Source of the DNA: Pseudomonas sp. R5-89-07
GTDB lineage: Bacteria; Pseudomonadota; Gammaproteobacteria; Pseudomonadales; Pseudomonadaceae
Reading direction: 5' to 3'
DNA length: 64,000 bases
Assembly (NCBI RefSeq): GCF_003851685.1
Contig: NZ_CP027727.1
Span: forward strand, 2,852,001-2,916,000
Shown here in pieces: positions 1 through 64,000 of this stretch; within the stretch, counting starts at the first letter, position 1; each line of letters opens with the position of its first letter. The notes beneath the pieces are model-generated. The model had not been told where the DNA came from and did not search any database. It was given only the letters and a program-made list of their open reading frames with translations. The translations under genes and the position numbers were made by a program.

Positions 1-292
1 CGAGCAGCTCGGCGACCGGGCGATTCAGCGACAGCGACTGGCCGAAGTCGCCGTGCAAGGCGCCCAGCAACAGGTCGACATATTGCTCGAAGAGACCCTT
101 GTCCAGGCCGTAATAGGCCCGCGCCTTGGCCAGGTCGGCCACCGACAATGAATCGGCCTCCATGCCCGAGGCGCTGAGCATGATCGACAGCGTGTCGCCC
201 GGCAGCAGATAGAGGATGAAGTAGGTGATGCTATAGGCCCCCCACAGCACCAACAGGGCCTGGCCGATGCGGCCGATCAGGTAGCGGCTCAT
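1..292 (-). CDS. Peptide-type ABC transporter permease (DppB/OppB-like), N-terminal part only
   Basis: The gene starts at 292 and is cut by the left edge of the window, leaving 97 codons. The product begins MSRYLIGRIGQALLVLWG, with one membrane helix at about residues 8-32, then a periplasmic stretch with the LLPGD motif and a DFGQSLSLNRPV segment, all typical of the first inner-membrane permease of dipeptide/nickel/opine importers. The ATG overlaps the stop of the binding-protein gene by 4 bp (ATGA), so the two are probably translationally coupled. It is third in a minus-strand operon: TonB receptor, binding protein, permease. The substrate cannot be told from the sequence. Confidence 0.85.
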   Translation of the reverse strand, partial: MSRYLIGRIGQALLVLWGAYSITYFILYLLPGDTLSIMLSASGMEADSLSVADLAKARAYYGLDKGLFEQYVDLLLGALHGDFGQSLSLNRPVAELL

Positions 293-1920
293 GGTGTGCC
301 GATCTCGATATCGCCCAGCAGCGCGAAGCCCTCGGCGGTCCAGCGAAAGTTCTTCACCTTGGGCGACGTTGCCGCCTGCCACACGCGCTCGTACACCGGG
401 AACGCCGAGCTTTCGTCGATCAGCAGGTCCTGCAGGTCGCCATAGGCGGCGGCACGTTGTGCGCCTTGGGTGGCCGTAATGCCGGCATCGAACAAGCCCT
501 TGGCTTTTTCCAGGGTGGCCGGTTCGTAGGTATTGGTGGCCACGGTGGAGCTGTTGGCGCTGCGCGGGTCGAGGATGGTTTGCAGGATGATCGGGTCGGC
601 GCGGGTCATGTAGTTGATGGTCAGGTCGTAGTTGCCGGCGGAGTTGTTGGCCACCCATTCGGCGCGGGTCACCACGCTGAGTTTCAACTCGATGCCGACC
701 TTGCGCAGTTGGTCCTGGATCAGCACGTCACCCGCGGTTTCAGCCGGGCTGATGTTGTAGCTCAGGCTCAGGCGCTTGCCGTTTTTGCTGCGGTAACCGT
801 CCGCGCCCTTGGCCCAGCCGGCTTGATCCAACAGTGTTTCGGCAGCTGCCGGGTCGTAGCCGAGCTTGCCGCCCTGGCTTTTGAAGTACGGCGTGGTCAC
901 GTCGAAGATGCCGTCCACCACCGGGAACTCGGCGTTATACACGGTGCTGGCGTAGCTCTTGCGGTCGATGGACTTCTGCACGGCCAGGCGCACTTTTTGA
1001 TCGGCGAGGATGCGTTCGCCACGGGTGTTGGGGTACAGGTTCAGCGCCGGGCCCGGCAGCGAGCGGCTCTGGATGGTCGCGCCCTTGGACTGGAACAGCT
1101 TCAGGTCGACTTCCGAAAACGGGTTGCGGGGCCACAGGATGTCGGCCTTGCCCTGCAGGAACAGGCCGTTGCGCACGCTCTCTTCGGGGATGTAGCTGAT
1201 GTCGACGGCGTCCAGGTGTGCCTCACCCGGGTTCTTCATATTCGCCGAGGGCCACGCGTAACCCTTGCGTTTGGTCAGGTGCGCGCCGACTTCCGGGGTA
1301 TAGCTGGCCAGCACGAACGGCCCGGTGCCGATGATCTTGCCCAGAGAGCGCTCCTTGACCGTGAGTGCATAGGACGCGGGCGCGAGGATTGCCAGGTTGG
1401 TGGTCGAGGTGGCTTGTAAAAAGCCCGCGTTGGGTTTGGCCAGTACCAGCTTGACGGTGAAGTCGTCGACCACTTCGGCGTGGTCATAACCGGCCAGGTA
1501 GGTGGCGCCGAAGGTCGCCGGCAGCTCGGTGGCCAGGGCCTTGTCGCTGTCGAACGCGGTTTTCACCGCTTTCGCGTCGAAGCGCTCGCCGTTGCTGAAC
1601 GTCACGTTGTCGCGCAGGTGAAAGGTGTAGGTCAGCGCGTCGTCACTGATCTCCCAGCGCTTGGCCAGCCAGGGGATGATCTTGCCGGTGGCCGGGTCCT
1701 GGTCGGTGAGCGACTCGGCGACATTGCGCAGCAGCACGCGGTGTTCCAGCCAGTAGACCTGGAACGGGTCGACGCTGACGAGGGTGGTGTTGTCGCCAAA
1801 AAATGCAATGTTCAGGGTTTTGTTCGCTTGCGCCTGGTCACCCGAAGGGGAGCAGGCGGCCAGGCTGATTGCCAGGGCGCAGGGGGCCAGCAGACGGCTC
1901 ATCAAGTTGGAGGTGTTCAA
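289..1920 (-). CDS. Peptide/opine-type ABC transporter substrate-binding lipoprotein (SBP_bac_5)
   Basis: The 543-residue product starts with a signal peptide ending in the lipobox LAAC at about residues 20-23, so it should be a lipoprotein on the periplasmic face of the inner membrane. The body has the family-5 pattern: an ESLTDQDP segment, YTFHLRDNVTFSNGERFDA (the usual Y-F-LR--V-F-dG-p-tA motif), and late pairs such as LLDQAGW and YDLTINYMTR. Length fits the family. It lies 27 bp downstream of the TonB receptor gene and overlaps the permease by 4 bp, so substrate probably passes from the outer-membrane receptor to this protein and then to the permease. Dipeptides, opines and other small molecules are all possible ligands. 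Confidence 0.88.
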   Translation of the reverse strand: MNTSNLMSRLLAPCALAISLAACSPSGDQAQANKTLNIAFFGDNTTLVSVDPFQVYWLEHRVLLRNVAESLTDQDPATGKIIPWLAKRWEISDDALTYTFHLRDNVTFSNGERFDAKAVKTAFDSDKALATELPATFGATYLAGYDHAEVVDDFTVKLVLAKPNAGFLQATSTTNLAILAPASYALTVKERSLGKIIGTGPFVLASYTPEVGAHLTKRKGYAWPSANMKNPGEAHLDAVDISYIPEESVRNGLFLQGKADILWPRNPFSEVDLKLFQSKGATIQSRSLPGPALNLYPNTRGERILADQKVRLAVQKSIDRKSYASTVYNAEFPVVDGIFDVTTPYFKSQGGKLGYDPAAAETLLDQAGWAKGADGYRSKNGKRLSLSYNISPAETAGDVLIQDQLRKVGIELKLSVVTRAEWVANNSAGNYDLTINYMTRADPIILQTILDPRSANSSTVATNTYEPATLEKAKGLFDAGITATQGAQRAAAYGDLQDLLIDESSAFPVYERVWQAATSPKVKNFRWTAEGFALLGDIEIGTP

Positions 1921-1947
1921 TGGGGTGCCCTCGTTTGGCGATGTGAA

Positions 1948-4368
1948 TCAGAAGTCGTAGGCCAGCTTGGTGTACCAGTAGCCGCCGCCCGGATAGAACG
2001 GCGGGTTGCCGTAAGGCGCCAGGCCCAGGTTGCTGTAGACGGCGTGCCGGTCGGGGCGCACGTCGAAGATGTTGGTGCCGCCGATGCTGACGGTGATGCT
2101 GTCGACGAAGGTGTAGCTGACGTCGAGGTCGGTGATCCATTTGGCGCCGAAGCTGCGATCCCCGGTGGGGTTGACCGCCAGGGTCTTGACCGCGCCGTAG
2201 CGGGCGGTTTGCAGGTTGACTGCAAGGTCCCGGACCTTCCAGTTCGCGCCGAGGATCCACTTGGTCTTGGGCGACGCCTGCGTGAGGTCACCCTCGCGGT
2301 CGCGGCCCACCAGGGTCACGCCGGAACCGTTCAGTGCGGCCGGGGTGCCGCGGGTGCCTTCGATAGTGGTTTTGTTCCAGTTGAACCCCAGGCTCCAGCG
2401 CACGTCGCCCCAGGCATCCAGCGGCGTGGTGTGGTCGGCGACCACATCCAGGCCACGGGTGCGGGTGTCGAAGGCGTTGGTGTAATAGTTGACCCAGGTG
2501 CCGGTGGGCACGCCTTGGGCGGCGAGGATCGCGTTGACTGCGCCATTGCCCTGGTCATAGATATTGCTGGTCAGGGCGATGCGGTCGTCGATGTCGATCA
2601 GGTAGGCGTCGGCGGTGATGCTGGTGCGCGGCGCCGGTTGCCAGGTGAGGCCCAGGCCGAGGTTGCGCGACTTCTCCGGTTTCAGGTCATCGCCACCCAG
2701 CGCCTTGGCCAGGTTGCTGCCCGACGGGGTCAGGCGGGTGACGGCCGGAACAACGTTGCCGTTGACGTCGGTGGCCACGCGGTTGTCCGCCACGGTGTAG
2801 CCGATCTGGGTCAGCGACGGCGCACGGAAACCAGTGCCGACGGTGCCGCGCACCGCCACGCTGTCGGTCAGCTCGTAGCGCGAGTTCACCTTGAGGCCGA
2901 AGGTGTTGCCCGAGTCATCGTCGTAATGCTCGACCCGCCCGGCCACGTCGAGGAACCAGCGCTCGGTGAGGTCAAAGCCCAGGTCCAGGTAGCCGGCGTA
3001 GTTGTTGCGGATCAGGCTGACCTCATCTTCGGGGCGAATGGTCACTGCCGCCTGTGCGCCCGATGCCGCCGGGTAGGTGCCGGTGAGGTAGGCCTCGGGG
3101 TCGCCGGCGAAGGTGCTGAAATGCTCCCAGCGATGCTCCAGGCCGGCCGACACCTGCACCGGCGACGTGAGGTTGAACAGGCTCTCGTAACGGCGGGTGA
3201 AGTCGAGGTTGTTGACCCATTGCTCGAAGCGGAAGGTCGCCAGGTTGTCGAAATGGGTCGGCGAGGCGGTGCCCAGCGACGGGTTGATATTCAGGTCGCT
3301 TGAGTGGTGAACATTGTTGCGCCCGTAGGTGGTGCTCAGGTCCCAGTTCCACTCGGCCACTTGGCCCTTGCCGCCAAACAGCAACTGGTAGTCGCGGTCC
3401 TTGATGTTGTTCAGCGGGTAGTAGCCGTCGGGGAACACCTCGGGCACCGCCGCGCGGCCGGTGGGCAGACGGAAATAGTTGGCCGCTTCGGCGTCGCGCT
3501 CGCCGTAGGTGGAGAACGAATAAAGGGTCAGGTCTTCCAGCGGCAGCTCGGCGTTGTAGGCCAGGTTGAAGGCCTTGAGGTCGGGGTCGCCGTTCTTGAT
3601 GGCCACCCGGTCCCAGGCCGCTTCCTTGGCCGGATCGTTGAAGGCGCGTACGCTGCTGTCGGCCTTGTCGTTCCAGGAGGCTTCGCCGCGTTTGCGCGCA
3701 TCGGCCGAGAAGTGGAAGAAGCCGCCATCGCCAAGCTTGAACCCCTGGTCGCCGGCGACCTTGATGGTTTCGCCCTGGCCGGAATACAACTGGCCATAGC
3801 TGGTCTCCAGGTGCCCGCCGTTGTTGGCGGACTTGAGGATGATATTGATCACCCCAGCCACCGCATCCGAGCCATACTGGGCGGCGGCGCTGTCCTTGAG
3901 TACTTCGATATGGTCGACCGAGCTGACCGGGATCAGGTCGATGTCCACGGCATTCGCGCCGCTGTTGTCGATCGAGCCGCGCTGGCCGGTGGCGCCGTTG
4001 TGGCGCCGTTTGCCGTTGACCAGCACCAGGGTGTAGGCCGGGCCGAGGCTGCGGTTGCTCAGCGGGCGGGTTACCGAGTTGTAGCCAGCGATATTGGTGC
4101 CGAAGTTGAAGGAGGGCAGCAGCTTGGCAATCGCCTCGGACAACTCGGCGCGGCCGGTCTTGAGCAACTGCTCGCTGTTGATCACATCAATGGGGGCCGG
4201 GCTGTCGGCGACGGTGCGCTCCTGGCCGCGCAAACCGGTGGAAATCACCGTTACCGTGCCGAGCTTGGCGTCCTCGGCGCAGGCGGGCACCGCCGCCAGC
4301 AGCAGCGAGCTGGTCAACAGCGACAGGTGGAATTTTCTCAGCGGGGCGGGGAAAGAAATATCTGGCAT
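1948..4368 (-). CDS. TonB-dependent outer-membrane receptor
   Basis: The 806-residue product has a signal peptide of about 31 residues ending PACA. A plug domain follows (about 45-185), with the segments SPAPIDVINSEQLL, LVLVNGKRRHN and AAQYGSDAVAGVINIIL. A long beta-barrel ends in ...LAYDF, the terminal aromatic residue needed for barrel assembly. It should import a ligand too large or too scarce for porins, using TonB-ExbBD energy. It is first in an operon with a peptide-type binding protein and permease. The second receptor in this window (17093-19528) has the same plug motifs, so the two are paralogs. The ligand is unknown; the pairing with a peptide-type importer argues against a simple ferric-siderophore role but does not exclude it. 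Confidence 0.9.
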   Translation of the reverse strand: MPDISFPAPLRKFHLSLLTSSLLLAAVPACAEDAKLGTVTVISTGLRGQERTVADSPAPIDVINSEQLLKTGRAELSEAIAKLLPSFNFGTNIAGYNSVTRPLSNRSLGPAYTLVLVNGKRRHNGATGQRGSIDNSGANAVDIDLIPVSSVDHIEVLKDSAAAQYGSDAVAGVINIILKSANNGGHLETSYGQLYSGQGETIKVAGDQGFKLGDGGFFHFSADARKRGEASWNDKADSSVRAFNDPAKEAAWDRVAIKNGDPDLKAFNLAYNAELPLEDLTLYSFSTYGERDAEAANYFRLPTGRAAVPEVFPDGYYPLNNIKDRDYQLLFGGKGQVAEWNWDLSTTYGRNNVHHSSDLNINPSLGTASPTHFDNLATFRFEQWVNNLDFTRRYESLFNLTSPVQVSAGLEHRWEHFSTFAGDPEAYLTGTYPAASGAQAAVTIRPEDEVSLIRNNYAGYLDLGFDLTERWFLDVAGRVEHYDDDSGNTFGLKVNSRYELTDSVAVRGTVGTGFRAPSLTQIGYTVADNRVATDVNGNVVPAVTRLTPSGSNLAKALGGDDLKPEKSRNLGLGLTWQPAPRTSITADAYLIDIDDRIALTSNIYDQGNGAVNAILAAQGVPTGTWVNYYTNAFDTRTRGLDVVADHTTPLDAWGDVRWSLGFNWNKTTIEGTRGTPAALNGSGVTLVGRDREGDLTQASPKTKWILGANWKVRDLAVNLQTARYGAVKTLAVNPTGDRSFGAKWITDLDVSYTFVDSITVSIGGTNIFDVRPDRHAVYSNLGLAPYGNPPFYPGGGYWYTKLAYDF

Positions 4369-4627
4369 ATCAAGAGAGATCCATGTCGGGAGTACGTCCT
4401 CCGCCAGGCATGGGGTCGGTCTGTGAAGTGAAGATATCTCTATAAAAAATTGCGGGGAAAGTCTTTTTTGGAATAAGCTAATTATTAGATAAAATCATCT
4501 TTCAGATTAATAAGATCATCTATTTTTATTATCTGGCGGATGCGGCGTGGCGCCTCGCCGTCGGATGTGCACAACGTCATCGCCTGTCATAATCCCCCCG
4601 TCTCACCCCAGCCCCCACACGGAGTCC
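4369..4627. promoter_or_regulatory. AT-rich divergent promoter region between TonB receptor and ABC exporter
   Basis: The stretch at about 4435-4535 is strikingly AT-rich against its surroundings. It contains two AGATGAT direct repeats read on the minus strand, TATA-like hexamers on both strands, and partly matching inverted segments (GATAAAATCATCT against a reversed copy ending near 4536). It must hold the promoters for the minus-strand receptor operon and the plus-strand exporter. I find no -24/-12 sigma-54 element here, unlike the second receptor operon. Confidence 0.5.
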
Positions 4628-6445
4628 ATGCCATTCATGGTGCTGTTGAATCGATTGAGCGCGTTTTCCATCCAGGCGCGCAGGGCACTGAAGCTGGTTT
4701 GGGGGACGTCGCGTCCCTTATTCATAGGCCTGCTGCTGGCCACCATCGTTGCCGGTCTGTTGCCCGCTCTGGCGGCTTGGATCGGCCAGCGCATTGTCGA
4801 TGGCGTGGTGCACGCGATGCAGATTCATGCCGCCGGCAGCCAGGCGCCCGTGTGGCCAGTGATGCAGTACGTGCTGGCCGAGGCGGGCGTGTTGGCGCTG
4901 CTGGCCGCCGCCCAGCGCGCGTTGTCCATGCAGCAATCGTTGCTGCGGGTGCAGTTGGGGGTGAAGGTCAACCTGATGATTCTGGAGAAAGCCCAGACCC
5001 TTTCGCTCCTGCAATTTGAAGACGCCGAGTTTCACGACAAGCTGGTGCGCGTGCGCCAGGGCGCGTCGACGCGGCCGCTGAGCCTGATCACCAAGGGCCT
5101 GGGGCTGGTGCAGAACCTGATCTCGCTGATCAGCTTTGCCGTGCTGTTAGTGCACTTTTCGCCGTGGGCGCTGGTGATTCTGGTGGTCGGCGCCTTACCG
5201 GTGTTCTTCGCCGAGACGCATTTCTCGGGCAATGCGTTTCGCCTGTTCCACCGGCGCGCGCCCGAGACCCGTCAGCAGAATTACCTGGAATCGCTGCTGT
5301 CCCACGAGACCCATGCCAAAGAGGTCAAGCTGTTCGGCCTGGCGCCGCTGTTCCTCAAGCGCTACCGCGACAACGCCTGGCGCTTGTACACCGAAGACCG
5401 CCAGTTGACGGTGCGCCGGGATGCCTGGGGCTTCGTCCTGGGCCTGCTGGGCACCGCGGCGTTTTATGTGGCTTACGCCTGGGTGGTGCTGGACACCGTG
5501 CGCGGCCAGACCAGCCTGGGACAGATGACCATGTACATCGTGCTGTTCAAGCAGGGGCAAAGCGCAATCACTGCCAGCCTCAGCGCGATTGCCGGCTTGT
5601 ATGACGACAGTCTGTTTCTGTCGGACCTTTATGAGTACCTGCTAACCCCTGTGGTCGTGCCGAGTGGCCGGCTTACCCAGGGCGCGCGTCCCGGCGACGG
5701 CCTGCGCTGCGAGCACGTGGGGTTCAGTTACCCCGGCGCTGAGCAGCCGGCATTGACTGACATCAACCTGCACCTGGCGCCGGGGCAAAGCCTGGCCCTG
5801 GTGGGCGAGAATGGCTCGGGCAAAACCAGCCTGATCAAACTGCTCACGCGCCTTTACAATCCGCACGAGGGGCGCATTCTGCTGGATGGCAGCGACTTGC
5901 AAGACTGGGATGAACAGACACTGCGCCAGCGCATTGGGGTGATTTTCCAGGATTACATCCGCTACCAGATGACCGTCGGCGAGAACCTTGGCGTGGGTGA
6001 CGTCGATGCGCTGAACGACGAGGCGCGCTGGCGCACTGCCGCAACCCAGGGGGTGGCCGCCGAATTCATCGAGCGCCTGAGCAGCACCTACGGCACACAG
6101 TTGGGGCGCTGGCTTGGCGGCCAGGAGTTGTCGGGTGGGCAATGGCAGAAAGTCGCCTTGTCCCGCGCGTATATGCGCCAGGAGGCGGACCTGCTGATTC
6201 TTGACGAGCCGACGGCTGCGCTGGACGCCGGCGCCGAGGCGGCGGTGTTCGAGCACTTTCGCGAACACGCCAAGGGCCGCATGACGTTGTTGATTTCCCA
6301 TCGATTCTCCAGTGTGCGCAATGCCGACCACATCATCGTGCTGGACGGCGGGCGAATCCTGGAGGAGGGCAGCCATCACCAGCTAATGGCGGCGGGTGGG
6401 CGCTATGCCGAGTTGTTCGATGTTCAGGCGCGGGGCTATCGCTAG
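4628..6445 (+). CDS. ABC exporter, fused membrane and ATP-binding domains
   Basis: The product has 605 residues from the ATG at 4628, which has GGAG just upstream; an upstream in-frame extension has no ribosome site and low-complexity coding, so I exclude it. An N-terminal exporter membrane domain (about residues 1-330) has helices near 28-50, 80-100, 150-190 and 265-300. The ATPase domain carries Walker A GENGSGKTS, the signature LSGGQWQK, Walker B LLILDEP and the switch histidine in LISHRFSSV. This half-transporter should work as a homodimer and push a hydrophobic molecule or peptide outward. It stands alone, divergent from the receptor operon, and its substrate is unknown. The trailing 47 bp hold nothing recognisable. 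Confidence 0.88.
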   Translation: MPFMVLLNRLSAFSIQARRALKLVWGTSRPLFIGLLLATIVAGLLPALAAWIGQRIVDGVVHAMQIHAAGSQAPVWPVMQYVLAEAGVLALLAAAQRALSMQQSLLRVQLGVKVNLMILEKAQTLSLLQFEDAEFHDKLVRVRQGASTRPLSLITKGLGLVQNLISLISFAVLLVHFSPWALVILVVGALPVFFAETHFSGNAFRLFHRRAPETRQQNYLESLLSHETHAKEVKLFGLAPLFLKRYRDNAWRLYTEDRQLTVRRDAWGFVLGLLGTAAFYVAYAWVVLDTVRGQTSLGQMTMYIVLFKQGQSAITASLSAIAGLYDDSLFLSDLYEYLLTPVVVPSGRLTQGARPGDGLRCEHVGFSYPGAEQPALTDINLHLAPGQSLALVGENGSGKTSLIKLLTRLYNPHEGRILLDGSDLQDWDEQTLRQRIGVIFQDYIRYQMTVGENLGVGDVDALNDEARWRTAATQGVAAEFIERLSSTYGTQLGRWLGGQELSGGQWQKVALSRAYMRQEADLLILDEPTAALDAGAEAAVFEHFREHAKGRMTLLISHRFSSVRNADHIIVLDGGRILEEGSHHQLMAAGGRYAELFDVQARGYR

Positions 6446-6492
6446 GTCCCCGAGCGCCCGTCCAATCCGGCCAAGCGTATTGTTTCAACGTT

Positions 6493-6744
6493 TTAGGATG
6501 ACATTGTCACCTCAAGCCCTGCGCGCCCCGACCCACCAATAGCCACGATGGCGTAACCGGCCAGGCGCGGAGAGCGCGTCATCAGGCGTGCGGGAATAAT
6601 GCCGTTTTCCGAACGCGTGCAACGACGCAATACCACCGCGATGCCGATTACACCCAGCGCCAGGAGTGCCAAGCGTTGTGCTGGCAGGTGATCGATGCCG
6701 GTGCCCATCACGGCCATGACGGTCGCGGCGACGGCGACCGTCAT
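6493..6744 (-). pseudogene. MFS (DHA2-type) transporter fragment
   Basis: This 83-codon open frame has two hydrophobic stretches separated by a basic loop and the segment ENGIIPARLMTRSPRLAGY. That resembles the middle of 14-helix drug:H+ antiporters, where a loop ending in P-L-R-l-f-r-s joins two helices. It is far too short for a transporter. It lies 17 bp downstream of the DJ-1 gene on the same strand, as if a longer MFS gene had lost both ends. The assignment rests on the loop pattern only; it could also be a chance open frame. Confidence 0.35.
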
Positions 6745-6761
6745 ACCGCTGCGGCGGCTGC

Positions 6762-7331
6762 TCAGCAGTGAATGTGCTCAGCTGCATGCATGGCTACGTA
6801 GGCATCGAGCTTCTCGTCTTCCAAACCCAGCGTGTTGAGAATTTGCGTCATGAAGCTGACAGGGGCGCTGCCAGGCGCTGTCACCACACCCTGGTCGGCA
6901 ACGGCATAGGGTACGTCCTGGTAGTAATCCGCTCCGCAGTAATGGCTTTGTTTCAGGTTTTCGGCAGAGTTGGAGGTGTGCTGCAAGTGATCCAGTATTC
7001 CCGCCTGAGCCAAAACACGGGTGCCGTCGCAGATGCCTGCAACGACGATGTTCATTGCGTGCGCTTCGCGAACCAGCGCCTCGATTGCGGGTGCTTTGTC
7101 GGTTTTCCAGATAGGACTTCCGGTCACGATCAACAAGTCTACCTCTTGCAGTTGGATGGCTTCGACGGCCAGGTTCGGGACGATCATCATTCCTCCGGAT
7201 GAAGTGACCTGCTTGCCGCCTGGGGTTGCAAAATGGGTGTCGAAGCCATAGTAGGCTCGCCCCGTGGAGTTGATGAGGGCGGGCTCCCAGTCGGAGAAGT
7301 TCTCGGTCAAAATCGTGACGGCACGTATCAT
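6762..7331 (-). CDS. DJ-1/PfpI family protein (cysteine-type)
   Basis: The 189-residue product has the flavodoxin-like DJ-1/PfpI fold signature, with the nucleophile-elbow motif AGICDGTRVLA placing a cysteine at residue 101 and acidic residues near the start (TENFSDWE). Relatives include glyoxalase III/deglycase-like enzymes and uncharacterised glutamine-amidotransferase-like proteins; isonitrile hydratases are related but differ in motif. A good ribosome site (AAGGAGATTAAA read on the minus strand) precedes the ATG. It sits among gene remnants (an MFS fragment after it, a YdeP-like fragment before it), so it may be a survivor of a decayed insertion. A second DJ-1-like gene in the island (56204-56734) lies near the full-length YdeP-like gene. 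Confidence 0.8.
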   Translation of the reverse strand: MIRAVTILTENFSDWEPALINSTGRAYYGFDTHFATPGGKQVTSSGGMMIVPNLAVEAIQLQEVDLLIVTGSPIWKTDKAPAIEALVREAHAMNIVVAGICDGTRVLAQAGILDHLQHTSNSAENLKQSHYCGADYYQDVPYAVADQGVVTAPGSAPVSFMTQILNTLGLEDEKLDAYVAMHAAEHIHC

Positions 7332-7479
7332 TTTAATCTCCTTATCAAATATCCATGTTGATCAGCAGCAATGTCCAGAAGGGTTGCTGTGGCGCGTAGT
7401 GACCGCCGAGTGTGGACGCTGCACGGGTGGAATGTTGCACTAGTAATTGCGCGCGGGCATACACAGCCCACAACTCTTT

Positions 7480-7608
7480 CTATGGCTGGATAAGCGAGAG
7501 CGTCGGGTGGCCGTCTTTACACTCATTGCCTACGACATACCTCCAGGCCAAGCCGCTACCTATTACCCCGAGGCCAACCCACTCGTCCCGTTGGACGGTT
7601 ACGGACAT
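7480..7608 (+). pseudogene. C-terminal fragment of a YdeP-like molybdopterin oxidoreductase
   Basis: The reading frame starting LWLDKRERRVAVFTL runs through a 43-codon stretch that aligns without gaps to 59582-59710, inside the full-length YdeP-like gene. By my count 111 of 129 bases match (about 86%), and many differences fall at third positions, so the fragment once coded under selection. Upstream and downstream sequence does not match the gene. I infer a leftover from a lost or rearranged paralog. The rest of the 415-bp gap 7332-7746 shows nothing else I can name. Confidence 0.75.
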
Positions 7609-7746
7609 ACTGGCAGGCGGAGAAGGCGTCGAAGAAATATCCATGGTGGCAGCAGCTTCCGAAATCATGATGTTCGGCAAGCGCGGATCGCAGGCTTGGC
7701 CGGTGGCCAAGGTTAGCCGCGATCCGTTGCTGGGTGAAGCCTTGAT

Positions 7747-8580
7747 TTACGTGTCGAAGAACACCAGTGCGCGTAATTCGATACTGCGTCGTGGCGGCGC
7801 GTCCTTTGGCGTGGTGGGGTCATCAAACGCGGTGTGTGCACTCAGCCTGGCCACATCCCGCCGCGAATCGTGGATCTTCAACAGCAAGGCCTCGTCCGGC
7901 CGCAACCGCGGATAGTAATACCAGCGGTGGGCCGGGTTGGCCTTGACCGAAAACGTTTCGCCGACCTTGTCGCGATACACCAGGTCGCTGGGCAACAAAT
8001 CACTATCGGCCATGCTGCGCGCGTCGCACAAGGCAAGAGGCGTGCTCAGCACTGTCGCGCCGATGGGGCGCCACACATTGATGATCGCAAAGCGTTTGAG
8101 CAGGCGCTGTTCGGCTTCGCCCGGGTCGAGGTGGTCGCGCACACGGCGAATCGCCGAGCGTTCGGTCTGGTCGTTGTGCACGTAGCGCACCGGCTCGCGC
8201 AGGCCACGGGCCTCACGGCCAGGGGCATCGACGCGAATCGTATGGTCGAAAATCACCACCTTTATCGCACCAGTCTGCTGTTTGAGCAGGGCTTCGGTTT
8301 CCGGGTAGTAATGCAGGCGCACTTGTTCGTCATCCTCCAGGTTCGCAACGGCACTGGTGTGATCGACTTTTTCGAAGCCTTGGCGGTTGATATTCGCCGG
8401 TTCGTCGAGCAACCGGGCGTTATGAATGGTCACCTGGGTCGGGTCCAGCACGCCGCTGCGCAGGGCCTCGCCGTCTGGTGGCGGGTAGGTGTAATTCACC
8501 GGGCGCTGGCCGTTGTCCTGCAGGTAATTGAGCACGGCGCGCACGGATGTGGGGGCGAGTTGGGTCTGATGGGTGCCCAT
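7747..8580 (-). CDS. CmcJ/NvfI family oxidoreductase
   Basis: The 277-residue product shows the conserved motifs of the CmcJ/NvfI (AsaB/GA4-desaturase-like) family in order: FDHTIR, REPVRYVHNDQT, RFAIINVWRPI, PLALCDARS, NPAHRWYYYPRL, DEALLLKIHDS and HTAFDDPTTP. These proteins are thought to be Fe(II)/2-oxoglutarate-type oxygenases; CmcJ takes part in cephamycin 7-alpha-methoxylation. The start at 8580 is set by an ideal ribosome site (GGAGG, 5 bases before ATG). The frame stays open far upstream through the neighbouring SDR gene, but that is the result of the SDR frameshift, not a fusion. It lies 13 bp after the SDR stop, so the two form an operon. The substrate is unknown. Confidence 0.85.
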   Translation of the reverse strand: MGTHQTQLAPTSVRAVLNYLQDNGQRPVNYTYPPPDGEALRSGVLDPTQVTIHNARLLDEPANINRQGFEKVDHTSAVANLEDDEQVRLHYYPETEALLKQQTGAIKVVIFDHTIRVDAPGREARGLREPVRYVHNDQTERSAIRRVRDHLDPGEAEQRLLKRFAIINVWRPIGATVLSTPLALCDARSMADSDLLPSDLVYRDKVGETFSVKANPAHRWYYYPRLRPDEALLLKIHDSRRDVARLSAHTAFDDPTTPKDAPPRRSIELRALVFFDT

Positions 8581-8593
8581 AAAAACCTCCGGG

Positions 8594-9321
8594 TCAGAAC
8601 GGTTCCTTGAATGGCCGCAAGTCCAGCTCCTGGGTCCAGGCGCTGCGCGGTTGGGTGTGCAGATACCAATAGGCGTCGGCGATGTCTTCGAGCCGCAATG
8701 CGCCTTCTTCGCCCAGCTTGGCCAGGTAGTCCGGTGCGCGGCTTTGCACGCGTTCGCCATCGATGGAACCGTCGATGACCACATGGGCGACATGCACATT
8801 CTGTGGGCCGAATTCCCGGGCAAACGACTGTGCCACCGAGCGCAACCCGGCTTTGCCTGCCGCAAACGCGGTGTACGGCGGCTTGCCGCGCAATGACGCG
8901 GTGGCGCCCGTAAACAACAGGCTGCCGCCGCCATTGGCAAGCAGCGCGCGGGTGGCCTCGCGGGCGAACAGAAAGCCCCCAATGTCGAGGCGCGCCAGGT
9001 TTGCTCGAACAACTCGGCGCTCAACTCAAGCGACGGCTTGGACACCGAATTGCCCACGTTGAAGATCGCCGCCTTGAGTGTGCCGAGCTGATTGACCTGG
9101 GCGATGGCGGCGAGCACATCGGCTTCGATACCCACGTCGGCCACGATTGCATTGGCTTTGCCGCCGTTCGCTTCTATATCGGCCACTACCGCCTGCAACT
9201 TGTCCAGGCTCCTGCCGCTGACCGCTACGCGGTAGTCCTCGCGGGCAAAACGCCGCGCCAAGGCTGCACCCAGCCCGGCAACCGCGCCGACCCCGGCAAT
9301 CCACACCACTGATTGCGCCAT
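8594..9321 (-). pseudogene. Short-chain dehydrogenase/reductase with a one-base frameshift
   Basis: The first part (from ATG 9321, nine bases after GGAGG) has the Rossmann start GVGAVAGLG and the segment AAIFNVGN. At about residue 114 the frame must shift to give TLGGFLFAREATRALL, then FTGATASLRG, the YTAFAAGKAG catalytic Tyr/Lys region and the end ...LRPFKEPF at 8594. The shift falls at a run of five C (8976-8980 on the plus strand); one more C restores a complete SDR of about 242 residues. Either this is a true homopolymer mutation or a sequence error. A natural SDR and CmcJ-like pair suggests both act on one metabolite. Confidence 0.8.
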
Positions 9322-9628
9322 GCGCCACATCCTCCAATGGGGTAAGTGGCTACCAATCTACCCATGGCCGGGCGGGAGGAATAAGAATATCGACAGCTAA
9401 GGTTATGCTCGTCTTTTCAGGTCAGGCATAGGGGATCAGAAAGCCCGGTCTGCAATTAAGCCCCTGGATCGTTTCTATCTTTCGCCCATGTGAGCGACTG
9501 GCGTATGGCAGGTCGAATAGCATTCTTGTTGCGTGGTTATATCCTCATGTTTTTTTAATATTTCTTGTTATATGGGGCGAGCAGTAAAGTACTGCTAATT
9601 CCTTCATGGCCGCCATTGGAAATTGTCT
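9322..9628. promoter_or_regulatory. Divergent intergenic region with a perfect 7-3-7 inverted repeat
   Basis: This stretch separates the minus-strand SDR/CmcJ pair from the plus-strand sigma-54 activator. A T-rich patch lies at 9550-9572, and the inverted repeat AGCAGTAAAGTACTGCT lies at 9580-9596, 32 bp before the activator's ATG. That position, overlapping the likely promoter or leader, fits an operator for the activator gene. I do not recognise a clear -35/-10 pair, and there is no -24/-12 element. Confidence 0.45.
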
Positions 9629-10708
9629 ATGAACATCCCGCGCGGACATCCCAGCCCGATTTTGACATTGCCTCAGGGCGATAAAGACCCTCTTTCAATC
9701 CGAGCTAAAGCGCTGGTATTTGCCGACCCTCGGTCTCGGCAGTTGCTTGAGTATCTGCAGCGGGTGGCGCCCAGTGACGCGCCAGTGTTGATCAATGGAG
9801 AGACGGGCACCGGTAAGGAGTTGGTGGCGCGCTACATCCATTCGAGCAGTGGCCGCGCTGGCGCTTTTATTGCGGTCAACTGCGGTGCGATCAGTGAGAC
9901 CCTGGCTGAAAGTGAGTTTTTTGGCCACGAGGCCGGGTCCTTCTCAGGCGCTGTCGGCCGGCGAGCTGGCTGGTTTGAGGAGGCGGATGGAGGGACGCTG
10001 TTTCTCGATGAGATCGGTGATCTGCCGTTGCCTTTGCAAGTTAAATTGCTGCGTGTTCTACAGGAGCAGGAGGTGGTTCGGGTCGGCTCGCGCAAACCGA
10101 TCAAGATCAACATTCGATTGGTGACGGCGACCAACGTCAATCTGGAACAGGCCATTGAAGCCGGAAATTTCCGGCTCGATCTGTTCTATCGAATAAACGT
10201 CGCCCAAGTGGAAGTTTTGCCGTTAAGGGCACGTCCCTTGGACATTCTGCCGTTGGTGGAACACTTCAGGAAACTCTACAGCGCCCGCCTTAAAATCAAT
10301 GAGCCTATGCTTTCGGAGTCGGCTACTCAGGCGCTGCTCGATTATCCCTGGCCGGGTAATATCCGCGAGCTCGAGAACGTTGTTCACTTGGCTTTACTGG
10401 TGGCTGGCGACAGACCGGTCCGCCCCGAGCACCTGAAATTCTCGGCAGGCCTTAGTGCATTGCAGGGCGCCAGTTCCAGCGGGGTGCAAAAGCTTCCTCA
10501 GGAAGTGCTTCGCGAACAGTTTTTGCGATTGTTCGATGTGCCAGGTGATTCACTCTTGCACGATATTGAGGAGTTGATGGTTCGCGAGGCTTTTGCCTAC
10601 TGCGGTTTCAACCAGCTGCGCACCGCGCAACTGCTGGGTATTACCCGCAACGCCATGCGCACCTTACTGGTCAATCACGGCATGCTCAAAGGTCGAGCAA
10701 AACCCTGA
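9629..10708 (+). CDS. Sigma-54-dependent activator without receiver domain (SfnR-like)
   Basis: The 359-residue product is an AAA+ enhancer-binding protein with almost no N-terminal sensor. It shows Walker A GETGTGKE (57-64), the sigma-54 contact loop GSFSGA (103-108, usually GAFTGA), Walker [11 protein letters not shown] (121-130) and the [14 protein letters not shown] motif. A Fis-type helix-turn-helix follows (about 315-355, ending RNAMRTLL). The start is ATG 9629; a TTG six bases earlier is unlikely. SfnR, which controls dimethyl-sulfone use in P. putida, has the same short layout, and such proteins are controlled by their own expression level. It ends 7 bp from the convergent flavin-monooxygenase operon. 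Four -24/-12 promoters 9-12 kb away are its likely targets. Confidence 0.85.
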
Positions 10709-10715
10709 TCTGCGT

Positions 10716-11852
10716 TCAACCTTGTTTGACCTGGCCGGGGGCATTGCCGATACGGCGTAGCTGAGGCAGCAACTGCTCGCCCAGGTGAATCGCTTCCTCC
10801 AAATGGGGGAAACCCGACAGAATAAAACTGTCCACCCCCAACTGGTGATACTCCTCGATTCGCTCTGCCACCTGCGCATAACTGCCGACCAACGCTGTTC
10901 CTGCGCCGCCGCGTACCAAGCCTACACCGGCCCAAAGATTGGCTGACACCTCAAGTTCCCGAGCGCCGCGCCCACGGCCCTGCATCAACTGCGTCTGCCT
11001 GCTTTGCCCCACCGACTCATACGCCGCCATCTGCCGTTGTGCATGGTCAATGGTATCCGTCGGGATTTCTTCCAGCAGCCGTTCCACGTGGGCCCAGGCC
11101 GCGTCGTCAGTGATTGCGGCGAACACGTGCAGACGCAGGCCGAAGCGCAGCGTACGGCCCTGGGCTGCCGCCAGGTCACGCATGCGTTGGATGCGTTCGG
11201 CGATCATCGCCGGCGGTTCGCACCACATCAGATAAGTTTGCCCATGGGCCGCACCGACACGCTCGGCGGCTTCGGAGGCACCGCCAAAGTAAATCGCCGG
11301 TACTCGTGCGCCTGGCGCAATCGGCGTTTGAATGCCGCTGCGGTAGTAACGTCCTGCATGCGAGGGTGGCTGGCCCGCCCACACGGCCTGGAACACCTGC
11401 AGAAATTCTGCGGTGCGCGCGTAACGTTCATCGTGTTCGAGAAAATCCCCGAGGGAACGCTGTTCAAAACGGCTGGAGCCCGTCACCACATGCAACGCCA
11501 GGCGGTTCTCGCTGAGCAGTTGCAACGTCGCCGCGCGGTGGGCGGTATAGGCTGGCAGCTCGGTGCCCGGTCGCAGCGTCAGGAGGAATTTCAGGCGGCG
11601 CACTTCCTGGGCCAACACCGCAGTGATCAGCCACGGGTCTTCAAACCCGGCAGCGGTGGGCACCATGATGCTGTCGAAACCGGCCTGCTCGGTGGCGCGT
11701 ACAATCTGGCGCAGGTAGTCCAGCGTCGGTGCACGCTCGCCTTGCTGGAACAACCCGACCTTTGGCAAGCCGCTGCTGGTGAGGTGACGGCCATCGCCAT
11801 TGGTGGGTAAAAACCAGTCCAGTTGGATCGGTGGGCGTACATCATCAGTCAT
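10716..11852 (-). CDS. SsuD-like alkanesulfonate monooxygenase (FMNH2-dependent)
   Basis: The 378-residue product has the length and layout of SsuD: start LDWFLPTNGDGRHL, VPTAAGFEDPW, YFGGASEAAERVG, FGLRLHVFA and GLVRGGAGTALVG. The active-site Arg/His pair (RLH) and the mobile-loop Arg are kept, but the position of E. coli SsuD Cys54 is Phe70 here. Known relatives use FMNH2 from a separate reductase and O2 to release sulfite from sulfonates. No flavin reductase gene lies in this window. It is last in the seven-gene sigma-54 operon and overlaps the gene before it by 8 bp. The substrate may differ from classic alkanesulfonates. Confidence 0.85.
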   Translation of the reverse strand: MTDDVRPPIQLDWFLPTNGDGRHLTSSGLPKVGLFQQGERAPTLDYLRQIVRATEQAGFDSIMVPTAAGFEDPWLITAVLAQEVRRLKFLLTLRPGTELPAYTAHRAATLQLLSENRLALHVVTGSSRFEQRSLGDFLEHDERYARTAEFLQVFQAVWAGQPPSHAGRYYRSGIQTPIAPGARVPAIYFGGASEAAERVGAAHGQTYLMWCEPPAMIAERIQRMRDLAAAQGRTLRFGLRLHVFAAITDDAAWAHVERLLEEIPTDTIDHAQRQMAAYESVGQSRQTQLMQGRGRGARELEVSANLWAGVGLVRGGAGTALVGSYAQVAERIEEYHQLGVDSFILSGFPHLEEAIHLGEQLLPQLRRIGNAPGQVKQG

Positions 11853-12822
11853 GGTTCAGGCGCTCCTTGCGCAAACCCTGTTGGAAAAGCAATGGTAAAA
11901 CCTGTTCGCCAAAGCGCAGCACTTCGCTGACTGACGGCCCGCCCTCCAGGATCAGGTGATTCAAGCCAATTCCGTGCAGTTCTTGCAGGCGTGTGGCGAC
12001 TTGTTGCGGGGTGCCCACCAGGATCAGTGGTTGGCCGGCTTCCCGTTGCAGCAGGTTGGGATGCACTTCCCACCGGCGTAGCGGGTGGCGTGCTCGGAGC
12101 AGGGTGGCTAGGGGTTCCTCGGGCAATTGAGGAACCGATAATAAAGTGGCGGCGGTCTCCCAGGCGAGGTCTTCGCTTTCGCCGAGGATCAAGCCAAACG
12201 TGCAGGCAAACTCGAGCGTAGGTCGGATCTGCCGCCAACGCTGTATCTCCTGGGCCAATCGTAGTGGGTGGCCAGGCGCTAACAGGCAGGTCCGCGCATG
12301 TGCCGCCACCAGCGTATGGCTCTGGGTGTCGTCCAGTAGCAACGAGGGGGCGGGTATTTCGCGGCGGGTGACGCCGGCGCTCTCCAGTTGGAAATATCGG
12401 CCCTGATAGTCGAACCCTTCGGTGTTGGACGCCAGCAGGTGTTGCAGGATTTCCAGATATTCGCCAATGCGTTCGCTGCGTTGGTCGCGGTTGAGCCACT
12501 CCCCAAAGGCACTGTGTTCGCTATTGGGTAAATGTAGCCGTACACGGTGGCCGCTGATCGACTGCAGGCTTTGCAGGGTAGTGGCCAGCGCGGCTGGCAG
12601 CATCACTTCCGGCGGCACACTCACCGACAACTGCACGCTACGGGTATGCGCGCACAAGACTGCCGCCACGCCCAGGCTGTCGGCACATAACGCGCCGCCG
12701 GGAATCCAGAGGCCATCGAGCCCGGCGTATTCCACAGCCTGGGCCAATTGAATCCATTGTCCCGGCCGCGCCGCCCAGTCAGGCGTACACAGGGGCATCA
12801 ACCAGCTGAATTCCAGAGGCAT
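11845..12822 (-). CDS. Divergent SsuD/luciferase-like protein, probably without the catalytic residues
   Basis: The 325-residue product aligns in outline with SsuD: MPLEFSWLMPL at the start, ...EYAGLDGLWIPGG, YQGRYFQLESAGV, and an EVHPNLLQ segment before the C-terminal helices. The Arg/His pair (RLH in the neighbour) is replaced by TFG in FACTFGLIL, and the glycine-rich mobile loop with its arginine is missing (only QREAGQPLILVG). It probably cannot do the usual flavin chemistry. The 8-bp overlap with the intact SsuD-like gene suggests coupled translation and a partner-subunit role, like LuxB beside LuxA. That role is inference; it could also be a decaying paralog. Confidence 0.7.
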   Translation of the reverse strand: MPLEFSWLMPLCTPDWAARPGQWIQLAQAVEYAGLDGLWIPGGALCADSLGVAAVLCAHTRSVQLSVSVPPEVMLPAALATTLQSLQSISGHRVRLHLPNSEHSAFGEWLNRDQRSERIGEYLEILQHLLASNTEGFDYQGRYFQLESAGVTRREIPAPSLLLDDTQSHTLVAAHARTCLLAPGHPLRLAQEIQRWRQIRPTLEFACTFGLILGESEDLAWETAATLLSVPQLPEEPLATLLRARHPLRRWEVHPNLLQREAGQPLILVGTPQQVATRLQELHGIGLNHLILEGGPSVSEVLRFGEQVLPLLFQQGLRKERLNHD

Positions 12823-12838
12823 GCATACGCTCCATTAT

Positions 12839-13816
12839 TCATCGTTTTTTCCAACCCAAGGCCGGAGCGATGTCCTGGGCCAGGATTTCCAAACGTTTGA
12901 GGATTTGTGCCTGGGTCGAGCTTTCGGCCTGAACCACAGCAATCAGGTAGTCAGCATAAGGCAGCAGCGACGGGTCCTGTTGCAAGCTTTCGATCACTTC
13001 ATCGGGATGGCCGTGGTGCACGTTCATCAAGCGCAGGTGTTCCTGCAAATCCAAGGCTTCTTCGATCAGGCCCTCGCGTTGCAGGCGCGGGATATGCCGC
13101 TCGATATCCACCGACAGTTCGGCCTGGGCGCTGACGCGGTCGGTGGCGGGGAAAATGGCACGCACTACGCCGATACGCGGTGCGCGGTCAGTGCGGGACC
13201 AGGCTTGCAGGTAGGCATCCGCCAAAGGCTTTTGCACGGTGAGCGGATCATGGGTGGCGGTGCCCAGCAGCAGTCCATTGCCTTGTCGAGCGGTATAGAG
13301 CGCGCCTTCAGTGGTGCCGTGGGAATGCCAAAGGCGTTCGGCCAGACCGATTGCAGGCGGTTGCAACGTCAATTCGCCGGTCAGCGGTTTACCTTCCAGA
13401 AGGCGCTGCAAACGTTGCTGACGCTCGGCAAAATCCGCCTGGCGCCGGCTTGGGTCGCGATCAAAGGCGCTGAAGTTATCGAGGTTGGCGCCACCACTGC
13501 CCAGGCCCAATTGCACGCGCCCGCTGCTCAAGGCGTCCAGCACACTGGCGTCCTCGGCCAGGCGGATCGGGTCTTCGAATGGCAACACAATCACTCCGGT
13601 GCCCAGTTCGATGTGCCGCGTGCGTTCGGCAACGGCCGCCAGCAGCACCAAGGGTGAGGGAAGACGACCAAAGCCATTGCTCAAGTGGTGCTGGGCAATC
13701 CAGCCACCGTCGAAGCCCAGGGCTTCAGCCACTTCGAATTGTTCGATCAGGTCGCGGTAAACCTGCTGGGGGTCATCACCAAAAGCGTGGCTGAGGAAAC
13801 CCAATTTGAACGTCAT
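12839..13816 (-). CDS. LLM-class flavin-dependent monooxygenase (tandem copy 2)
   Basis: The 325-residue luciferase-like protein begins MTFKLGFLSHAFGDDPQQVY and carries GGWIAQHHLSNGFGRLPSP, HIELGTGVIVLPFEDPIRLAED and GRVQLGLGSGG, all typical of FMN-dependent bacterial luciferase-like monooxygenases. The gene before it (13813-14793) has the same motifs in the same order, so the two come from a tandem duplication. The genes overlap by 4 bp. It is the fifth gene of the operon. The substrate is unknown; the setting suggests oxidative cleavage of an organosulfur or related compound. Confidence 0.82.
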   Translation of the reverse strand: MTFKLGFLSHAFGDDPQQVYRDLIEQFEVAEALGFDGGWIAQHHLSNGFGRLPSPLVLLAAVAERTRHIELGTGVIVLPFEDPIRLAEDASVLDALSSGRVQLGLGSGGANLDNFSAFDRDPSRRQADFAERQQRLQRLLEGKPLTGELTLQPPAIGLAERLWHSHGTTEGALYTARQGNGLLLGTATHDPLTVQKPLADAYLQAWSRTDRAPRIGVVRAIFPATDRVSAQAELSVDIERHIPRLQREGLIEEALDLQEHLRLMNVHHGHPDEVIESLQQDPSLLPYADYLIAVVQAESSTQAQILKRLEILAQDIAPALGWKKR

Positions 13817-14793
13817 GACTGGGCTCCTGTGGGTTGCCAGCCCAGTGCGAGTGCGATGTGTTCGCGGATGATCTCCAGGGCACGGATCGCCTCGCGCAGC
13901 GGCGTGCTGGTGGTTTGTACTTGCAGGATCAGTTGGTCGTGGGCGGTCAATGGCGGGCCTTGTTGCAATTGCTCGATGATCTGCTCCACCGGGCCGTGCA
14001 ACACGCCGAGGCGCTTGAGGGTGGTGTCGAAGTCAGCGTCCAGCGTGCCCTTGAGTACGCCGATGCTTTGCTGGCGTTGCACATAGGCCTGGATATCGCG
14101 GCGTGTGGCGTCGTCCGGTGCGGGGAGCAAGGCCTGCACCCGTGCTACGCGGGCGGGCGTGCCGTTGTCGCCGGTCCAGGCGTTGCGGTAACGGTTCACC
14201 CGTTCAATATCGGCTTGGGCAGGCAAATGCGGATTGGGTGCCATGATCAGGCCATGGCCACGTTCGGCTACCAGCTCCACCCGCGCGGTGGCTTCCCACA
14301 CACGCTGGCTCAAACCGTTGGTGCGTGGCAGGAGGCGGGAACCGCTGTCGGTCAGCGGCGCGTTGCCAAATGCATTGAGCAACTGTTGAAGGTGCTGCTC
14401 GTAGTCACGATGCCGTGTTTCATGCTCGCGGCCGAAGGCGACGAAGGTCTCAGGATCAAAACCCGCACCGAGGCCCAGTTCCAGTCGGCCGTTGCACAGC
14501 ACGTCCAGCACGGCGGCGTCTTCCGCCAGGCGCAGCGGCGCCTCCTGGGGTAATACGATAATTCCGGTGCCGAGGCTGATATGCCGTGTCTGCTGGGCGA
14601 CGGCCGCCAACAATACCAACGGCGACGGCAAGCGCCCATTTTCACTGGCGAAGTGGTGCTGCGCTAACCAGCCACTGTCAAAGCCCAGCGCTTCGGCAAC
14701 CTTGAACAGTTCCAGGGTGTCGCGGTAGACCTTGGGATCAGCACTCGGGCTATAGACCCGGCTCAGAAACCCGAGGGAAAAGCCTGCACTCAT
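13813..14793 (-). CDS. LLM-class flavin-dependent monooxygenase (tandem copy 1)
   Basis: The 326-residue protein starts MSAGFSLGFLSRVYSPSADP and has SGWLAQHHFASENGRLPSP, HISLGTGIIVLPQEAPLRLAED and GRLELGLGAG. It matches the next gene motif by motif, so the pair are tandem paralogs. It overlaps SurE upstream by 4 bp (ATGA) and copy 2 downstream by 4 bp. Like its relatives it should bind reduced FMN made elsewhere. Two kept copies hint at two substrates or a heterodimer. Confidence 0.82.
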   Translation of the reverse strand: MSAGFSLGFLSRVYSPSADPKVYRDTLELFKVAEALGFDSGWLAQHHFASENGRLPSPLVLLAAVAQQTRHISLGTGIIVLPQEAPLRLAEDAAVLDVLCNGRLELGLGAGFDPETFVAFGREHETRHRDYEQHLQQLLNAFGNAPLTDSGSRLLPRTNGLSQRVWEATARVELVAERGHGLIMAPNPHLPAQADIERVNRYRNAWTGDNGTPARVARVQALLPAPDDATRRDIQAYVQRQQSIGVLKGTLDADFDTTLKRLGVLHGPVEQIIEQLQQGPPLTAHDQLILQVQTTSTPLREAIRALEIIREHIALALGWQPTGAQS

Positions 14794-15704
14794 GGTTTCA
14801 CCTCATGGGCCAACTGCTTTTGCAGTGCTGGCCCTGCGCTGACGGATTCCGGCAGGCCACTGAACGGGCTGATGGTCAGGTAACCTTTGTTCAGCCACAC
14901 CGCTTCATCGTTCTGTTGCGCAGCGGTAGCGGCGGGGCTGTATTGGAAGCCGATGCCGGGTTTGCCGGGCAGGTTGAACTGCTTGAGATCATCGGTGTAC
15001 AGCGCCTCAAAACCCACATAGCTGCCGACGCGGGTCAGTTTGACGCCTTTTATCTGCGCATCCTTGGGCAGGTTGATATTCAAGCCCAGGCCCGGCGGTA
15101 GCAGCGCGCCATGGGGTTGGCGATGCTGGTCGAGGGCATGCACCAGGTTTGCTACCAGTTGGGCGGCGCGCTGCGGGTCTTTCTCCTTCAGATCAGTACT
15201 CACCGCCAATGCCGGAATGCCCGACTGCAACGCCACGCTGGCGGTATTGAAGGTACCGGAGGCCATATTGATCGCGCCGAGGTTATTGCCAGGGTTGGGG
15301 CCGACGATTACCAGGTCGGGATGTGGCAGGACTTTTTTCAGGCCCATCAGCAGTGCCATCACCGGCGTGCCGCTGATTTCGATCTGTACTGCTTTGCCGG
15401 CGCACTCGGTGCTCTGGCATAGGCCTTTGTCGGTGGTGCTGATGTAATAGCTGTCGGGGTAAGCGGGGTCGGTATCGCGCCCAACACTCACTTCGCGACC
15501 GAAAAAGAACGAACCGCCTCGCGCGCTCTGATCACTCTGAGGCGCGGCGATTTTCACGTTGTGACCCTGGGCTTTCAGCGCTGTGTAGAGTGCGCGAATG
15601 TTCGGATGCTGATAGCCGTCGTCGTTGCTCAGCAAGATATTCAAGGCGAAGGCTTTGGGGGCGATCATGCTGGCGAAGGCGAGCATCCAGGCGCTGCGTT
15701 TCAT
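14790..15704 (-). CDS. SurE-like 5'/3'-nucleotidase with an export signal
   Basis: The product has 304 residues from ATG 15704, which has a strong GGGAGGG site; an upstream extension is out of keeping. It starts with a signal peptide of about 20 residues ending APKAFA, then the SurE core: NILLSNDDGYQHPNIRAL with the metal-binding NDD, APQSDQSARGGS, SGTPV, and PDLVIVGPNPGNNLG. Classic SurE is cytoplasmic and hydrolyses nucleoside monophosphates or short polyphosphates; an exported version would act in the periplasm. It lies between flavin-monooxygenase genes with 4-bp overlaps on both sides. A phosphorylated or nucleotide-like substrate taken up by the TonB receptor is possible, but unproven. 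Confidence 0.85.
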   Translation of the reverse strand: MKRSAWMLAFASMIAPKAFALNILLSNDDGYQHPNIRALYTALKAQGHNVKIAAPQSDQSARGGSFFFGREVSVGRDTDPAYPDSYYISTTDKGLCQSTECAGKAVQIEISGTPVMALLMGLKKVLPHPDLVIVGPNPGNNLGAINMASGTFNTASVALQSGIPALAVSTDLKEKDPQRAAQLVANLVHALDQHRQPHGALLPPGLGLNINLPKDAQIKGVKLTRVGSYVGFEALYTDDLKQFNLPGKPGIGFQYSPAATAAQQNDEAVWLNKGYLTISPFSGLPESVSAGPALQKQLAHEVKP

Positions 15705-17035
15705 GCCCTCCCTCCCGTAAAGCGGTTGTCCGGGCGCGGCAGGCCGAGGTTTTCGCGCAGGGTGGTGCCCTCGTATTCCTGGCGAAACAACCCACGCGCC
15801 TGCAGCAGCGGAATCACCTGATCGACGAACACGTCGATGGCGCCAGGGAAGTAGGGAAAGAACACATTGAAGCCATCGCATGCCCGCGCCTGGAACCACG
15901 CCTCAAAGTGATCGGCAACGTCCTCGGCGGTACCCACTACAGGGTTGCCTCCGGCCAGGCGCAAGTACAACTGGCGGATGCTCAGGTTCTCCGTGCGCGC
16001 CAGTTCCAGCACCTTATCCCGACGGCTGCCGCGTTGGCCCACGGGGGTGTCCGGCAATGGGCCGTCGAGGTCGTGGCCGGAGAGGTCGATGTCATCGCCC
16101 AAGGTGTCGGCCAGCAGGCGCAGGCCCAGCACCGGGTCGATCAGCGCCTGGAACTCTTCGAACAGCACCTTGGCTTGTTCACGGGTACCGGCAATAAACG
16201 GTGTGACGCCGGGCAGGATTTTGACGTGATCCGGGTCGCGGCCGAGCGCAGCGGCGCGTGCCTTGATGTCCTGGTAGAACGCCTGGGCGCCTTCCACGTT
16301 ATGCGAGTGGGCGAAGATCAGTTCGGCAACCCGGGCGGCGAGTTGCTTGCCCGGCTCCGAGGCGCCGGCCTGCACCAGTACCGGGTGGCCCTGGGGCGGG
16401 CGCGCCACGTTGAGCGGGCCGCGTACGGCAAAGTGCTTGCCGCGATGGTTGAGGGTGTGCAATTTGGCCGGGTCGAAATACTCGCCACTGGCTTTATCGC
16501 GGGTAAAGGCGTCGTCGTCCCAGCTGTCCCACAGATCCTTGACCACGTCATGGAACTCTTCGGCACGCTGGTAGCGGTCGCCATGGTCGACGTGGTGTTC
16601 GCGGCCGAAATTCCACGCTTCATCCGAAACCACCGAGGTCACCAGGTTCCAGGCGGCGCGTCCCTTGGACAGATGGTCCAGGGACGCGAATTTGCGCGCG
16701 ATATGGTACGGCTCGTTGTAGGTGGTGGTCGCGGTTGCAATCAGCCCGATGTTGTTTGTGACGGCAGCCAGGGCCGACATCAACGTCAGCGGTTCGAAGT
16801 GTTCGGCGCGCGCCGTACGGCTCAGGGCATCGTGATGGTGGCCCCACAAGGCGACCACATCGGCAATAAACAGTGCATCGAACTTGCCGCGCTCGGCGGT
16901 CTGCGCAATGTGTTTGAAATGCTCGAAATCCAGGCTGGCATCGGCTTGGGCCAGCGGGTGGCGCCAGGCGGCGACGTGGTGGCCGCTGTTGGCGAGGAAG
17001 GCCCCCAGTTTGAGTGTGTCGGTGCGGCGGGTCAT
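15701..17035 (-). CDS. NtaA/DmoA family FMN-dependent monooxygenase
   Basis: The 444-residue product has the longer layout of the NtaA/SnaA/DmoA family: LKLGAFLANSGHHVAAWRHP near the start, FDALFIADVV, NLVTSVVSDEAWNFG, HRYQRAEEF-type and WDSWDDDAF segments, then GKHFAVRGPLNVARPPQG and PVLVQAGASEPG. Relatives attack nitrilotriacetate, dibenzothiophene desulfurisation intermediates and dimethyl sulfide using FMNH2 and O2. It is the second gene of the sigma-54 operon, 57 bp after the TonB receptor, and overlaps SurE by 4 bp. Several luciferase-like enzymes in one operon suggest stepwise or broad-range oxidation. Confidence 0.88.
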   Translation of the reverse strand: MTRRTDTLKLGAFLANSGHHVAAWRHPLAQADASLDFEHFKHIAQTAERGKFDALFIADVVALWGHHHDALSRTARAEHFEPLTLMSALAAVTNNIGLIATATTTYNEPYHIARKFASLDHLSKGRAAWNLVTSVVSDEAWNFGREHHVDHGDRYQRAEEFHDVVKDLWDSWDDDAFTRDKASGEYFDPAKLHTLNHRGKHFAVRGPLNVARPPQGHPVLVQAGASEPGKQLAARVAELIFAHSHNVEGAQAFYQDIKARAAALGRDPDHVKILPGVTPFIAGTREQAKVLFEEFQALIDPVLGLRLLADTLGDDIDLSGHDLDGPLPDTPVGQRGSRRDKVLELARTENLSIRQLYLRLAGGNPVVGTAEDVADHFEAWFQARACDGFNVFFPYFPGAIDVFVDQVIPLLQARGLFRQEYEGTTLRENLGLPRPDNRFTGGRA

Positions 17036-17058
17036 GAACAGGCTCCCATCAGGGGCAA

Positions 17059-17086
17059 CTGCGGAGCTGGTGAACCGGCTCCGCAG
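17059..17086. other. Stem-loop between TonB receptor and monooxygenase genes
   Basis: CTGCGGAGC (17059-17067) pairs perfectly with GCTCCGCAG (17078-17086) around a 10-base loop. It lies in the 57-bp gap after the receptor stop. There is no T-run, so it may act as an RNA-processing or stability element that sets different levels for receptor and enzymes rather than as a full terminator. Confidence 0.5.
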
Positions 17087-17092
17087 GCTGGA

Positions 17093-19528
17093 TTAAAAGT
17101 TGTACGTCACGCCGGTGTACCAGTAGCCGCCGGTGGTGCCGTAGGGCGAGAAGTTGCCATAGGGAAAGCCACCCGAGCTGCTGGCCAGGTCAGTGCGTTC
17201 CGGGTACTTGTTGAACAGGTTGTTGGCGCCTGCATTCAGAGTGATCGCCGGGGTCAGGTGGTAGTCGATGTTCAGGTCGGTGATCCACGCTGGCGAGAAC
17301 GTGCGGTCGAAGGATTCGGCGGTGCCGTATTGGGTGTACTCGCCGTAGCGGGTCAGGTTGAGGCCGATCTCGAACTTGTCGACGGTCCAGGTGGTGCCCA
17401 GCAGCAGTTTGGATTGCGGCAAACCGTACTTGAGGTTGCCCTGGCGCTGACGGTCATAACCACCGGTTGGGCCGAGGGCTTGTTGGGCCACGCTGGAGGC
17501 GTGGATGTCGTCGATCTGCGTGGTGTTCCAGTTAAAGCCCAAGGTGTAGCGCAGGTTGCCGTAGGCACCGATGCTCTGGCGGTAGTCTCCGACGAGGTCG
17601 ACGCCACGGGTGGTGGTATCGAGGGCGTTAGTGAAATAGGTCACCGCCTGGTTCGGGTTCAGACCCGCTGCTGCGAGGATTGCGCTGATTTGCGGTGTGC
17701 CGCCCAGGTAGCCGGTTTGCGCGATGCGGTCCTTGATTTTGATCTGGTAGGCATCCAGGGTGATGCTGGTGGCGTCCGTCGGTTGCAGGGTCAGGCCCAG
17801 GCTGAAGTTGGTGGACTTCTCGGGTTTGAGCGTTTCGGCACCGAGCGCCTTGGCCACGTCGGAGTTGACCGCCACGTTACGGTAGTCGAACAGCTGGCCG
17901 TTGACGCTGCTCTGCGAGGTGGAGCTGTAGATCTGCTGGGCCAGCGAAGGCGCACGGAAACCGGTGCTGAAGGTGCCGCGTACTGCCAGGATCGGTGTGA
18001 GTTGGTAGCGCGTGGAGAACTTGCCGTTAGTCGTGGTGCCCGAGCCATCGTTGTAGTGCTCGTAGCGACCGGCCAGGTCGACGTGCCATTTTTCGGTGAA
18101 GTCCTGGCCGATCTCACCGTACCCGGCGAGGCTGGTGCGGCCTTTTTGTGCAGCATCCTGCGGCGTGGTACCGGCACCGGAGATGGTGCCCGGTGCGATC
18201 AGGCCACCGCTGGCGCCGGTGGTGAAAGGGCCGCTGGCGTAGGAGGCGAGGTCACCCTTGCCGATCTTGTAGTTCTCGTAGCGTTGCTCCAGGCCCCAGG
18301 AAATCTGCGTGGGTTTGTGCAGGCCGAAGTCAAAGGCGCGGGTCAGGTCGAGGTTGTTGGTCCATTGGCTGAAGGTTTTGACGCCGGTGTCTACCGAGGT
18401 CGGCGAGTCCGGGCCGTAGCTCAGGTTGTAGGTGTGACGCAGGGTCGCTTCGGCGTGGTCCTGGCCATAGGTGCTGGACAAGTCATAGTCCCAGCCGGCG
18501 AGTTCGCCCTTGCCGCCAAACGCTACCTGGAAGTCATTTTCGATAAAACGCAGGGTGTCTTCGATGCCTTCGGGGAAGGGTGTGCGGATGCCATCGAAGC
18601 TGGCGGGCTGGTGGAAAGCCAGCGGTTTTTCCGAGTTGCGGCGGGTGTAAGTGGAGAACGAGTAGAGCGTGAGGGCATCGTCCACCGGCAGCTCGGCGTT
18701 GTAGCCGAAACTGAAGTTGCGTGCCTCGGGCAGGCCGGTGCCGTAGTAGGTGTGTTGCAGGCTGGTGTTGCCGGCCGAGTCGGTATACGGCGCGTTGTCG
18801 GAGCGGTCGGAGATCTTCTGTTTTTTCACGTCCAGGGCGAGGTTGATAAAGCCGTCGTTGGGCAGCGCCAGGCCGACATTGCCGGTTTGGCGCGCGGTTT
18901 CGCCATCGCCGTTTTCATAGTTCTGGCCGTAGCTGGTGGACAGGCTGCCGCCGTGGTCGGTCTGCTTGAGCACGATGTTGACCACGCCACCAATCGCATC
19001 CGAACCATACTGGGCCGAGGCGCCGTCACGGAGCACTTCGACATGATCCACCAGAGCGGTGGGGATCATGTCCAAGTCCACCGGTTGCGAGCCGGAGTTG
19101 AGGTAGGTGCCGTTATTGAGCAGCGCGCTATTGTGGCGACGCTTGCCGTTGACCAGTACCAGCACCTGGTCGCCGTTGAGGCCACGCAGGCTGATCGGGC
19201 GTACCACCGATGTTGAGCCGAAGCCTGACGATGCTGGCTGATTGAGGGATGGCAGTACCTTGCTCAGGGCGCGGGTGAGGTCGCCCTGGCCAGTGGCGAG
19301 CAATTGCTTGGACGAGATCACATCCACCGGCGCCGGGCTTTCGGCCAGGGTGCGCGCCTGGCCACGGTTGCCGATCACCACAACGGTGTCCAAGGGGTTA
19401 TCGCTGGCCGGCGCGTCGGCGGCGAGCGTCAGGCTGCTGTAGCTGGCGGCTTCGTACAGGGCAATAAACAACAACGTGTGGGCGAAGGCCTTACCGGGTC
19501 GGCGACCTATGGCGCGTGATGCATTCAT
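17093..19528 (-). CDS. TonB-dependent outer-membrane receptor
   Basis: The 811-residue product has an N-terminal export region of about 38 residues, a plug domain with SPAPVDVISSKQLL, LVLVNGKRRHN and SAQYGSDAIGGVVNIVL, and a barrel ending ...GVTYNF. It is a paralog of the receptor at 1948-4368. It is first in the seven-gene operon with flavin monooxygenases and SurE, and a -24/-12 promoter lies 86 bp before its ATG. It probably brings in the operon's substrate, perhaps a large or scarce organosulfur compound. The ligand itself cannot be read from the sequence. Confidence 0.9.
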   Translation of the reverse strand: MNASRAIGRRPGKAFAHTLLFIALYEAASYSSLTLAADAPASDNPLDTVVVIGNRGQARTLAESPAPVDVISSKQLLATGQGDLTRALSKVLPSLNQPASSGFGSTSVVRPISLRGLNGDQVLVLVNGKRRHNSALLNNGTYLNSGSQPVDLDMIPTALVDHVEVLRDGASAQYGSDAIGGVVNIVLKQTDHGGSLSTSYGQNYENGDGETARQTGNVGLALPNDGFINLALDVKKQKISDRSDNAPYTDSAGNTSLQHTYYGTGLPEARNFSFGYNAELPVDDALTLYSFSTYTRRNSEKPLAFHQPASFDGIRTPFPEGIEDTLRFIENDFQVAFGGKGELAGWDYDLSSTYGQDHAEATLRHTYNLSYGPDSPTSVDTGVKTFSQWTNNLDLTRAFDFGLHKPTQISWGLEQRYENYKIGKGDLASYASGPFTTGASGGLIAPGTISGAGTTPQDAAQKGRTSLAGYGEIGQDFTEKWHVDLAGRYEHYNDGSGTTTNGKFSTRYQLTPILAVRGTFSTGFRAPSLAQQIYSSTSQSSVNGQLFDYRNVAVNSDVAKALGAETLKPEKSTNFSLGLTLQPTDATSITLDAYQIKIKDRIAQTGYLGGTPQISAILAAAGLNPNQAVTYFTNALDTTTRGVDLVGDYRQSIGAYGNLRYTLGFNWNTTQIDDIHASSVAQQALGPTGGYDRQRQGNLKYGLPQSKLLLGTTWTVDKFEIGLNLTRYGEYTQYGTAESFDRTFSPAWITDLNIDYHLTPAITLNAGANNLFNKYPERTDLASSSGGFPYGNFSPYGTTGGYWYTGVTYNF

Positions 19529-19613
19529 GATGGGAAATACTCCAGTGGTTTAAGGTGTTGGGCCTTGATAGAGGACGGCTTGTTGAGTTCAAGCTCTGGT
19601 GGGAAGGCTGGAG

Positions 19614-19629
19614 AGCAAGGGCTGTGCCA
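19614..19629 (-). promoter_or_regulatory. Sigma-54 (-24/-12) promoter of the TonB receptor/monooxygenase operon
   Basis: Read on the minus strand the site is TGGCACAGCCCTTGCT: TGGCAC, five bases, TTGCT. GG and GC are 10 bases apart, exactly the sigma-54 consensus spacing. The predicted start is near 19603, giving a leader of about 75 bases to the receptor ATG at 19528. Confidence 0.85.
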
Positions 19630-19630
19630 T

Positions 19631-19697
19631 CTGTTAAAATTGTTTAAAAACATAGGCTTATTGGGTATTAAACGGGGGGTTGGTGTTTTTTTAACAG
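19631..19697. promoter_or_regulatory. Inverted repeat between divergent sigma-54 promoters (candidate activator site)
   Basis: CTGTTAAAA (19631-19639) and TTTTAACAG (19689-19697) form perfect inverted arms 49 bp apart. A further TGTTTAAAAACA near-palindrome lies at 19641-19652. The segment sits between the two -24/-12 elements, where an enhancer-binding protein could serve both. Binding by the SfnR-like protein is inference. Confidence 0.45.
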
Positions 19698-19780
19698 GCT
19701 GAAGGGCAGGGTGTTGGTTTTCGTGCAGGGGCTTTCATCGGCAACCGGGTATTGAGCCGTAAGGCTTGGGTGGTTGTGCT

Positions 19781-19796
19781 TGGCACACGACTTGCT
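19781..19796 (+). promoter_or_regulatory. Sigma-54 (-24/-12) promoter of the P1 peptidase gene
   Basis: The site TGGCACACGACTTGCT matches the consensus with GG to GC spacing of 10. The predicted start is near 19806, about 30 bases before the ATG at 19837, with the ribosome site AAGGAAG in between. It is divergent from the promoter at 19614-19629. Confidence 0.85.
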
Positions 19797-19836
19797 CTCC
19801 CCACGCGACACCCTGACCCAAGGAAGCTATTTCTGT

Positions 19837-20829
19837 ATGCCTAGACCCGGCCCGCGCAATGCCCTCACCGATATCCCAGGCCTCACGGTCGGCCACGCCA
19901 CGGACCTGCGCGTCGACACCGGCGTCACAGTGATTCGCCCCAATGGTTTCTGGACTGCCAGCATCGACATTCGCGGCGGTGGCCCTGGCGGGCGCGAAAC
20001 GGCCGCGCTTGAGCCGGAAAACATGGTCGGCCAGCTCCACGCTCTGGTTTTCGCCGGCGGCTCGGTGTTCGGCCTGGGCGCGGCGGATGCCGTGGCGGCA
20101 AAACTGTCTCAGGACGAGGTGGGCCTGCACTTGAAACCCGGCGCCCCGGCAATCCCCATAGTGCCCGCTGCCGTGTTGCACGACTTGGCCAACGGCGGCG
20201 ACAAGGACTGGGGCCTGGACCCGCCTTACCGACGCCTGGGCTTTGAAGCGCTGGCCAATGCTGAAGAAGATTTCAGGTTGGGCTCGGTGGGCGCCGGCCG
20301 TGGCGCCATGGCCGGTGTATTGAAAGGCGGGCTGGGTACCGCCTCGCTGGACCTGGGTGACGGATTGGTCGTCGCCGCACTGGTCGTCGCCAACCCCATT
20401 GGCTCGGTGTACATGCCCGACGGTAAAACGTTCTGGGCCTGGCCCTGGGAAGTGGCGGGGGAGTTCGGTGGGCAGCGTCCTGAAGCCGAGATGGACTGCA
20501 GCGACCCGATGCCGGAGCTGTCACGCCTGGATTCGATGGGCCGCCTGCAAGCCGGGGCCAACACGACGCTGGTGGTAGTCGCCAGTACCGCTCGGCTCAC
20601 TGTGGCTGAGTGCAAGCGCGTGGCAATCATGGCTCAGGACGGGATTGCCCGTGCGGTGCGTCCGGCGCATTTGCCGTTTGATGGGGACACGGTATTTGCC
20701 TTGGCGTCGGCGGCGGTTGAGTTGACCGATGGCCCACGGCGGCAGGTGGAGATTGGCTGTATTGGCTCGGCGGCCGCGGATTGCGTGGCGCGGGCGATTG
20801 CCAGAGGTGTGTTTAATGCCAGGGGCTAG
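19837..20829 (+). CDS. P1 family peptidase (DmpA/BapA-like N-terminal nucleophile aminopeptidase)
   Basis: The 330-residue product has the P1 signature: start NALTDIPGLTVGHATD, then RGGGPGGRETAAL, FAGGSVFGLGAADAV, and GAGRGAMAGVLKGGLG. The likely self-cleavage site is in AGANTTLVVVAS, where the Thr after Asn (or a nearby residue) becomes the nucleophile of the small subunit. Relatives release D-amino acids, beta-amino acids or L-amino acids from short peptides or amides. It starts at ATG 19837 because AAGGAAG lies upstream and the sigma-54 promoter would initiate at about 19806. Its sigma-54 control links it to the neighbouring scavenging genes; it may free a sulfur-containing amine or amino acid. 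Confidence 0.88.
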   Translation: MPRPGPRNALTDIPGLTVGHATDLRVDTGVTVIRPNGFWTASIDIRGGGPGGRETAALEPENMVGQLHALVFAGGSVFGLGAADAVAAKLSQDEVGLHLKPGAPAIPIVPAAVLHDLANGGDKDWGLDPPYRRLGFEALANAEEDFRLGSVGAGRGAMAGVLKGGLGTASLDLGDGLVVAALVVANPIGSVYMPDGKTFWAWPWEVAGEFGGQRPEAEMDCSDPMPELSRLDSMGRLQAGANTTLVVVASTARLTVAECKRVAIMAQDGIARAVRPAHLPFDGDTVFALASAAVELTDGPRRQVEIGCIGSAAADCVARAIARGVFNARG

Positions 20830-20843
20830 CCGCGATCAACTGT

Positions 20844-20865
20844 AGGAGCCGACAAGCCGGCTCCT
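20844..20865. terminator. Stem-loop between convergent genes
   Basis: AGGAGCCG (20844-20851) pairs with CGGCTCCT (20858-20865) over a 6-base loop in the 41-bp gap between the convergent peptidase and TPR genes. It could end transcription from both sides, and the sequence also resembles short Pseudomonas REP-type hairpins. Confidence 0.55.
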
Positions 20866-20870
20866 GCTGT

Positions 20871-22211
20871 TCAGGTGAAACGTGATAGGCGCGTCTGTGC
20901 CTTCGCCGCCAGCGCCGGCAACCTCAACGCCTCATACACCCGCACCAAACGCCGATTCGTCGGCACATCCCACCCGTCATACCGGCGCCGCAATTCCAGT
21001 GTCTGCTGCGCCCCCAACCAATCACCGGCCTTCACTCGTGCATCCAGCTCCACCAGGGCAAACAGATCGCGTTGTGCGTGGCTGCCACCAATCTCATTCA
21101 GCCGGGGAAGGGCGATCGTCAGTTGCGCCAGCGACTGTTGCCAGTCGCCACGTGCATGGGCCAATAAGCCCTTCGCCAACGGCAGGGTCACTTCGCCCCA
21201 CACCGGCCGTGCGCCGAAGCTGTGTTGCCGCAGCGCCGCCAGCAACCTGTCCGCCTCCGGCTTGCCCGCCCGGGCCAGGCCATACAGGTACTGCACGCTC
21301 AGGAACGGTTGTACCGTATCGCAGACCCGGCGTTGCAGGTACGGTGCCAGCGCCTGCCAGCGCTCGCCCACATCGATGCCGGCCAGTTCCAATCGCGCGA
21401 GCAAGGACACGGCGCCGACCTGGTCCTGAGAGTATTCCGGGAGGATGCCCCACACGTGCTGGTCGTAAATCTCCAGCACGCGCTGATCCTCGCCCCGCGC
21501 CAGGTAGAACAACGCCAGGTGCCACCAGTTGTGGGTGTACATGAACGAGTTCAAACCGTTCCAGTGATGGGTCACGCTTTGCAGGAATGCCGTGCCTTCT
21601 TCGATGCGTCCCTGGGTCAACATCACATGGGCCAGGGCGTGCTGGGCCCAAGGCTCCGAGGGTTGCAGGCGCAAGGCTTGCAGCGCGCTGGCTTCGGCTT
21701 CTTCGAGCAGGTGGCATTGCTCGTAGGCGAACGCCAGCAGACCGTGGCTGTGGGCAATATCGGGTGCGCCAGTGGTGGCCTTCAGGCCGATGCGCAACAG
21801 GGCGGGCCAGTTGCCGCGGTTGAATTCAAGGTACTGGTTGAGCTTGGCGGCAAACAGGTCGCGGGGGTAGCGGTCGAGCAGGTGTTCGCTCAAATGCAGG
21901 ACTTGATCGAGGTCGTCCTTGATCCAGGCTTGCAGCACGCCAAGGTACAGCAGGGCGCGCGGGTGAGCGGCGTGCGCCGCACGTTGGCGGTATTTTTCCG
22001 CCAGTGCCGGGCCTTCGGGCGACTCGATGAACATCAGCAGCAAGCCGGCAAACGCATTGGCCAGCGCGGAGTCGGGATCGGCATCGGCGGTGGCAAGGAT
22101 GCGTTCGGCGCGGGGCTGGTAGCCGAGGAAGCCGCCCATGAAATCATCCAGGCCCTGGCGGGTGACGGGGTTGGTGGTGTCGATGGGGTTGCCCAGGTAA
22201 TCCAGTGACAT
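20871..22211 (-). CDS. Tetratricopeptide-repeat protein (TTC38-like)
   Basis: The 446-residue product has no signal peptide and consists of helical pairs with TPR spacing, for example ARALLYLGVLQAWIKDDLDQ and the AEASALQALRLQPSEPWAQH segment. A region SFMYTHNWWHLALFYLARG resembles the TTC38/YcaP-type bacterial TPR proteins whose function is unknown. TPR folds bind other proteins. A -24/-12 element 38 bp upstream ties it to the local sigma-54 group. I cannot assign a biochemical role. Confidence 0.75.
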   Translation of the reverse strand: MSLDYLGNPIDTTNPVTRQGLDDFMGGFLGYQPRAERILATADADPDSALANAFAGLLLMFIESPEGPALAEKYRQRAAHAAHPRALLYLGVLQAWIKDDLDQVLHLSEHLLDRYPRDLFAAKLNQYLEFNRGNWPALLRIGLKATTGAPDIAHSHGLLAFAYEQCHLLEEAEASALQALRLQPSEPWAQHALAHVMLTQGRIEEGTAFLQSVTHHWNGLNSFMYTHNWWHLALFYLARGEDQRVLEIYDQHVWGILPEYSQDQVGAVSLLARLELAGIDVGERWQALAPYLQRRVCDTVQPFLSVQYLYGLARAGKPEADRLLAALRQHSFGARPVWGEVTLPLAKGLLAHARGDWQQSLAQLTIALPRLNEIGGSHAQRDLFALVELDARVKAGDWLGAQQTLELRRRYDGWDVPTNRRLVRVYEALRLPALAAKAQTRLSRFT

Positions 22212-22248
22212 GGTGGCGAGGCTCGTTGATTCAGATGACGGTTACAGG

Positions 22249-22264
22249 GGCAAACCTTGTGCCA
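22249..22264 (-). promoter_or_regulatory. Sigma-54 (-24/-12) promoter of the TPR gene
   Basis: On the minus strand the site reads TGGCACAAGGTTTGCC, with correct spacing and only the last base off consensus (C for A/T). The predicted start is near 22239, about 28 bases before the ATG at 22211. Confidence 0.7.
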
Positions 22265-22283
22265 TCGGCCAGCGGTGAACCAC

Positions 22284-22371
22284 TGTGGGAGGGGCTTGCC
22301 CCCGATAGTGGCGGGTCAGTTGGCTCATTCATCGATGACCCACCGCTATCGGGGGCAAGCCCCCTCCCACA
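22284..22371. repeat. Paired REP elements (inverted)
   Basis: TGTGGGAGGGGCTTGCCCCC at the left end is mirrored by a near-perfect reverse copy ending CCCCTCCCACA at 22371, with shorter CGATAGTGG/CCGCTATCG arms inside. This is the common Pseudomonas REP doublet (BIME-like). It sits between two divergent sigma-54 promoters. Confidence 0.85.
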
Positions 22372-22475
22372 TTTGAAAGGCTTTGCTGCTGCTTTTTGCA
22401 CACTCAGGCGCAGCTCTGTGGTTTTTTCATCAGCGCGATCACCGCCAACCCCAGCAATACCCGCCCAAACCCCCA

Positions 22476-22491
22476 TGGCACAGCGCTTGCA
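22476..22491 (+). promoter_or_regulatory. Sigma-54 (-24/-12) promoter of the dipeptide-type ABC operon
   Basis: TGGCACAGCGCTTGCA matches the consensus fully, with 10 bases between GG and GC. The predicted start is near 22502, giving a leader of about 26 bases that contains the GAGGAG ribosome site at 22517-22522. Confidence 0.85.
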
Positions 22492-22527
22492 AAACCCTCG
22501 TTATATTTTTCGATTCGAGGAGCCTCC

Positions 22528-24111
22528 ATGCGCCCATTTTCTTTCCGCCGTGCCCTCACGTCCGTGGCACTGTGCACCGCGTTGCTGGCCGGCCAGGCTC
22601 AGGCGCAAACGCAGGAGGGCGGCGTGCTCAATCTGGTGGCCCAGCCGGAGCCGCCCTCGCTGATGCACGGTGTAGTCAGCCATGTGTCGACCCAATACGT
22701 GAGCGGCAAGGTGCTCCAGGGCCTGCTCACCTTCGACACACACCTTGCGCCCAAACCGGTATTGGCCAAAGCCTGGACGATCTCCCCTGACGGCCTCACC
22801 TATACCTTCGACCTGCAGGACGGCGTGCACTGGCACGACGGCCCAGCGTTCACCGCCGATGACGTGGTGTTCAGCTTCCAGGCCTTCTACCCCGAGGTGG
22901 ACAAACGTCTCGGCGGGATCATCACCGAGTACGTCCAGAGCATCACCGCCAAAGGTCCGCTGCAGGTGGTCTTTCACCTGAAGAAACCGTTCGCGCCGTT
23001 GCTTTCGGCCTTGGGCAGCGGCTTGCGCCCAGTGGTGCCGAAGCACCTTTACGAGAACACCGACTTTCGTAACAACCCCTACAACCTGAAACCGGTGGGT
23101 ACCGGGCCGTTTGTGTTCGTCGAGTGGAAACGCGGCGCCTACATCAAACTGGCCAAGAACCCCAACTACTGGAAAAAGGGCCTGCCGCACCTCGACAGCA
23201 TCATCTTCCACGTCATTCCTGATGCCTCTTCGCGTGCCGCCGCGTTCGAGCGTAACGACGTGCAAGTGCTGCGCAGCGGCGATGCGGATTACTCCGACCT
23301 CAAGCGCCTGACCGCCTTGCCCGATGTGCAGTCGTCGGAAAAGGGCTGGGAGTTGTACTCGGGCCTGGCCTTCCTGCAAATCAACACGCGCAAGCCGCCG
23401 CTGAACAACCCCAAGGTGCGCCAGGCGATCCTGTATGCGCTGAACCGACAGTTCATCGTCGATAACATCTTCTTCGGCTCGGGCAAGGTCGCCCAGGGGC
23501 CGTTTGTGTCCAGCTCGCCTTACCATGATCCCCAGTTGCCGCAGTACGCCTACGACGTGAAAAAGGCCAAAGCGCTGATTGCCGAATCCGGTGTGGATGT
23601 CGGCGCGGTGCGTATTCGCCTGCTCAATGGCGAGAAGGGTGGTGCCTGGGAGCGCCTGGCCGAATACACCAAGCAGTCCTTGCAGCCCCTGGGTTTCAAG
23701 GTGCAGGTGGTGACGTCCGACGCGGCGACCTGGTTCCAACGCGTGAGCGACTGGGACTTCGACCTGACCTACAACTTTATTTTCCAGATCGGCGATCCCT
23801 ACCTGACCAGCGCCTACCTGTTCCGCTCCGACTACATACTCAAAACCTCGCCGTTCGCCAACGTCAGCGGCTACAACAGCGCCGAGGCCGATGCCTTGTG
23901 GGCGAAAGTCGCCGATACCCCGGAAGGCCCGGAGCGCAAACAGCTCTACAGCCAGTTGGAGAACCTGCTGAACACCGACCTGCCCATCGCACCGATCTTC
24001 GAAATGCGTTACCCGACGCTGTTTCACAAACAGGTGAAAAACCTGCTGCAGACCGCTACCAGCCTTAACGAGGACTACGAGAGTGTGTACCTCGAGGCCC
24101 TGGCACCATGA
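22528..24111 (+). CDS. Peptide-type ABC transporter periplasmic binding protein (SBP_bac_5)
   Basis: The product has 527 residues from ATG 22528, set by GAGGAG six bases upstream. It has a signal peptide of about 26 residues ending AQAQA (no lipobox), then LNLVAQPEPPSL, the family motif YTFDLQDGVHWHDGPAFTADDV, GTGPFVFVEWKRG and late QIGDPYLTSAYLFRS. It is first of five overlapping plus-strand genes under a sigma-54 promoter. Ligand is unknown; the operon context suggests an organosulfur or peptide-like nutrient rather than common dipeptides. It is a paralog in type of the lipoprotein at 289-1920, but that one is lipid-anchored. Confidence 0.88.
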   Translation: MRPFSFRRALTSVALCTALLAGQAQAQTQEGGVLNLVAQPEPPSLMHGVVSHVSTQYVSGKVLQGLLTFDTHLAPKPVLAKAWTISPDGLTYTFDLQDGVHWHDGPAFTADDVVFSFQAFYPEVDKRLGGIITEYVQSITAKGPLQVVFHLKKPFAPLLSALGSGLRPVVPKHLYENTDFRNNPYNLKPVGTGPFVFVEWKRGAYIKLAKNPNYWKKGLPHLDSIIFHVIPDASSRAAAFERNDVQVLRSGDADYSDLKRLTALPDVQSSEKGWELYSGLAFLQINTRKPPLNNPKVRQAILYALNRQFIVDNIFFGSGKVAQGPFVSSSPYHDPQLPQYAYDVKKAKALIAESGVDVGAVRIRLLNGEKGGAWERLAEYTKQSLQPLGFKVQVVTSDAATWFQRVSDWDFDLTYNFIFQIGDPYLTSAYLFRSDYILKTSPFANVSGYNSAEADALWAKVADTPEGPERKQLYSQLENLLNTDLPIAPIFEMRYPTLFHKQVKNLLQTATSLNEDYESVYLEALAP

Positions 24112-25085
24112 ACGGCGTGTTGTATTTCAGCGGGCGGCTCGTCAAGGCGTTGCTGATGGTGGTGGCGGTGCTGGTGCTGAGTTTCCTGCTGATTCGACTG
24201 GCGCCGGGCGATCCTGCATTGCTGTTGGCAGGAGAGGCGGGCGTCGACGATGCGCAGTTTATCGAGCATCTGCGCCAGACCATGGGCCTGGATAAACCGC
24301 TGCTCCAGCAGTTGCTGATATACCTGGGCAATATCGCCCACCTGGACCTGGGTTATTCCTACCGAAACCAGACGTCGGTGTGGTCGCTGATCGCCGAGCG
24401 GTTGCCGGCGACGCTGGCACTGATGGGCTCGGCCTTTGTGGTGTCTTCCGTGCTCGGTGTGACCTTGGGTGTGCTGGCGGCGCGGGCACGGCAGAAGCGG
24501 CATTGGCTGGACGACGTGATCTCCCACGGTGCTTTGTTGTTGTACGCGATGCCGCCGTTCTGGCTGGCGATGCTGATGATTTTGCTGTTCTCCGTAAGTC
24601 TGGATTGGTTGCCGGCGTTCGGTATGGAGACCGTGGGCCGGGACTTCTCGCTGCTGGATCGCCTGCGGCATCTGTTGTTGCCGTGCCTATCCCTGAGCGT
24701 GCTGTTTCTGGCCCTGTATATCCACCTCACCCGAGCCGCCGTGCTCGATGCCCTTGGTCAGGAATACGTGCGCACTGCTCATGCCAAAGGCCTGCATCCA
24801 CGACGGATTCTGTATGTACATGTGTTGCGCAATGCACTGCTGCCGGTGGTGACTTTCGCGGGTTTGCAACTCGGCCAACTGGCCAGCGGTGCGTTACTGG
24901 TGGAGGTGGTGTACTCCTGGCCTGGCATTGGCCGCTTGATGTATGACTCATTGGCCCAGCGTGACTACGGTGTATTGATGGGCGGCTTTCTGGTGATCTC
25001 GGTTCTGGTGGTGGGCTTCAATGTGTTGACCGATGCGATTTGCCGTTTGCTCGACCCACGTATTGGCGCCGGAGGGCAGGGCTGA
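24108..25085 (+). CDS. ABC transporter permease, DppB type
   Basis: The 325-residue product has an N-terminal helix, a periplasmic part with LIRLAPGDPA and LGYSYRNQTSVWSLI, then five helices and the EAA-like coupling loop EYVRTAHAKGLHPRRIL. It overlaps the binding-protein gene by 4 bp (ATGA) and abuts the next permease (TGATG). It forms the channel with the DppC-type partner. Confidence 0.9.
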   Translation: MNGVLYFSGRLVKALLMVVAVLVLSFLLIRLAPGDPALLLAGEAGVDDAQFIEHLRQTMGLDKPLLQQLLIYLGNIAHLDLGYSYRNQTSVWSLIAERLPATLALMGSAFVVSSVLGVTLGVLAARARQKRHWLDDVISHGALLLYAMPPFWLAMLMILLFSVSLDWLPAFGMETVGRDFSLLDRLRHLLLPCLSLSVLFLALYIHLTRAAVLDALGQEYVRTAHAKGLHPRRILYVHVLRNALLPVVTFAGLQLGQLASGALLVEVVYSWPGIGRLMYDSLAQRDYGVLMGGFLVISVLVVGFNVLTDAICRLLDPRIGAGGQG

Positions 25086-25912
25086 TGGCGGTGCTCACAC
25101 GCTTTATTCACCAGCCGTCGGCGCTGGCCGGCGCGGTGTTTTTGCTGGTTCTGGCAGCACTGGCGGCTGCCGCGCCGTGGCTCACCAGCAGCTCGCCCTG
25201 GGAAATGAACACCCAGCCGATGCTCCCGCCGTTCCACGATTCGGCACACTGGCTGGGCAGCGACATGCTTGGCCGCGACCTCGGCAGCGGCTTGCTCTAC
25301 GGCGCCCGTGTGTCCCTGGCCGTGGGGGTGTTGACCAGTCTGGCGACCTTGCTGGTGGGGCTGCTCGTCGGCGCTGTCGCCGGTTATTTCGGTGGCTGGC
25401 TCGACGGCGTGCTGATGCGGATCGCCGAGTTCTTTCAGATCATTCCGCAGTTAGTGTTGGCGGTGATCCTGGTGGCGGTGCTGGAACCGTCCCTGGGTTC
25501 CATCGTGCTGGCGATTTCGCTGGTGGCGTGGCCGGGCGTCGCGCGGCTGGTGCGCAGCGAATTCCTTACCCTGCGACAACGTGAGTTTGTGCAGGCGGCG
25601 CGGGTGCTGGGGCAATCTCCATTAGGCATCATCCGCCAACAAATCCTGCCCAATGCCTTGGCGCCGTTGTTGGTGACCATGACCTTTGTGATGGCCACTG
25701 CAATCCTCACGGAAGCCGCGCTAGCGTTTCTCGGCCTGAGCGACCCTGAGGCCATGAGCTGGGGTTACATGATCAATGCGTCCCGTGGGCTGCTGCGGGA
25801 TGCCTGGTGGATGAGCTTCCTGCCGGGGTTGGCGATTGTGCTGTGCGTGCTGGCGGTGAACCGGGTGGGCGAAGGCCTGCGCCTGGCCTTTGAACCGGGG
25901 AGGTCGCTATGA
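25085..25912 (+). CDS. ABC transporter permease, DppC type
   Basis: The 275-residue product starts at the ATG sharing a base with the preceding stop. It has a first helix at about 16-38, the periplasmic HWLGSDMLGRDLGSGLLYGA motif of DppC/OppC proteins, four to five more helices, and the coupling loop REFVQAARVLGQSPLGII. It pairs with the DppB-type permease. It overlaps the ATPase gene by 4 bp. Confidence 0.9.
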   Translation: MAVLTRFIHQPSALAGAVFLLVLAALAAAAPWLTSSSPWEMNTQPMLPPFHDSAHWLGSDMLGRDLGSGLLYGARVSLAVGVLTSLATLLVGLLVGAVAGYFGGWLDGVLMRIAEFFQIIPQLVLAVILVAVLEPSLGSIVLAISLVAWPGVARLVRSEFLTLRQREFVQAARVLGQSPLGIIRQQILPNALAPLLVTMTFVMATAILTEAALAFLGLSDPEAMSWGYMINASRGLLRDAWWMSFLPGLAIVLCVLAVNRVGEGLRLAFEPGRSL

Positions 25913-27555
25913 CGTTGCTCAGTGTGGATAACCTGCGTATCGCCTTGCCGGCCGGTGCCGACCGCAGTCACGCGCTGTATGACCTGTCGCTGCAATTGCG
26001 CAGCGGCGAATGCCTGTGTGTAGTAGGCGAGTCCGGCTCGGGCAAGTCGATGTTGGCCAAGGCATTGTTGCGCCAGTTACCGACGCCGCTGAGCGTGGAA
26101 AGCGGGCGCATGGTGTTTCGTGATCAAGACTTGGCGACACTCAGTGAGACCGCGATGCGCCAGCTGCGCGGGCGCGATATCAGCATGGTGTTCCAGGAGC
26201 CCATGAGCGCGCTGAACCCGCTGTTGCGCGTGGGTGAGCAGATCGATGAAACCCTGCGCGCCCACGGGAGGAAATCGGCCCTGGAACGTCGCCGACGGGT
26301 TGTGGAGTTGCTGGGCTATGTCGGCCTGCCCGAGCCTGAACGCCTGCGCCTGGTCTATCCCTTTGAGCTCTCCGGTGGCCAGCGTCAGCGCGTGGTCATC
26401 GCCATGGCATTGGCGTTCGATCCCTCGCTGCTGATCGCCGACGAACCCACCTCGGCGCTGGACGTCACCACTCAGGCGCAGATCATCGACCTGTTACGCA
26501 AGATTCAACAGGACAAGGGCATGGCGCTGTTGTTCATCACCCATGACTTCGCCGTGGTCGAGGCCATTGCCGACCGCGTGCTGGTGCTGGAAAAAGGTCA
26601 ATTGGTGGAGCAGGGCAGCGCCCATCAAGTATTGCGCAAGCCTCAGGCGCTTTATACCCAGCAACTGTTGGCAGCGGTCTCGGCGCAACCGCGGGCCCCG
26701 CGCACGGCGGTGGACGGGAGTGTGGTGCTCAAGGCCGAGCAACTCAATAAAGTGTTTCACAGCCACAGCGGTTGGTGGCGCAAGCGTGCCATCCAGGCCC
26801 TGGCGCAGGTTCAGTTGACCCTGCGCGAGGGTGAAACCCTGGGCATTGTTGGGGAATCAGGCTCGGGGAAATCCACGCTGGGGCGTTGCCTTGTTCGGCT
26901 GCTACGTGCTGACAGTGGTCAAATTCAATGGCTGGGTCAGGATGTAACGGTGCTGTCCGAAGGGCGTTTGCGAGCATTGCGCAGCGACGTGCAGATGGTC
27001 TTCCAGGACCCGTTTGCCTCGCTGAATCCGCGCCAGACCGTCGGGCGTATCGTCATGACCGGCCCGCTGGTGCAGGGACACTCAAAGGCCGAGGCCGAGC
27101 GGCGCGCGCGGACAATACTGGAGTTGGTTGGGCTACCCACAGCCGCGTTCGAACGCTATCCTCATGAGTTCTCCGGTGGCCAGCGCCAGCGTATCGGTAT
27201 CGCCCGTGCCTTGGCTGTGGAGCCGAAAATACTCATCGCGGACGAATGCGTTTCCGCTCTGGATGCGTTGATCCAAGTACAGATTCTCGAGTTGCTTGAA
27301 GACCTGCAACGTCGACTCAAGCTGAGCATTGTGTTCATCACCCACGACTTGCGAGTGGCCGCCAGACTGTGTGATCGCATTGCCGTGATGCAGGACGGGC
27401 ATGTGGTGGAGCAGGGGGAAACGGCAACGCTGCTCACCCACCCGCAACATGTTTATACGCAGACCCTATTGCGTGGTGTTTCCCGGGCAGCATCCCCTTC
27501 GACAATCATCCCTCAAAACCTTGAATCCCAAGAGGCTTGTCCCACTCATGGCTGA
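25909..27555 (+). CDS. Fused double ATP-binding subunit of peptide-type ABC transporter (DppD-DppF)
   Basis: The 548-residue product contains two complete ATPase domains. The first has Walker A GESGSGKS (40-47), LSGGQRQRV and IADEPTSALD. The second, after a linker near residue 265, has a second GESGSGKS, FSGGQRQRI and IADECVSALD, where the usual DEP is DEC. Single-chain fusions of this kind replace the separate DppD and DppF. It powers the two permeases. The hydrolase gene starts within its last codons (8-bp overlap). Confidence 0.9.
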   Translation: MTLLSVDNLRIALPAGADRSHALYDLSLQLRSGECLCVVGESGSGKSMLAKALLRQLPTPLSVESGRMVFRDQDLATLSETAMRQLRGRDISMVFQEPMSALNPLLRVGEQIDETLRAHGRKSALERRRRVVELLGYVGLPEPERLRLVYPFELSGGQRQRVVIAMALAFDPSLLIADEPTSALDVTTQAQIIDLLRKIQQDKGMALLFITHDFAVVEAIADRVLVLEKGQLVEQGSAHQVLRKPQALYTQQLLAAVSAQPRAPRTAVDGSVVLKAEQLNKVFHSHSGWWRKRAIQALAQVQLTLREGETLGIVGESGSGKSTLGRCLVRLLRADSGQIQWLGQDVTVLSEGRLRALRSDVQMVFQDPFASLNPRQTVGRIVMTGPLVQGHSKAEAERRARTILELVGLPTAAFERYPHEFSGGQRQRIGIARALAVEPKILIADECVSALDALIQVQILELLEDLQRRLKLSIVFITHDLRVAARLCDRIAVMQDGHVVEQGETATLLTHPQHVYTQTLLRGVSRAASPSTIIPQNLESQEACPTHG

Positions 27556-28465
27556 TTTACACGCATATTCTGATTTACCTCTGGTGCGGGGCGAGCGGGT
27601 GGAAATCCGTCCCGGGCGGCACCTGAGCATCGCTTATCAACCAGGCACGCATCAGGCAGATACCGTCTTGTTCTTCGGGCATGGTGGTGGTGGTCACAAG
27701 GATCAATGGCGCGAGTTATGGCAGGCGTTGGCCGATCAGGGATACAGCCTGGTGGCGTGGGACCTGTTGGGGCACGGCGATAGCGAAAAGCCGCGCCAAC
27801 CGCAGGCCTATGCCTGGTCGGAACTGGTGGCAGATCAGCTGGAAATACTGAGCCGCTACGCTGCACGGCGCAATATCCTGATCGCACATTCCTTTGGTAC
27901 CGGACTGGGGTTGAGTGCCTTGCTGGAGCTTCCACGCAGGTTGCCGCAGGTGACCATAGATGGCGCCCTGCTGCTAGGCACACAACTGCATCGCCCGTTG
28001 AGCCGTGGTGGTCTGATGGCGCTGCCTGCCTGGGCGTTGGAGCTGCTGCGGCCGTTGCTGGCCAAGGGCTTTCGTCAGCGTGCGTGGCACCCCGCAGCCG
28101 ATCCCCGGTTGGTGGCCTACGAAGAAAACCTGACCCGTCGCAATCGTCTGTATGTGTTCAAGTCTCTCCTGCAAAACGCCCAATGGCCCGACGCCGATGC
28201 CCTGGCTCGACTGACGTTGCCGACTTTTGTGTTAGCGGGAGACAGCGACGGGCTGACGCCTTCAAGTGGGGGCGAAGCGCTCGCCCGACAGCTGCCGACG
28301 GGTAGCTTTGAGGTGTTGGAGCGGTGTGGTCATCAATTGATGTTGGAGCGGCCTGCGCAGGTGCTGGCGGCGTTCCATAGGCTGATGAAAAAACTTGATC
28401 AGCGTCCAGGTTCGTCCTGTGGCTGTGAACAACATCCTGGGCAAGTGAGCGGGCAAGTAAGCTAG
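27548..28465 (+). CDS. Alpha/beta hydrolase
   Basis: The 305-residue product starts at ATG 27548 inside the end of the ATPase gene. It has an oxyanion-type FFGHGGGGHKDQW, the nucleophile elbow IAHSFGTGLG (Ser), an acid in LAGDSDGLTP and the histidine in CGHQLMLERP, so the triad is complete and the enzyme should be active. No signal peptide. As the last gene of the transporter operon it may cleave an ester or thioester of the imported compound. The last 25 residues are low-complexity and may be read past the true fold. Confidence 0.8.
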   Translation: MADLHAYSDLPLVRGERVEIRPGRHLSIAYQPGTHQADTVLFFGHGGGGHKDQWRELWQALADQGYSLVAWDLLGHGDSEKPRQPQAYAWSELVADQLEILSRYAARRNILIAHSFGTGLGLSALLELPRRLPQVTIDGALLLGTQLHRPLSRGGLMALPAWALELLRPLLAKGFRQRAWHPAADPRLVAYEENLTRRNRLYVFKSLLQNAQWPDADALARLTLPTFVLAGDSDGLTPSSGGEALARQLPTGSFEVLERCGHQLMLERPAQVLAAFHRLMKKLDQRPGSSCGCEQHPGQVSGQVS

Positions 28466-28478
28466 GCTGTTCGCACGA

Positions 28479-28503
28479 CAGGCCGTCGGTACTCGACGGC
28501 CTG
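28479..28503. terminator. Stem-loop after the ABC/hydrolase operon
   Basis: CAGGCCGTCG (28479-28488) pairs perfectly with CGACGGCCTG (28494-28503) around a 5-base loop, followed by AAAACAA. Placed 14 bp after the hydrolase stop, it probably ends the sigma-54 operon. A weaker, related hairpin follows the next gene at about 29098-29122. Confidence 0.65.
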
Positions 28504-28522
28504 AAAACAAAGGCGCTATACA

Positions 28523-29077
28523 ATGTCGAAGCATTTGCTGTTGGGCTGGCCCCGTTCCTTGTGCGTGCTTGCTGTCTTGAGCGGCGCGGCCACGATGGCA
28601 GTTGCTGCCCCGCCTGAAAAAAACGCTACGGCGGCGTCGGACACGCAATCCGTGTCCCTGGCAGGCGGCAAGCTGAAGTTCGTGCTCAAAGGTGTTGAGG
28701 CCCGTGCCTTGAACAGCGAGAACGGCGGCACGATGTACTTCGATCCGGAAAGCGAGCAGGCCATCATCGTTACCGAAGGTCCGGCGTCGACTGCGGGCAC
28801 CACCCCGGACGCTGCGTTTGGCCTTGCCGTAGATACCTTGAAGGAAAAGCAGCAGGCCGCGTCACCCAACTTTCGCATAACTAGCGAGAAGACCATTCAG
28901 GTGAACGGCTTGAAGATGTACCGCCTGGACGGCACCGACGATTTCAACGGTCTGAAACTACTGATGGCCTCGTTGATGACGATGAACGATCAGAAGATCA
29001 CCATCATCGAAGTGATGTCCAGCGTAAACGACCCGGCCGACCATACCGCTGCGTTGAAGAACATTCTGGGCAAGTAA
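28523..29077 (+). CDS. Exported protein of unknown function
   Basis: The 184-residue product has a signal peptide of about 28 residues ending MAVAA and a mature part of about 155 residues with segments VSLAGGKLKFVLKGVE, GTMYFDPESEQAIIV and NGLKMYRLDGTDDFNG. It looks like a small periplasmic alpha/beta protein. I do not recognise the family. It has its own leader after the terminator at 28479-28503 and is followed by a hairpin, so it is probably a single-gene unit. Confidence 0.7.
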   Translation: MSKHLLLGWPRSLCVLAVLSGAATMAVAAPPEKNATAASDTQSVSLAGGKLKFVLKGVEARALNSENGGTMYFDPESEQAIIVTEGPASTAGTTPDAAFGLAVDTLKEKQQAASPNFRITSEKTIQVNGLKMYRLDGTDDFNGLKLLMASLMTMNDQKITIIEVMSSVNDPADHTAALKNILGK

Positions 29078-29139
29078 ACCGCAGGTTTCCGGATAGTAGG
29101 CTGTCGGCTCCCGACGGTCTGTCCATCACAAGAATCCAC

Positions 29140-29307
29140 ATGCTCTCGTGCGCAAAGCTTGCCCAACTCGGTGTCGTGCTCCCCGACCCGCCCGCGCCGG
29201 GACTATGTACCTACGTGGTGCACCGCGGGATGGTTTTCGTCAGTGGCCAGTGTTGCGTGAAGGCAATCTCACAATCACAGGTCCGGTAACATCCGTTCCG
29301 CGCCTCC
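29140..29307 (+). pseudogene. RidA (YjgF) family fragment with a frameshift
   Basis: The frame from 29140 reads MLSCAKLAQLGVVLPDPPAP then HRGMVFVSGQ, which is the start of a RidA-family protein (leucine-glycine-hydrophobic-LP-x-P-AP...VSGQ). After about 29250 the match continues in another frame as LREGNLTITGPV, where RidA proteins have a short beta-hairpin. The remaining two thirds are absent. RidA proteins remove reactive enamines/imines; this copy cannot work. It lies beside the dispersed repeat at 29309-29423, so it is probably debris from an insertion. Confidence 0.55.
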
Positions 29308-29308
29308 C

Positions 29309-29423
29309 GATACTGGTTGGGAACTCGAATGTGGCAAATCCGTGGTCGTTCGGAAAAGGGTATGGAATATGAGTGGATATCCCTAAGCGAACTTGTCGGG
29401 CCTGTTTCTCAGCCCCTATTCAG
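29309..29423 (+). repeat. Dispersed repeat, copy A (partner at 43743-43868)
   Basis: From 29332 to 29423 the sequence matches 43777-43868 without gaps, 78 of 92 bases by my count (85%); weaker similarity extends to 29309. One frame stays open through it (TGG CAA ATC CGT...) and ends at a stop near 29438, so it may be the 3' end of a lost gene. The second copy lies just inside the island's left end. Confidence 0.7.
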
Positions 29424-29455
29424 CGATCATCTCTAGTTATCCAAATATTGATGGA

Positions 29456-30601
29456 TCACACGCGCAGACAGTGCGCGGCAGCGCTCACAAATAGTAGAAG
29501 AAACACCAGGCCCCCTAACGCAAATGAAAGACTGCTCATATGGGCAACGAAACCGATCACCGCCGGGCCTATCAAAATTCCTGCATAGCCCATGGAGATA
29601 ACCGCCGGTATGGCGACTCTTTGGGGCATGCGGTCCTGTTTTCCGGTGGCGGTAAACAGCACGGGAACAATGTTCGAGCATCCTGCGCCGAGCAATGCAT
29701 ATCCCAGTAACGAGGCGGACCAGCCCTCGAATCCAAGCGATACGAGCATGCCGGTGGCAGCAATCATTCCGCCATAAGCCACCACGCGCACGCCGCCGAA
29801 TCTGCGTACGAGGGCATCTCCTGTCAGCCGTCCCAGGGTCATCGCCGCCGCAAAACTGGCATAACCCAAGCCGGCCAAGGTGGGCTCCATGTTCCGGCTG
29901 GATACGAGAAAGACAGCACCCCAGTCCAGTACTGCGCCTTCGGTTAAAAAAACGATGAAGCACAGCGCGCCCAGTAAAAAGACAATGCCTTTTGGGGTAG
30001 CAAAGATCGGGCCGTCTTTTTCGGTTCCATAGGTCAATAAACTTGGAATCGCTTTATACAGGCACCCCATTACCACGATGACGACGCACAGCACTGAAAA
30101 CACCGGTTCTAATCCCATGCTCAACAGTGCAGTCAACGCGCTGGCACCCAGAATGCCTCCGACGCTGTACAGGCCATGGAACCCCGACTGAAGTGCCTCG
30201 CCACTGTTTTTTTCCACAATGATGGACTGAATGTTCATCGCACAATCCAGCATGCCCATAGCCGCGCCAAACAGCACTACGGCCAATGCCAGGCCCGGCA
30301 GCCAACTGAGGCTGCTCAACAGTACAAGCAATACACATAAAGTCGCAGTGGAACACACAATGACTGGGCGGCAGCCGTAACGTGCGGTGAGGTGCCCGGC
30401 AAACGGCATGGCAACAATCGACCCCACGCCCAGGCCCAGCAGCAAAAGCCCCAACCCGCTTTCGTCCAACCCCGTGCGCGCCTTGGCAAGCGGCACTAAG
30501 GGCGCCCATGCCGACATGACAAGCCCTGCGATCAGGAAAGCAATACGGGTTGACGTGCGTTCGCCGTAATTGGCGTTGATCGCTAACGATGACGTAGTCA
30601 T
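29456..30601 (-). CDS. MFS transporter (YbjJ-like, 12 helices)
   Basis: The product has 381 residues from ATG 30601; a longer frame exists upstream but begins in the hairpin region without a ribosome site. It has about 12 membrane helices, the loop motif GHLTARYGCRPVI (helix 2-3) and repeated glycine-rich helices such as LLLLGLGVGSIVAMPFAG. Likely role is import or export of a small organic compound. It follows the Rieske gene on the same strand, separated by a strong hairpin, so it may move the substrate or product of the betaine-type pathway. Confidence 0.82.
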   Translation of the reverse strand: MTTSSLAINANYGERTSTRIAFLIAGLVMSAWAPLVPLAKARTGLDESGLGLLLLGLGVGSIVAMPFAGHLTARYGCRPVIVCSTATLCVLLVLLSSLSWLPGLALAVVLFGAAMGMLDCAMNIQSIIVEKNSGEALQSGFHGLYSVGGILGASALTALLSMGLEPVFSVLCVVIVVMGCLYKAIPSLLTYGTEKDGPIFATPKGIVFLLGALCFIVFLTEGAVLDWGAVFLVSSRNMEPTLAGLGYASFAAAMTLGRLTGDALVRRFGGVRVVAYGGMIAATGMLVSLGFEGWSASLLGYALLGAGCSNIVPVLFTATGKQDRMPQRVAIPAVISMGYAGILIGPAVIGFVAHMSSLSFALGGLVFLLLFVSAAAHCLRV

Positions 30602-30687
30602 TTGAATCACCCAAACAGGCACACGAAGAAAGGCCTGGCAGCGACTGCGCTGAGGCCTGGAAGGAGGAAGGGGCAAGTTGCTAAGGC

Positions 30688-30725
30688 GTAAGGCTTTCAA
30701 TGCACGACTGTATTGAAAGCCTTAC
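30688..30725. terminator. Strong stem-loop between Rieske gene and MFS gene
   Basis: GTAAGGCTTTCAAT (30688-30701) and ATTGAAAGCCTTAC (30712-30725) form a perfect 14-bp stem with a 10-base loop, 16 bp after the Rieske stop. There is no U-run on the minus-strand side, so it may lower read-through into the MFS gene or protect the Rieske mRNA end. Confidence 0.65.
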
Positions 30726-30741
30726 CCATCAGGCATCGTTC

Positions 30742-31977
30742 TTATCCGACAGACTTCAAGGGGATAGGCCCCTTGATCCTTTCCATCATGGTGGCGCAAT
30801 ACCAATCATCGAATTGGCAGACACCGGTCTCTGCGGTCTCGGAATACGGGCCTGGCTCATAAGAGGGTGAAGTCACACCACGCTGCGTGCCTTCTACCAG
30901 AGTGCGGTCCTGATCGTTGGTCGCGATCCATACCTTTGTCAGCCGATCAATGTCGTAGTCCACGCCTTCTACGGCAGTTTTGAGCACCAACCACTTGGTG
31001 GTCACCAAGGTTTGCGTCGCGCTGATGGGGAGCACGCGGAAGCTCAGAGCGTGGTCCCCCAGGAAGTGGTTCCACGTCGACGGATAGTTGAAGTACAGCA
31101 GTGCGCCGATATCCGCTTCGCCGGTGGTATCCAGGCGGCTGGTCACCGCGGGCTTGCCGTCCATGGTGTAGCTCACCGCGCCGTTGGACAATGGGATGCG
31201 GGTCATGCGGAACTGGCCTTTGATGTCCATCACCAAGCGGCTCGGCAAGCCGGCTTTTTCGCATTTGTTCCAGTAAGCGGAAAGCTCGGGGTCGTCGTCG
31301 CCGCTGGTGCCGCCCACGGAAAGGTTGTCCACGAACGATTGCAGCAGCTCGGGGTGAGATCCGTCGCAGTGGTAGCACTCACGGTTATTTTCGAAGACCA
31401 GTTTCCAATTGCCTTTCTCGACGATATTGGACTCAAAGGCCACTTTGCAGTCATCGAGGTTATGCGGGGCGACAAAGGGGGTCACGGCGGTACGGAAGTG
31501 TTCGAAATCCGGTGCTTTGCTCGCGACACACACATAAATAAAGGTGTTCACGATTTCGCAGTGAACGCTTTTGAGGTTGTATTCGGATTTGTCGAAATCC
31601 TGCCCCATGTTCCCGGCGAATAGCAGGTTGCCGTCCAGCTCGTAGGTCCACTTGTGGTAAGGGCACACCATTTTGGCGACTTTGCCATGGTCGGCTTCAC
31701 AAATCTTGGCGCCACGGTGGCGGCAAGCATTGTGAAATGCTCGCACCTGGCCGTCCTTGCCGCGTACCACGGCCACCGGGTAGTCACCCACTTGCAGCGT
31801 GAAGTACTGACCGGGCTTTTCCAGTTCAAACGTGTGTCCGGCGAAGATCCAGTCTTTGTGCCAAATTTGCTCAAGGTCCTGGCGATAGACGCCTTCGCTG
31901 CTATAGAGCTTTCCCGGGAGTGAGTGCCATGGTTTACGTTGGGCAATCAGGTCAAACACGGTTTCTTTATTATCCAT
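30742..31977 (-). CDS. Rieske non-heme iron oxygenase, GbcA/Stc2-type betaine demethylase
   Basis: The 411-residue alpha subunit has the Rieske 2Fe-2S ligands Cys85, His87, Cys105 and His108 (CRHRG and CPYHKWTYELDG). The catalytic domain has NNRECYHCDGSHPEL with His203 and His208 for mononuclear iron. The C-terminal motifs TTKWLVLKTAVEGVDYDI, NDQD and YEPGPYSETAE closely resemble glycine-betaine demethylase GbcA and stachydrine demethylase Stc2. It should remove an N-methyl group as formaldehyde using O2 and electrons from a separate reductase, which is not in the window. Nearby ProVWX-type import genes support a betaine substrate. A GTGAGCGCTCAC palindrome lies just upstream. Confidence 0.85.
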   Translation of the reverse strand: MDNKETVFDLIAQRKPWHSLPGKLYSSEGVYRQDLEQIWHKDWIFAGHTFELEKPGQYFTLQVGDYPVAVVRGKDGQVRAFHNACRHRGAKICEADHGKVAKMVCPYHKWTYELDGNLLFAGNMGQDFDKSEYNLKSVHCEIVNTFIYVCVASKAPDFEHFRTAVTPFVAPHNLDDCKVAFESNIVEKGNWKLVFENNRECYHCDGSHPELLQSFVDNLSVGGTSGDDDPELSAYWNKCEKAGLPSRLVMDIKGQFRMTRIPLSNGAVSYTMDGKPAVTSRLDTTGEADIGALLYFNYPSTWNHFLGDHALSFRVLPISATQTLVTTKWLVLKTAVEGVDYDIDRLTKVWIATNDQDRTLVEGTQRGVTSPSYEPGPYSETAETGVCQFDDWYCATMMERIKGPIPLKSVG

Positions 31978-32000
31978 CTTATCCTCCCAGGATAAATAAC

Positions 32001-32012
32001 GTGAGCGCTCAC
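32001..32012. promoter_or_regulatory. Perfect 12-bp palindrome before the Rieske gene
   Basis: GTGAGCGCTCAC lies 24-35 bp upstream of the Rieske ATG. A TATAAA-like -10 (about 32027-32032, minus strand) sits just before it, so the palindrome would overlap the transcription start and could bind a repressor. Which regulator binds is unknown. Confidence 0.45.
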
Positions 32013-32170
32013 CTTTAACGGTGACTTTTATAGTGCTCTAAAAGTTCGGCATCGGTTGGCTGCTTAATCGCGGTGCAATAACTTCATGGCCTTTTTAGAT
32101 AGATGACAGCCTAGGGGGCTGTCGCGACGCCCGCAAACGACATTTCGTAGGGGCAATCAATAATTCCAGG

Positions 32171-33532
32171 TTATCGATCAGCCGCTTCCTCGGAATGCGT
32201 AACGCTTGAAAATATAGGCTCCAGCGTCGTAATGGCTGAGTGAGCCTGACCCAATGAATGAATCGCGTGCTTCACGGCAAGGCTTCGTTCAACTCCGAGA
32301 TTGCTACTGAACAGGTCGAATTTTCCATCCAGCTCAGCGGCCGTCATCGCGGTGTGCGGATCACCTTTTGCCGCTGTCACAGGGCTGACGAAGATCGTAC
32401 CGTCTTTAAAGGTAAGGGTAAGTCTGGAAAGAATTTCATCCGGGAAACGCGCGGAAATATCCGCCGCTTCGACAATCTCGATGCGTGAACTCAGCGAGAG
32501 AATATCGGGTGCGTTGATTGAGCCCCCCGTGATTTCATCAGGCCCCAGCTTGCCTCGCACAATCAGCGCTGCCAGCGGAAACGCCAACGCGTATTGGGCT
32601 TCATCTGCGTTACTTGGGGTATGGCCCTGCAGGCACATCGATTCGAAGAACGTTTCCACGCGAATTGTTTCAAGGGTGCTCGCGCTCACTTCGGGATGCT
32701 GGCGCTGTAATTCAAGCATTGCCGTCAAGGCGGGTTGTGCCCATCGGCATACGGGCCATGGTTTGAAGTACTGGCTATCGATTTCCCAGCGGTTTCCTAT
32801 ATCCGCCCAGTGCGGCGCGACACTTGGGTCTTCCACGATCTCCGCGGGGGCACCGGTCATGCCTGCCTGCGCCATCAACAGTGCATTCAAGCCAACGTAA
32901 GCGCCTGCTCCATGTGCATCGCGCAACATGGTCGGTGCCAGCACCACACGCATCATTGGGCAGCGTGCGCTGAAATACTCGGCAATGCCCAATGCGTGCC
33001 GAAAGGTCGGCTCATCGAACTCAAGCAATCGTGCTCCAGCACACACTACCCCCATGGCGGAAAAACCACCAGAAGCGTGGTAGGTGGGTGAGGTTGTCAT
33101 CAATGCAGTGCCAGCGCGCAGCGCGGTTTCATAGCCAATGCACAGCACCGAAAGAAGTTCGTGCCCGCTGATCTCCTGGCCGTTGTGGTGCAATGCGTCG
33201 GCCAGGGCCAGCAACGCCGGAACCACCGTTGCGCCGGCGTGCCCTTTGGATTTGAAGTGCCCTTCGTGAGCGTCCAGGCTGTCTGCGGAAAATCCGCCAG
33301 CCCAGGCGGCTCCAAGCATACTGACGCGCTGGCCATCGAACATCAGCCGACTGGTGTACACACCACCGGGGTAGTGGAGGCGTGCATAGCTGCGCATTAT
33401 CTCGCTGGTGTCATTGGATGCCGCACCGGCCATCACACCAACGATATCCAACAGGCTGTTTCTGAGTATCGCTTGCGTGTGGGCGGGTGCTTGTTGGAGA
33501 TCGAAATCGCGACAAAATTCGAACAGTGACAT
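32171..33532 (-). CDS. MmgE/PrpD family protein
   Basis: The 453-residue product matches MmgE/PrpD proteins: LLDIVGVMAGAASNDTSEIM near the start, a GGFSADSLDAHEGHFKSKGHAG segment with the acid and histidines of the active site, and KPWPVCRWAQPAL. I chose ATG 33532 because AAGGA is 9 bases upstream; the ATG at 33541 would touch it. Known members are 2-methylcitrate dehydratase, aconitate decarboxylase and other lyases or isomerases. In this cluster it may dehydrate or epimerise an intermediate. It lies between the Rieske gene and a LysR gene, all on the minus strand. Confidence 0.82.
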   Translation of the reverse strand: MSLFEFCRDFDLQQAPAHTQAILRNSLLDIVGVMAGAASNDTSEIMRSYARLHYPGGVYTSRLMFDGQRVSMLGAAWAGGFSADSLDAHEGHFKSKGHAGATVVPALLALADALHHNGQEISGHELLSVLCIGYETALRAGTALMTTSPTYHASGGFSAMGVVCAGARLLEFDEPTFRHALGIAEYFSARCPMMRVVLAPTMLRDAHGAGAYVGLNALLMAQAGMTGAPAEIVEDPSVAPHWADIGNRWEIDSQYFKPWPVCRWAQPALTAMLELQRQHPEVSASTLETIRVETFFESMCLQGHTPSNADEAQYALAFPLAALIVRGKLGPDEITGGSINAPDILSLSSRIEIVEAADISARFPDEILSRLTLTFKDGTIFVSPVTAAKGDPHTAMTAAELDGKFDLFSSNLGVERSLAVKHAIHSLGQAHSAITTLEPIFSSVTHSEEAADR

Positions 33533-33663
33533 CCCGGGCATTCCTTACGAAAATCATTATGGTGTCGCTGCACGATGATCCAGCGAGGGCTCACCGTTCC
33601 AGCAACATTTTCGTAGGGCAATCGATAACAAAAATGACGACTCTGCTTCTAAGGCATGCGGCG

Positions 33664-34620
33664 TCAGCGGGGGAACTTGGCCAGGAGCCACTCGCGAAAC
33701 CGGCGCAGCTCATCTTCGTTCTCGGCGTTTTCTCGACAGCTTAAGTAGTGCGAACTGTTGCGCAGCTGAACTTGCTGCTGGATCGGCCGCACCAACACCC
33801 CACGCTCTACCAGCCGGGTAACCAGGTGGTTCCAACCCAGGGCGATACCTTGGTGGGTCAGCACCATGCTGATCAGCAAGTTGTAGTCGTTGGCATTGAA
33901 AATCTGGGCGCTGTCTTGCGGGCGATCATCAATGTCAATCGACTGAAAGGCAAACCAGACACCCCAGTCAACGTGCTCGGCTACCTGGGATCGTCCGTAG
34001 GGGCTCAGGTTCAGCAGGGCTGAGTCTCTCAGGCCTTCGATCGTCGAGATTTCCGGGTGTTGCTCCAAAAATTGCGGGCTGCACACGGGATAGATCACGT
34101 CATGGCACAACGGGTAGCTTTTATAGTCGTCCCGGACACGGGCCATTTTGGTAATGTAGACGTCCGGCTGTACCCCGGGCTCCATGGTCAGGAAGTTCTG
34201 CGTCGTGACCAGGTTCAACTCAATGCCGGGGTTTTGTCTGATGAATTCGGGCAGGTGGTCTGACAGCCATAAGGCGGAAAAGGCGGGAGAGCAGCAGACG
34301 GTCAGCATTTTTTTGGAGGACTGGCTGCTGCGGATTCGCTCGGCTGCCTGGGCGATGTTTACAAATGACAGCTGCGCGGCATCAAAGAACACCGCCCCGG
34401 CAGAAGTCAGTTCGACAGCACGCCCTACGCGGTTGAAAAGCTGCGCACCCAAGTACTCCTCCAGCTCGCGAATCTGCCGGCTGATAGCCGCCTGCGAAAC
34501 ACAAAGCGCCTCGGCGCCGAGGGTGAAGCTCTCGTACTTGGCAGCCGCTACAAACGCTTTCACGGCCCTCAACGACGGCATTTTCAGCAGAATGCTGTCA
34601 GGGTCGACATGCTTTGACAT
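33664..34620 (-). CDS. LysR-type transcriptional regulator (GcvA-like)
   Basis: The 318-residue product has the N-terminal helix-turn-helix (about 14-73: MPSLRAVKAFVAAAKYESFT ... VSQAAISRQIRELEEYLGAQLF) and a substrate-binding domain. It is divergent from the ProV-like gene, the normal arrangement for control of a neighbouring pathway. It and the GlxA-type regulator at 38186 probably share control of the quaternary-amine genes. Confidence 0.85.
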   Translation of the reverse strand: MSKHVDPDSILLKMPSLRAVKAFVAAAKYESFTLGAEALCVSQAAISRQIRELEEYLGAQLFNRVGRAVELTSAGAVFFDAAQLSFVNIAQAAERIRSSQSSKKMLTVCCSPAFSALWLSDHLPEFIRQNPGIELNLVTTQNFLTMEPGVQPDVYITKMARVRDDYKSYPLCHDVIYPVCSPQFLEQHPEISTIEGLRDSALLNLSPYGRSQVAEHVDWGVWFAFQSIDIDDRPQDSAQIFNANDYNLLISMVLTHQGIALGWNHLVTRLVERGVLVRPIQQQVQLRNSSHYLSCRENAENEDELRRFREWLLAKFPR

Positions 34621-34985
34621 CCTTACGTTCTCCTCATGCAGCCGCTCCCCAGCGAAGCGACGCGAGAGTAACTGAAGCCAGGCGGTAAAAACGGTGTGCA
34701 GGTCGTTTTTGAGACATTACGGGTCGTTCCTGTGTACCGCAGCAAGAAAACTGTCCGCTTGAGGCGATCTATAACCCGACGTTATCCAATTGTCCCTGTA
34801 AATGTAGTTGGAATTGACGGTGGGTTACTACTAAATTTGAAACATCCCTCTTTCCTAGGGGCCAAAAAATAATAAAAGGAAACCCGTCGTGAAACTCTCT
34901 ATTCATTCCCGCTGCCGTTTAAAACTATTTTCGATCGTTTGCGCATCGCTTAAAGCGAATAGTGCTGAACACGAAGGGGCAAGGT
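34621..34985. promoter_or_regulatory. Divergent regulatory region between LysR and importer genes
   Basis: This 365-bp stretch has no gene. It holds an AT-rich tract at 34860-34885 and a short palindrome-like CCTAGG near 34854. It must contain the promoters for the LysR gene and for the importer operon; I could not place convincing -35/-10 boxes. Confidence 0.4.
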
Positions 34986-36020
34986 ATGACTAATTCCGAC
35001 GAAATCATTTCCGTCAAAAATGTCTATAAGGTATTCGGCACTCAACCGGACCTTGCAATGAAGTTGCTGGCTGATGGGGCTTCTAAAGAAGAGGTCTTTA
35101 AAAAAACCGGGCAAGCTATTGGCGTCTTTGATGCGAACTTCTCCGTCCGCCGCGGCGAGATCTTTGTCATCATGGGGCTGTCGGGCTCCGGCAAGTCAAC
35201 CATGGTCCGCTTGTTCAACCGCTTGATTGAACCCACCAGTGGCTCGATCTTTCTGAATGGTAAGGAAATCACCGGTCTGGCGGATAAAGACCTTCTGCAA
35301 GTGCGCAGGAAAGACATGGGCATGGTCTTTCAATCCTTTGCGTTGATGCCGCACATGAGCGTCATCGACAACGTCAGCTTTGGTTTGGAGATCAGCGGCG
35401 TCGCCGAGAAAGAACGCTACTGCCGCGCCATGGGCGCGCTGGCGCAGGTTGGGCTTGCTGGTCAGGAGTTCAGCTTTCCCCATCAACTCTCCGGCGGCAT
35501 GCAACAGCGCGTCGGCCTCGCCCGAGCCCTGGCCAATGACCCGGCGATCCTGTTGATGGACGAGGCGTTTTCGGCCCTCGACCCGATGATTCGTAGCGAG
35601 ATGCAGGGCGAATTGATTAAGCTTCAGGCCGAGCAGAACCGCACCATCATCTTCATTTCCCATGACATTGAAGAGGCCGTACGGATCGGCCACCGCATCG
35701 CAATCATGGAAGGCGGTCGGGTGGTGCAAATTGGTACACCGCGTGAGTTACTGTGCAACCCCATCAATAAATACGTGCGCGATTTCTTTAATGGATTCGA
35801 CACCAGTCGAATCCTGAAAGCGGGCGATATCGCTCAACAGGACACCAGCATCACCTATGAGCCTGGTCGTCACACCCCCCTAAAAGCAGAAGCTTCGCTC
35901 AGAGAGATTCTGCATATCGTCGCGGCCTGCGCAACGCCTATGCCGGTGGTGGATGAAGTTGGCCTGTATAAGGGCACGATTTCTCAAGGCCATCTTCTGA
36001 GCTGCCTGAATAATAGTTAA
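34986..36020 (+). CDS. Glycine/proline-betaine ABC importer ATPase (ProV-like)
   Basis: The product has 344 residues from ATG 34986 (AAGGGG seven bases upstream; a GTG 24 bp earlier is less likely). It shows the ProV-specific N-terminal insert before the core (KVFGTQPDLAMKLLADGASKEEV), Walker A GLSGSGKST, LSGGMQQRVGLARAL, LLMDEAFSALDP and the C-terminal regulatory part. Its CBS-like tail is shorter than in E. coli ProV, so osmotic gating may be reduced. First gene of the ProVWX-like set. Confidence 0.9.
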   Translation: MTNSDEIISVKNVYKVFGTQPDLAMKLLADGASKEEVFKKTGQAIGVFDANFSVRRGEIFVIMGLSGSGKSTMVRLFNRLIEPTSGSIFLNGKEITGLADKDLLQVRRKDMGMVFQSFALMPHMSVIDNVSFGLEISGVAEKERYCRAMGALAQVGLAGQEFSFPHQLSGGMQQRVGLARALANDPAILLMDEAFSALDPMIRSEMQGELIKLQAEQNRTIIFISHDIEEAVRIGHRIAIMEGGRVVQIGTPRELLCNPINKYVRDFFNGFDTSRILKAGDIAQQDTSITYEPGRHTPLKAEASLREILHIVAACATPMPVVDEVGLYKGTISQGHLLSCLNNS

Positions 36021-36066
36021 TTTGAATAATCAGAGCAGTCTCAAGTTCTGAGGGCGAGGAAGTATC

Positions 36067-37020
36067 ATGTCGGACTTTAATTATTTGGACCCGTTCCAAA
36101 GTTTCACTGTTCCATTGGGCGCTTGGGTTGAAGCGACGCTGACTTATCTGGTACATAACTTTCGGGAAGTCTTTCGCTCGATTCGATGGCCGGTTGACCA
36201 AGTGCTTGATGGTGTTCAGTGGGGCCTGCTTTCCGTGCCCCCCACAGTATTCATTCTTATCGCCGGATTGATCAGTTGGCAGATCGGCGGTAAACGAATC
36301 GCAATTTTCAGTATCGCTACATTGACCGGACTAGGCTTGATCGGTGTATGGGCCGATGCCATGGTGACTCTCGCTTTGGTCCTGACTTCATTACTCTTCT
36401 GTGCGGTTATTGGCATTCCCCTGGGCATCCTCTGTGCCCGCAGCGACCGAATGGAAGTGATCGTGCGTCCGGTGTTGGACGCGATGCAGACATTGCCCGC
36501 TTTCGTTTACCTGGTGCCTGTGGTGATGTTGTTTGGCATCGGTAACGTTCCAGGCGTCATCGTGACGATTATTTTCTCGGTTGCGCCCTTGGTGCGCCTG
36601 ACCAACTTGGGCATTCGCCAGGTACCCGCCGATAAGGTCGAAGCCGCACGTGCGTTTGGCTGCACCGCCACCCAGATGCTGTTGAAGGTCCAACTGCCCC
36701 TTGCGGCGCCGACCATGATGGCCGGATTGAACCAGACACTTATGCTTTCACTTTCGATGGTCGTCGTTGCTTCGATGATATCCGTTGGCGGGCTTGGGCT
36801 GATGGTATTGAGCGGCATCGGCCGCCTGGACATGGGGCTGGCCAGCGTCGGCGGTGCCGGCCTGGTACTCCTGGCTGTCTTCCTCGATCGTTTGACCCAA
36901 GCGATGGGTGAGCGCAGCAGTGATCTGGCAACCGGCCAGCGTTGGTACGAAACCGGGCCGGTTGGCCTAGTGATGAAATTCAAGAAGAAAAAGAACGTAG
37001 CACACCCAGTGACTAACTAA
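36067..37020 (+). CDS. Glycine/proline-betaine ABC importer permease (ProW-like)
   Basis: The 317-residue product starts [20 protein letters not shown] and has an N-terminal amphipathic part, then six to seven helices. The ProW coupling loop is [31 protein letters not shown]. It lies 46 bp after the ATPase gene with GAGGAAG upstream. It forms the channel with a second copy of itself. Confidence 0.9.
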
Positions 37021-37061
37021 GCACACCTGCTCACCTACTATAAATTCAAGCGTGGTGAAAT

Positions 37062-38087
37062 ATGAAACTTGCAAATCTCAAGCAAACCGTCGTCGCGACG
37101 CTGATGGCGTCCATGTTGGGTGCAACTGCATGTTCGGCAGCGTACGCCGCTGATGCAAACAAACCGGGTGACGGTGTTTCCATCACGCCCATTTTCCCGA
37201 CTATCGCTGAAGAGCGTTTTCGCGGTGAGGTGGCGATTGCAGGCTTGAAAGACCTTGGCTATGACGTGAAGGCCCCAAAGGAAGTTGATTATCCCGCGAT
37301 GTTCCTGGCGCTCTCCTATGGCGATGCGGATTTCACCGTGCATGAATGGGAGAACCTGCACGCTGCCTTTTATAAGAAAGGCGGCGGCGACGACACCATG
37401 GTGAAAGTTGGTCAGGTCATGAAGGGCGTGCTGCAGGGCTACATGATCGACAAGAAAACAGCCGACGCGTACAACATCAAGGATCTCTCGGATTTGAAGA
37501 GGCCGGAGATCGCCAAGCTGTTCGACGCCAATGGCGATGGCAAGGCAGACATGACAGGCTGCAACCCCGGTTGGGGCTGCGAAGTGATGGTTGAATACCA
37601 CATGAAAGCCTATGGCCTGAGCCCAACCGTCGTGGACAACCGGGGTTCTTACTTCGCGCTGATGGCAGACACTATCGCCAGGTTCCAGCAGGGCAAACCC
37701 GTGTTGTATTTCACCTGGGTGCCGCAATGGATCTCCAGCGTGCTGGTGGAAGGGCGCGACGTCGTATGGCTGCCGGTTCCGTTCACCTCGTTGCCTGATG
37801 GCCAAGACAGTAAAGACACCTTTTATCAGGGCAAAAATCTCGGTTTCCCGGTGGATACCGTTAACGCTGTGATGAACAAAGAGTTTGCCGAGAAGAACCC
37901 GGTGGCTCGCAAGTTTCTGTCGGAAGTCAGTATCACCACGGACGACGAAAGTGCCCAGAACCTGCGCATGCAAAAGGGTGAGAAATCACTCGCTGACATC
38001 AAGCGCCATGCGGCCGAATGGATCAAGGCTCACCAGGCGCAATACGATGGTTGGTTGAGTGACGCGCGCGCCGCAGCCAAGCAATAG
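37062..38087 (+). CDS. Betaine-binding periplasmic protein (ProX-like)
   Basis: The 341-residue product has a signal peptide of about 30 residues ending AAYA. It follows E. coli ProX closely, including the three tryptophan-bearing motifs of its aromatic betaine cage: HEWENLH (NWTPLH in ProX), CNPGWGCE, and FTWVPQW (YTWTPYW). DANGDGKADMTG, a calcium-loop-like segment, is also kept. So it should bind a quaternary ammonium compound such as glycine betaine or proline betaine. In this setting the ligand is probably a nutrient rather than only an osmoprotectant. Confidence 0.9.
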   Translation: MKLANLKQTVVATLMASMLGATACSAAYAADANKPGDGVSITPIFPTIAEERFRGEVAIAGLKDLGYDVKAPKEVDYPAMFLALSYGDADFTVHEWENLHAAFYKKGGGDDTMVKVGQVMKGVLQGYMIDKKTADAYNIKDLSDLKRPEIAKLFDANGDGKADMTGCNPGWGCEVMVEYHMKAYGLSPTVVDNRGSYFALMADTIARFQQGKPVLYFTWVPQWISSVLVEGRDVVWLPVPFTSLPDGQDSKDTFYQGKNLGFPVDTVNAVMNKEFAEKNPVARKFLSEVSITTDDESAQNLRMQKGEKSLADIKRHAAEWIKAHQAQYDGWLSDARAAAKQ

Positions 38088-38185
38088 AAAACAGCAAGGA
38101 AAGTGCTGCCAGCTCGACTGAGCTGGCCGTACGCGGGACCGGCTGCGTTTGTTTTACGTAATAAAGTGATCAGGTGGCGAAGATA

Positions 38186-39256
38186 ATGGATACCTTCCAA
38201 AGCTCGTTGAAGTTCCAGAATATTGGATTTCGGCAAACTACCGACTCGGTCGGTCATGAAAAAGTCGTACGGGTGGCATTCATTTTGCTCGAACACTTTT
38301 CATTAACCGCACTCTCAACAGCGATGGACGCGCTGGCGACCGGCAATCTGATCAACAGTAATACCGTCTACAAAGTATCGACGTATTCGCTCTTGGGCGG
38401 ACTGGTTGAAAGTGATATCGGCATACCGTTGTCGTCGGAACGTTTGAACGTTGAAAAAATCAATCACGATGCACTTGTGGTCATCGGTGGCCAGCGGGTA
38501 AGGCTGTCCAGCAACCCCACCATTCGCCGCGCATTGAAAAAGGCGGCAGGGGGAAGGGGCATCGTCGCTGGTGTATGGAATGCTGCGTTTTACCTGGCCG
38601 ATGCGGGCTTGCTCGATGACCAGGATTGCGCCTGTCATGCCGATAGTTGTGCGTTGATAAACGAGTATTACCCCCAAGTGAAAACGGGGGAGTCCGAATA
38701 CACCTTTACCCAGCGGCGCGCGACGTGCGCCGGTGCTTCATCCGCGCTGGATATGATCCTGGCAATCATGCAGGACCTCAGCTCACAGCGCGATGCTGAT
38801 CTGGTGGACGAAATCAAACGTGTACATCAACCCAAAAAGCCTCAATTCAATACTGTAACCCTAGGTGCTGTCAGCCTGGTTAAACCGGTACCTCGCCCTC
38901 TGAACGTTGCGGTCTCCCTGATGGAAAACCACATTGAAGAACCCATGGAAATCGATGAGATCGCCAGCCATGTGGGGGTTTCGCGTAGACAGCTTGAGCG
39001 CAGATTTGCGCGCTATTTAAACGCGGCGCCCAACCGCTACTACCTGGAACTGCGACTTACCCGCGCCCGCCAACTGATTATTCAAAGTAATCGCTCGTTG
39101 ACGGACGTGGCACTCGCTACCGGTTTTGTCAGCTATCCGCACTTTTATAAGCGCTTCAAGGATTTGTTCGGCCTGCCGCCCATGACGTTCCGGGATAACT
39201 ACTATTCCAGCGACTTTAGCAATTCGGAACGCTATGCAATTGCGGCAGGTTTTTGA
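38186..39256 (+). CDS. GlxA-family regulator (DJ-1-like domain plus AraC helix-turn-helix)
   Basis: The product has 356 residues from ATG 38186, with AGGTGG upstream; a GTG in frame 12 bp earlier lies inside that site. The N-terminal GATase1-like domain (about 25-200) has VRVAFILLEHFSLTALSTAMD and GVWNAAFYLADAGLLD, without a cysteine nucleophile. The C-terminal AraC domain (about 235-335) has EIASHVGVSRRQLERRFARY and LTDVALATGFVSYPHFYKRF. Pseudomonas regulators of this type (GbdR, CdhR, DhcR) activate betaine, carnitine and dehydrocarnitine breakdown, which fits this cluster. Confidence 0.88.
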   Translation: MDTFQSSLKFQNIGFRQTTDSVGHEKVVRVAFILLEHFSLTALSTAMDALATGNLINSNTVYKVSTYSLLGGLVESDIGIPLSSERLNVEKINHDALVVIGGQRVRLSSNPTIRRALKKAAGGRGIVAGVWNAAFYLADAGLLDDQDCACHADSCALINEYYPQVKTGESEYTFTQRRATCAGASSALDMILAIMQDLSSQRDADLVDEIKRVHQPKKPQFNTVTLGAVSLVKPVPRPLNVAVSLMENHIEEPMEIDEIASHVGVSRRQLERRFARYLNAAPNRYYLELRLTRARQLIIQSNRSLTDVALATGFVSYPHFYKRFKDLFGLPPMTFRDNYYSSDFSNSERYAIAAGF

Positions 39257-39361
39257 AACGCGTTTTGCCGCTGTGTCGTCGGTTAGTTACTCAGTTTATT
39301 TCGTCCTGCGCATTGTGTTGTGTTGGACCCGGTAATGCATTCAACTTAACGGCCTACTATT

Positions 39362-40678
39362 ATGAAAGTTACCTCGTTACCCGCCGACGATAATAGCTGT
39401 GGCTGGTTTCATTTAAGCCGCCCGCGTAAGCCTAATCCCGCCCACCAGGGGCACAGTATTGCCCGTTGGGTGATTGTTGGTGCGGGCTTTACCGGGTTGG
39501 CGGCAGCACGGCAACTGGCGTTGAGTTTTCCGAATGACGAGATCGTGCTGGTTGAGGCTCAGGAGGTCGGCCTGGGGCCATCCGGCAGGAATGCCGGGTT
39601 CGCTATCGATCTGCCCCATGATATTGGGGCAGAGGATTACATCGGTGACATCACCCTCGCCAGGACCAGCCTGAAGCTCAATCTGGCGGGGCAATCCATT
39701 CTGCGCGACTTGGTCGATCAACATGGCATCGACTGTCAGATGAAGGCCTGCGGCAAGTATCAGGCGGCCGTGGAGGACCGCGGCATCGCGGTACTCGAAG
39801 CTTATCGGCGTGGGCTGGATAAGTTGGATCAGCCTTATCAGATGATTGAGCAAGATGAGCTGCCTCATCACCTGGGTACGCACTTCTACCGCAAAGCTTT
39901 ATATACGCCAGGTGCCGTTCTGCTTCAGCCATCGGCACTGGTCAAGGGGCTCGCTGACCATCTGCCAGCCAACGTCACGTTGTATGAGCGTACGCCGATT
40001 CTCGAAGTTGAGTACGGTGCGAAAACCGTACTGAAACATGCCAATGGAAGTATCACCGCCGACAAGCTGATCCTCGCGAACAACTCATTTGGCATGCGCT
40101 TTGGTTTCCTCAAGGGCCGGATGCTGCCCATCTATACCTACGGCAGTATTACGCGGCAGTTGACGCCAGAGGAGCAGACACAACTCGGTGGAAAACCGTA
40201 TTGGGGCGCGATCCCAGCTGATCCATTCGGGACCACCGTCAGGCGTACACCGGATAACCGCTTACTGATCAGAAACAGTTTTAGCTTTAATCCCGACGGC
40301 CGCAGCGACAGTCGATATAACGAGCGATTCATACGCCGACATAAAGCCTCGTTTGATAAACGCTTTCCCATGTTGCCCAACGTCAATTTTGAATACACCT
40401 GGGGCGGTGCATTGGCCATGACTCGAAACCACAACGGTTTCTTTGGTGAGTTGGCCCCCAACGTTTATGGGGCATTGGGTTGCAATGGCCTAGGTGTGAC
40501 CCGCGGCACAGTGACAGGGCAACTGCTTGCAGAGTGGCTCGCGGGCCAACGTGATGAACGGATCGACTTTCTATTGAACGCACCCGGGCCGAACAGTAAT
40601 CCGCCGCAGCCGTTTCTCTCGTTGGGTGTCAACGCAAATCTTAAATGGGGGCAGTACCGCGCCGGTCGAGAAAGCTGA
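39362..40678 (+). CDS. FAD-dependent amine oxidoreductase (PuuB/DAO family)
   Basis: The 438-residue product has the FAD-binding WVIVGAGFTGLAAARQLA, a GLGPSGRNAGFAIDLPHD active-site strand, and the C-terminal ALGCNGLGVTRGTVTG motif. It resembles gamma-glutamylputrescine oxidase and D-amino-acid/N-methyl amine oxidases. It could remove a second N-methyl group or oxidise a secondary cyclic amine. It lies 105 bp after the GlxA-type regulator and before the DHDPS-family gene. Confidence 0.85.
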   Translation: MKVTSLPADDNSCGWFHLSRPRKPNPAHQGHSIARWVIVGAGFTGLAAARQLALSFPNDEIVLVEAQEVGLGPSGRNAGFAIDLPHDIGAEDYIGDITLARTSLKLNLAGQSILRDLVDQHGIDCQMKACGKYQAAVEDRGIAVLEAYRRGLDKLDQPYQMIEQDELPHHLGTHFYRKALYTPGAVLLQPSALVKGLADHLPANVTLYERTPILEVEYGAKTVLKHANGSITADKLILANNSFGMRFGFLKGRMLPIYTYGSITRQLTPEEQTQLGGKPYWGAIPADPFGTTVRRTPDNRLLIRNSFSFNPDGRSDSRYNERFIRRHKASFDKRFPMLPNVNFEYTWGGALAMTRNHNGFFGELAPNVYGALGCNGLGVTRGTVTGQLLAEWLAGQRDERIDFLLNAPGPNSNPPQPFLSLGVNANLKWGQYRAGRES

Positions 40679-40838
40679 GGTCACTTTAGCTGGCTATTGC
40701 AAGCATTAAGGATAAGTACAAGAAATGAATATTGTCTTGGGTGCTGGCGCCTGAAACGCGGTCACTCAACCTGCAACAAGCCGCCTCGTTGAATTAGCAA
40801 CCCCTGGATCAACCCTTGGAATTACTGGAGAAAACAGC

Positions 40839-41741
40839 ATGAACTTTGACGGCATTTTTACCCCCGCGATAACTCCGCTCTCTTCGGATGGTCAAGTTGA
40901 TTACTCGGCCTTTGATGAAGTGCTTGAATACCTGGTCGAGTCCAAGGTTCACGGCATCATTATCGGCGGCTCCACGGGCGAGTATTACGCTCATACGCCT
41001 GCTGAGCGTCTGGCGGTGGCTGAACGGGCGAAGAGTGTCCTGCAAGGTCGTCTGCCGCTGGTTGTCGGCACCGGCGGGATCAGAACCGAGGATTCGGTGT
41101 ATTTCGCTGAGCAAGCGAAAGCGATCAAGGCAGATGCGATCCTGGTGGGTTCGCCGCCTTATGCCTTGCCCACCCAAAAAGAAATCGCCGCCCATGTGCT
41201 GGCGGTAGACAAGGCAGCAGGCCTGCCCATCATGCTCTACAACTACCCGGCGCGTATGGGGGTGGCGATGGGGGATGAGTTCTTCGAAGCGATTGCGCAG
41301 TGCAAGAACATTGAAGCAATCAAAGAAAGCTCCGGGGAAATGAATCGCCTGCATCGCCTGGCCTGCGCCCATCCTTCGATCCAGATCTCGTGCGGTTGGG
41401 ATGATCAAGCCCTGGAGTTCTTCGCCTGGGGCGCTCGCAGCTGGGTATGCGCCGGCTCCAATTTCATTCCTCGCGAACACGTTGCGCTGTATGAGGCCTG
41501 CGTGATTGAAAAGGACTTCGACAAAGGCCGCCGCATCATGTCGGCCCTGCTGCCGTTGATGGACTTTCTTGAAGGCGGCAAGTTTGTGCAATCGATCAAG
41601 CATGGCAGTGAGCTGATTGGCTTGCGTGCCGGTGGTGTCCGCGCGCCATTGCAAGCGTTGGAAGAATCCGAGAAGCAGGCGCTGAAGGCGGTGATCCAAA
41701 CGCTTAAACAAAACGTTGCGCACATTGTGGGAGGTGCTTGA
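40839..41741 (+). CDS. DHDPS/NAL-family lyase or deaminase
   Basis: The 300-residue product has GGSTGEYY (43-50), the YNYPARMG motif with Tyr134, and the Schiff-base lysine Lys162 in AIKESSGE. Family members include dihydrodipicolinate synthase, N-acetylneuraminate lyase, KDG aldolase and 1-pyrroline-4-hydroxy-2-carboxylate deaminase of hydroxyproline breakdown. A DHDPS role in lysine synthesis is unlikely here; the neighbouring amine oxidase and aldehyde dehydrogenase suit the hydroxyproline-type deaminase best, though the sequence alone does not decide. ALDH starts 2 bp later. Confidence 0.82.
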   Translation: MNFDGIFTPAITPLSSDGQVDYSAFDEVLEYLVESKVHGIIIGGSTGEYYAHTPAERLAVAERAKSVLQGRLPLVVGTGGIRTEDSVYFAEQAKAIKADAILVGSPPYALPTQKEIAAHVLAVDKAAGLPIMLYNYPARMGVAMGDEFFEAIAQCKNIEAIKESSGEMNRLHRLACAHPSIQISCGWDDQALEFFAWGARSWVCAGSNFIPREHVALYEACVIEKDFDKGRRIMSALLPLMDFLEGGKFVQSIKHGSELIGLRAGGVRAPLQALEESEKQALKAVIQTLKQNVAHIVGGA

Positions 41742-41742
41742 A

Positions 41743-43233
41743 ATGGCCGATTTGCTGAGTAAAGAAGCCTACCGCGAACTGGCCGGCAAGCTTGAGTTTC
41801 GCACTCAGGCGTTCATTGACGGCCAGTTTCGCAGCGCGAAATCAGGCCGTACGTTCACCACCACCAACCCGGCCACCGGTGACGTACTGGCCGAGATTTC
41901 GGCCTGTGATGCCGAGGACGTAGACGTGGCGGTGGCGGCTGCCAAGGCCGCGTTTGAGGATGCACGCTGGCAGGGTCTTTCACCTGCTGTACGTAAAAGC
42001 GTGCTGCTGCGTTTTGCCCAGTTGTTGGAAGACAACTCGCACGAACTGGCGGTACTTGAAAGCCTGGACAGCGGCAAACCCATCCGCGAGTGCCAGAACG
42101 TTGATGTACCAGAGACAATCCACACGCTGCGTTGGCACGCCGAACTGATCGACAAAATCTACGACGCTACCGCGCCGGTGGGTTCGGGCGCTGTGACTAT
42201 GGTGGTACGCGAGCCCATCGGCGTAGTGGGCCTGGTGCTGCCGTGGAATTTTCCGCTGCTGATGCTCGCCTGGAAAATCGGTCCGTCGTTGGCCGCAGGT
42301 TGCTCGATCGTGGTCAAGCCAGCAAAGGAAACCTCGCTGAGCGCGCTGCGTGTCGCTGAGCTGGCGTATCAGGCCGGTGTTCCCGCCGGCGTGTTCAATG
42401 TGGTGCCTGGTGGCGGCAAGGAGGCAGGTGAACCGTTGGGCCGGCATGGTGACGTGGCCATGGTCAGCTTTACCGGCTCGACCGATACGGGCCGGATTTT
42501 CCTCAAGTACTCCAGTGAATCCAACCTCAAGCGCATCGTGCTGGAATGTGGCGGCAAAAACCCAGCGGTGGTGATGAATGATGCCGAGGATATTGACCAA
42601 GTCGCGCTGCATGTGGTGAACGGTGCCTTTTGGAACATGGGCGAAAACTGCTCGGCGTCTTCGCGCCTGCTCGTTCATACCGATATCAAGGAAGCGTTGC
42701 TTGAGCGTATTCAGGTGCACCTCAAAGACTGGAAAATGGGCGACCCACTTGACCCGGACAACCGCTTGGGTTCAATGGTCAGCAAAGCGCATTTTGAGAA
42801 AGTGCGGTCCTACATCGAGCATGCCAAGGACGAAAAGCTGACTGTTCTGGCGGGCGGCAATACTGTTGACAATATCTTCGTAGAACCGACCATCCTGGAC
42901 GGAGTAGGGCGTAGCAGTCGCCTGTTCCAAGAGGAAATTTTCGGCCCTGTGCTAAGTGTCACCACCTTCAATACCCTTGATGAAGCCATCAAACTGGCCA
43001 ACGATACGGCCTATGGTTTGGCAGCGTCGGCGTATACCGGCAACCTGCGTAATGCGCTGAAGCTCTCACGCGGCATCCGCGCCGGCATTGTGACCGTCAA
43101 CTGTTTTGGAGAGGGGGATGCGTCTACACCCTTCGGTGGTTACAAGGAGTCGGGGTTCGGTGGGCGGGACAAATCCATCTGGGCGCATGACCAATACACC
43201 GAGATAAAAACCATCTGGATCGACGCCTCCTGA
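41743..43233 (+). CDS. Aldehyde dehydrogenase (PuuC/KauB-like)
   Basis: The product has 496 residues from ATG 41743, after GGAGGTG. It has PWNFPL with Asn169, catalytic Glu268 in LECGGKNP and catalytic Cys303 in GENCSASSR. The end FGGYKESGFGGRDKS and YTEIKTIWI matches PuuC-type enzymes, which oxidise gamma-glutamyl or omega-amino aldehydes. In this operon it may oxidise an alpha-ketoglutarate semialdehyde or similar product. A stem-loop follows the stop at 43262-43284. Confidence 0.88.
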   Translation: MADLLSKEAYRELAGKLEFRTQAFIDGQFRSAKSGRTFTTTNPATGDVLAEISACDAEDVDVAVAAAKAAFEDARWQGLSPAVRKSVLLRFAQLLEDNSHELAVLESLDSGKPIRECQNVDVPETIHTLRWHAELIDKIYDATAPVGSGAVTMVVREPIGVVGLVLPWNFPLLMLAWKIGPSLAAGCSIVVKPAKETSLSALRVAELAYQAGVPAGVFNVVPGGGKEAGEPLGRHGDVAMVSFTGSTDTGRIFLKYSSESNLKRIVLECGGKNPAVVMNDAEDIDQVALHVVNGAFWNMGENCSASSRLLVHTDIKEALLERIQVHLKDWKMGDPLDPDNRLGSMVSKAHFEKVRSYIEHAKDEKLTVLAGGNTVDNIFVEPTILDGVGRSSRLFQEEIFGPVLSVTTFNTLDEAIKLANDTAYGLAASAYTGNLRNALKLSRGIRAGIVTVNCFGEGDASTPFGGYKESGFGGRDKSIWAHDQYTEIKTIWIDAS

Positions 43234-43261
43234 GTGCTGCAGAGGGCGTGACGGCCTTATC

Positions 43262-43284
43262 GCCCCAGTCGCGGGGACTGGGGC
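43262..43284. terminator. Stem-loop after the aldehyde dehydrogenase gene
   Basis: GCCCCAGTC (43262-43270) pairs perfectly with GACTGGGGC (43276-43284) over GCGGG, followed by AATTTC. It probably ends the quaternary-amine operon; the U-run is poor. Confidence 0.6.
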
Positions 43285-43431
43285 AATTTCGGGGCTGTAA
43301 AGGGGTGGGGCGAGCTGGGATATCCATCGCCGCCGGTCAGTTGAAAGACAGGTGGTCATCCAATCTCATCATGGCGCCAGAGTCAGCTCAATGGGGCAGG
43401 CAATACGCCGCGACTTTCTGAATGGGCATCA

Positions 43432-43622
43432 GGCTGGGGGCATCCTTTTCAAACCATTCCAAGCATGCCCTCAGATGTGCCCCCAATGTAACAATCCACC
43501 GGACGTGAATGGAGCTTCATGGTTTGTGGAAAGGCAGAAATGATCAGATGAACAGCCTGCCATACGACGCCTAGAGACTCTCAGGGTCGCCAAAAAACAT
43601 TTTGACAGGGCTCTAGGACGGT
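43432..43622 (+). repeat. Island-end repeat, copy 1 (attL-like)
   Basis: The repeat begins GGCTGGGGGCATCCTTTTC and includes, near 43572-43600, the reverse complement of a reading frame ending MFFGDPESL-stop, identical to the C-terminus of the LysR gene at 60034. It then continues with GGGCTCTAGGACGGT, shared only with copy 2. GC-rich GGGGGCA-type motifs occur just after it (about 43650-43670). Confidence 0.8.
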
Positions 43623-43742
43623 AGTTAAGGCCTGAAAAAAACGAATTGTGCCCCCAGTTTTGCCCCCAATCGCACTGGGTGTGCGAACGATCGCGAATGG
43701 CGATTTCTGACGCGGACCTGGGTGGCCGTGGCTGGTATTCAG

Positions 43743-43868
43743 TGCCCCTCCGTATACTGGATGAGCAACCCATATCTGGCAAATCTGTGGTCGTTCGGAA
43801 GAGGATATGGGATATGAGTTGATATCCCTATGCGGACTTGTGGGGTCTATCTCTTAGCGCCTATCCAG
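43743..43868 (+). repeat. Dispersed repeat, copy B (partner at 29309-29423)
   Basis: See copy A: 78 of 92 bases match from 43777 to 43868. The reading frame open in copy A is closed here by a TAG near 43855, so this copy is more decayed. Between 43869 and 44282 I see no gene. Confidence 0.7.
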
Positions 43869-44282
43869 AAATTGAATCGAGATGCTTGTGTTGCTGTGTG
43901 ATGTTGCGAGGGCACTGGTTGATAGGGCATCGATCCGCGTGTCCGTCATCGGCCGTTGGAGTGTAATGTCAGGTGCCTTGGTGCGTGCCTGACGCGCTTA
44001 AGCTAGCCCGTGCGAAGATTAAGAGTGGGCTGAAGCCCTCTCAGGATCTCGTGGACCGATACGCCGGCCGCTTTCTTTGCAACCGTCCTTGCAGCTTTTC
44101 CATAGAAGACTTGCTCAATATGGTTTCTTAATCTCTTTAGACTTTCCTAGAGATACCCAAGGGATATCTTCAGTACACGGCCTTCCGCCTCCGCGTCCAG
44201 CCCGTGCGACTTGCTGACGAAAGTCTCCTGGCCTGTTTCCATGCTATCGACTCGCTGTCGCCTCCAGCCGCGCCGGTGAATA

Positions 44283-44393
44283 CGCAACTTCCTGCAAGAC
44301 TGGCGGGGCAAGCTGGTCTGCGATGATTTTGGTGGTTGCAAAGCCAGTTTCGAACTCGGCGTGACCGAGATCGGCTGCATTGCCCATGTCTCA
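44283..44393 (+). pseudogene. IS66-family transposase fragment (TnpC)
   Basis: The frame RNFLQDWRGKLVCDDFGG, followed by KASFELGVTEIGCIAH, matches the catalytic core of IS66 TnpC transposases, where the aspartate pair CDDFGGYKA and ...GVTEIGCMAHARRKF are conserved. Only about 37 codons remain and both sides have lost the match. It is a relic showing past transposition in the island's left part. Confidence 0.7.
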
Positions 44394-44483
44394 CTAACGG
44401 TTGCGCCGACCCGAGGAGTAGAAAATAGAACCGCGCGGAGGAGGGGCGGTGGCGGTTGAACCACGAATGTCTGGCTACCATCC

Positions 44484-44903
44484 TTGACTTCAGAGAATGA
44501 ATGGGCTCGTCGCGTGGGGCAACGTGGCGAGGAACTGGTCTATCACATTGAGTTTCAGAAAGTGCGAGATATGTCGGCTACGCGAATCCTGGGCTGTATG
44601 TCGTATGGACATCGCAAGACGAGCCGGTCGCCGACTATGACATCCGCTCCATTGGCACCAACTGGCAGCCTCGGTGGGTTGAACTGGAATCAACGCCAGG
44701 CGTGGCTGGCAGGTTTGAATGGCCTCGCAGAGAGTTTGAAAAGGCATTACGTGAAGGGGCCGCTACGAGTTGTGGCGCGTTTATCGTGTTGCCGATAAAG
44801 AACTCGTGGCAAAGTGATTCACCAGCCCATCGCGCATGCTGGGGCGCGACAGGTCACGCTTGAACTCGGCATGTTGCGCGCCAATATCGAAAAGTTGGAT
44901 TGA
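44484..44903 (+). pseudogene. DUF3883-domain protein remnant with several frameshifts
   Basis: Pieces in successive frames join to one DUF3883-like domain. They are ENEWARRVGQRGEELVYHIE (from about 44496), then GYANPGLYVVWTSQDEP and PRWVELESTPGVAGRFEWPR (44573 on), then RYELWRVYRVADKELVAK, then ARQVTLELGMLRANIEKLD ending at TGA 44901-44903. At least three frame changes show a dead gene. DUF3883 domains occur at the C-terminus of defence and helicase-associated proteins, so a lost defence gene is possible. Confidence 0.7.
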
Positions 44904-44981
44904 ACCCCTTTTAGGTCAATTGCAAAGTGTTCGGCAGCGAGCAGCGAGTGATTTTCCAAGAAGGGAATTGTCGAGCGTTAG

Positions 44982-45173
44982 GCTGGGGGCATCCTTTTCA
45001 AACCATCCAAAGCATGCCCTCAGATATGCCCCCAATGTAGCAATCCACTGGAAGTGAATGGCGCTCCATGGTTTGTGGAAAGGCAGAAATGATCAGCCGA
45101 ACAGCCTATCCGACAACACCTAAAGACTGTCAGGGTCGCCAAAAAGACATTTGAACTGGGGCTCTAGGACGGT
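44982..45173 (+). repeat. Island-end repeat, copy 2 (internal junction)
   Basis: The repeat starts GGCTGGGGGCATCCTTTTC like the others. Its LysR-end part carries one extra base (AAAAAGACAT), so it no longer encodes the tail. It continues with GGGGCTCTAGGACGGTGTTTTC, shared with copy 1. It probably marks the junction between two tandem insertions. The following 285 bp (45174-45457) show nothing I can name. Confidence 0.8.
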
Positions 45174-45457
45174 GTTTTCAGACCGTTAAAGTTTTGGCTT
45201 GCCCCCAGTCGCCGCCGGCATCCGCGATTTCGGCGGCTATCGCCTACCTGCAGGAATGGCGCCTTGGTCTTCGCTAAACGCAGTGGACGACGCGCTTTCC
45301 AGAGGCCGATACCGGATCTCACCGCATGTTAGATCAGCGTTAGTACCAAATAGCTTACACCCTCTGCGGCGGGCAGGACCGGTGACCAAGCCCATTTGTG
45401 CCATCGCGGCATGTCTGAAATTCCATCTGATCGCATTTCCCTGGCTCCCGGAAACCC

Positions 45458-45661
45458 CTAATTTAGACGCCTACGTATGTGTTTGAAGGATGAGAGATAT
45501 TCTTCAAGTAGCGCTCGTCCACTGTTGAGCAGCCCTGCAAAGCGCTTGGCGTCCAGATGCGAAATGCGCGTTCGGGCTGTGACGACGTAGTACGCAGCCT
45601 CGGGTATGCGGTTAACGCACATGAATTGATTCAGGGAAATGATCAAAAAATTATGCCTCAC
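45458..45661 (-). other. Short open frame, possibly a LysR C-terminal remnant
   Basis: A 67-codon frame, divergent from the LysR gene at 45744, ends with a segment AYYVVTARTRISHLDAKRFA that resembles the last strand and helix of LysR effector domains. It has no clear ribosome site. It may be a chance frame. Confidence 0.2.
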
Positions 45662-45743
45662 GTGGAATGCCTATCTTTGTTCTGCCGTCTTATATGGACT
45701 TTTAACTAAATGTCTATGGGTTTCATATTAAGAGAGCGCAGTA

Positions 45744-46652
45744 ATGATCAGATTTAACGACCTAGCCATTTTTGTGCGTGTGGCAACCGTTGACAGTTTC
45801 TCCGTCGTGGCCAGGGAAATGGATCTCTTTCCTGCTCAAATCAGCGCCGCTATCAAACGCTTGGAGTGTGAACTTGATACGCGCCTGTTTGCGAGATCAA
45901 CACGAAGTCTGCGCCTAACAGCCGAAGGCGAACGTTATCTGCCTTATGCTCGGGAGGTTTTGAACACACTCAGTGAGGGGCGAGCCGGGTTACAACAGGA
46001 CGATCGTAAACTCCATGGCGTCTTGCAGATCGCCAGTGCCTCAGATTTCGGGAGAAATGTGTTGCTTCCTTGGCTGATCGATTTTCGTCGAGACAACCCT
46101 GGTCTGGTGCTTCGAGTGATGTTGTCCGATAGCGTCTCGGACATCTTTCGCGATCCGATAGATGTAGCCGTCAGGTATGGCACGGTACAAAACGCCGACT
46201 TTATCTCTTTGCCCTTAGTGCCTGGCAATCGCCGTGTACTGGCTGCATCGCCGGCTTATATAGCGCTGCACGGGCGGCCCAAGTCCGTGGAAGATCTTAA
46301 GACTCATGCGTGTCTTCGTTTCCATATGAATGGAAAACTCTACGACAGATGGATATTTCCCAAGTTGCCGGAGAGCGACTTCGTTATTGTAAACGGCCCT
46401 GTTCTAAGCGATGACGCAGACGTCATTCGACGATGCGCCATCGCGGGGGAGGGGATTTTGTACAAATCATGGATGGACGTTTGTGAAGATGTCAGTGCCG
46501 GTCACTTGGAGGTATTACTACCTGAGGTTCCAGGTGAGCTTTACCCTTTGAGTTTCGTTTGCCCGCACAGGAAACAGTTTACCCCGGCGATTCGTTTGCT
46601 TTACGCGTACTTGAAAGATAAGTGTGAATCGCTGTTGATGACGCACGCCTAG
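45744..46652 (+). CDS. LysR-type transcriptional regulator
   Basis: The 302-residue product has the N-terminal helix-turn-helix (about 1-60: FVRVATVDSFSVVAREMDLF, then QISAAIKRLECELDTRLFAR) and an effector domain with SLPLVPGNRRVLAASPAYIA. It is convergent with the old yellow enzyme gene (39 bp apart). First intact gene of the island's right part; its target is unknown, perhaps the minus-strand OYE/SDR pair. Confidence 0.85.
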   Translation: MIRFNDLAIFVRVATVDSFSVVAREMDLFPAQISAAIKRLECELDTRLFARSTRSLRLTAEGERYLPYAREVLNTLSEGRAGLQQDDRKLHGVLQIASASDFGRNVLLPWLIDFRRDNPGLVLRVMLSDSVSDIFRDPIDVAVRYGTVQNADFISLPLVPGNRRVLAASPAYIALHGRPKSVEDLKTHACLRFHMNGKLYDRWIFPKLPESDFVIVNGPVLSDDADVIRRCAIAGEGILYKSWMDVCEDVSAGHLEVLLPEVPGELYPLSFVCPHRKQFTPAIRLLYAYLKDKCESLLMTHA

Positions 46653-46690
46653 GCGTGCGCCAGACGTTATTGTGCCAACACCTATCTGCT

Positions 46691-47779
46691 TCAATCTAGC
46701 TGGACAGAAAGCCCGGGATAGTCGGTGTACCCTTCCTTCCCTTGGCTGAACCACGTCGAACGATCCTCTTGCCTCAGCGGCAAGCGACGGCGAAGTACCT
46801 CTGGCAGCTGGGGATTGGCGATAAATGGACGTCCGAACGCCACGGCGTCGGCAATACCCGCTTCCACAACCGCCTCGGCACGAGCCGAATCGTAATCTGA
46901 GTTAAGGATAAGCGTGCCTTTGAAGGCATTACGAATGATGGCTGCGCTTGGAGGGTATTCCGAGACGCCAAAACTCCCGTCAGCCGGCGGCTCGCGAAGC
47001 TCGAGATGGGCAATACCGATCTCGGATAACACTTCAGCGGCGTGGGTAAACAAAGGCACAGGATTACTGTCCCTCACGCCCTGGTCATGACTGCTGGGGG
47101 TTAACCGAACACCCGTCCGATCTGCTCCAACGACTCCCGCGACCGCTTGCGTCACTTCCTTGAGCAGCCTGACCCTGTTCTTAATTGAGCCTCCATAGGC
47201 GTCGGTGCGAAAGTTGCCGCTGTCGCGTAAAAACTGATCGATCAGGTATCCGTTGGCGGCGTGAATCTGGACGCCATCAAACCCCGCCAGCAACGCATTC
47301 CTGCCTGCCTGGGCGAAATCGGCAATCAGTGGCGGGATCTCCTCGAGCGGTAGCGCTCGAGCCTGGGAATAGGGTTGTTTCCCCGCGTAGGTATGGGCCA
47401 GTCCAGGTGCTGTCGTCACCGAGGGACCTATGGGTTGTGCACCATCAAGGAAGCTGGGATGTACAACCCGGCCCATGTGCCACAGTTGAGCGATTATTCG
47501 ACCACCGCCAGCGTGCACGGCGTCGGTAATCAATCGCCAGCCGGCAATTTGCTCAGCGGACCAGATACCGGTTGCATAGGCCCATCCCAGGCCTTGCTGG
47601 CTGATGCCGATCGCCTCGCTGATGATAAGCCCCGCCGTCGCACGTTGGGCATAGTAGTCGACCATGATGGGGGTAGGGACGTGATTCTGCGTTCCCCTGG
47701 CCCGAGTCATTGGGGCCATGATGATGCGGTTAGGTAATGTCATGGCGCCCAGACGCAGGGGCTCGAACAGTGTGGCCAT
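46691..47779 (-). CDS. Old yellow enzyme family alkene reductase (NemA-like)
   Basis: The product has 362 residues from ATG 47779 (AAAGGAGA upstream). It has FEPLRLGAMTLPNRIIMAPM, RATAGLIISEA, the active-site HAANGYLIDQFLRDSGNFRT and AYGGSIKNR, and FGRPFIANPQL for FMN phosphate binding. It reduces activated C=C bonds or nitro groups with NADPH, so it fits electrophile detoxification. It is 34 bp after an SDR gene on the same strand, likely one operon. Confidence 0.9.
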   Translation of the reverse strand: MATLFEPLRLGAMTLPNRIIMAPMTRARGTQNHVPTPIMVDYYAQRATAGLIISEAIGISQQGLGWAYATGIWSAEQIAGWRLITDAVHAGGGRIIAQLWHMGRVVHPSFLDGAQPIGPSVTTAPGLAHTYAGKQPYSQARALPLEEIPPLIADFAQAGRNALLAGFDGVQIHAANGYLIDQFLRDSGNFRTDAYGGSIKNRVRLLKEVTQAVAGVVGADRTGVRLTPSSHDQGVRDSNPVPLFTHAAEVLSEIGIAHLELREPPADGSFGVSEYPPSAAIIRNAFKGTLILNSDYDSARAEAVVEAGIADAVAFGRPFIANPQLPEVLRRRLPLRQEDRSTWFSQGKEGYTDYPGLSVQLD

Positions 47780-47813
47780 GTGGATCTCCTTTGTGTTGAC
47801 GAAAATGGCAGGT

Positions 47814-48572
47814 TTAAACCAGGCGTGCGCCGCCATCTACGTTGATCGTGGCGCCGTTCATGAAGCCATTGCTCATTAGGAAAACCACTGCCGCGGCCGC
47901 TTCGTCGGCAGTGCCAAGGCGGTGCAGAGGCAAGGTTTTCTCCAGTGCAGCGACAAAGCCATCGCGCGCATCGCCCATGGCTTTCGCGAGGATCGGCGTA
48001 TCGATAGGGCCTGGAGAAAGGGTGTTGACCCGGATAGGCGCCAATTCGAGGGCCAGGCCGCGGGCGAATGCTTCCATGGCAGCTGATGCCGCGGCGAGCA
48101 CCGCCGTGCCGTGCGCATTAGGTCTATCTGCAAGCGCACCGGAAATAAAGGTGACTGAGCCGTCTTTGGAAAGGCGATTGCCAAGCGCTCTCAAGGCATA
48201 TACCGAGGCCCAGATTCGCTCGTCGAAAGCGCGTTGCAAATACGCCACATCCGCTTCGAGCACTTTGCCGGCGACGAACGTACCGGCCAGCAGCACCAGG
48301 TGATCAACCTTTGGGATGTCGGCCAGAGCGGCCTGGATTTGTTCGGGCTTAGTGACATCAGCGGCACGCCAGCCATCCAGCTCGTGGGTATTGGCGGCTT
48401 GCTGTGCCCGGTCTGGGTTGGAGCCGATCACGAAGACCTTTGCACCAGACGCCTTGGCCTGAATTGCAGCTGAAAGGCCGATACCCGATGTGCCGCCGAC
48501 GACTACCACCGTTCGATCCAGAAGGGGGTGTGGGTGTACGTTGCTATGGCCTGGGTTGGAAATATCGATCAT
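47814..48572 (-). CDS. SDR family oxidoreductase (copy 1 of a near-duplicate pair)
   Basis: The product has 252 residues from ATG 48572 (GGAGCC upstream). It has VVVGGTSGIGLSAAIQAKA for cofactor binding and GALADRPNAHGTAVLAAASA, in which the usual YxxxK catalytic pair is altered. The end is GFMNGATINVDGGARLV. About 85% of residues match the SDR at 55398-56150 over the last 230. It is upstream of the old yellow enzyme gene and divergent from a LysR gene. Confidence 0.85.
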   Translation of the reverse strand: MIDISNPGHSNVHPHPLLDRTVVVVGGTSGIGLSAAIQAKASGAKVFVIGSNPDRAQQAANTHELDGWRAADVTKPEQIQAALADIPKVDHLVLLAGTFVAGKVLEADVAYLQRAFDERIWASVYALRALGNRLSKDGSVTFISGALADRPNAHGTAVLAAASAAMEAFARGLALELAPIRVNTLSPGPIDTPILAKAMGDARDGFVAALEKTLPLHRLGTADEAAAAVVFLMSNGFMNGATINVDGGARLV

Positions 48573-48624
48573 CGCTGGTGGCTCCTCTAGGGCATCGAAT
48601 TGATGCTGTGAGGACAGCCTATGC

Positions 48625-48663
48625 GTAACCTTCAAAGTTGATAATAGGGTTTCAAGTGGTTAC
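48625..48663. promoter_or_regulatory. Inverted repeat in the SDR/LysR divergent gap
   Basis: GTAACC (48625-48630) and GGTTAC (48658-48663) are inverted 27 bp apart, with TCAA in both inner flanks. The pair lies just before the LysR ATG at 48673, as expected for a LysR autoregulatory and activation site. Confidence 0.4.
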
Positions 48664-48672
48664 TATTGTGCC

Positions 48673-49629
48673 ATGAAAGCACAAATTGGATTGGACCGTT
48701 TGACAGGTCTTATTGCCTTTGCTCGCACGGCCTCGCTGGGCAGCTATACAGCCGCTGCACGGGATCTCTCCGTGTCACCCTCGGCCGTCAGCAAAAGCGT
48801 TCAGCGATTGGAAGAGCATTTAGGTCTGCGCCTCTTCAGTCGCACTACCCGCTCGCTAACCTTGACTCCCGAGGGACGTGAACTGTACGAACGTGCGTTG
48901 CGGGTGATCCGGGAAATCGAGGACATTGAACAGACCGCGGTAGCGTCGAGGGGCGAGCCGTCAGGCACTCTGAAAGTAACCGCACCGCTTCCCATCGGCG
49001 TCAACATTCTTGCTCCTGCGCTCCCGGCCTTCCGTGAGCGTTACCCGAAGCTGGTGGTGGACCTGCGGCTCGGCGATCAATTCGCCGACATTATCGAGCA
49101 GGGGATAGATGTCGCCATCCGGGTCGGCAATCTGGCTGACTCCAGGCTGGTTTCCAAGCCTCTCGGCCCACATCGAATCTGCACCTTCGCATCGCCCGGC
49201 TATCTCGCGAGAAAGGGCAAACCGCGCAATATCGATGATCTGGTCAATCATGACTGCATCAATTTCCGTTATCAGAGTTCGGGGCAGGCGCTACGTTGGC
49301 CATTCCAGGTGGGGGAGCGCGTCGTCGAGATCACTCCCGACGCCACCATAACCATTGATGTAAGCGATGCAGTTGCGGCGACGCTCGCCGCAGGCGGCGG
49401 TATTGGTATCTCTCCGACGTATGTTGCCGCGCCTTATGTGATGCGGGGTGAGTTGGTACCGGTGTTTCCCGAATATGCGGTAGACAGGTTCGTCATCACC
49501 GCTCTCTGGCCCGAAAGCCGGAGAGGCAATCCAAACGTGAAGGTATTTGTAGACTTCCTACAAGAAGTGTTCCCGGTACCGGCTTCTTGGGATGTGATAG
49601 TCGAATCGGCGGGTAATGCTCAGCGCTAA
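48673..49629 (+). CDS. LysR-type transcriptional regulator
   Basis: The 318-residue product has the helix-turn-helix (FARTASLGSYTAAARDLSVS, then SAVSKSVQRLEEHLG) and the effector-domain segments of the CrgA/PA-type LysR group (LRLGDQFADIIEQGIDVAIR, SPGYLARKG, PESRRGNPNVKVFVDFLQE). It is divergent from the SDR/OYE pair, so it probably controls them, perhaps in response to an electrophile. Confidence 0.87.
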   Translation: MKAQIGLDRLTGLIAFARTASLGSYTAAARDLSVSPSAVSKSVQRLEEHLGLRLFSRTTRSLTLTPEGRELYERALRVIREIEDIEQTAVASRGEPSGTLKVTAPLPIGVNILAPALPAFRERYPKLVVDLRLGDQFADIIEQGIDVAIRVGNLADSRLVSKPLGPHRICTFASPGYLARKGKPRNIDDLVNHDCINFRYQSSGQALRWPFQVGERVVEITPDATITIDVSDAVAATLAAGGGIGISPTYVAAPYVMRGELVPVFPEYAVDRFVITALWPESRRGNPNVKVFVDFLQEVFPVPASWDVIVESAGNAQR

Positions 49630-49650
49630 GGACGTTCGAAAGCGCAGCGC

Positions 49651-50217
49651 TCAACTGAGCTGCTCGATCCAGGAGGACACCGGGTCACCACTGCTCATGT
49701 TCGGCCGGATAATCCCGTTGATCATGAACGTGGGCGAAACGTGGACGCCGTTTTGTCGAGCATACTTGCACTGCCATTTGATGGCCTGATCCAGGGTTGG
49801 AATTGCGAAGGCCTCTGCCAGTTTGATGCCACTGTAATGCTCGAGGCGCTTAATGATGTCTCTGGGCGTTACGTCCAGATTGGGGCCTTCAGCGTGATTG
49901 TCGAATTCGAATTCCCTCCGGTGCGCTGCGACAGCGGCCATGACATTCTTGGCATTTTCTTTGCCGCCCTCAAGCGTCGCTGCGGCAAGGATGCACCGAA
50001 TGATGACGCCTGAAAACATATGCCAGGGCTGGGACTGCAGGCGAATGATCAACGTGATCCGGTCTTCGCCCGCCTCTGCGAGGAGCGCATCGAACTTGAG
50101 GAACGCCTTGACGGAATAGGGGCAGGTGGGCTCGAGAAAAACTTCAAACAGGTGAGGGCCCTGACCCCACGAAAGCGTATCCACTTTCACTAGCCGGTCG
50201 TTTTCAGGTTTTTGCAT
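49651..50217 (-). CDS. DsbA-like thioredoxin-fold protein
   Basis: The product has 188 residues from ATG 50217 (AAAGG upstream). It has the FEVFLEPTCPYSVKAFLKFD start of thioredoxin-fold DsbA/FrnE-type proteins with TCPYS in place of a CxxC, so only one cysteine is present. The end HVSPTFMINGI contains the cis-proline. No signal peptide, so it should be cytoplasmic. A single-cysteine protein cannot form a classic disulfide but may act in glutathione-type or isomerase reactions. Convergent with the LysR gene. Confidence 0.75.
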   Translation of the reverse strand: MQKPENDRLVKVDTLSWGQGPHLFEVFLEPTCPYSVKAFLKFDALLAEAGEDRITLIIRLQSQPWHMFSGVIIRCILAAATLEGGKENAKNVMAAVAAHRREFEFDNHAEGPNLDVTPRDIIKRLEHYSGIKLAEAFAIPTLDQAIKWQCKYARQNGVHVSPTFMINGIIRPNMSSGDPVSSWIEQLS

Positions 50218-50286
50218 AAAAGTACCTTTCAGTGAATCAGAACGAAGTGAGGGGCCCCTGCGGGAGACAAAATAGCCTGAGTACAC

Positions 50287-50934
50287 TCAGGCATAGAGCA
50301 CATCCCAGAGCCGTTTTAACTTGAGTGTCATATTGGTTTCAGACACGCTCTGAAGTGTTATGACTTCTTTGAAATATTTGGCGTAAATCGCTTCAGTTAC
50401 GTGCCGGACCTCGCCGTTTTCATCCAGTTCGACATCGGAAAATCGAAGGATACCTACAGCTTCGAACCCCGCACGCTCAGTGAACTGTTGCATGGCTTTC
50501 GACTTCATCGTGACGTATGAAAAAGCCATTGCGATACCCATCGCTTGAGCCAGCGCATCCACGATATAAGCCGCAAAAAGCGTAGCCCCCGTGCCCCGAT
50601 GCGCCGGAGCGCATACACCATAGCGGCTATGGAGAGTCAGCGCGTCTCGATCCACTTCCAGGCACAAGGCGCAGACAATTTCCTCGCCGTGTCGACCGAT
50701 GTAGACGATAACGTCCTTCGCCTCTTCACCCGAAAAGTAAACCTTCGTCTCGTAGAATCGTGGGTCAATATACTTTTTCCCAGATCCGACACTGATGTCC
50801 TGATACCACGACTTGATAAGCGCGCATAGAAGGTCAATATCGTTACGTTCCAATTGCTCGTAGTTATATTCAGTCGGAGTGATGGTATCTTTGGGCAGCT
50901 CCGTGAGTAGCGGCCAGGATGCGTGTTTTATCAT
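50287..50934 (-). CDS. GNAT-family acetyltransferase-like protein
   Basis: The 215-residue product has the central GNAT pattern: LTLHSRYGVCAPAHRGTGAT (strand 4 and acetyl-CoA loop, R-x-x-G-x-G/A) followed by AMAFSYVTMKSKAMQQFTERAGFE, the common strand-5/6 part. The substrate is unknown. It lies 69 bp upstream of the DsbA-like gene. Confidence 0.65.
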   Translation of the reverse strand: MIKHASWPLLTELPKDTITPTEYNYEQLERNDIDLLCALIKSWYQDISVGSGKKYIDPRFYETKVYFSGEEAKDVIVYIGRHGEEIVCALCLEVDRDALTLHSRYGVCAPAHRGTGATLFAAYIVDALAQAMGIAMAFSYVTMKSKAMQQFTERAGFEAVGILRFSDVELDENGEVRHVTEAIYAKYFKEVITLQSVSETNMTLKLKRLWDVLYA

Positions 50935-51031
50935 GTCGATCTCTTGGGGCGTTAAAGTTCAGGCGTGATGCTGCTGACGATTTGAAAGCAGCTGTTTGCC
51001 CGAAGTCATGGATTTTTAGGCTCGAAGCTGG

Positions 51032-52453
51032 TCAGTGGTGCCTTAGCCATTTCAAAAACCCTCCAGGTACCGCCGACGGCGCTTTCTGCATAAGAATGGA
51101 GCGGGCATGTTGCTGGCGGAGCATTTGGAGACGGGTGAGGGACGTGCGTAATTGCGACCTTTCGCCCATACACCGACGTACTTCATCCCGGTGCAGTTGA
51201 AGTACTTTCACGGCCGAAAGCGCAATGAATTGCGCGCCGTTTGGCTTGTTATCCATGACGCCTTCTTCGCCTAATACTTCCCCTGGTCCCATCCGCGCGA
51301 CCTCGACCCAATGGGCCCGATCGTACAACTGGACGGACACCACACCACTGCCGATAACCAACAGGTGGTCGCTGATTTCGTTGGCTTTCAACACAAAGTC
51401 GCCAGTTGCCAGCCAGGTTGATAGCAGATTCATGGCGAGACGGTCTTTATCCTCTGAAGTGAAACTTGCGAAAATGCGCACGTCGTCCAGCACAAAGCGA
51501 GTGATACCGGCCACCGGGATTTCAGCGGCATTGGCGATATCAACGCCGGATGCGCGTAGATGCCTGTAAGTAATGTCGTAAAGGCGATTACGTGCTGCAA
51601 TTTTTTCGGCAGGCGTGCCGACAAAACCGATGGCCTCATACTCCAATAAGCCCTCCGTTATGTTTTTCAGAATGACCTTGGGCGCAGGAACTGGCAGTAG
51701 CGCTGAATAACCCAGCAGCGCCTGCTCCAGTATTTCCTGGACGCGTTCGGGGCGAAATCGCAGAGGCAGGTGCAGGCTGATCGTCACCCCGTGTTGATCT
51801 TCGGGCCTGCTCATGTTTTGTATTTTGGTTTTCGCCGCCACCGAATTGGGTATGACGACGGTGCTGCCTTGCGAGGTCAGCAACAACGTGGCGCGCCAAT
51901 CGATGTCGGTGACCCTGCCTTCCATGCCATCGATTTGAATCCAGTCGCCCACTTGATAAGGGCGAGTGGCATTCAGGACGATCCCACTGAACACATCGCT
52001 GAGTGTGCTTTGCAAAGCCAGGCCGACGATAATAGCCAACGCGCCAGAAGTGGCGAGCAATCCTTTGACGGGAAGTTCTAGTACGTAGGCTGCCGCTGCG
52101 ACGGTGGCGACGAGGAAAATTAGAGCGCCGAGCACTTCCCTGAGCAAGCGACCGCCTCCCTCAGTTCTGGATATCAGGATTGCGCCGAGCAACTCCGTCA
52201 GCATCCGCGCGCTTAAAAACCACCAGACGATCACCAGCAGTGTTGCAGCCAACTGCCAGGAACCAGCGTCAGGATCGTGCACTGGTTGCAAGGGTGAGTT
52301 GCCGGACAGAAAGATGGCAGCGCTGTAACAGGCGTAGAGACAAATATTAATGCCCACGCGCAACCCCTGCAGCCTTCGGGGAACCACCCACCAACCAATA
52401 ATATCGGCGATTAATATCGCCCCGAGGAGGGCGCACAGCCATTCAAGTGTCAC
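51032..52453 (-). CDS. MscS-type mechanosensitive channel with C-terminal cyclic-nucleotide-binding domain
   Basis: The 473-residue product has four helices (about 5-30, 40-52, 68-95, 105-130), then the MscS pore and beta domain: LLATSGALAIIVGLALQSTL, DVFSGIVLNATRPYQVGDWI and TVVIPNSVAA. From about residue 335 a cNMP-binding fold follows, with GDFVLKANEISDHLLVIGSG and MGPGEVLGEEGVMDN. The usual arginine of the phosphate cassette is not obvious, so ligand binding is uncertain. Such channels may open on both tension and nucleotide. Start at 52453 is an ATG with GGAGG-like bases upstream. Confidence 0.85.
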   Translation of the reverse strand: MTLEWLCALLGAILIADIIGWWVVPRRLQGLRVGINICLYACYSAAIFLSGNSPLQPVHDPDAGSWQLAATLLVIVWWFLSARMLTELLGAILISRTEGGGRLLREVLGALIFLVATVAAAAYVLELPVKGLLATSGALAIIVGLALQSTLSDVFSGIVLNATRPYQVGDWIQIDGMEGRVTDIDWRATLLLTSQGSTVVIPNSVAAKTKIQNMSRPEDQHGVTISLHLPLRFRPERVQEILEQALLGYSALLPVPAPKVILKNITEGLLEYEAIGFVGTPAEKIAARNRLYDITYRHLRASGVDIANAAEIPVAGITRFVLDDVRIFASFTSEDKDRLAMNLLSTWLATGDFVLKANEISDHLLVIGSGVVSVQLYDRAHWVEVARMGPGEVLGEEGVMDNKPNGAQFIALSAVKVLQLHRDEVRRCMGERSQLRTSLTRLQMLRQQHARSILMQKAPSAVPGGFLKWLRHH

Positions 52454-52512
52454 GATGTGACCCTCCAGGAGTCTGGTGCGTTCGTGCTTTCACACAAGGG
52501 CGGAACACGCGA

Positions 52513-53361
52513 TTAAACGGCGACGCCGCGCCAGAACTGGTGGAGTTCAGCACTGATGAATTCAGGCTTTTCCTCAAATACCCAATGTCCGCACTGCTCG
52601 ATGACCCCACCTTTTGCCGACAAGGCGATGTGTTTTGCCGAGGTAAAACAATGGTCACCAAATGACACTTCGCCACCCCAGGCCAACACTGGGATCGTTA
52701 GCTTCCCTTTGGTCAGTTGCGCGGTCTGCTCCGCCATTTGCGGGATAGAACCATAATGGTTCAGGCTCGCGCGCAGGTTGCCCGGTTGGCGCATCTGCAT
52801 GACGTAATAGTCGATGTCGCTTTCGGGCATTGCCGTCGGGTTGTAGGCAAAATCTCTGAAGAAGTGCCGCAGGTACATATCCTCGCGCCCTTCAATAAGG
52901 GCACGGCTGATGTCCATGTTCATGTGCATGCTCAGATGCCAGTAGGGCACCCGCGGATCGACATAACCTGGAAAATCCAGGCCAAAAAAAGGTGTTTCGA
53001 TAGTGGCCAACGACAAAGCGCGTTCAGCGGCCAGGTAGGCCAGGGCAACCGAAGGTGGACCTCCCAGGTCATGGCTGAGGATGTGGAATGTATGAGCCTG
53101 TTCAACCTCCAGCAGACCGAGCATGTCTTTAGCGATATTGATGGGGTCGTAACCTTGATACGGCTTATCGCTATCGGCGAAGCCGCGAAGGTCGGGGGCG
53201 ATGAACGTGTAATGCTCTGCGAGCCTGTCGATGACCGGCATGAACTCTCGATGATTTTGTGGCCAGCCGTGCATACAGAGGACCACGGGGCCTTTCCCGG
53301 CAACCACGTAGTTGAGTCGAACACCGTTAACGGTGGCGCGTTTGTGCGTCAGGTTGGTCAT
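52513..53361 (-). CDS. Alpha/beta hydrolase, epoxide hydrolase/dehalogenase type
   Basis: The product has 282 residues from ATG 53361 (AAGG upstream). It has LCMHGWPQNHREF (HGxP oxyanion motif), LRGFADSDKP, the aspartate nucleophile in LSHDLGGPPSVAL, and the histidine in CGHWVFEEKPEF. This is the layout of soluble epoxide hydrolases and haloacid dehalogenases; the two arginines of fluoroacetate dehalogenase after the nucleophile are missing. It should open an epoxide or similar electrophile. Confidence 0.85.
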   Translation of the reverse strand: MTNLTHKRATVNGVRLNYVVAGKGPVVLCMHGWPQNHREFMPVIDRLAEHYTFIAPDLRGFADSDKPYQGYDPINIAKDMLGLLEVEQAHTFHILSHDLGGPPSVALAYLAAERALSLATIETPFFGLDFPGYVDPRVPYWHLSMHMNMDISRALIEGREDMYLRHFFRDFAYNPTAMPESDIDYYVMQMRQPGNLRASLNHYGSIPQMAEQTAQLTKGKLTIPVLAWGGEVSFGDHCFTSAKHIALSAKGGVIEQCGHWVFEEKPEFISAELHQFWRGVAV

Positions 53362-53478
53362 GGCGAGTGCCTTTTTTGTCCCGTCTGACCCGGGCCTTTC
53401 GAGCCTGGGAGCGTAAGGCGGGTGTGCAATGTGATGCATGCCGGACCCGGCCGGGTGAACGGCATGCGCAAGGCTTGC

Positions 53479-54495
53479 TTAGTTAAGGTGAGCCTTGAGT
53501 TCTGTGCCCGCCTGCCTCATGGCCGCCTTGACTTCAGGTACCTGGCTCAACGGGTTCAGCAGGCCATAGTCATGGATCATGCCGTTGTAGCGAACCGCCG
53601 TGACATCGACCCCGGCCGCGTCCAGCTTCTGCGCGTAGGCTTCGCCTTCATCGCGTAACACGTCCAGCCCCGCAGTCTGTACGAGGGCAGGTGGAAGTCC
53701 TTTCAACTGATCGATGCTGGCCTTGAGCGGGGAGGCATGAATTTCCGCCCTGGCTTTCAGGTCGGTTGTGTAACTGTCCCAGAACCAGGTCATCATGTTC
53801 CTGGTCAGGAAGTGGCCTTCAGCGAACTGCTTGTAGGTGTCCGTCTCGAAGTTGGAGTCCGTGACCGGCCAGAGGAGCAGCTGAAATCGAATTTTCGGAG
53901 TGGCTTTTTCTTTAGCCATCAGGCTCACGACGGCGGCCATGTTGCCGCCGACACTGTTACCGGCCACCGCCAGGCGCTTTCCATCTACGTTGATCTGTTT
54001 GCCGTTTTCCGCCACCCACTTGGTGGCCGCGTAAGCCTGGTTAATGGCGGTGGGATAATGGGCCTCAGGGGATGGTGTGTAATCGACGTACACCGCGACC
54101 GCACCGGAGGAGACGACAAGGTCGCGAATCAGGCGCGCATGGGTGGGATAATCCCCCAGGACCCAGCCGCCACCATGAAAGAACATGAAGACTGGAAGCT
54201 CGCCTTTGGCTTTTTCAGGCCGAACCACCGTCAGCTTGATCGTCTTGCCATCGGCGGTAATGGTCTTGTCACTCACCTCAACGCCCGATAGATCAACCTT
54301 TACCGAGTTTTGCGCGCCCGTCAGCACCGCGCGGGCTTCTGTTGGACTCAATTGCTCGAGCGGCTTGCCGCCACCCGCCGCCAACGCATTCAGAAAGGCT
54401 TGGGTTTGATGTTCCGGTATTGGATTGCCAGCGGCCATTGCGGACCCAACCGATAGGGCGATCATCGCCGGCACTGCTTTCACGACGTGTTTCAT
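53479..54495 (-). CDS. Exported HSL-family (hormone-sensitive-lipase-like) esterase
   Basis: The 338-residue product has a signal peptide of about 22 residues ending SAMA, the HGGGW oxyanion motif, the serine nucleophile in VAGNSVGGNMAAV, the acid in TAGLDVLRDEG and the histidine in YNGMIHDYG. All triad members are present, so it should be an active periplasmic or secreted carboxylesterase for short acyl esters. It sits between the hydrolase and SDR genes on the same strand. Confidence 0.87.
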   Translation of the reverse strand: MKHVVKAVPAMIALSVGSAMAAGNPIPEHQTQAFLNALAAGGGKPLEQLSPTEARAVLTGAQNSVKVDLSGVEVSDKTITADGKTIKLTVVRPEKAKGELPVFMFFHGGGWVLGDYPTHARLIRDLVVSSGAVAVYVDYTPSPEAHYPTAINQAYAATKWVAENGKQINVDGKRLAVAGNSVGGNMAAVVSLMAKEKATPKIRFQLLLWPVTDSNFETDTYKQFAEGHFLTRNMMTWFWDSYTTDLKARAEIHASPLKASIDQLKGLPPALVQTAGLDVLRDEGEAYAQKLDAAGVDVTAVRYNGMIHDYGLLNPLSQVPEVKAAMRQAGTELKAHLN

Positions 54496-54582
54496 GTTGC
54501 CTCCTGAAGCTATTGGTTTGTATGAAGCGTGTAAGAACGACGGCGACTATCGGTGTCATCCGGTCAGCCTCGTATGGGGGTG

Positions 54583-55332
54583 TTATTGGGCGAGATAACC
54601 GCCATCAACGGCCAGGCTTTGTCCGGTCACGAAACTGGCGGCGCTGGAGGCGAGAAACAGAATGGTCTGCGCTACTTCCTCGGGGGTCCCGAGACGCTTG
54701 GCCGGGATCAGGCCGCTCAGCGCTTCTTCCGTCAGGCCGATCTCGGCCAATCTGTGAACCATCGGCGTGTTGGTCGGGCCAGGGGCGACGCAATTGACTC
54801 GAATGCCGATCGTGGCGACCTCCAGTGCTGCGGACTTGGTCAAGCCTTCCACCGCGTGTTTGCTGGCGGCATAGAGGGCGCTGCCGGGAAAGCCGACGCT
54901 GCCGCCGATGGATGACAAATTAACGATGCTGCCAAAGCCCTGTCGTTTCATGGCGATCAACTCGTGCTTCATGCTGAGGGCCAGCCCCAGAACATTGGTG
55001 TCGAATACTTCGCGGTAGATCTCTGCAGTAATCTGGTGGATGTCGGTGAACGTACCTTCGATGCCTGCGTTGTTCACGGCAACATCCAGGCGTCCGTATT
55101 TGGCGTCGATAAATTGCACAGCCGTCACCACGTTGTCCTCGAATCGAACATCGACGTTAACGAAGTCTGCGTCGGTAGCCCCTTCCTGAAGCAGTTCGTT
55201 ACGCAAGGACTCACCCGCGTCGGTACGCCTGCCGGTTGCGACGATTGATGCACCGTTGCGGGCAAATGCGAGGCAGGCGGCTCGGCCAATCCCGGTTAAA
55301 GCGCCGGTCACAAGAACGACGTTGCTCATCAT
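54583..55332 (-). CDS. SDR family oxidoreductase (classical, glucose-dehydrogenase-like)
   Basis: The product has 249 residues from ATG 55332 (or 55329), AAGGGA upstream. It has VTGALTGIGRAACLAFARNG, the NNAG motif, LSSIGGSVGFPGSALYAASK with the YxxxK pair, and the end FVTGQSLAVDGGYLAQ. All catalytic residues are present. It begins 65 bp after the near-duplicate SDR and lies in a run of minus-strand detoxification genes. Confidence 0.9.
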   Translation of the reverse strand: MMSNVVLVTGALTGIGRAACLAFARNGASIVATGRRTDAGESLRNELLQEGATDADFVNVDVRFEDNVVTAVQFIDAKYGRLDVAVNNAGIEGTFTDIHQITAEIYREVFDTNVLGLALSMKHELIAMKRQGFGSIVNLSSIGGSVGFPGSALYAASKHAVEGLTKSAALEVATIGIRVNCVAPGPTNTPMVHRLAEIGLTEEALSGLIPAKRLGTPEEVAQTILFLASSAASFVTGQSLAVDGGYLAQ

Positions 55333-55397
55333 GATTTCCCTTTTTCTAATAAGACATGGCCACGTCAGGACGACGCAGCGCGTGAGGTGTCTCGACG

Positions 55398-56150
55398 TCA
55401 AACCAACCGCGAACCGCCATCGACATTGATCGTGGCGCCGTTCATGAAGCCGTTGCTCATCAGAAACACCACGGCTGCACCCGCTTCGTCCGCCGTGCCG
55501 AGGCGATGCAGCGGCAGGGCTTGCTCCAGCGCGGCGACATAGCCATCGCGCGCATCGCCCAAGGCCTTGGCAAGGATCGGCGTGTTGATGGGCCCCGGAG
55601 ACAGGGTGTTGACCCGGATAGGTGCAAGTTCCAGAGCAAGGCCACGGGCCAATGCCTCCATGGCAGCCGATGCGGCGGCGAGCACCGCGGTGCCGTAAGC
55701 GTTTGGCCGATCTGCCAACGCACCTGAAATAAAAGTCACCGAGCCCTCTTTGGAAAGATGATCGCCGAGAGCCCGCAAGGCATGTACCGACGCCCAGATC
55801 CGCTCATCAAAAGCGCGCTGCAAGTACGGGATGTCCGCTTCGAGGACTTTGCCGGCGACGAAGGTCCCTGCCAACAGCACCAAATGGTCAACCTGCTGTG
55901 TGTCTGCCAGCGCGGCATGGATCTGTTCGGGCTTGGTGATATCGGCCGCACGCCAGCCGTCCAGCTCATGGGTCATGGCGGCCTGCTCTGCGCGTTGCGG
56001 ATCTGAACCCAGAACAATGACCTTTGCACCCCGACCCTTGGCCTGAATCGCGACAGCCAGGCCAATTCCGGAGGTCCCCCCAAAGACAACAATATTTTTG
56101 CCGGCTAAATCACCGGTTATGGCGTCCTGCGTGGAAGTAATAGAGTTCAT
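55398..56150 (-). CDS. SDR family oxidoreductase (copy 2 of a near-duplicate pair)
   Basis: The 250-residue product has NIVVFGGTSGIGLAVAIQAK, then ALADRPNAYGTAVLAAASA and the end MNGATINVDGGSRLV. It differs from the SDR at 47814-48572 at about 34 of the last 231 residues. In this copy a tyrosine occurs in RPNAYGTAV where the other has histidine, so the copies may differ in activity. The two lie 7.6 kb apart inside the island. Confidence 0.87.
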   Translation of the reverse strand: MNSITSTQDAITGDLAGKNIVVFGGTSGIGLAVAIQAKGRGAKVIVLGSDPQRAEQAAMTHELDGWRAADITKPEQIHAALADTQQVDHLVLLAGTFVAGKVLEADIPYLQRAFDERIWASVHALRALGDHLSKEGSVTFISGALADRPNAYGTAVLAAASAAMEALARGLALELAPIRVNTLSPGPINTPILAKALGDARDGYVAALEQALPLHRLGTADEAGAAVVFLMSNGFMNGATINVDGGSRLV

Positions 56151-56203
56151 GTTTAATCCTCATGCTGATCGCGGGTGGTGTATTTTTGAAGTCTTGCCCG
56201 ACG

Positions 56204-56734
56204 CTACTTGATGGTCTGCCGTAGGGACGTTCGGAGCCAGTTCGATACGGCCTGTGCAAAGGCTTCAACGTCTTTTCCATTGCCAGTGATGATCCACTTC
56301 AAGGCCACAACATCGTCGGGCATAAATATCGCGCCATAATTACTCAACTGAATCACCAATTCGACGGAGTTATTGATGGTTGCTTTTTTTCCAACCAAGA
56401 TGCCTGCTTGGGCAAGAACTATTGCGCCAAGTCCGATGCCGGCAACCAACTTTCGGGCTTTATCGAATTCTTGTAGTTGAGCGATAACATTGATGTTATT
56501 CCACAAATATTCTTTAGTCCCCGCTCCCCCCATGACAGCGATGGCATCGAAACATTCGCTGTACAGTTCTTCCAAATCTTGAGTCTTGATGTGTTCAAAA
56601 GTCATTCCTTGCGTAGTGCGTGCATCGACTGAGAAAATTTTCAGGTTATATTCTTTGCGCCATACACCCAGGCACGACAAGAGCATCGGTGCGTCTATCC
56701 GTTTCGGCGGGATAATGATGGCTAAGCTTTTCAT
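56204..56734 (-). CDS. DJ-1/PfpI-like protein without the nucleophile cysteine
   Basis: The 176-residue product has the DJ-1/PfpI fold pattern: DAIAVMGGAGTKEYLWNN (strand before the elbow) and LVAGIGLGAIVLAQAGILVG. At the elbow the usual cysteine is Gly101 (GIGLGA). An amidase or glyoxalase mechanism is therefore unlikely; it may be a binding or sensor protein. It is in AT-richer DNA, minus strand, 375 bp from the small ABM-like gene. Confidence 0.78.
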   Translation of the reverse strand: MKSLAIIIPPKRIDAPMLLSCLGVWRKEYNLKIFSVDARTTQGMTFEHIKTQDLEELYSECFDAIAVMGGAGTKEYLWNNINVIAQLQEFDKARKLVAGIGLGAIVLAQAGILVGKKATINNSVELVIQLSNYGAIFMPDDVVALKWIITGNGKDVEAFAQAVSNWLRTSLRQTIK

Positions 56735-57109
56735 AGATATATCCTAACAATGCAGCCAACTAAAGGTGTCGTATGAAAATGCATATTGGCTATCGCCGTT
56801 ACCTGTAGCCGCTGCACCGACTGCAGCTCTGGAGTGAGCATCACCCTGTCGCATTTAAAAATACAGGTGCGCTACGGATTAACACCTAAACTCTTGCGAT
56901 GTAAATGCGTGCAGCCCAGAGCTTTAAAAGCGTAGCGGCATTAGCACTAAATTCATTTAAGTCCTAAATGCTGGCGTGCGTTCTCTTCTCCGCTGCTTGG
57001 AAATATGATCCAACTGCAAAGGGTTTACTCGTTGATCAATCTGCACGGTGACCCTTCTAAGGCGGCATGTCGTCAATTGAATATGTGAAGGTAATCCGTG
57101 AGGTGTTGA
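56735..57109. promoter_or_regulatory. AT-rich divergent gap
   Basis: The gap separates the DJ-1-like gene from the plus-strand ABM/YdeP pair. AT-rich blocks lie at 56850-56870 and 56935-56970. I see no gene and no clear promoter box. Confidence 0.3.
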
Positions 57110-57421
57110 ATGAACGAGCCATCGGAAAAACTGCAGGTGTTCGTAAGCTATAATCAAATCCGGGTGCAATTCCATGCCTGTCCACCTCGGCCTTGCCCTG
57201 AACTGCAAGATGCCCTTGATCGCCTCGCATCGTTGCCTGGATGCGTTAATTACGCATTAAGCTATTGGACACATAGTGCATTCCAATGGTCGATTATGGG
57301 TGTATGGACTGACGAGGAAGACCGTGATCGTCATTACTGTAGTGAACAGATTCAAGTTCTTTTCAATTGCCTTATTCAGCAACATGCCGCATTGATCTGT
57401 TGCAGCGAGGGGCAGATTTGA
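57110..57421 (+). CDS. Small antibiotic-biosynthesis-monooxygenase-like protein
   Basis: The 103-residue product has a ferredoxin-like pattern resembling ABM/quinol monooxygenase proteins: an early strand VFVSYNQIRVQFH, the ALDRLASLPGCVNYALSYW segment, and the ending strand with WSIMGVWTDEEDRDRHYC. The match is by pattern only. It ends 51 bp before the YdeP-like gene and is probably co-transcribed. Start ATG follows GTGAGGTG. Confidence 0.55.
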   Translation: MNEPSEKLQVFVSYNQIRVQFHACPPRPCPELQDALDRLASLPGCVNYALSYWTHSAFQWSIMGVWTDEEDRDRHYCSEQIQVLFNCLIQQHAALICCSEGQI

Positions 57422-57472
57422 GCTTTGTGGTGGGGAACGTCTGAGTGTCCTACATCCGGGAGAATAAAAGGA

Positions 57473-59809
57473 ATGAGCTTCGAAAAGCGTTATCAACCTT
57501 ACCGCGGCCCCGCAGCAGGATGGGGAGCTCTTTTGTCCGTTGCGAAATATTGGATGCGAAGTGGTAATGCAATGAAAAATGTCCGCGCGCTTCTGGCAGT
57601 GAATCAAGGTAACGGCTTTGATTGCCCCGGTTGTGCCTGGGGTGAGAGCCCTGAAAAGCGTCCCGTAAAATTCTGCGAAAATGGTGCGAAGGCAGTGAAC
57701 TGGGAGGCCACCAACCGGCACGCGGGGCCGGCATTTTTCAGAAGATATAGCGTTTCCTGGTTATCCGGCCAAAGTGATTACTGGCTGGAACAGCAAGGGC
57801 GGCTGACGCATCCGATGCAGTTCGACGCGGCTTCTGGTCATTACGTTGAAGTGAGTTGGGATGAGGCGTTTGCCTTCATCGCCCAGCAGCTAAATCAGCT
57901 GGAGTCCCCAGACCAGGCCGAGTTTTATACGTCCGGCCGGGCCAGTAACGAAGCCGCGTTTCTGTACCAGCTGTTCGTCCGCGCCTATGGGACGAATAAT
58001 TTTCCGGACTGCTCCAACATGTGCCATGAAGCCAGCGCCATTGGAATGTATGAATCTTTGGGCGTGGGGAAGGGTACGGTGACCCTGGACGATTTCGCCA
58101 AGGCCGATGCGATTATCGTGATGGGGCAGAATCCCGGGACCAATCACCCACGGATGCTGGAGACGCTGCACGAAGCGGTTACTCGAGGCGCTCAGGTCGT
58201 CGTGTTCAATCCCCTGAAGGAGCGCGGCCTGGAACGATTCCAGCATCCTCAGCATCCGCTGGAGATGTTGAGCAATGGATCGAAGCCGACCAGTACAGCG
58301 TATTTTCGTCCAGCCTTGGGCGGCGATATGGCGGCTATGCGCGGAATGGCGAAATTCCTTTTGCAGTGGGAAAGGTTAGCGCAGGCGACCGGCACAAAGC
58401 CGGTGTTTGATCAGCGCTTCATCGAAGAACATACCTCGGGCCTGGAAGCGTATGTGGAGACCGTTGAATCGACGCATTGGGACGAGATACTCACGTTGTC
58501 GGGCATGACGCTGGAGGACATAGAGGCGGCTGCGCGCGTCTACCAGAAGGCAAGCAATGTGATCGTTTGCTGGGCCATGGGCTTGACTCAACATGCCCAT
58601 TCGGTCGCCATAATCCAGGAGGTGATCAACCTGCAACTGCTGACCGGGAATATGGGACGGCCCGGCGCCGGTATTTGTCCTGTACGTGGTCATAGCAACG
58701 TCCAGGGCGACCGCACGATGGGTATCAACGAGCTCCCACCCCAAGAGTTGCTGGATGCCATTGAAGCCCGCTTTCAGTTCAAGGTGCCGCGCCATTCGGG
58801 GCATAACACGGTGGCCGCCATCAAGGCGTTCGAGGAAGGCAAGTCGAAAATCTTTATAGGTCTGGGCGGAAATTTTGCGCAGGCAACGCCGGACACGCCT
58901 CGTACTCATGCTGCGCTCAGGCGCTGCGAATTAACCGTGCACATCTCCACAAAGCTCAATCGCAGTCATCTGGTCACTGGAAAACACGCTTTTATCTTGC
59001 CTTGCCTGGGGCGGACTGAAATTGACATGCAGGCATCGGGTCCACAGGGCGTCACGGTCGAAGATACATTCAGCATGGTCCACCTGTCCCACGGTCCTTT
59101 GCGCCCCCAGTCGTCTGAACTCAAGTCCGAACCGGCGATAGTTGCGGGATTGGCGAAAGCGGTATTAGACACGCATCCAATCGATTGGAGTTGGGTGATA
59201 GAGGATTACGGTCGGATTCGTGCACTGATTGCCGACGTCATTCCCGGATTCGCCGGTTTCAACGAGCGACTTAAAGCGCGTGGCGGATTTCACTTAGGCA
59301 ACGACGTTGCCCTGCGTATCTGGCGCACTTCGACATCCAGGGCGCGCTTCATTTCGAACCGGTTGCCGGGCGACCAGATTACTTCTCTCGCAGAAGAAAC
59401 CGGCGATCGGGCAGACCTTCTCCTGCAAACCCTTCGTTCTCACGACCAATACAACACGACTGTTTATGGGCTCGATGACCGTTATCGCGGTGTTCACGGT
59501 ACTCGCCATGTCATATTCGTAAACGCTGAAGATATCACTCGGCTAGGATTTGAACCGGGAGAACAGGTCGATATTGTCTCGCTCTGGCCGGATAAGCGAG
59601 AGCGTCGGGTGACCAGTTTTACGCTCATCGCCTACGACATACCTCCAGGCCAGGCTGCTGCTTATTATCCCGAGACCAACCCACTTGTCCCATTGGAAAG
59701 TTACGGACATCGAACCTTCACACCGACGTCCAAGTCTGTCGCTATAAAACTTGTAAGGTCGGCCGTTGAGGCGGGTGGCCCCTTGATTTCTTATGTTTCG
59801 GTTCCGTGA
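57473..59809 (+). CDS. YdeP-like FdhF-family molybdopterin oxidoreductase
   Basis: The product has 778 residues from ATG 57473 (GGGAG upstream). It has GFDCPGCAWGE near the start, EFYTSGRASNEAAFLYQLF, FPDCSNMCHEASAIGMYES, GQNPGTNHPRMLETL, CPVRGHSNVQGDRTMG and KLNRSHLVTGKHAFILPCLG, and RSHDQYNTTVYGLDDRYRG. All match E. coli YdeP, a putative formate-dehydrogenase-H-type oxidoreductase linked to acid resistance. No signal peptide and no twin-arginine motif, so it is cytoplasmic. Its substrate is not established. A 129-bp copy of its end occurs at 7480-7608. Confidence 0.9.
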   Translation: MSFEKRYQPYRGPAAGWGALLSVAKYWMRSGNAMKNVRALLAVNQGNGFDCPGCAWGESPEKRPVKFCENGAKAVNWEATNRHAGPAFFRRYSVSWLSGQSDYWLEQQGRLTHPMQFDAASGHYVEVSWDEAFAFIAQQLNQLESPDQAEFYTSGRASNEAAFLYQLFVRAYGTNNFPDCSNMCHEASAIGMYESLGVGKGTVTLDDFAKADAIIVMGQNPGTNHPRMLETLHEAVTRGAQVVVFNPLKERGLERFQHPQHPLEMLSNGSKPTSTAYFRPALGGDMAAMRGMAKFLLQWERLAQATGTKPVFDQRFIEEHTSGLEAYVETVESTHWDEILTLSGMTLEDIEAAARVYQKASNVIVCWAMGLTQHAHSVAIIQEVINLQLLTGNMGRPGAGICPVRGHSNVQGDRTMGINELPPQELLDAIEARFQFKVPRHSGHNTVAAIKAFEEGKSKIFIGLGGNFAQATPDTPRTHAALRRCELTVHISTKLNRSHLVTGKHAFILPCLGRTEIDMQASGPQGVTVEDTFSMVHLSHGPLRPQSSELKSEPAIVAGLAKAVLDTHPIDWSWVIEDYGRIRALIADVIPGFAGFNERLKARGGFHLGNDVALRIWRTSTSRARFISNRLPGDQITSLAEETGDRADLLLQTLRSHDQYNTTVYGLDDRYRGVHGTRHVIFVNAEDITRLGFEPGEQVDIVSLWPDKRERRVTSFTLIAYDIPPGQAAAYYPETNPLVPLESYGHRTFTPTSKSVAIKLVRSAVEAGGPLISYVSVP

Positions 59810-59894
59810 TATCGCGGAAAACCAAAAGGACACCGCCAGGCACACGTCAGAATTACCAAGAAGCTCAATTGCTCGCGGAGCTGGGCCATCTCGG

Positions 59895-60063
59895 GGCTGG
59901 GGGCATCCTTTTCAAACCATCCAAAGCATGCCCTCAAATATGCCCTCAATGTAGCAATCCACTGGAGGTGGATGGAGCTCCATGGTTTGTGGAAAGGCAG
60001 AAATGATCAGCCGAACAGCCTGCCCGACGACGCCTAGAGACTCTCAGGGTCGCCGAAAAACAT
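59895..60063 (+). repeat. Island-end repeat, copy 3 (attR-like), overlapping the LysR 3' end
   Basis: The repeat starts GGCTGGGGGCATCCTTTTC as in the other copies and runs into the LysR gene to about 60063. Beyond that the sequence is LysR coding, not the GGGCTCTAGGACGGT tail of copies 1 and 2. So here the repeat joins the chromosomal gene. The LysR stop (60034-60036) lies inside the repeat. Confidence 0.8.
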
Positions 60064-60948
60064 CTGAATCCGCGACCGCAACCACCGCTCCCCCGGATCG
60101 TTATCCTGCGACCCGCGCCACGCCATATGCAATTCAAACGAACGCACTGGCAGCGGAGGGTCTTCCGCTCGCAAACCACCCGCTGATGTCAGCGCCTCGG
60201 CCGCGTAATCCGGCACGGTGGCGAGGATGTCGGTGCCTGCCAGCAGCGTTCCAAGGCCGTTGAACTGCGGAACGGCCAGCACCACGTGGCGTTTGCGGTC
60301 GAGTTTTTCCAGCTCTTCATCGATAAACCCGCTCAGGTCACCGGCAAATGACACCAGCGCGTGCGGTCGGGCGCAGAAGTCGTCCAGGCTCAATGAGCCC
60401 GGTACGCTGTCGGCACGCAGCAGTTTTGGCAGGCTGCGGCGCAGTACCTTGCGCTTGGCGTTGGCCGGCAGGTCGGCGGTGTAGCTGACGCCGATGGAGA
60501 TTTCGCCGGAGGCGAGTAAGCCGGGCATCAGGATGTAGTTGACACGACGCACCACCAGCACGATGCCGGGGGCTTCGGCGCGCAGGCGTTTGAGCAATTG
60601 CGGCAGCAGGGCGAATTCGACGTCGTCGGACAGGCCGATGCGGAATACCGCGGTGCTGGTGGCGGGATCGAATTCGGCAGCGCGGCTGACGGCGGTGGAG
60701 ATCGAGTCCAGGGCCGGGGAGAGCAGGGCGAAGATCTCCACGGCGCGGGCCGAGGGTTCCATGCTGCGCCCGGTGCGTACGAACAGCGGGTCGTCAAACA
60801 GCCCGCGCAGACGTGACAAGGCGGCGCTGATGGCCGGCTGGCCGAGAAACAGTTTCTCGGCGGCGCGGGTCACGCTGCGCTCGTGCATCAAGGTTTCGAA
60901 TACGATCAAGAGGTTAAGGTCGACACGACGCAGGTCGTTACGGTTCAT
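60034..60948 (-). CDS. LysR-type transcriptional regulator at the island border
   Basis: The product has 304 residues from ATG 60948 (AGGACA upstream). The helix-turn-helix spans about 8-70 (LRRVDLNLLIVFETLMHERS ... LGQPAISAALSRLRGLFDD). An effector domain follows. The C-terminus RIQMFFGDPESL is carried in repeat form by copies 1 and 3 of the island repeat, so the gene stays whole while its 3' end serves as the insertion point. It is divergent from the medium-chain dehydrogenase, which it probably controls. Confidence 0.88.
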   Translation of the reverse strand: MNRNDLRRVDLNLLIVFETLMHERSVTRAAEKLFLGQPAISAALSRLRGLFDDPLFVRTGRSMEPSARAVEIFALLSPALDSISTAVSRAAEFDPATSTAVFRIGLSDDVEFALLPQLLKRLRAEAPGIVLVVRRVNYILMPGLLASGEISIGVSYTADLPANAKRKVLRRSLPKLLRADSVPGSLSLDDFCARPHALVSFAGDLSGFIDEELEKLDRKRHVVLAVPQFNGLGTLLAGTDILATVPDYAAEALTSAGGLRAEDPPLPVRSFELHMAWRGSQDNDPGERWLRSRIQMFFGDPESL

Positions 60949-60995
60949 CTTGTGTCCTGGAAGAGTCAGCGAACTTGACGAGAGCGGCCATATCA

Positions 60996-61012
60996 AGAAC
61001 CTCCAAGGTTCT
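60996..61012. promoter_or_regulatory. Perfect inverted repeat in the LysR/dehydrogenase divergent gap
   Basis: AGAACC-TCCAA-GGTTCT lies in the 269-bp gap (60949-61217), 48 bp before the LysR start. Its size and place suit a LysR dimer site that controls both genes. Confidence 0.5.
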
Positions 61013-61217
61013 ATTCAGAAGCATGACCGGCATGAATCTTACGGGGAAAGGCTGGTACTCTGCACCGGATAATTGAGTTTTCCTACGCTAGCTGAGGTCT
61101 ATTCCTCAGAAGCGGAATCAATGGCAGGCATGTCGACTATTAATGGTGACCGGTGGTCTTACCGGGAAAGCCCAGATAGAGTTCATGGCATTAGAGGTTA
61201 CTTTGACGAGGTTTGCG

Positions 61218-62240
61218 ATGTCCCGCACGATTCGTTTTCACAAGTTTGGTCCGGCCGAGGTGCTCAAATGCGAAGAGCATGCGGCCGTGCAGCCCGCACC
61301 GGGCGAAGTGCAGGTGCGTGTCGACGCGATTGGTATCAGCTGGTACGACATTCTGTGGCGCCAGAACCTGGCGTCGTCCCATGCACGCCTGCCGTCCGGC
61401 CTTGGTCATGAAATGGCCGGCGTCGTGGTCGCCCTGGGCGAAGGCGTGGATGACTTGGCGGTAGGCGATAAGGTCGCCAGTTTTCCAGCCGAAAGCCCGA
61501 ATGATTACCCGGTGTACGGCGAGCAGATCGTCTTGCCCCGTTCGGCCCTGACCCGTTACCCGGATGTCTTGAGCCCGATTGAAGCCAGCGTGCATTACAC
61601 GCCGCTGTTGATTGCCTACTTTGCCTATATGGATCTGGCGCGGGTCAAGCCTGGGCAATTTGCCCTGGTGACCGATGCCAGCCACTGTGCCGGACCTTCG
61701 TTCGTGCAGTTGGGCAAAGCCTTGGGTGTACGGGTGATTGCCGCCACCAAAGACAGCACGGAGCGTGAGTACCTGCTGTCCCTTGGGGCGGAAAAAGTCA
61801 TCGTCACCGAAGAGCAGGACCTGCTCTTGCAAATCAACAAGATTACTGGCGACCGCGGCGTCGATGTAGTGTTCGACGGTTTGGGCGGGCCGCAGATGTC
61901 GTTGCTCGGTGATGTGCTGGCGCCGCGTGGCAGCCTGGTGTTGTACGGCCTGCAAGGTGGTAACCAGACCCCGTTCCCGGCCTGCGCCGCTTTTCAGAAG
62001 AATATTCAGTTTTTTGTGCATTGCATCGGCAACTTCACCGGCAAGCCGGAGTTGGGGATCATCCAGGACCAGGTAGCGTTGCAGCGCGCGTTGCGTGATA
62101 TCAACCAATTGACCGCCGACCGGGTACTGGTGCCGTTGAAAACCACAGTGTTTCCGTTCAGCCAGTTCGTCGAAGCCCACCGCTATATGGACGAATGCCC
62201 TTGCCGCGAACGGGTTGCGTTGCAGGTGGAAGCTGTTTGA
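61218..62240 (+). CDS. Medium-chain dehydrogenase/quinone oxidoreductase (zinc-type ADH family)
   Basis: The product has 340 residues from ATG 61218, with CGAGG seven bases upstream. It has the GroES-like N-terminal domain with RLPSGLGHEMAGVVVALGEG, then the Rossmann part with QLGKALGVRVIAATKD, DVVFDGLGGPQ and GSLVLYGLQGG. The structural-zinc cysteines are absent, so it resembles quinone oxidoreductases (MDR superfamily, NADPH). Divergent from the LysR gene. It likely reduces a quinone or alkenal. Confidence 0.87.
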   Translation: MSRTIRFHKFGPAEVLKCEEHAAVQPAPGEVQVRVDAIGISWYDILWRQNLASSHARLPSGLGHEMAGVVVALGEGVDDLAVGDKVASFPAESPNDYPVYGEQIVLPRSALTRYPDVLSPIEASVHYTPLLIAYFAYMDLARVKPGQFALVTDASHCAGPSFVQLGKALGVRVIAATKDSTEREYLLSLGAEKVIVTEEQDLLLQINKITGDRGVDVVFDGLGGPQMSLLGDVLAPRGSLVLYGLQGGNQTPFPACAAFQKNIQFFVHCIGNFTGKPELGIIQDQVALQRALRDINQLTADRVLVPLKTTVFPFSQFVEAHRYMDECPCRERVALQVEAV

Positions 62241-62246
62241 GCTGTA

Positions 62247-62270
62247 GGAGTATTCGCAAATGAATACTCC
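62247..62270. terminator. Stem-loop after the dehydrogenase gene
   Basis: GGAGTATTC (62247-62255) pairs with GAATACTCC (62262-62270) over a 6-base loop, starting 7 bp after the stop. It is a plausible terminator; no T-run follows. Confidence 0.55.
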
Positions 62271-62942
62271 AGCGTCTGCGCAGATGCGGCAGATGCGCCA
62301 TTTGTCAGGGCTTAACCCGCACGAGGGTTGAGCCACTCCGAGGGCCTTGCGCCCCCGCAAACTATACCTTTGGCCCTTACGCCGCCCTGAAATCCAGCGC
62401 GGCGTTGGTGTGTGGGCGCCGCTGACGTGAGTGCCGTGGAGCATCTGAACTGCTTTCCTGTGTCGTTCTGTATCTATTAATCATTATTTGAGTGCCGATA
62501 ATTGTGGCTTAACCGTCATCTCAAGGATTGAGCAATGATTAGCTATCCGACATTACTGTCTCGCATCAGCGAACTAACGAGGCGACATCCTGTTCGCCGG
62601 CGAACTCTCAAAACATCGCGTCTTTTTGCAAGAAACAGGATTAAGCGACTGATTTAATATTTGTCGGATTTTTCGCTAGTTAATTAGTTAACGCGCTGTA
62701 GGAGGTCGTCGGAATATTCCTAAGGCTCGCGTCTTGACCGCACATGGCCGAGGATTAGCCCGCCTGTACTCGGGGTCAGGTGCATGTGGTTCAGGTGCCG
62801 GCTCCGGTAAACTTATTGCAAGGTGCTAGTGTTTAATCATCCTTGCGCCCTGCAGCGGACGACACGCCTACAGATGTAATGGGTCAGGCAACGACGTCAA
62901 AAAGTTGCTTGAAACTGATATTTCAACTCAGGTAGTAGAACG
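62271..62942. other. Gap without a recognisable gene
   Basis: This 672-bp stretch shows no frame with coding features on either strand. Small GC-rich inverted pieces occur near 62330-62370, and the DNA at 62470-62690 is AT-richer. It may hold the promoter of the following gene and remnants of an older insertion, which I cannot name. Confidence 0.4.
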
Positions 62943-64000
62943 ATGAGCGCAATTCACGAACAAGCCATGAACTATGTTTACCAGCAAGTTCTGCAACGTT
63001 TGATGGGGCACTTCACTCGGGCCGAACGGACGGCACTTCAATTGTTGATCCAGCGAATTGTGGTGGCCGCAGGCGGCATGGAACAAGTGGCTAACTACAA
63101 AGTGTTGATCGCTCATGGTGGCGGCGAAGTCAGCAGTTATACCCTGGCCCTGCTGCGAGCGGCGCAATTGAGTATCGCGGGCCGTGCGCCCAAGACCTTT
63201 CAGCTGCGGGTGGCGACTTTGCGGCATGCAGGGATGACCCAGGCGACACTCGGCAGCCTGAACGAGGGCTACAGCGCCCTGTTTTTTCACGATGACCCAC
63301 GCGTGGAGCTGTTGATGGTGGAAAACCAGGAGGTGCAGCCTTTCAATCATCAGCGGCCCGCCTCCAGCGTCGGCCGTGAGGTCAGCCAGCGCAATATGCT
63401 GATGATCGGGCACCTGACGTCCGGAGATGTCCGTGCAACGCTGTGCAATGACACTTACCTGGCGCTGGGGGATTTCTACCAGCGTGTGAGTACGTGGAAC
63501 GGCGGCGTGCATGCAGTGGTCAGCGGCGATTCTGCTCGCAAGCAAAGCCAATACCTGGCCTGGTTGAAGCGCTCGGCTCTGGGCGCGGGCGTCACTGTCC
63601 CGCCACGCCGCCCCGTGTCGCTCAATATCCTGTTCGCGCGCATGCAAGAGTGGAGCAACGGTTGCTACCGTGACGTGTACGGTGAGCACTACGTGGAGGC
63701 CGAGCGTCCGGAACGCGGCGGACACCGCCATCTGGCTTATATCGGGGTCGCCGACCTGCTTGATGAGGTCGACGTTGCCTCGGCACCGCTGCTTACCGAG
63801 TTCCTCGCCCACAAGCCGGATCCGTTCGACTTTCACTTCAGTCATCCAGACTATCCCAACCCGTTGCTCATGGCCCACTTGCATGGGTTGCAGGCCCAAT
63901 GCCTGCGCGAGTTGTCCTACGAGGAAGGCGTGCAGGCGTTTGTGCGCCAGGCGGGGGACGCAATGGGCCGCCGACAAATCCCGGACGCTCTGATCGTTGA
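62943..64000 (+). CDS. Protein of unknown function, cut by the right edge
   Basis: A frame from ATG 62943 stays open for 352 codons to the window end with no stop, and codon use is as in the neighbours. The product starts MSAIHEQAMNYVYQQVLQR and has no signal peptide or membrane helix. It contains segments VLIAHGGGEVSSYTLALLRA and LMIGHLTSGDVRATLCND. I do not recognise the family. A weak ribosome site (AGGTAG) lies upstream. It is not coupled to the dehydrogenase, from which the 0.7-kb gap separates it. Confidence 0.75.
   Translation, partial: MSAIHEQAMNYVYQQVLQRLMGHFTRAERTALQLLIQRIVVAAGGMEQVANYKVLIAHGGGEVSSYTLALLRAAQLSIAGRAPKTFQLRVATLRHAGMTQATLGSLNEGYSALFFHDDPRVELLMVENQEVQPFNHQRPASSVGREVSQRNMLMIGHLTSGDVRATLCNDTYLALGDFYQRVSTWNGGVHAVVSGDSARKQSQYLAWLKRSALGAGVTVPPRRPVSLNILFARMQEWSNGCYRDVYGEHYVEAERPERGGHRHLAYIGVADLLDEVDVASAPLLTEFLAHKPDPFDFHFSHPDYPNPLLMAHLHGLQAQCLRELSYEEGVQAFVRQAGDAMGRRQIPDALIV

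What the first reader, a model, noticed from the sequence alone, without database searches (positions are those of the whole stretch)
19614..22491. Four sigma-54 promoters within 2.9 kb, near an SfnR-like activator gene
TGGCAC-N5-TTGC elements with exact spacing precede four separate units: the TonB receptor/monooxygenase operon (19614-19629, minus), a P1 peptidase (19781-19796, plus), a TPR gene (22249-22264, minus) and a dipeptide-type ABC operon (22476-22491, plus). Four such matches this close, each just before a start codon, are very unlikely by chance. The activator gene of SfnR type (9629-10708) sits at the end of one target operon. Together these define a local sigma-54 regulon that joins outer-membrane uptake, oxidative cleavage, peptide hydrolysis and ABC import. 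SfnR's role in organosulfur use is known from P. putida; the regulon here is inference.
Basis: partly seen in the sequence, partly recalled or inferred. Interest (0 to 1): 0.78.

Follow-up and report, generated by a model that had tools for sequence, protein, structure and literature searches.

The report
SfnR-like sulfur-scavenging regulon in Pseudomonas
In a Pseudomonas, four neighbouring gene units that seem to import and break down an unknown, probably sulfur-containing compound share one conserved set of DNA switches, most likely thrown by a dedicated activator encoded next door.

Summary
Four exact TGGCAC-N5-TTGC elements lie at the stated places: the only exact ones in 64 kb and 4 of 20 in the 6.0-Mb genome. 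Such a cluster arose in 1 of 400,000 random placements. They form two divergent pairs conserved in related Pseudomonas: 93 of 94 promoter positions in 26 loci not used to build the matrix. The 9629-10708 activator occurs in exactly the 14 of 249 genus genomes that hold the cluster, in five of them not on the same contig stretch. Among the genome's activators it groups with two paralogs lying beside sulfur genes. The genome's only two perfect CTGTTG-N6-CAACAG palindromes lie 110.5 and 95.5 bp upstream of the -12 of sfnG and a sulfonate ABC operon. Best reading: an SfnR-family activator dedicated to this cluster. Sulfur is supported by context only; the substrate is unknown; no experiment was possible.

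The parts
9535..9574 (+). AT-rich block upstream of the activator gene, recognisable in most relatives even where the gene sits in another neighbourhood; candidate site for the activator gene's own control (CysB suspected, not shown)
   Evidence: one match in the own genome at up to 3 mismatches, 0 for the reversed pattern; not seen in L030, L033, L123
9629..10708 (+). sigma-54 activator (359 aa), AAA+ domain from residue 31, no N-terminal sensor domain found, weak C-terminal Fis-type HTH
10716..11852 (-). FMNH2-dependent luciferase-like monooxygenase, SsuD-like
   Evidence: below the TIGR03565 cut-off
11845..12822 (-). divergent SsuD-like luciferase-family protein
12839..13816 (-). luciferase-like monooxygenase related to TIGR04027 (below cut-off)
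13813..14793 (-). luciferase-like monooxygenase related to TIGR04027 (below cut-off)
14790..15710 (-). SurE-type protein with an apparent signal peptide (signal peptide judged by eye; start chosen by eye)
15701..17035 (-). NtaA/DmoA-family FMN-dependent monooxygenase; YtnJ and DszA-labelled entries among its better solved relatives
17093..19528 (-). TonB-dependent outer-membrane receptor, first gene of the monooxygenase operon
19614..19629 (-). sigma-54 -24/-12 element for the TonB receptor operon
19680..19697 (+). enhancer-like box A1
19711..19728 (+). enhancer-like box A2
19781..19796 (+). sigma-54 -24/-12 element for the S58 hydrolase
19837..20829 (+). S58 (P1 family) hydrolase, ThnT/NylC-like, Asn242-Thr243 pair aligned with ThnT
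20871..22211 (-). 446-aa TPR-like protein, no Pfam family
22249..22264 (-). sigma-54 -24/-12 element for the TPR-like gene
22386..22403 (+). enhancer-like box B1
22416..22433 (+). enhancer-like box B2
22476..22491 (+). sigma-54 -24/-12 element for the ABC operon
22528..24111 (+). dipeptide/nickel-type substrate-binding protein
24108..25085 (+). ABC permease (DppB/NikB type)
25085..25912 (+). ABC permease (DppC/NikC type)
25909..27555 (+). double ABC ATPase (GsiA type)
27545..28465 (+). alpha/beta-fold hydrolase, last gene of the ABC operon (start uncertain)

Best explanation
The locus is a sigma-54 regulon with a dedicated activator. RpoN holoenzyme waits closed at four -24/-12 promoters arranged as two divergent pairs: TonB receptor-monooxygenases facing the S58 hydrolase, and the TPR-like gene facing the ABC operon. 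The 9629-10708 protein, a sensorless SfnR-family activator, binds boxes (majority CTGNTG-N-TTTTT-CAACAG, usually two, 30-31 bp apart) inside each divergent region and opens the promoters on both sides, so outer-membrane uptake, ABC import, amide hydrolysis and oxidative cleavage come on together. Because the activator has no sensor domain, its amount, set by its own non-sigma-54 promoter under sulfur-starvation control (CysB suspected), is probably the signal. Most likely role: scavenging sulfur from an amide-containing organosulfur compound. Shown here by sequence: sites, boxes, spacings, conservation, co-occurrence, paralogy. Inferred: binding, activation, the signal, sulfur as the gain, and the substrate.
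For: Only four exact sites in 64 kb and 4 of 20 in the genome. In 13 orthologous loci from the genus sample 44 exact sites recur at the corresponding places. In 26 further non-duplicate loci, scored with a matrix from the first set, 42 of 42 (TonB/S58, 21 regions) and 51 of 52 (TPR/ABC, 26 regions) promoter positions are found, against 0.10 expected in shuffles; boxes 79 found against 0.025, all on one strand; first pairs 30 or 31 bp apart in all 32 regions that have two or more. Box-to-TonB-promoter distances are 73.5-74.5 and/or 104.5-105.5 bp in every region-A row. Activator orthologs (75% identity or more) and cluster orthologs (TPR 64% or more) occur in the identical 14 of 249 genomes; they are about 69 kb apart in G059 and on different contigs in G067, G140, G009 and G234. 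Sulfur: among this genome's activators its clade (100/100) holds only the paralogs beside a DszC/SfnB-like gene and beside MetQ. In relatives the activator follows MetN- and MetI-like genes (L095; MetI over its cut-off, MetN under) or a 71-aa TOBE gene (L030, L033, L105) with an 87% homolog downstream of ssuE-ssuA-ssuD in the own genome. The only two perfect CTGTTG-N6-CAACAG palindromes of the genome sit 110.5 bp upstream of the sfnG -12 and 95.5 bp upstream of an SsuA-family operon's -12 (distances by hand). The monooxygenases' best solved relatives include entries labelled alkanesulfonate monooxygenase, YtnJ and DszA.
Against: No transcription, binding or growth data. The activator's loop 1 reads GSFSGA/GAFSGA instead of the canonical GAFTGA (consensus recalled), though this is shared by its orthologs. 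Its HTH scores just under the Pfam cut-off (21.9 against 22). The window boxes share only 8 to 10 of 12 half-site positions with the sfnG-type palindrome, and the box matrix scores that palindrome poorly. Of 47 test regions 11 have one box and 4 none above threshold. Stray matrix hits exist: in the 26 loci (523 kb) 2 promoter and 6 box hits outside the two regions, one box hit of 17.8 elsewhere in the window (52209), and 5 box hits and 1 promoter hit in 812 kb of non-Pseudomonas loci. The nearest box is 120 bp or more from the TPR promoter in many loci. The AT-rich block could not be tied to CysB. The nearer of the two paralogs by neighbourhood argument (MetQ side) is truncated and on a long branch. 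Some cluster genes could serve nitrogen or carbon use instead.
Confidence: 0.77

Rival explanations
1. The four promoters are real, but they are driven mainly by the genome's SfnR-type paralog (2049694-2050740) or by both activators, not by a dedicated regulator.
For: The paralog is 53-54% identical, aligned through the HTH region, and the box half-sites resemble the palindromes in front of sfnG and the sulfonate ABC operon.
Against: The window activator tracks the cluster exactly in 14 of 249 genomes, also when not a neighbour (the E-value limit, 1e-120, was set to leave the paralog out, whose own distribution was not counted). The cluster boxes carry a T-tract that the sfnG palindrome lacks.
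Confidence: 0.12
2. A real sigma-54 regulon, but for nitrogen or carbon supply from peptides or amides rather than sulfur; the monooxygenases act on other bonds.
For: In 45 fetched loci outside the Pseudomonas group the TPR gene is found with S58 in 26 and with S58 plus an ABC permease or binding protein in 20, and without matches (E 1e-25) to the cluster's monooxygenases, TonB receptor or activator (15 of the 45 have short flanks; TonB-like ORFs are visible by eye in L162 and L176). So the ancestral module looks like peptide or amide use. Sigma-54 is often tied to nitrogen (recalled).
Against: The activator's paralogs and alternative neighbours are mostly sulfur genes; the Pseudomonas version adds monooxygenases related to alkanesulfonate monooxygenase, YtnJ and DszA.
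Confidence: 0.1
3. Chance matches carried along by shared ancestry, with no promoter function.
For: Exact matches genome-wide (20) barely exceed the reversed-pattern control (14).
Against: Clustering probability about 2e-6, and near-complete retention of sites and spacings while much of the intergenic sequence has diverged.
Confidence: 0.01

Closest known systems
SfnR / sfnFG sulfate-starvation regulon of Pseudomonas putida (its papers seen only as titles in reference lists; passages of PMC8234197 read)
   Same: Sigma-54 activator of sulfur-scavenging flavin monooxygenase genes (from those titles). In this genome: a sensorless activator, TGGCAC-N5-YTGC promoters and enhancer-like sites with CTGTTG...CAACAG half-sites.
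   Different: The window gene is a separate paralog of the SfnR-like gene here (53-54% identical); T-tract boxes, mostly paired, instead of one palindrome; targets are a TonB receptor operon, S58 hydrolase, TPR-like protein and dipeptide-type ABC operon.
ssu/msu/sfn operons (SsuD, MsuD, SfnG)
   Same: FMNH2-dependent luciferase-family monooxygenases; the 10716-11852 protein best matches solved entries labelled alkanesulfonate monooxygenase (7jv3, 1nqk, 1m41; that these are MsuD and SsuD is recalled).
   Different: Below the family cut-offs; the genome's true SsuD is elsewhere (634.8 bits, over cut-off); five luciferase-family genes in one operon with no flavin reductase among the cluster proteins searched.
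YtnJ/CmoJ cysteine-salvage monooxygenase (CmoJ role per a PMC8234197 passage; that YtnJ is CmoJ, and its operon, recalled)
   Same: The 15701-17035 protein has YtnJ among its best solved relatives (399 bits).
   Different: Closest overall is 7e36_B (430 bits); sigma-54 control; TonB receptor and S58 hydrolase in the regulon.
ThnT and NylC Ntn hydrolases (S58)
   Same: Best PDB matches are ThnT-labelled entries (173 bits), with the Asn-Thr pair aligned.
   Different: ThnT is a biosynthetic pantetheine hydrolase (recalled; the PDB label is 'cysteine transferase'); here the gene sits in a scavenging-type regulon and its substrate is untested.

Membership tests
sigma-54 -24/-12 promoter | GG and GC dinucleotides at the right spacing in TGGCAC-N5-TTGC | tested here: met
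sigma-54 -24/-12 promoter | RpoN-dependent transcription start about 12 bp downstream | not testable with these tools
   needs RNA work
SfnR-type activator | AAA+ sigma-54 domain with no N-terminal sensor domain | tested here: met
SfnR-type activator | Fis-type HTH at the C-terminus | tested here: inconclusive
   PF02954 at 21.9 bits against cut-off 22; aligns with the SfnR-like paralog's C-terminus
SfnR-type activator | Canonical GAFTGA loop | tested here: not met
   GSFSGA in the window, GAFSGA or GSFSGA in three orthologs, GAFTGA in the paralog; motif recalled
SfnR-type activator | Groups with sulfur-linked paralogs, apart from the other activators of the genome | tested here: met
SfnR-type activator | Gene under CysB control | tested here: inconclusive
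   a conserved AT-rich block exists but could not be tied to CysB
SfnR (ortholog proper) | Controls sfnFG / dimethyl sulfone use | not tested
   the own genome has another SfnR-like gene; I file the window gene as a paralog, not as SfnR
SsuD (TIGR03565) | Score above the curated cut-off | tested here: not met
   372.4 against 518.2 bits for 10716-11852
NtaA/DmoA family (TIGR03860) | Score above the curated cut-off | tested here: met
   582.6 against 279.7 bits for 15701-17035
TIGR04027 (KPN_01858 type) | Score above the curated cut-off | tested here: not met
   247.9 and 216.7 against 412.9 bits
S58 peptidase | PF03576 over its cut-off | tested here: met
   171.4 against 23.9 bits
S58 peptidase | Asn-Thr autocleavage pair as in ThnT (role recalled) | tested here: met
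   N242-T243 aligned with ThnT

The most novel reading that the evidence does not exclude
The regulon is a sulfur-mining route for pantetheine-type (amide-linked cysteamine) or similar amide-bound organosulfur: TonB uptake, SurE-type dephosphorylation in the periplasm, dipeptide-type import, ThnT-like amide hydrolysis and flavin-dependent C-S cleavage. A Dpp-S58-TPR peptide module found in Alphaproteobacteria would have been rewired to sulfur starvation in Pseudomonas by a duplicated SfnR with its own T-tract enhancer code.
Probability: 0.1. Interest if true: 0.72.

Novelty: new variant of a known kind. Interest (0 to 1): 0.52.

Why it matters
If true, it is a compact, testable case of one sensorless sigma-54 activator commanding four divergent promoters through two shared enhancer regions, with natural spacing variants (including an inverted-repeat insertion between the boxes and one promoter in the window). 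It would also give a regulator and a likely physiological role to a Pseudomonas cluster for which the searches made here found no paper, and which holds a TPR-like protein of unknown function and an S58 amide hydrolase.

Tried and rejected
The genome-wide count of exact sites (20 against 14 for the reversed pattern) does not by itself show function; only clustering and conservation do. A sigma-54 site for the activator gene was looked for: the nearest candidate is TAGCATTCTTGTTGC at 9518 (2 mismatches), which has AG for GG; rejected. The AT-rich block in front of the activator was compared with fetched stretches of the own genome, sulfur genes among them; the best score was 12.7 against 57.8 for the window: inconclusive for CysB. 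The strict box pattern has 20 hits in the genome (control 2); by comparing the lists, none but the two cluster hits lies within 18 kb of an exact sigma-54 site, so no distant target was added. The looser palindrome search (up to 2 mismatches) gave 443 places per strand against 321 for the reversed pattern, so only its two perfect hits were used. A box in front of the TonB receptor divergent from the activator in G009 (L098) is weak (best 6.4). The S58 gene was first translated in a wrong frame and corrected. Literature: searches found no paper on this cluster in the held open-licence library; this does not cover most subscription journals. Two SfnR papers tried are not held, so published SfnR binding sites could not be compared.
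Full report
WHAT WAS CHECKED. They are the only exact matches in the 64-kb window. The own genome (5,997,145 bp) has 20 in all, against 14 for the reversed pattern, so most genomic matches may be noise. But 4 of 20 within 2,877 bp arose in only 1 of 400,000 random placements, analytically about 2e-6. Each faces a start codon: 87 bp for the TonB receptor, and 42, 39 and 38 bp for the S58 gene, the TPR-like gene and the ABC binding protein, counted from the -12 C.

CONSERVATION. A search of 249 genus genomes found the TPR-like gene at 64% identity or more in 14, the own genome included (10 more have 29-34% relatives, not followed up). Stretches around the 13 others (L025-L037) show the same gene order with some losses, and 44 exact elements at the corresponding places. 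Exceptions: the S58 site of L031 and the ABC sites of L032, L035 and L037 are TGGCAT-type; L027 holds only region B; L037 has no TonB match and one exact site. A genome-collection scan gave 80 named loci, the best of 168. With matrices built from the window and L025-L037, their intergenic regions hold 42 of 42 expected promoters in region A (21 loci with both genes adjacent) and 51 of 52 in region B (26 loci); 0.10 were expected in dinucleotide shuffles. Outside the two regions these loci (523 kb) show 2 promoter and 6 box hits at the same threshold.

ENHANCER-LIKE BOXES. They form an 18-bp motif, majority CTGNTG-N-TTTTT-CAACAG. T2, G3, G6, T8-T11 and C16 are invariant in the 22 distinct copies that I picked by eye for the matrix; the L037 copy breaks T11. 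In the window: 19680-19697 and 19711-19728 in region A; 22386-22403 and 22416-22433 in region B, with one weaker stray hit at 52209. In the test loci 79 boxes were found against 0.025 in shuffles, all on the same strand. Of 47 regions, 32 have two or more, 11 have one, and 4 (region B of L135, L137, L138, L142) have none; the first pair is spaced 30 or 31 bp in all 32, and four loci add a third box 50 bp further. In every region-A row the box centres lie 73.5-74.5 and/or 104.5-105.5 bp from the TonB -12. The distance to the ABC -12 is about 65-68/95-98 or 75-79/105-109 bp with one exception (L126). The nearest box lies 63.5 to 236.5 bp from the TPR -12. In the window the TPR distance is 144.5/174.5; L029, with a short region B, has 65.5/95.5. 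The window's extra 80 or so bases hold an inverted repeat at about 22288-22373, of REP kind by recall. Region A is nearly symmetric in the window: 73.5/104.5 bp to TonB and 106.5/75.5 to S58.

WHO ACTIVATES. The 9629-10708 protein is a 359-aa sigma-54 activator with its AAA+ domain from residue 31 and no sensor domain found. In the 249 genomes its orthologs (75% identity or more, E at most 1e-120, a limit set to leave out the 53% paralog; weakest match 3e-147) occur in 14, the same 14 that hold the cluster. In G059 the two are about 69 kb apart (activator to TPR gene), and in G067, G140, G009 and G234 they lie on different contigs (G234 partial at a contig end). A tree of the 22 activators found in this genome plus five orthologs puts the window protein and its orthologs with L039 and L040 (100/100), away from the other 19, of which L041 joins next (96/93); L040 is truncated and on a long branch.

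WHY SULFUR. L039's gene lies beside a DszC/SfnB-like gene (340 bits for DszC, 264 for SfnB, both below cut-off), and L040's beside a MetQ-family gene (235.5 bits, over cut-off). In relatives the activator follows MetN/MetI-like genes (L095; MetI 214.5 bits, over cut-off, MetN below), or a 71-aa TOBE gene 17 bp or less upstream (L030, L033, L105), or an ABC set whose nearest families are SaoP, nitrate, sulfonate and taurine transporters, none over cut-off (L100). One own-genome homolog of the TOBE gene (87%, 5674145-5674357) lies downstream of ssuE, ssuA and ssuD, all three over their cut-offs. The other (93%, 3260273-3260485) lies opposite a sulfonate ABC operon (SsuA family 262 bits, over cut-off). 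That operon has a TGGCACAGAGACTGC element and, 95.5 bp upstream of its -12, the palindrome CTGTTGCTCCAGCAACAG. sfnG (618 bits, over cut-off) has TGGCACGCTTGCTGC and, 110.5 bp upstream, CTGTTGCCAGGGCAACAG (distances by hand). These are the only two perfect CTGTTG-N6-CAACAG sites of the genome. I infer that this is the SfnR-type box and that the cluster boxes are a variant with similar half-sites and a T-tract; each window box matches 8 to 10 of 12 half-site positions. Published SfnR sites could not be compared.

WHAT IT DOES. The TonB-led operon carries an NtaA/DmoA-family monooxygenase (best solved relatives 7e36_B, then MoxC/YtnJ, 3sdo and DszA), a SurE-type protein, two proteins related to TIGR04027 and two SsuD-like proteins, the last closest to solved alkanesulfonate monooxygenases. 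The S58 hydrolase is closest to ThnT-labelled entries, with the Asn242-Thr243 pair aligned, then nylon hydrolases. The ABC operon is of dipeptide/nickel type; in 13 of the 26 test loci it is followed on the same strand by a second NtaA-type gene. Outside the Pseudomonas group, 45 fetched loci with TPR relatives have S58 in 26 and S58 plus an ABC permease or binding protein in 20. None has a match (E 1e-25) to the cluster's monooxygenases, TonB receptor or activator, though TonB-like ORFs are visible by eye in L162 and L176. In these 812 kb there is one promoter-matrix hit and five box-matrix hits. So an older amide/peptide module seems to have been joined to sulfur-type monooxygenases and sigma-54 control in Pseudomonas. 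The substrate is unknown; pantetheine-like amides are one possibility, resting only on the ThnT resemblance.

AGAINST. There are no expression data. Loop 1 of the activator is GSFSGA (GAFSGA or GSFSGA in three orthologs), not GAFTGA. Its HTH is just under the Pfam cut-off. CysB control of the activator is a guess. Cross-activation by the SfnR-like paralog cannot be excluded.

LITERATURE. Passages (not whole texts) were seen in PMC8234197, PMC12581299, PMC10256816, PMC13352529, PMC10949508, PMC3646685 and PMC8274868. The first three speak of sfn/msu/ssu genes or sfnR in Pseudomonas sulfur supply; PMC13352529 and PMC10949508 yielded little but reference-list entries on SfnR; none of the passages describes this cluster. 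Other papers were seen only in search listings or reference lists.

Noticed in passing
window 22288-22373: REP-like inverted repeat between the TPR promoter and the boxes, with that promoter 144.5/174.5 bp from them (65.5/95.5 in L029): a natural enhancer-distance variant.
   Followed up: partly
window 7747-9330: One ORF joins an SDR-like start to a CmcJ/NvfI-family oxidoreductase; in G017 (L107) the matching pieces overlap in different frames, so the SDR half looks disrupted here or there.
   Followed up: no
L077:5965-6909 (own genome about 264364-265308): A third SfnR-family activator gene, 314 aa, lacking the HTH region, beside a MetQ-family gene and amino-acid-type ABC genes; looks truncated.
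   Followed up: partly
L098:725-3067: In G009 the activator is divergent from another TonB receptor gene with its own TGGCACAACGCTTGCT element; possible extra target, no strong box.
   Followed up: partly
L032:14181-17176: In G245 the ABC operon is damaged (binding protein and permease matched only in part, ATPase in two pieces) although promoter-like sites and boxes remain.
   Followed up: no
L115: About 3 kb lies between the TonB and S58 genes; the boxes stay with TonB while S58 keeps its -24/-12 element about 2.8 kb away.
   Followed up: no
L144-L189 (not L160): Alphaproteobacterial and other loci: many keep a TPR + S58 + dipeptide-type ABC module without the cluster's monooxygenases or sigma-54 sites.
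   Followed up: partly
L099:3209-11629: Downstream of the activator in G245 lies another run with three SsuD-like genes (28-31% to the window's), ABC-type transport genes and a LysR-like gene (the last two by eye).
   Followed up: no
own genome 2390326-2390340: An exact copy of the TonB promoter 15-mer lies before other genes divergent from another sigma-54 activator gene (L065).
   Followed up: partly
L142:4606 and 15778 (stretch reversed): Two high box-matrix hits (22.9, 20.4) outside the two expected regions in Pseudomonas flavescens; context not examined.
   Followed up: no
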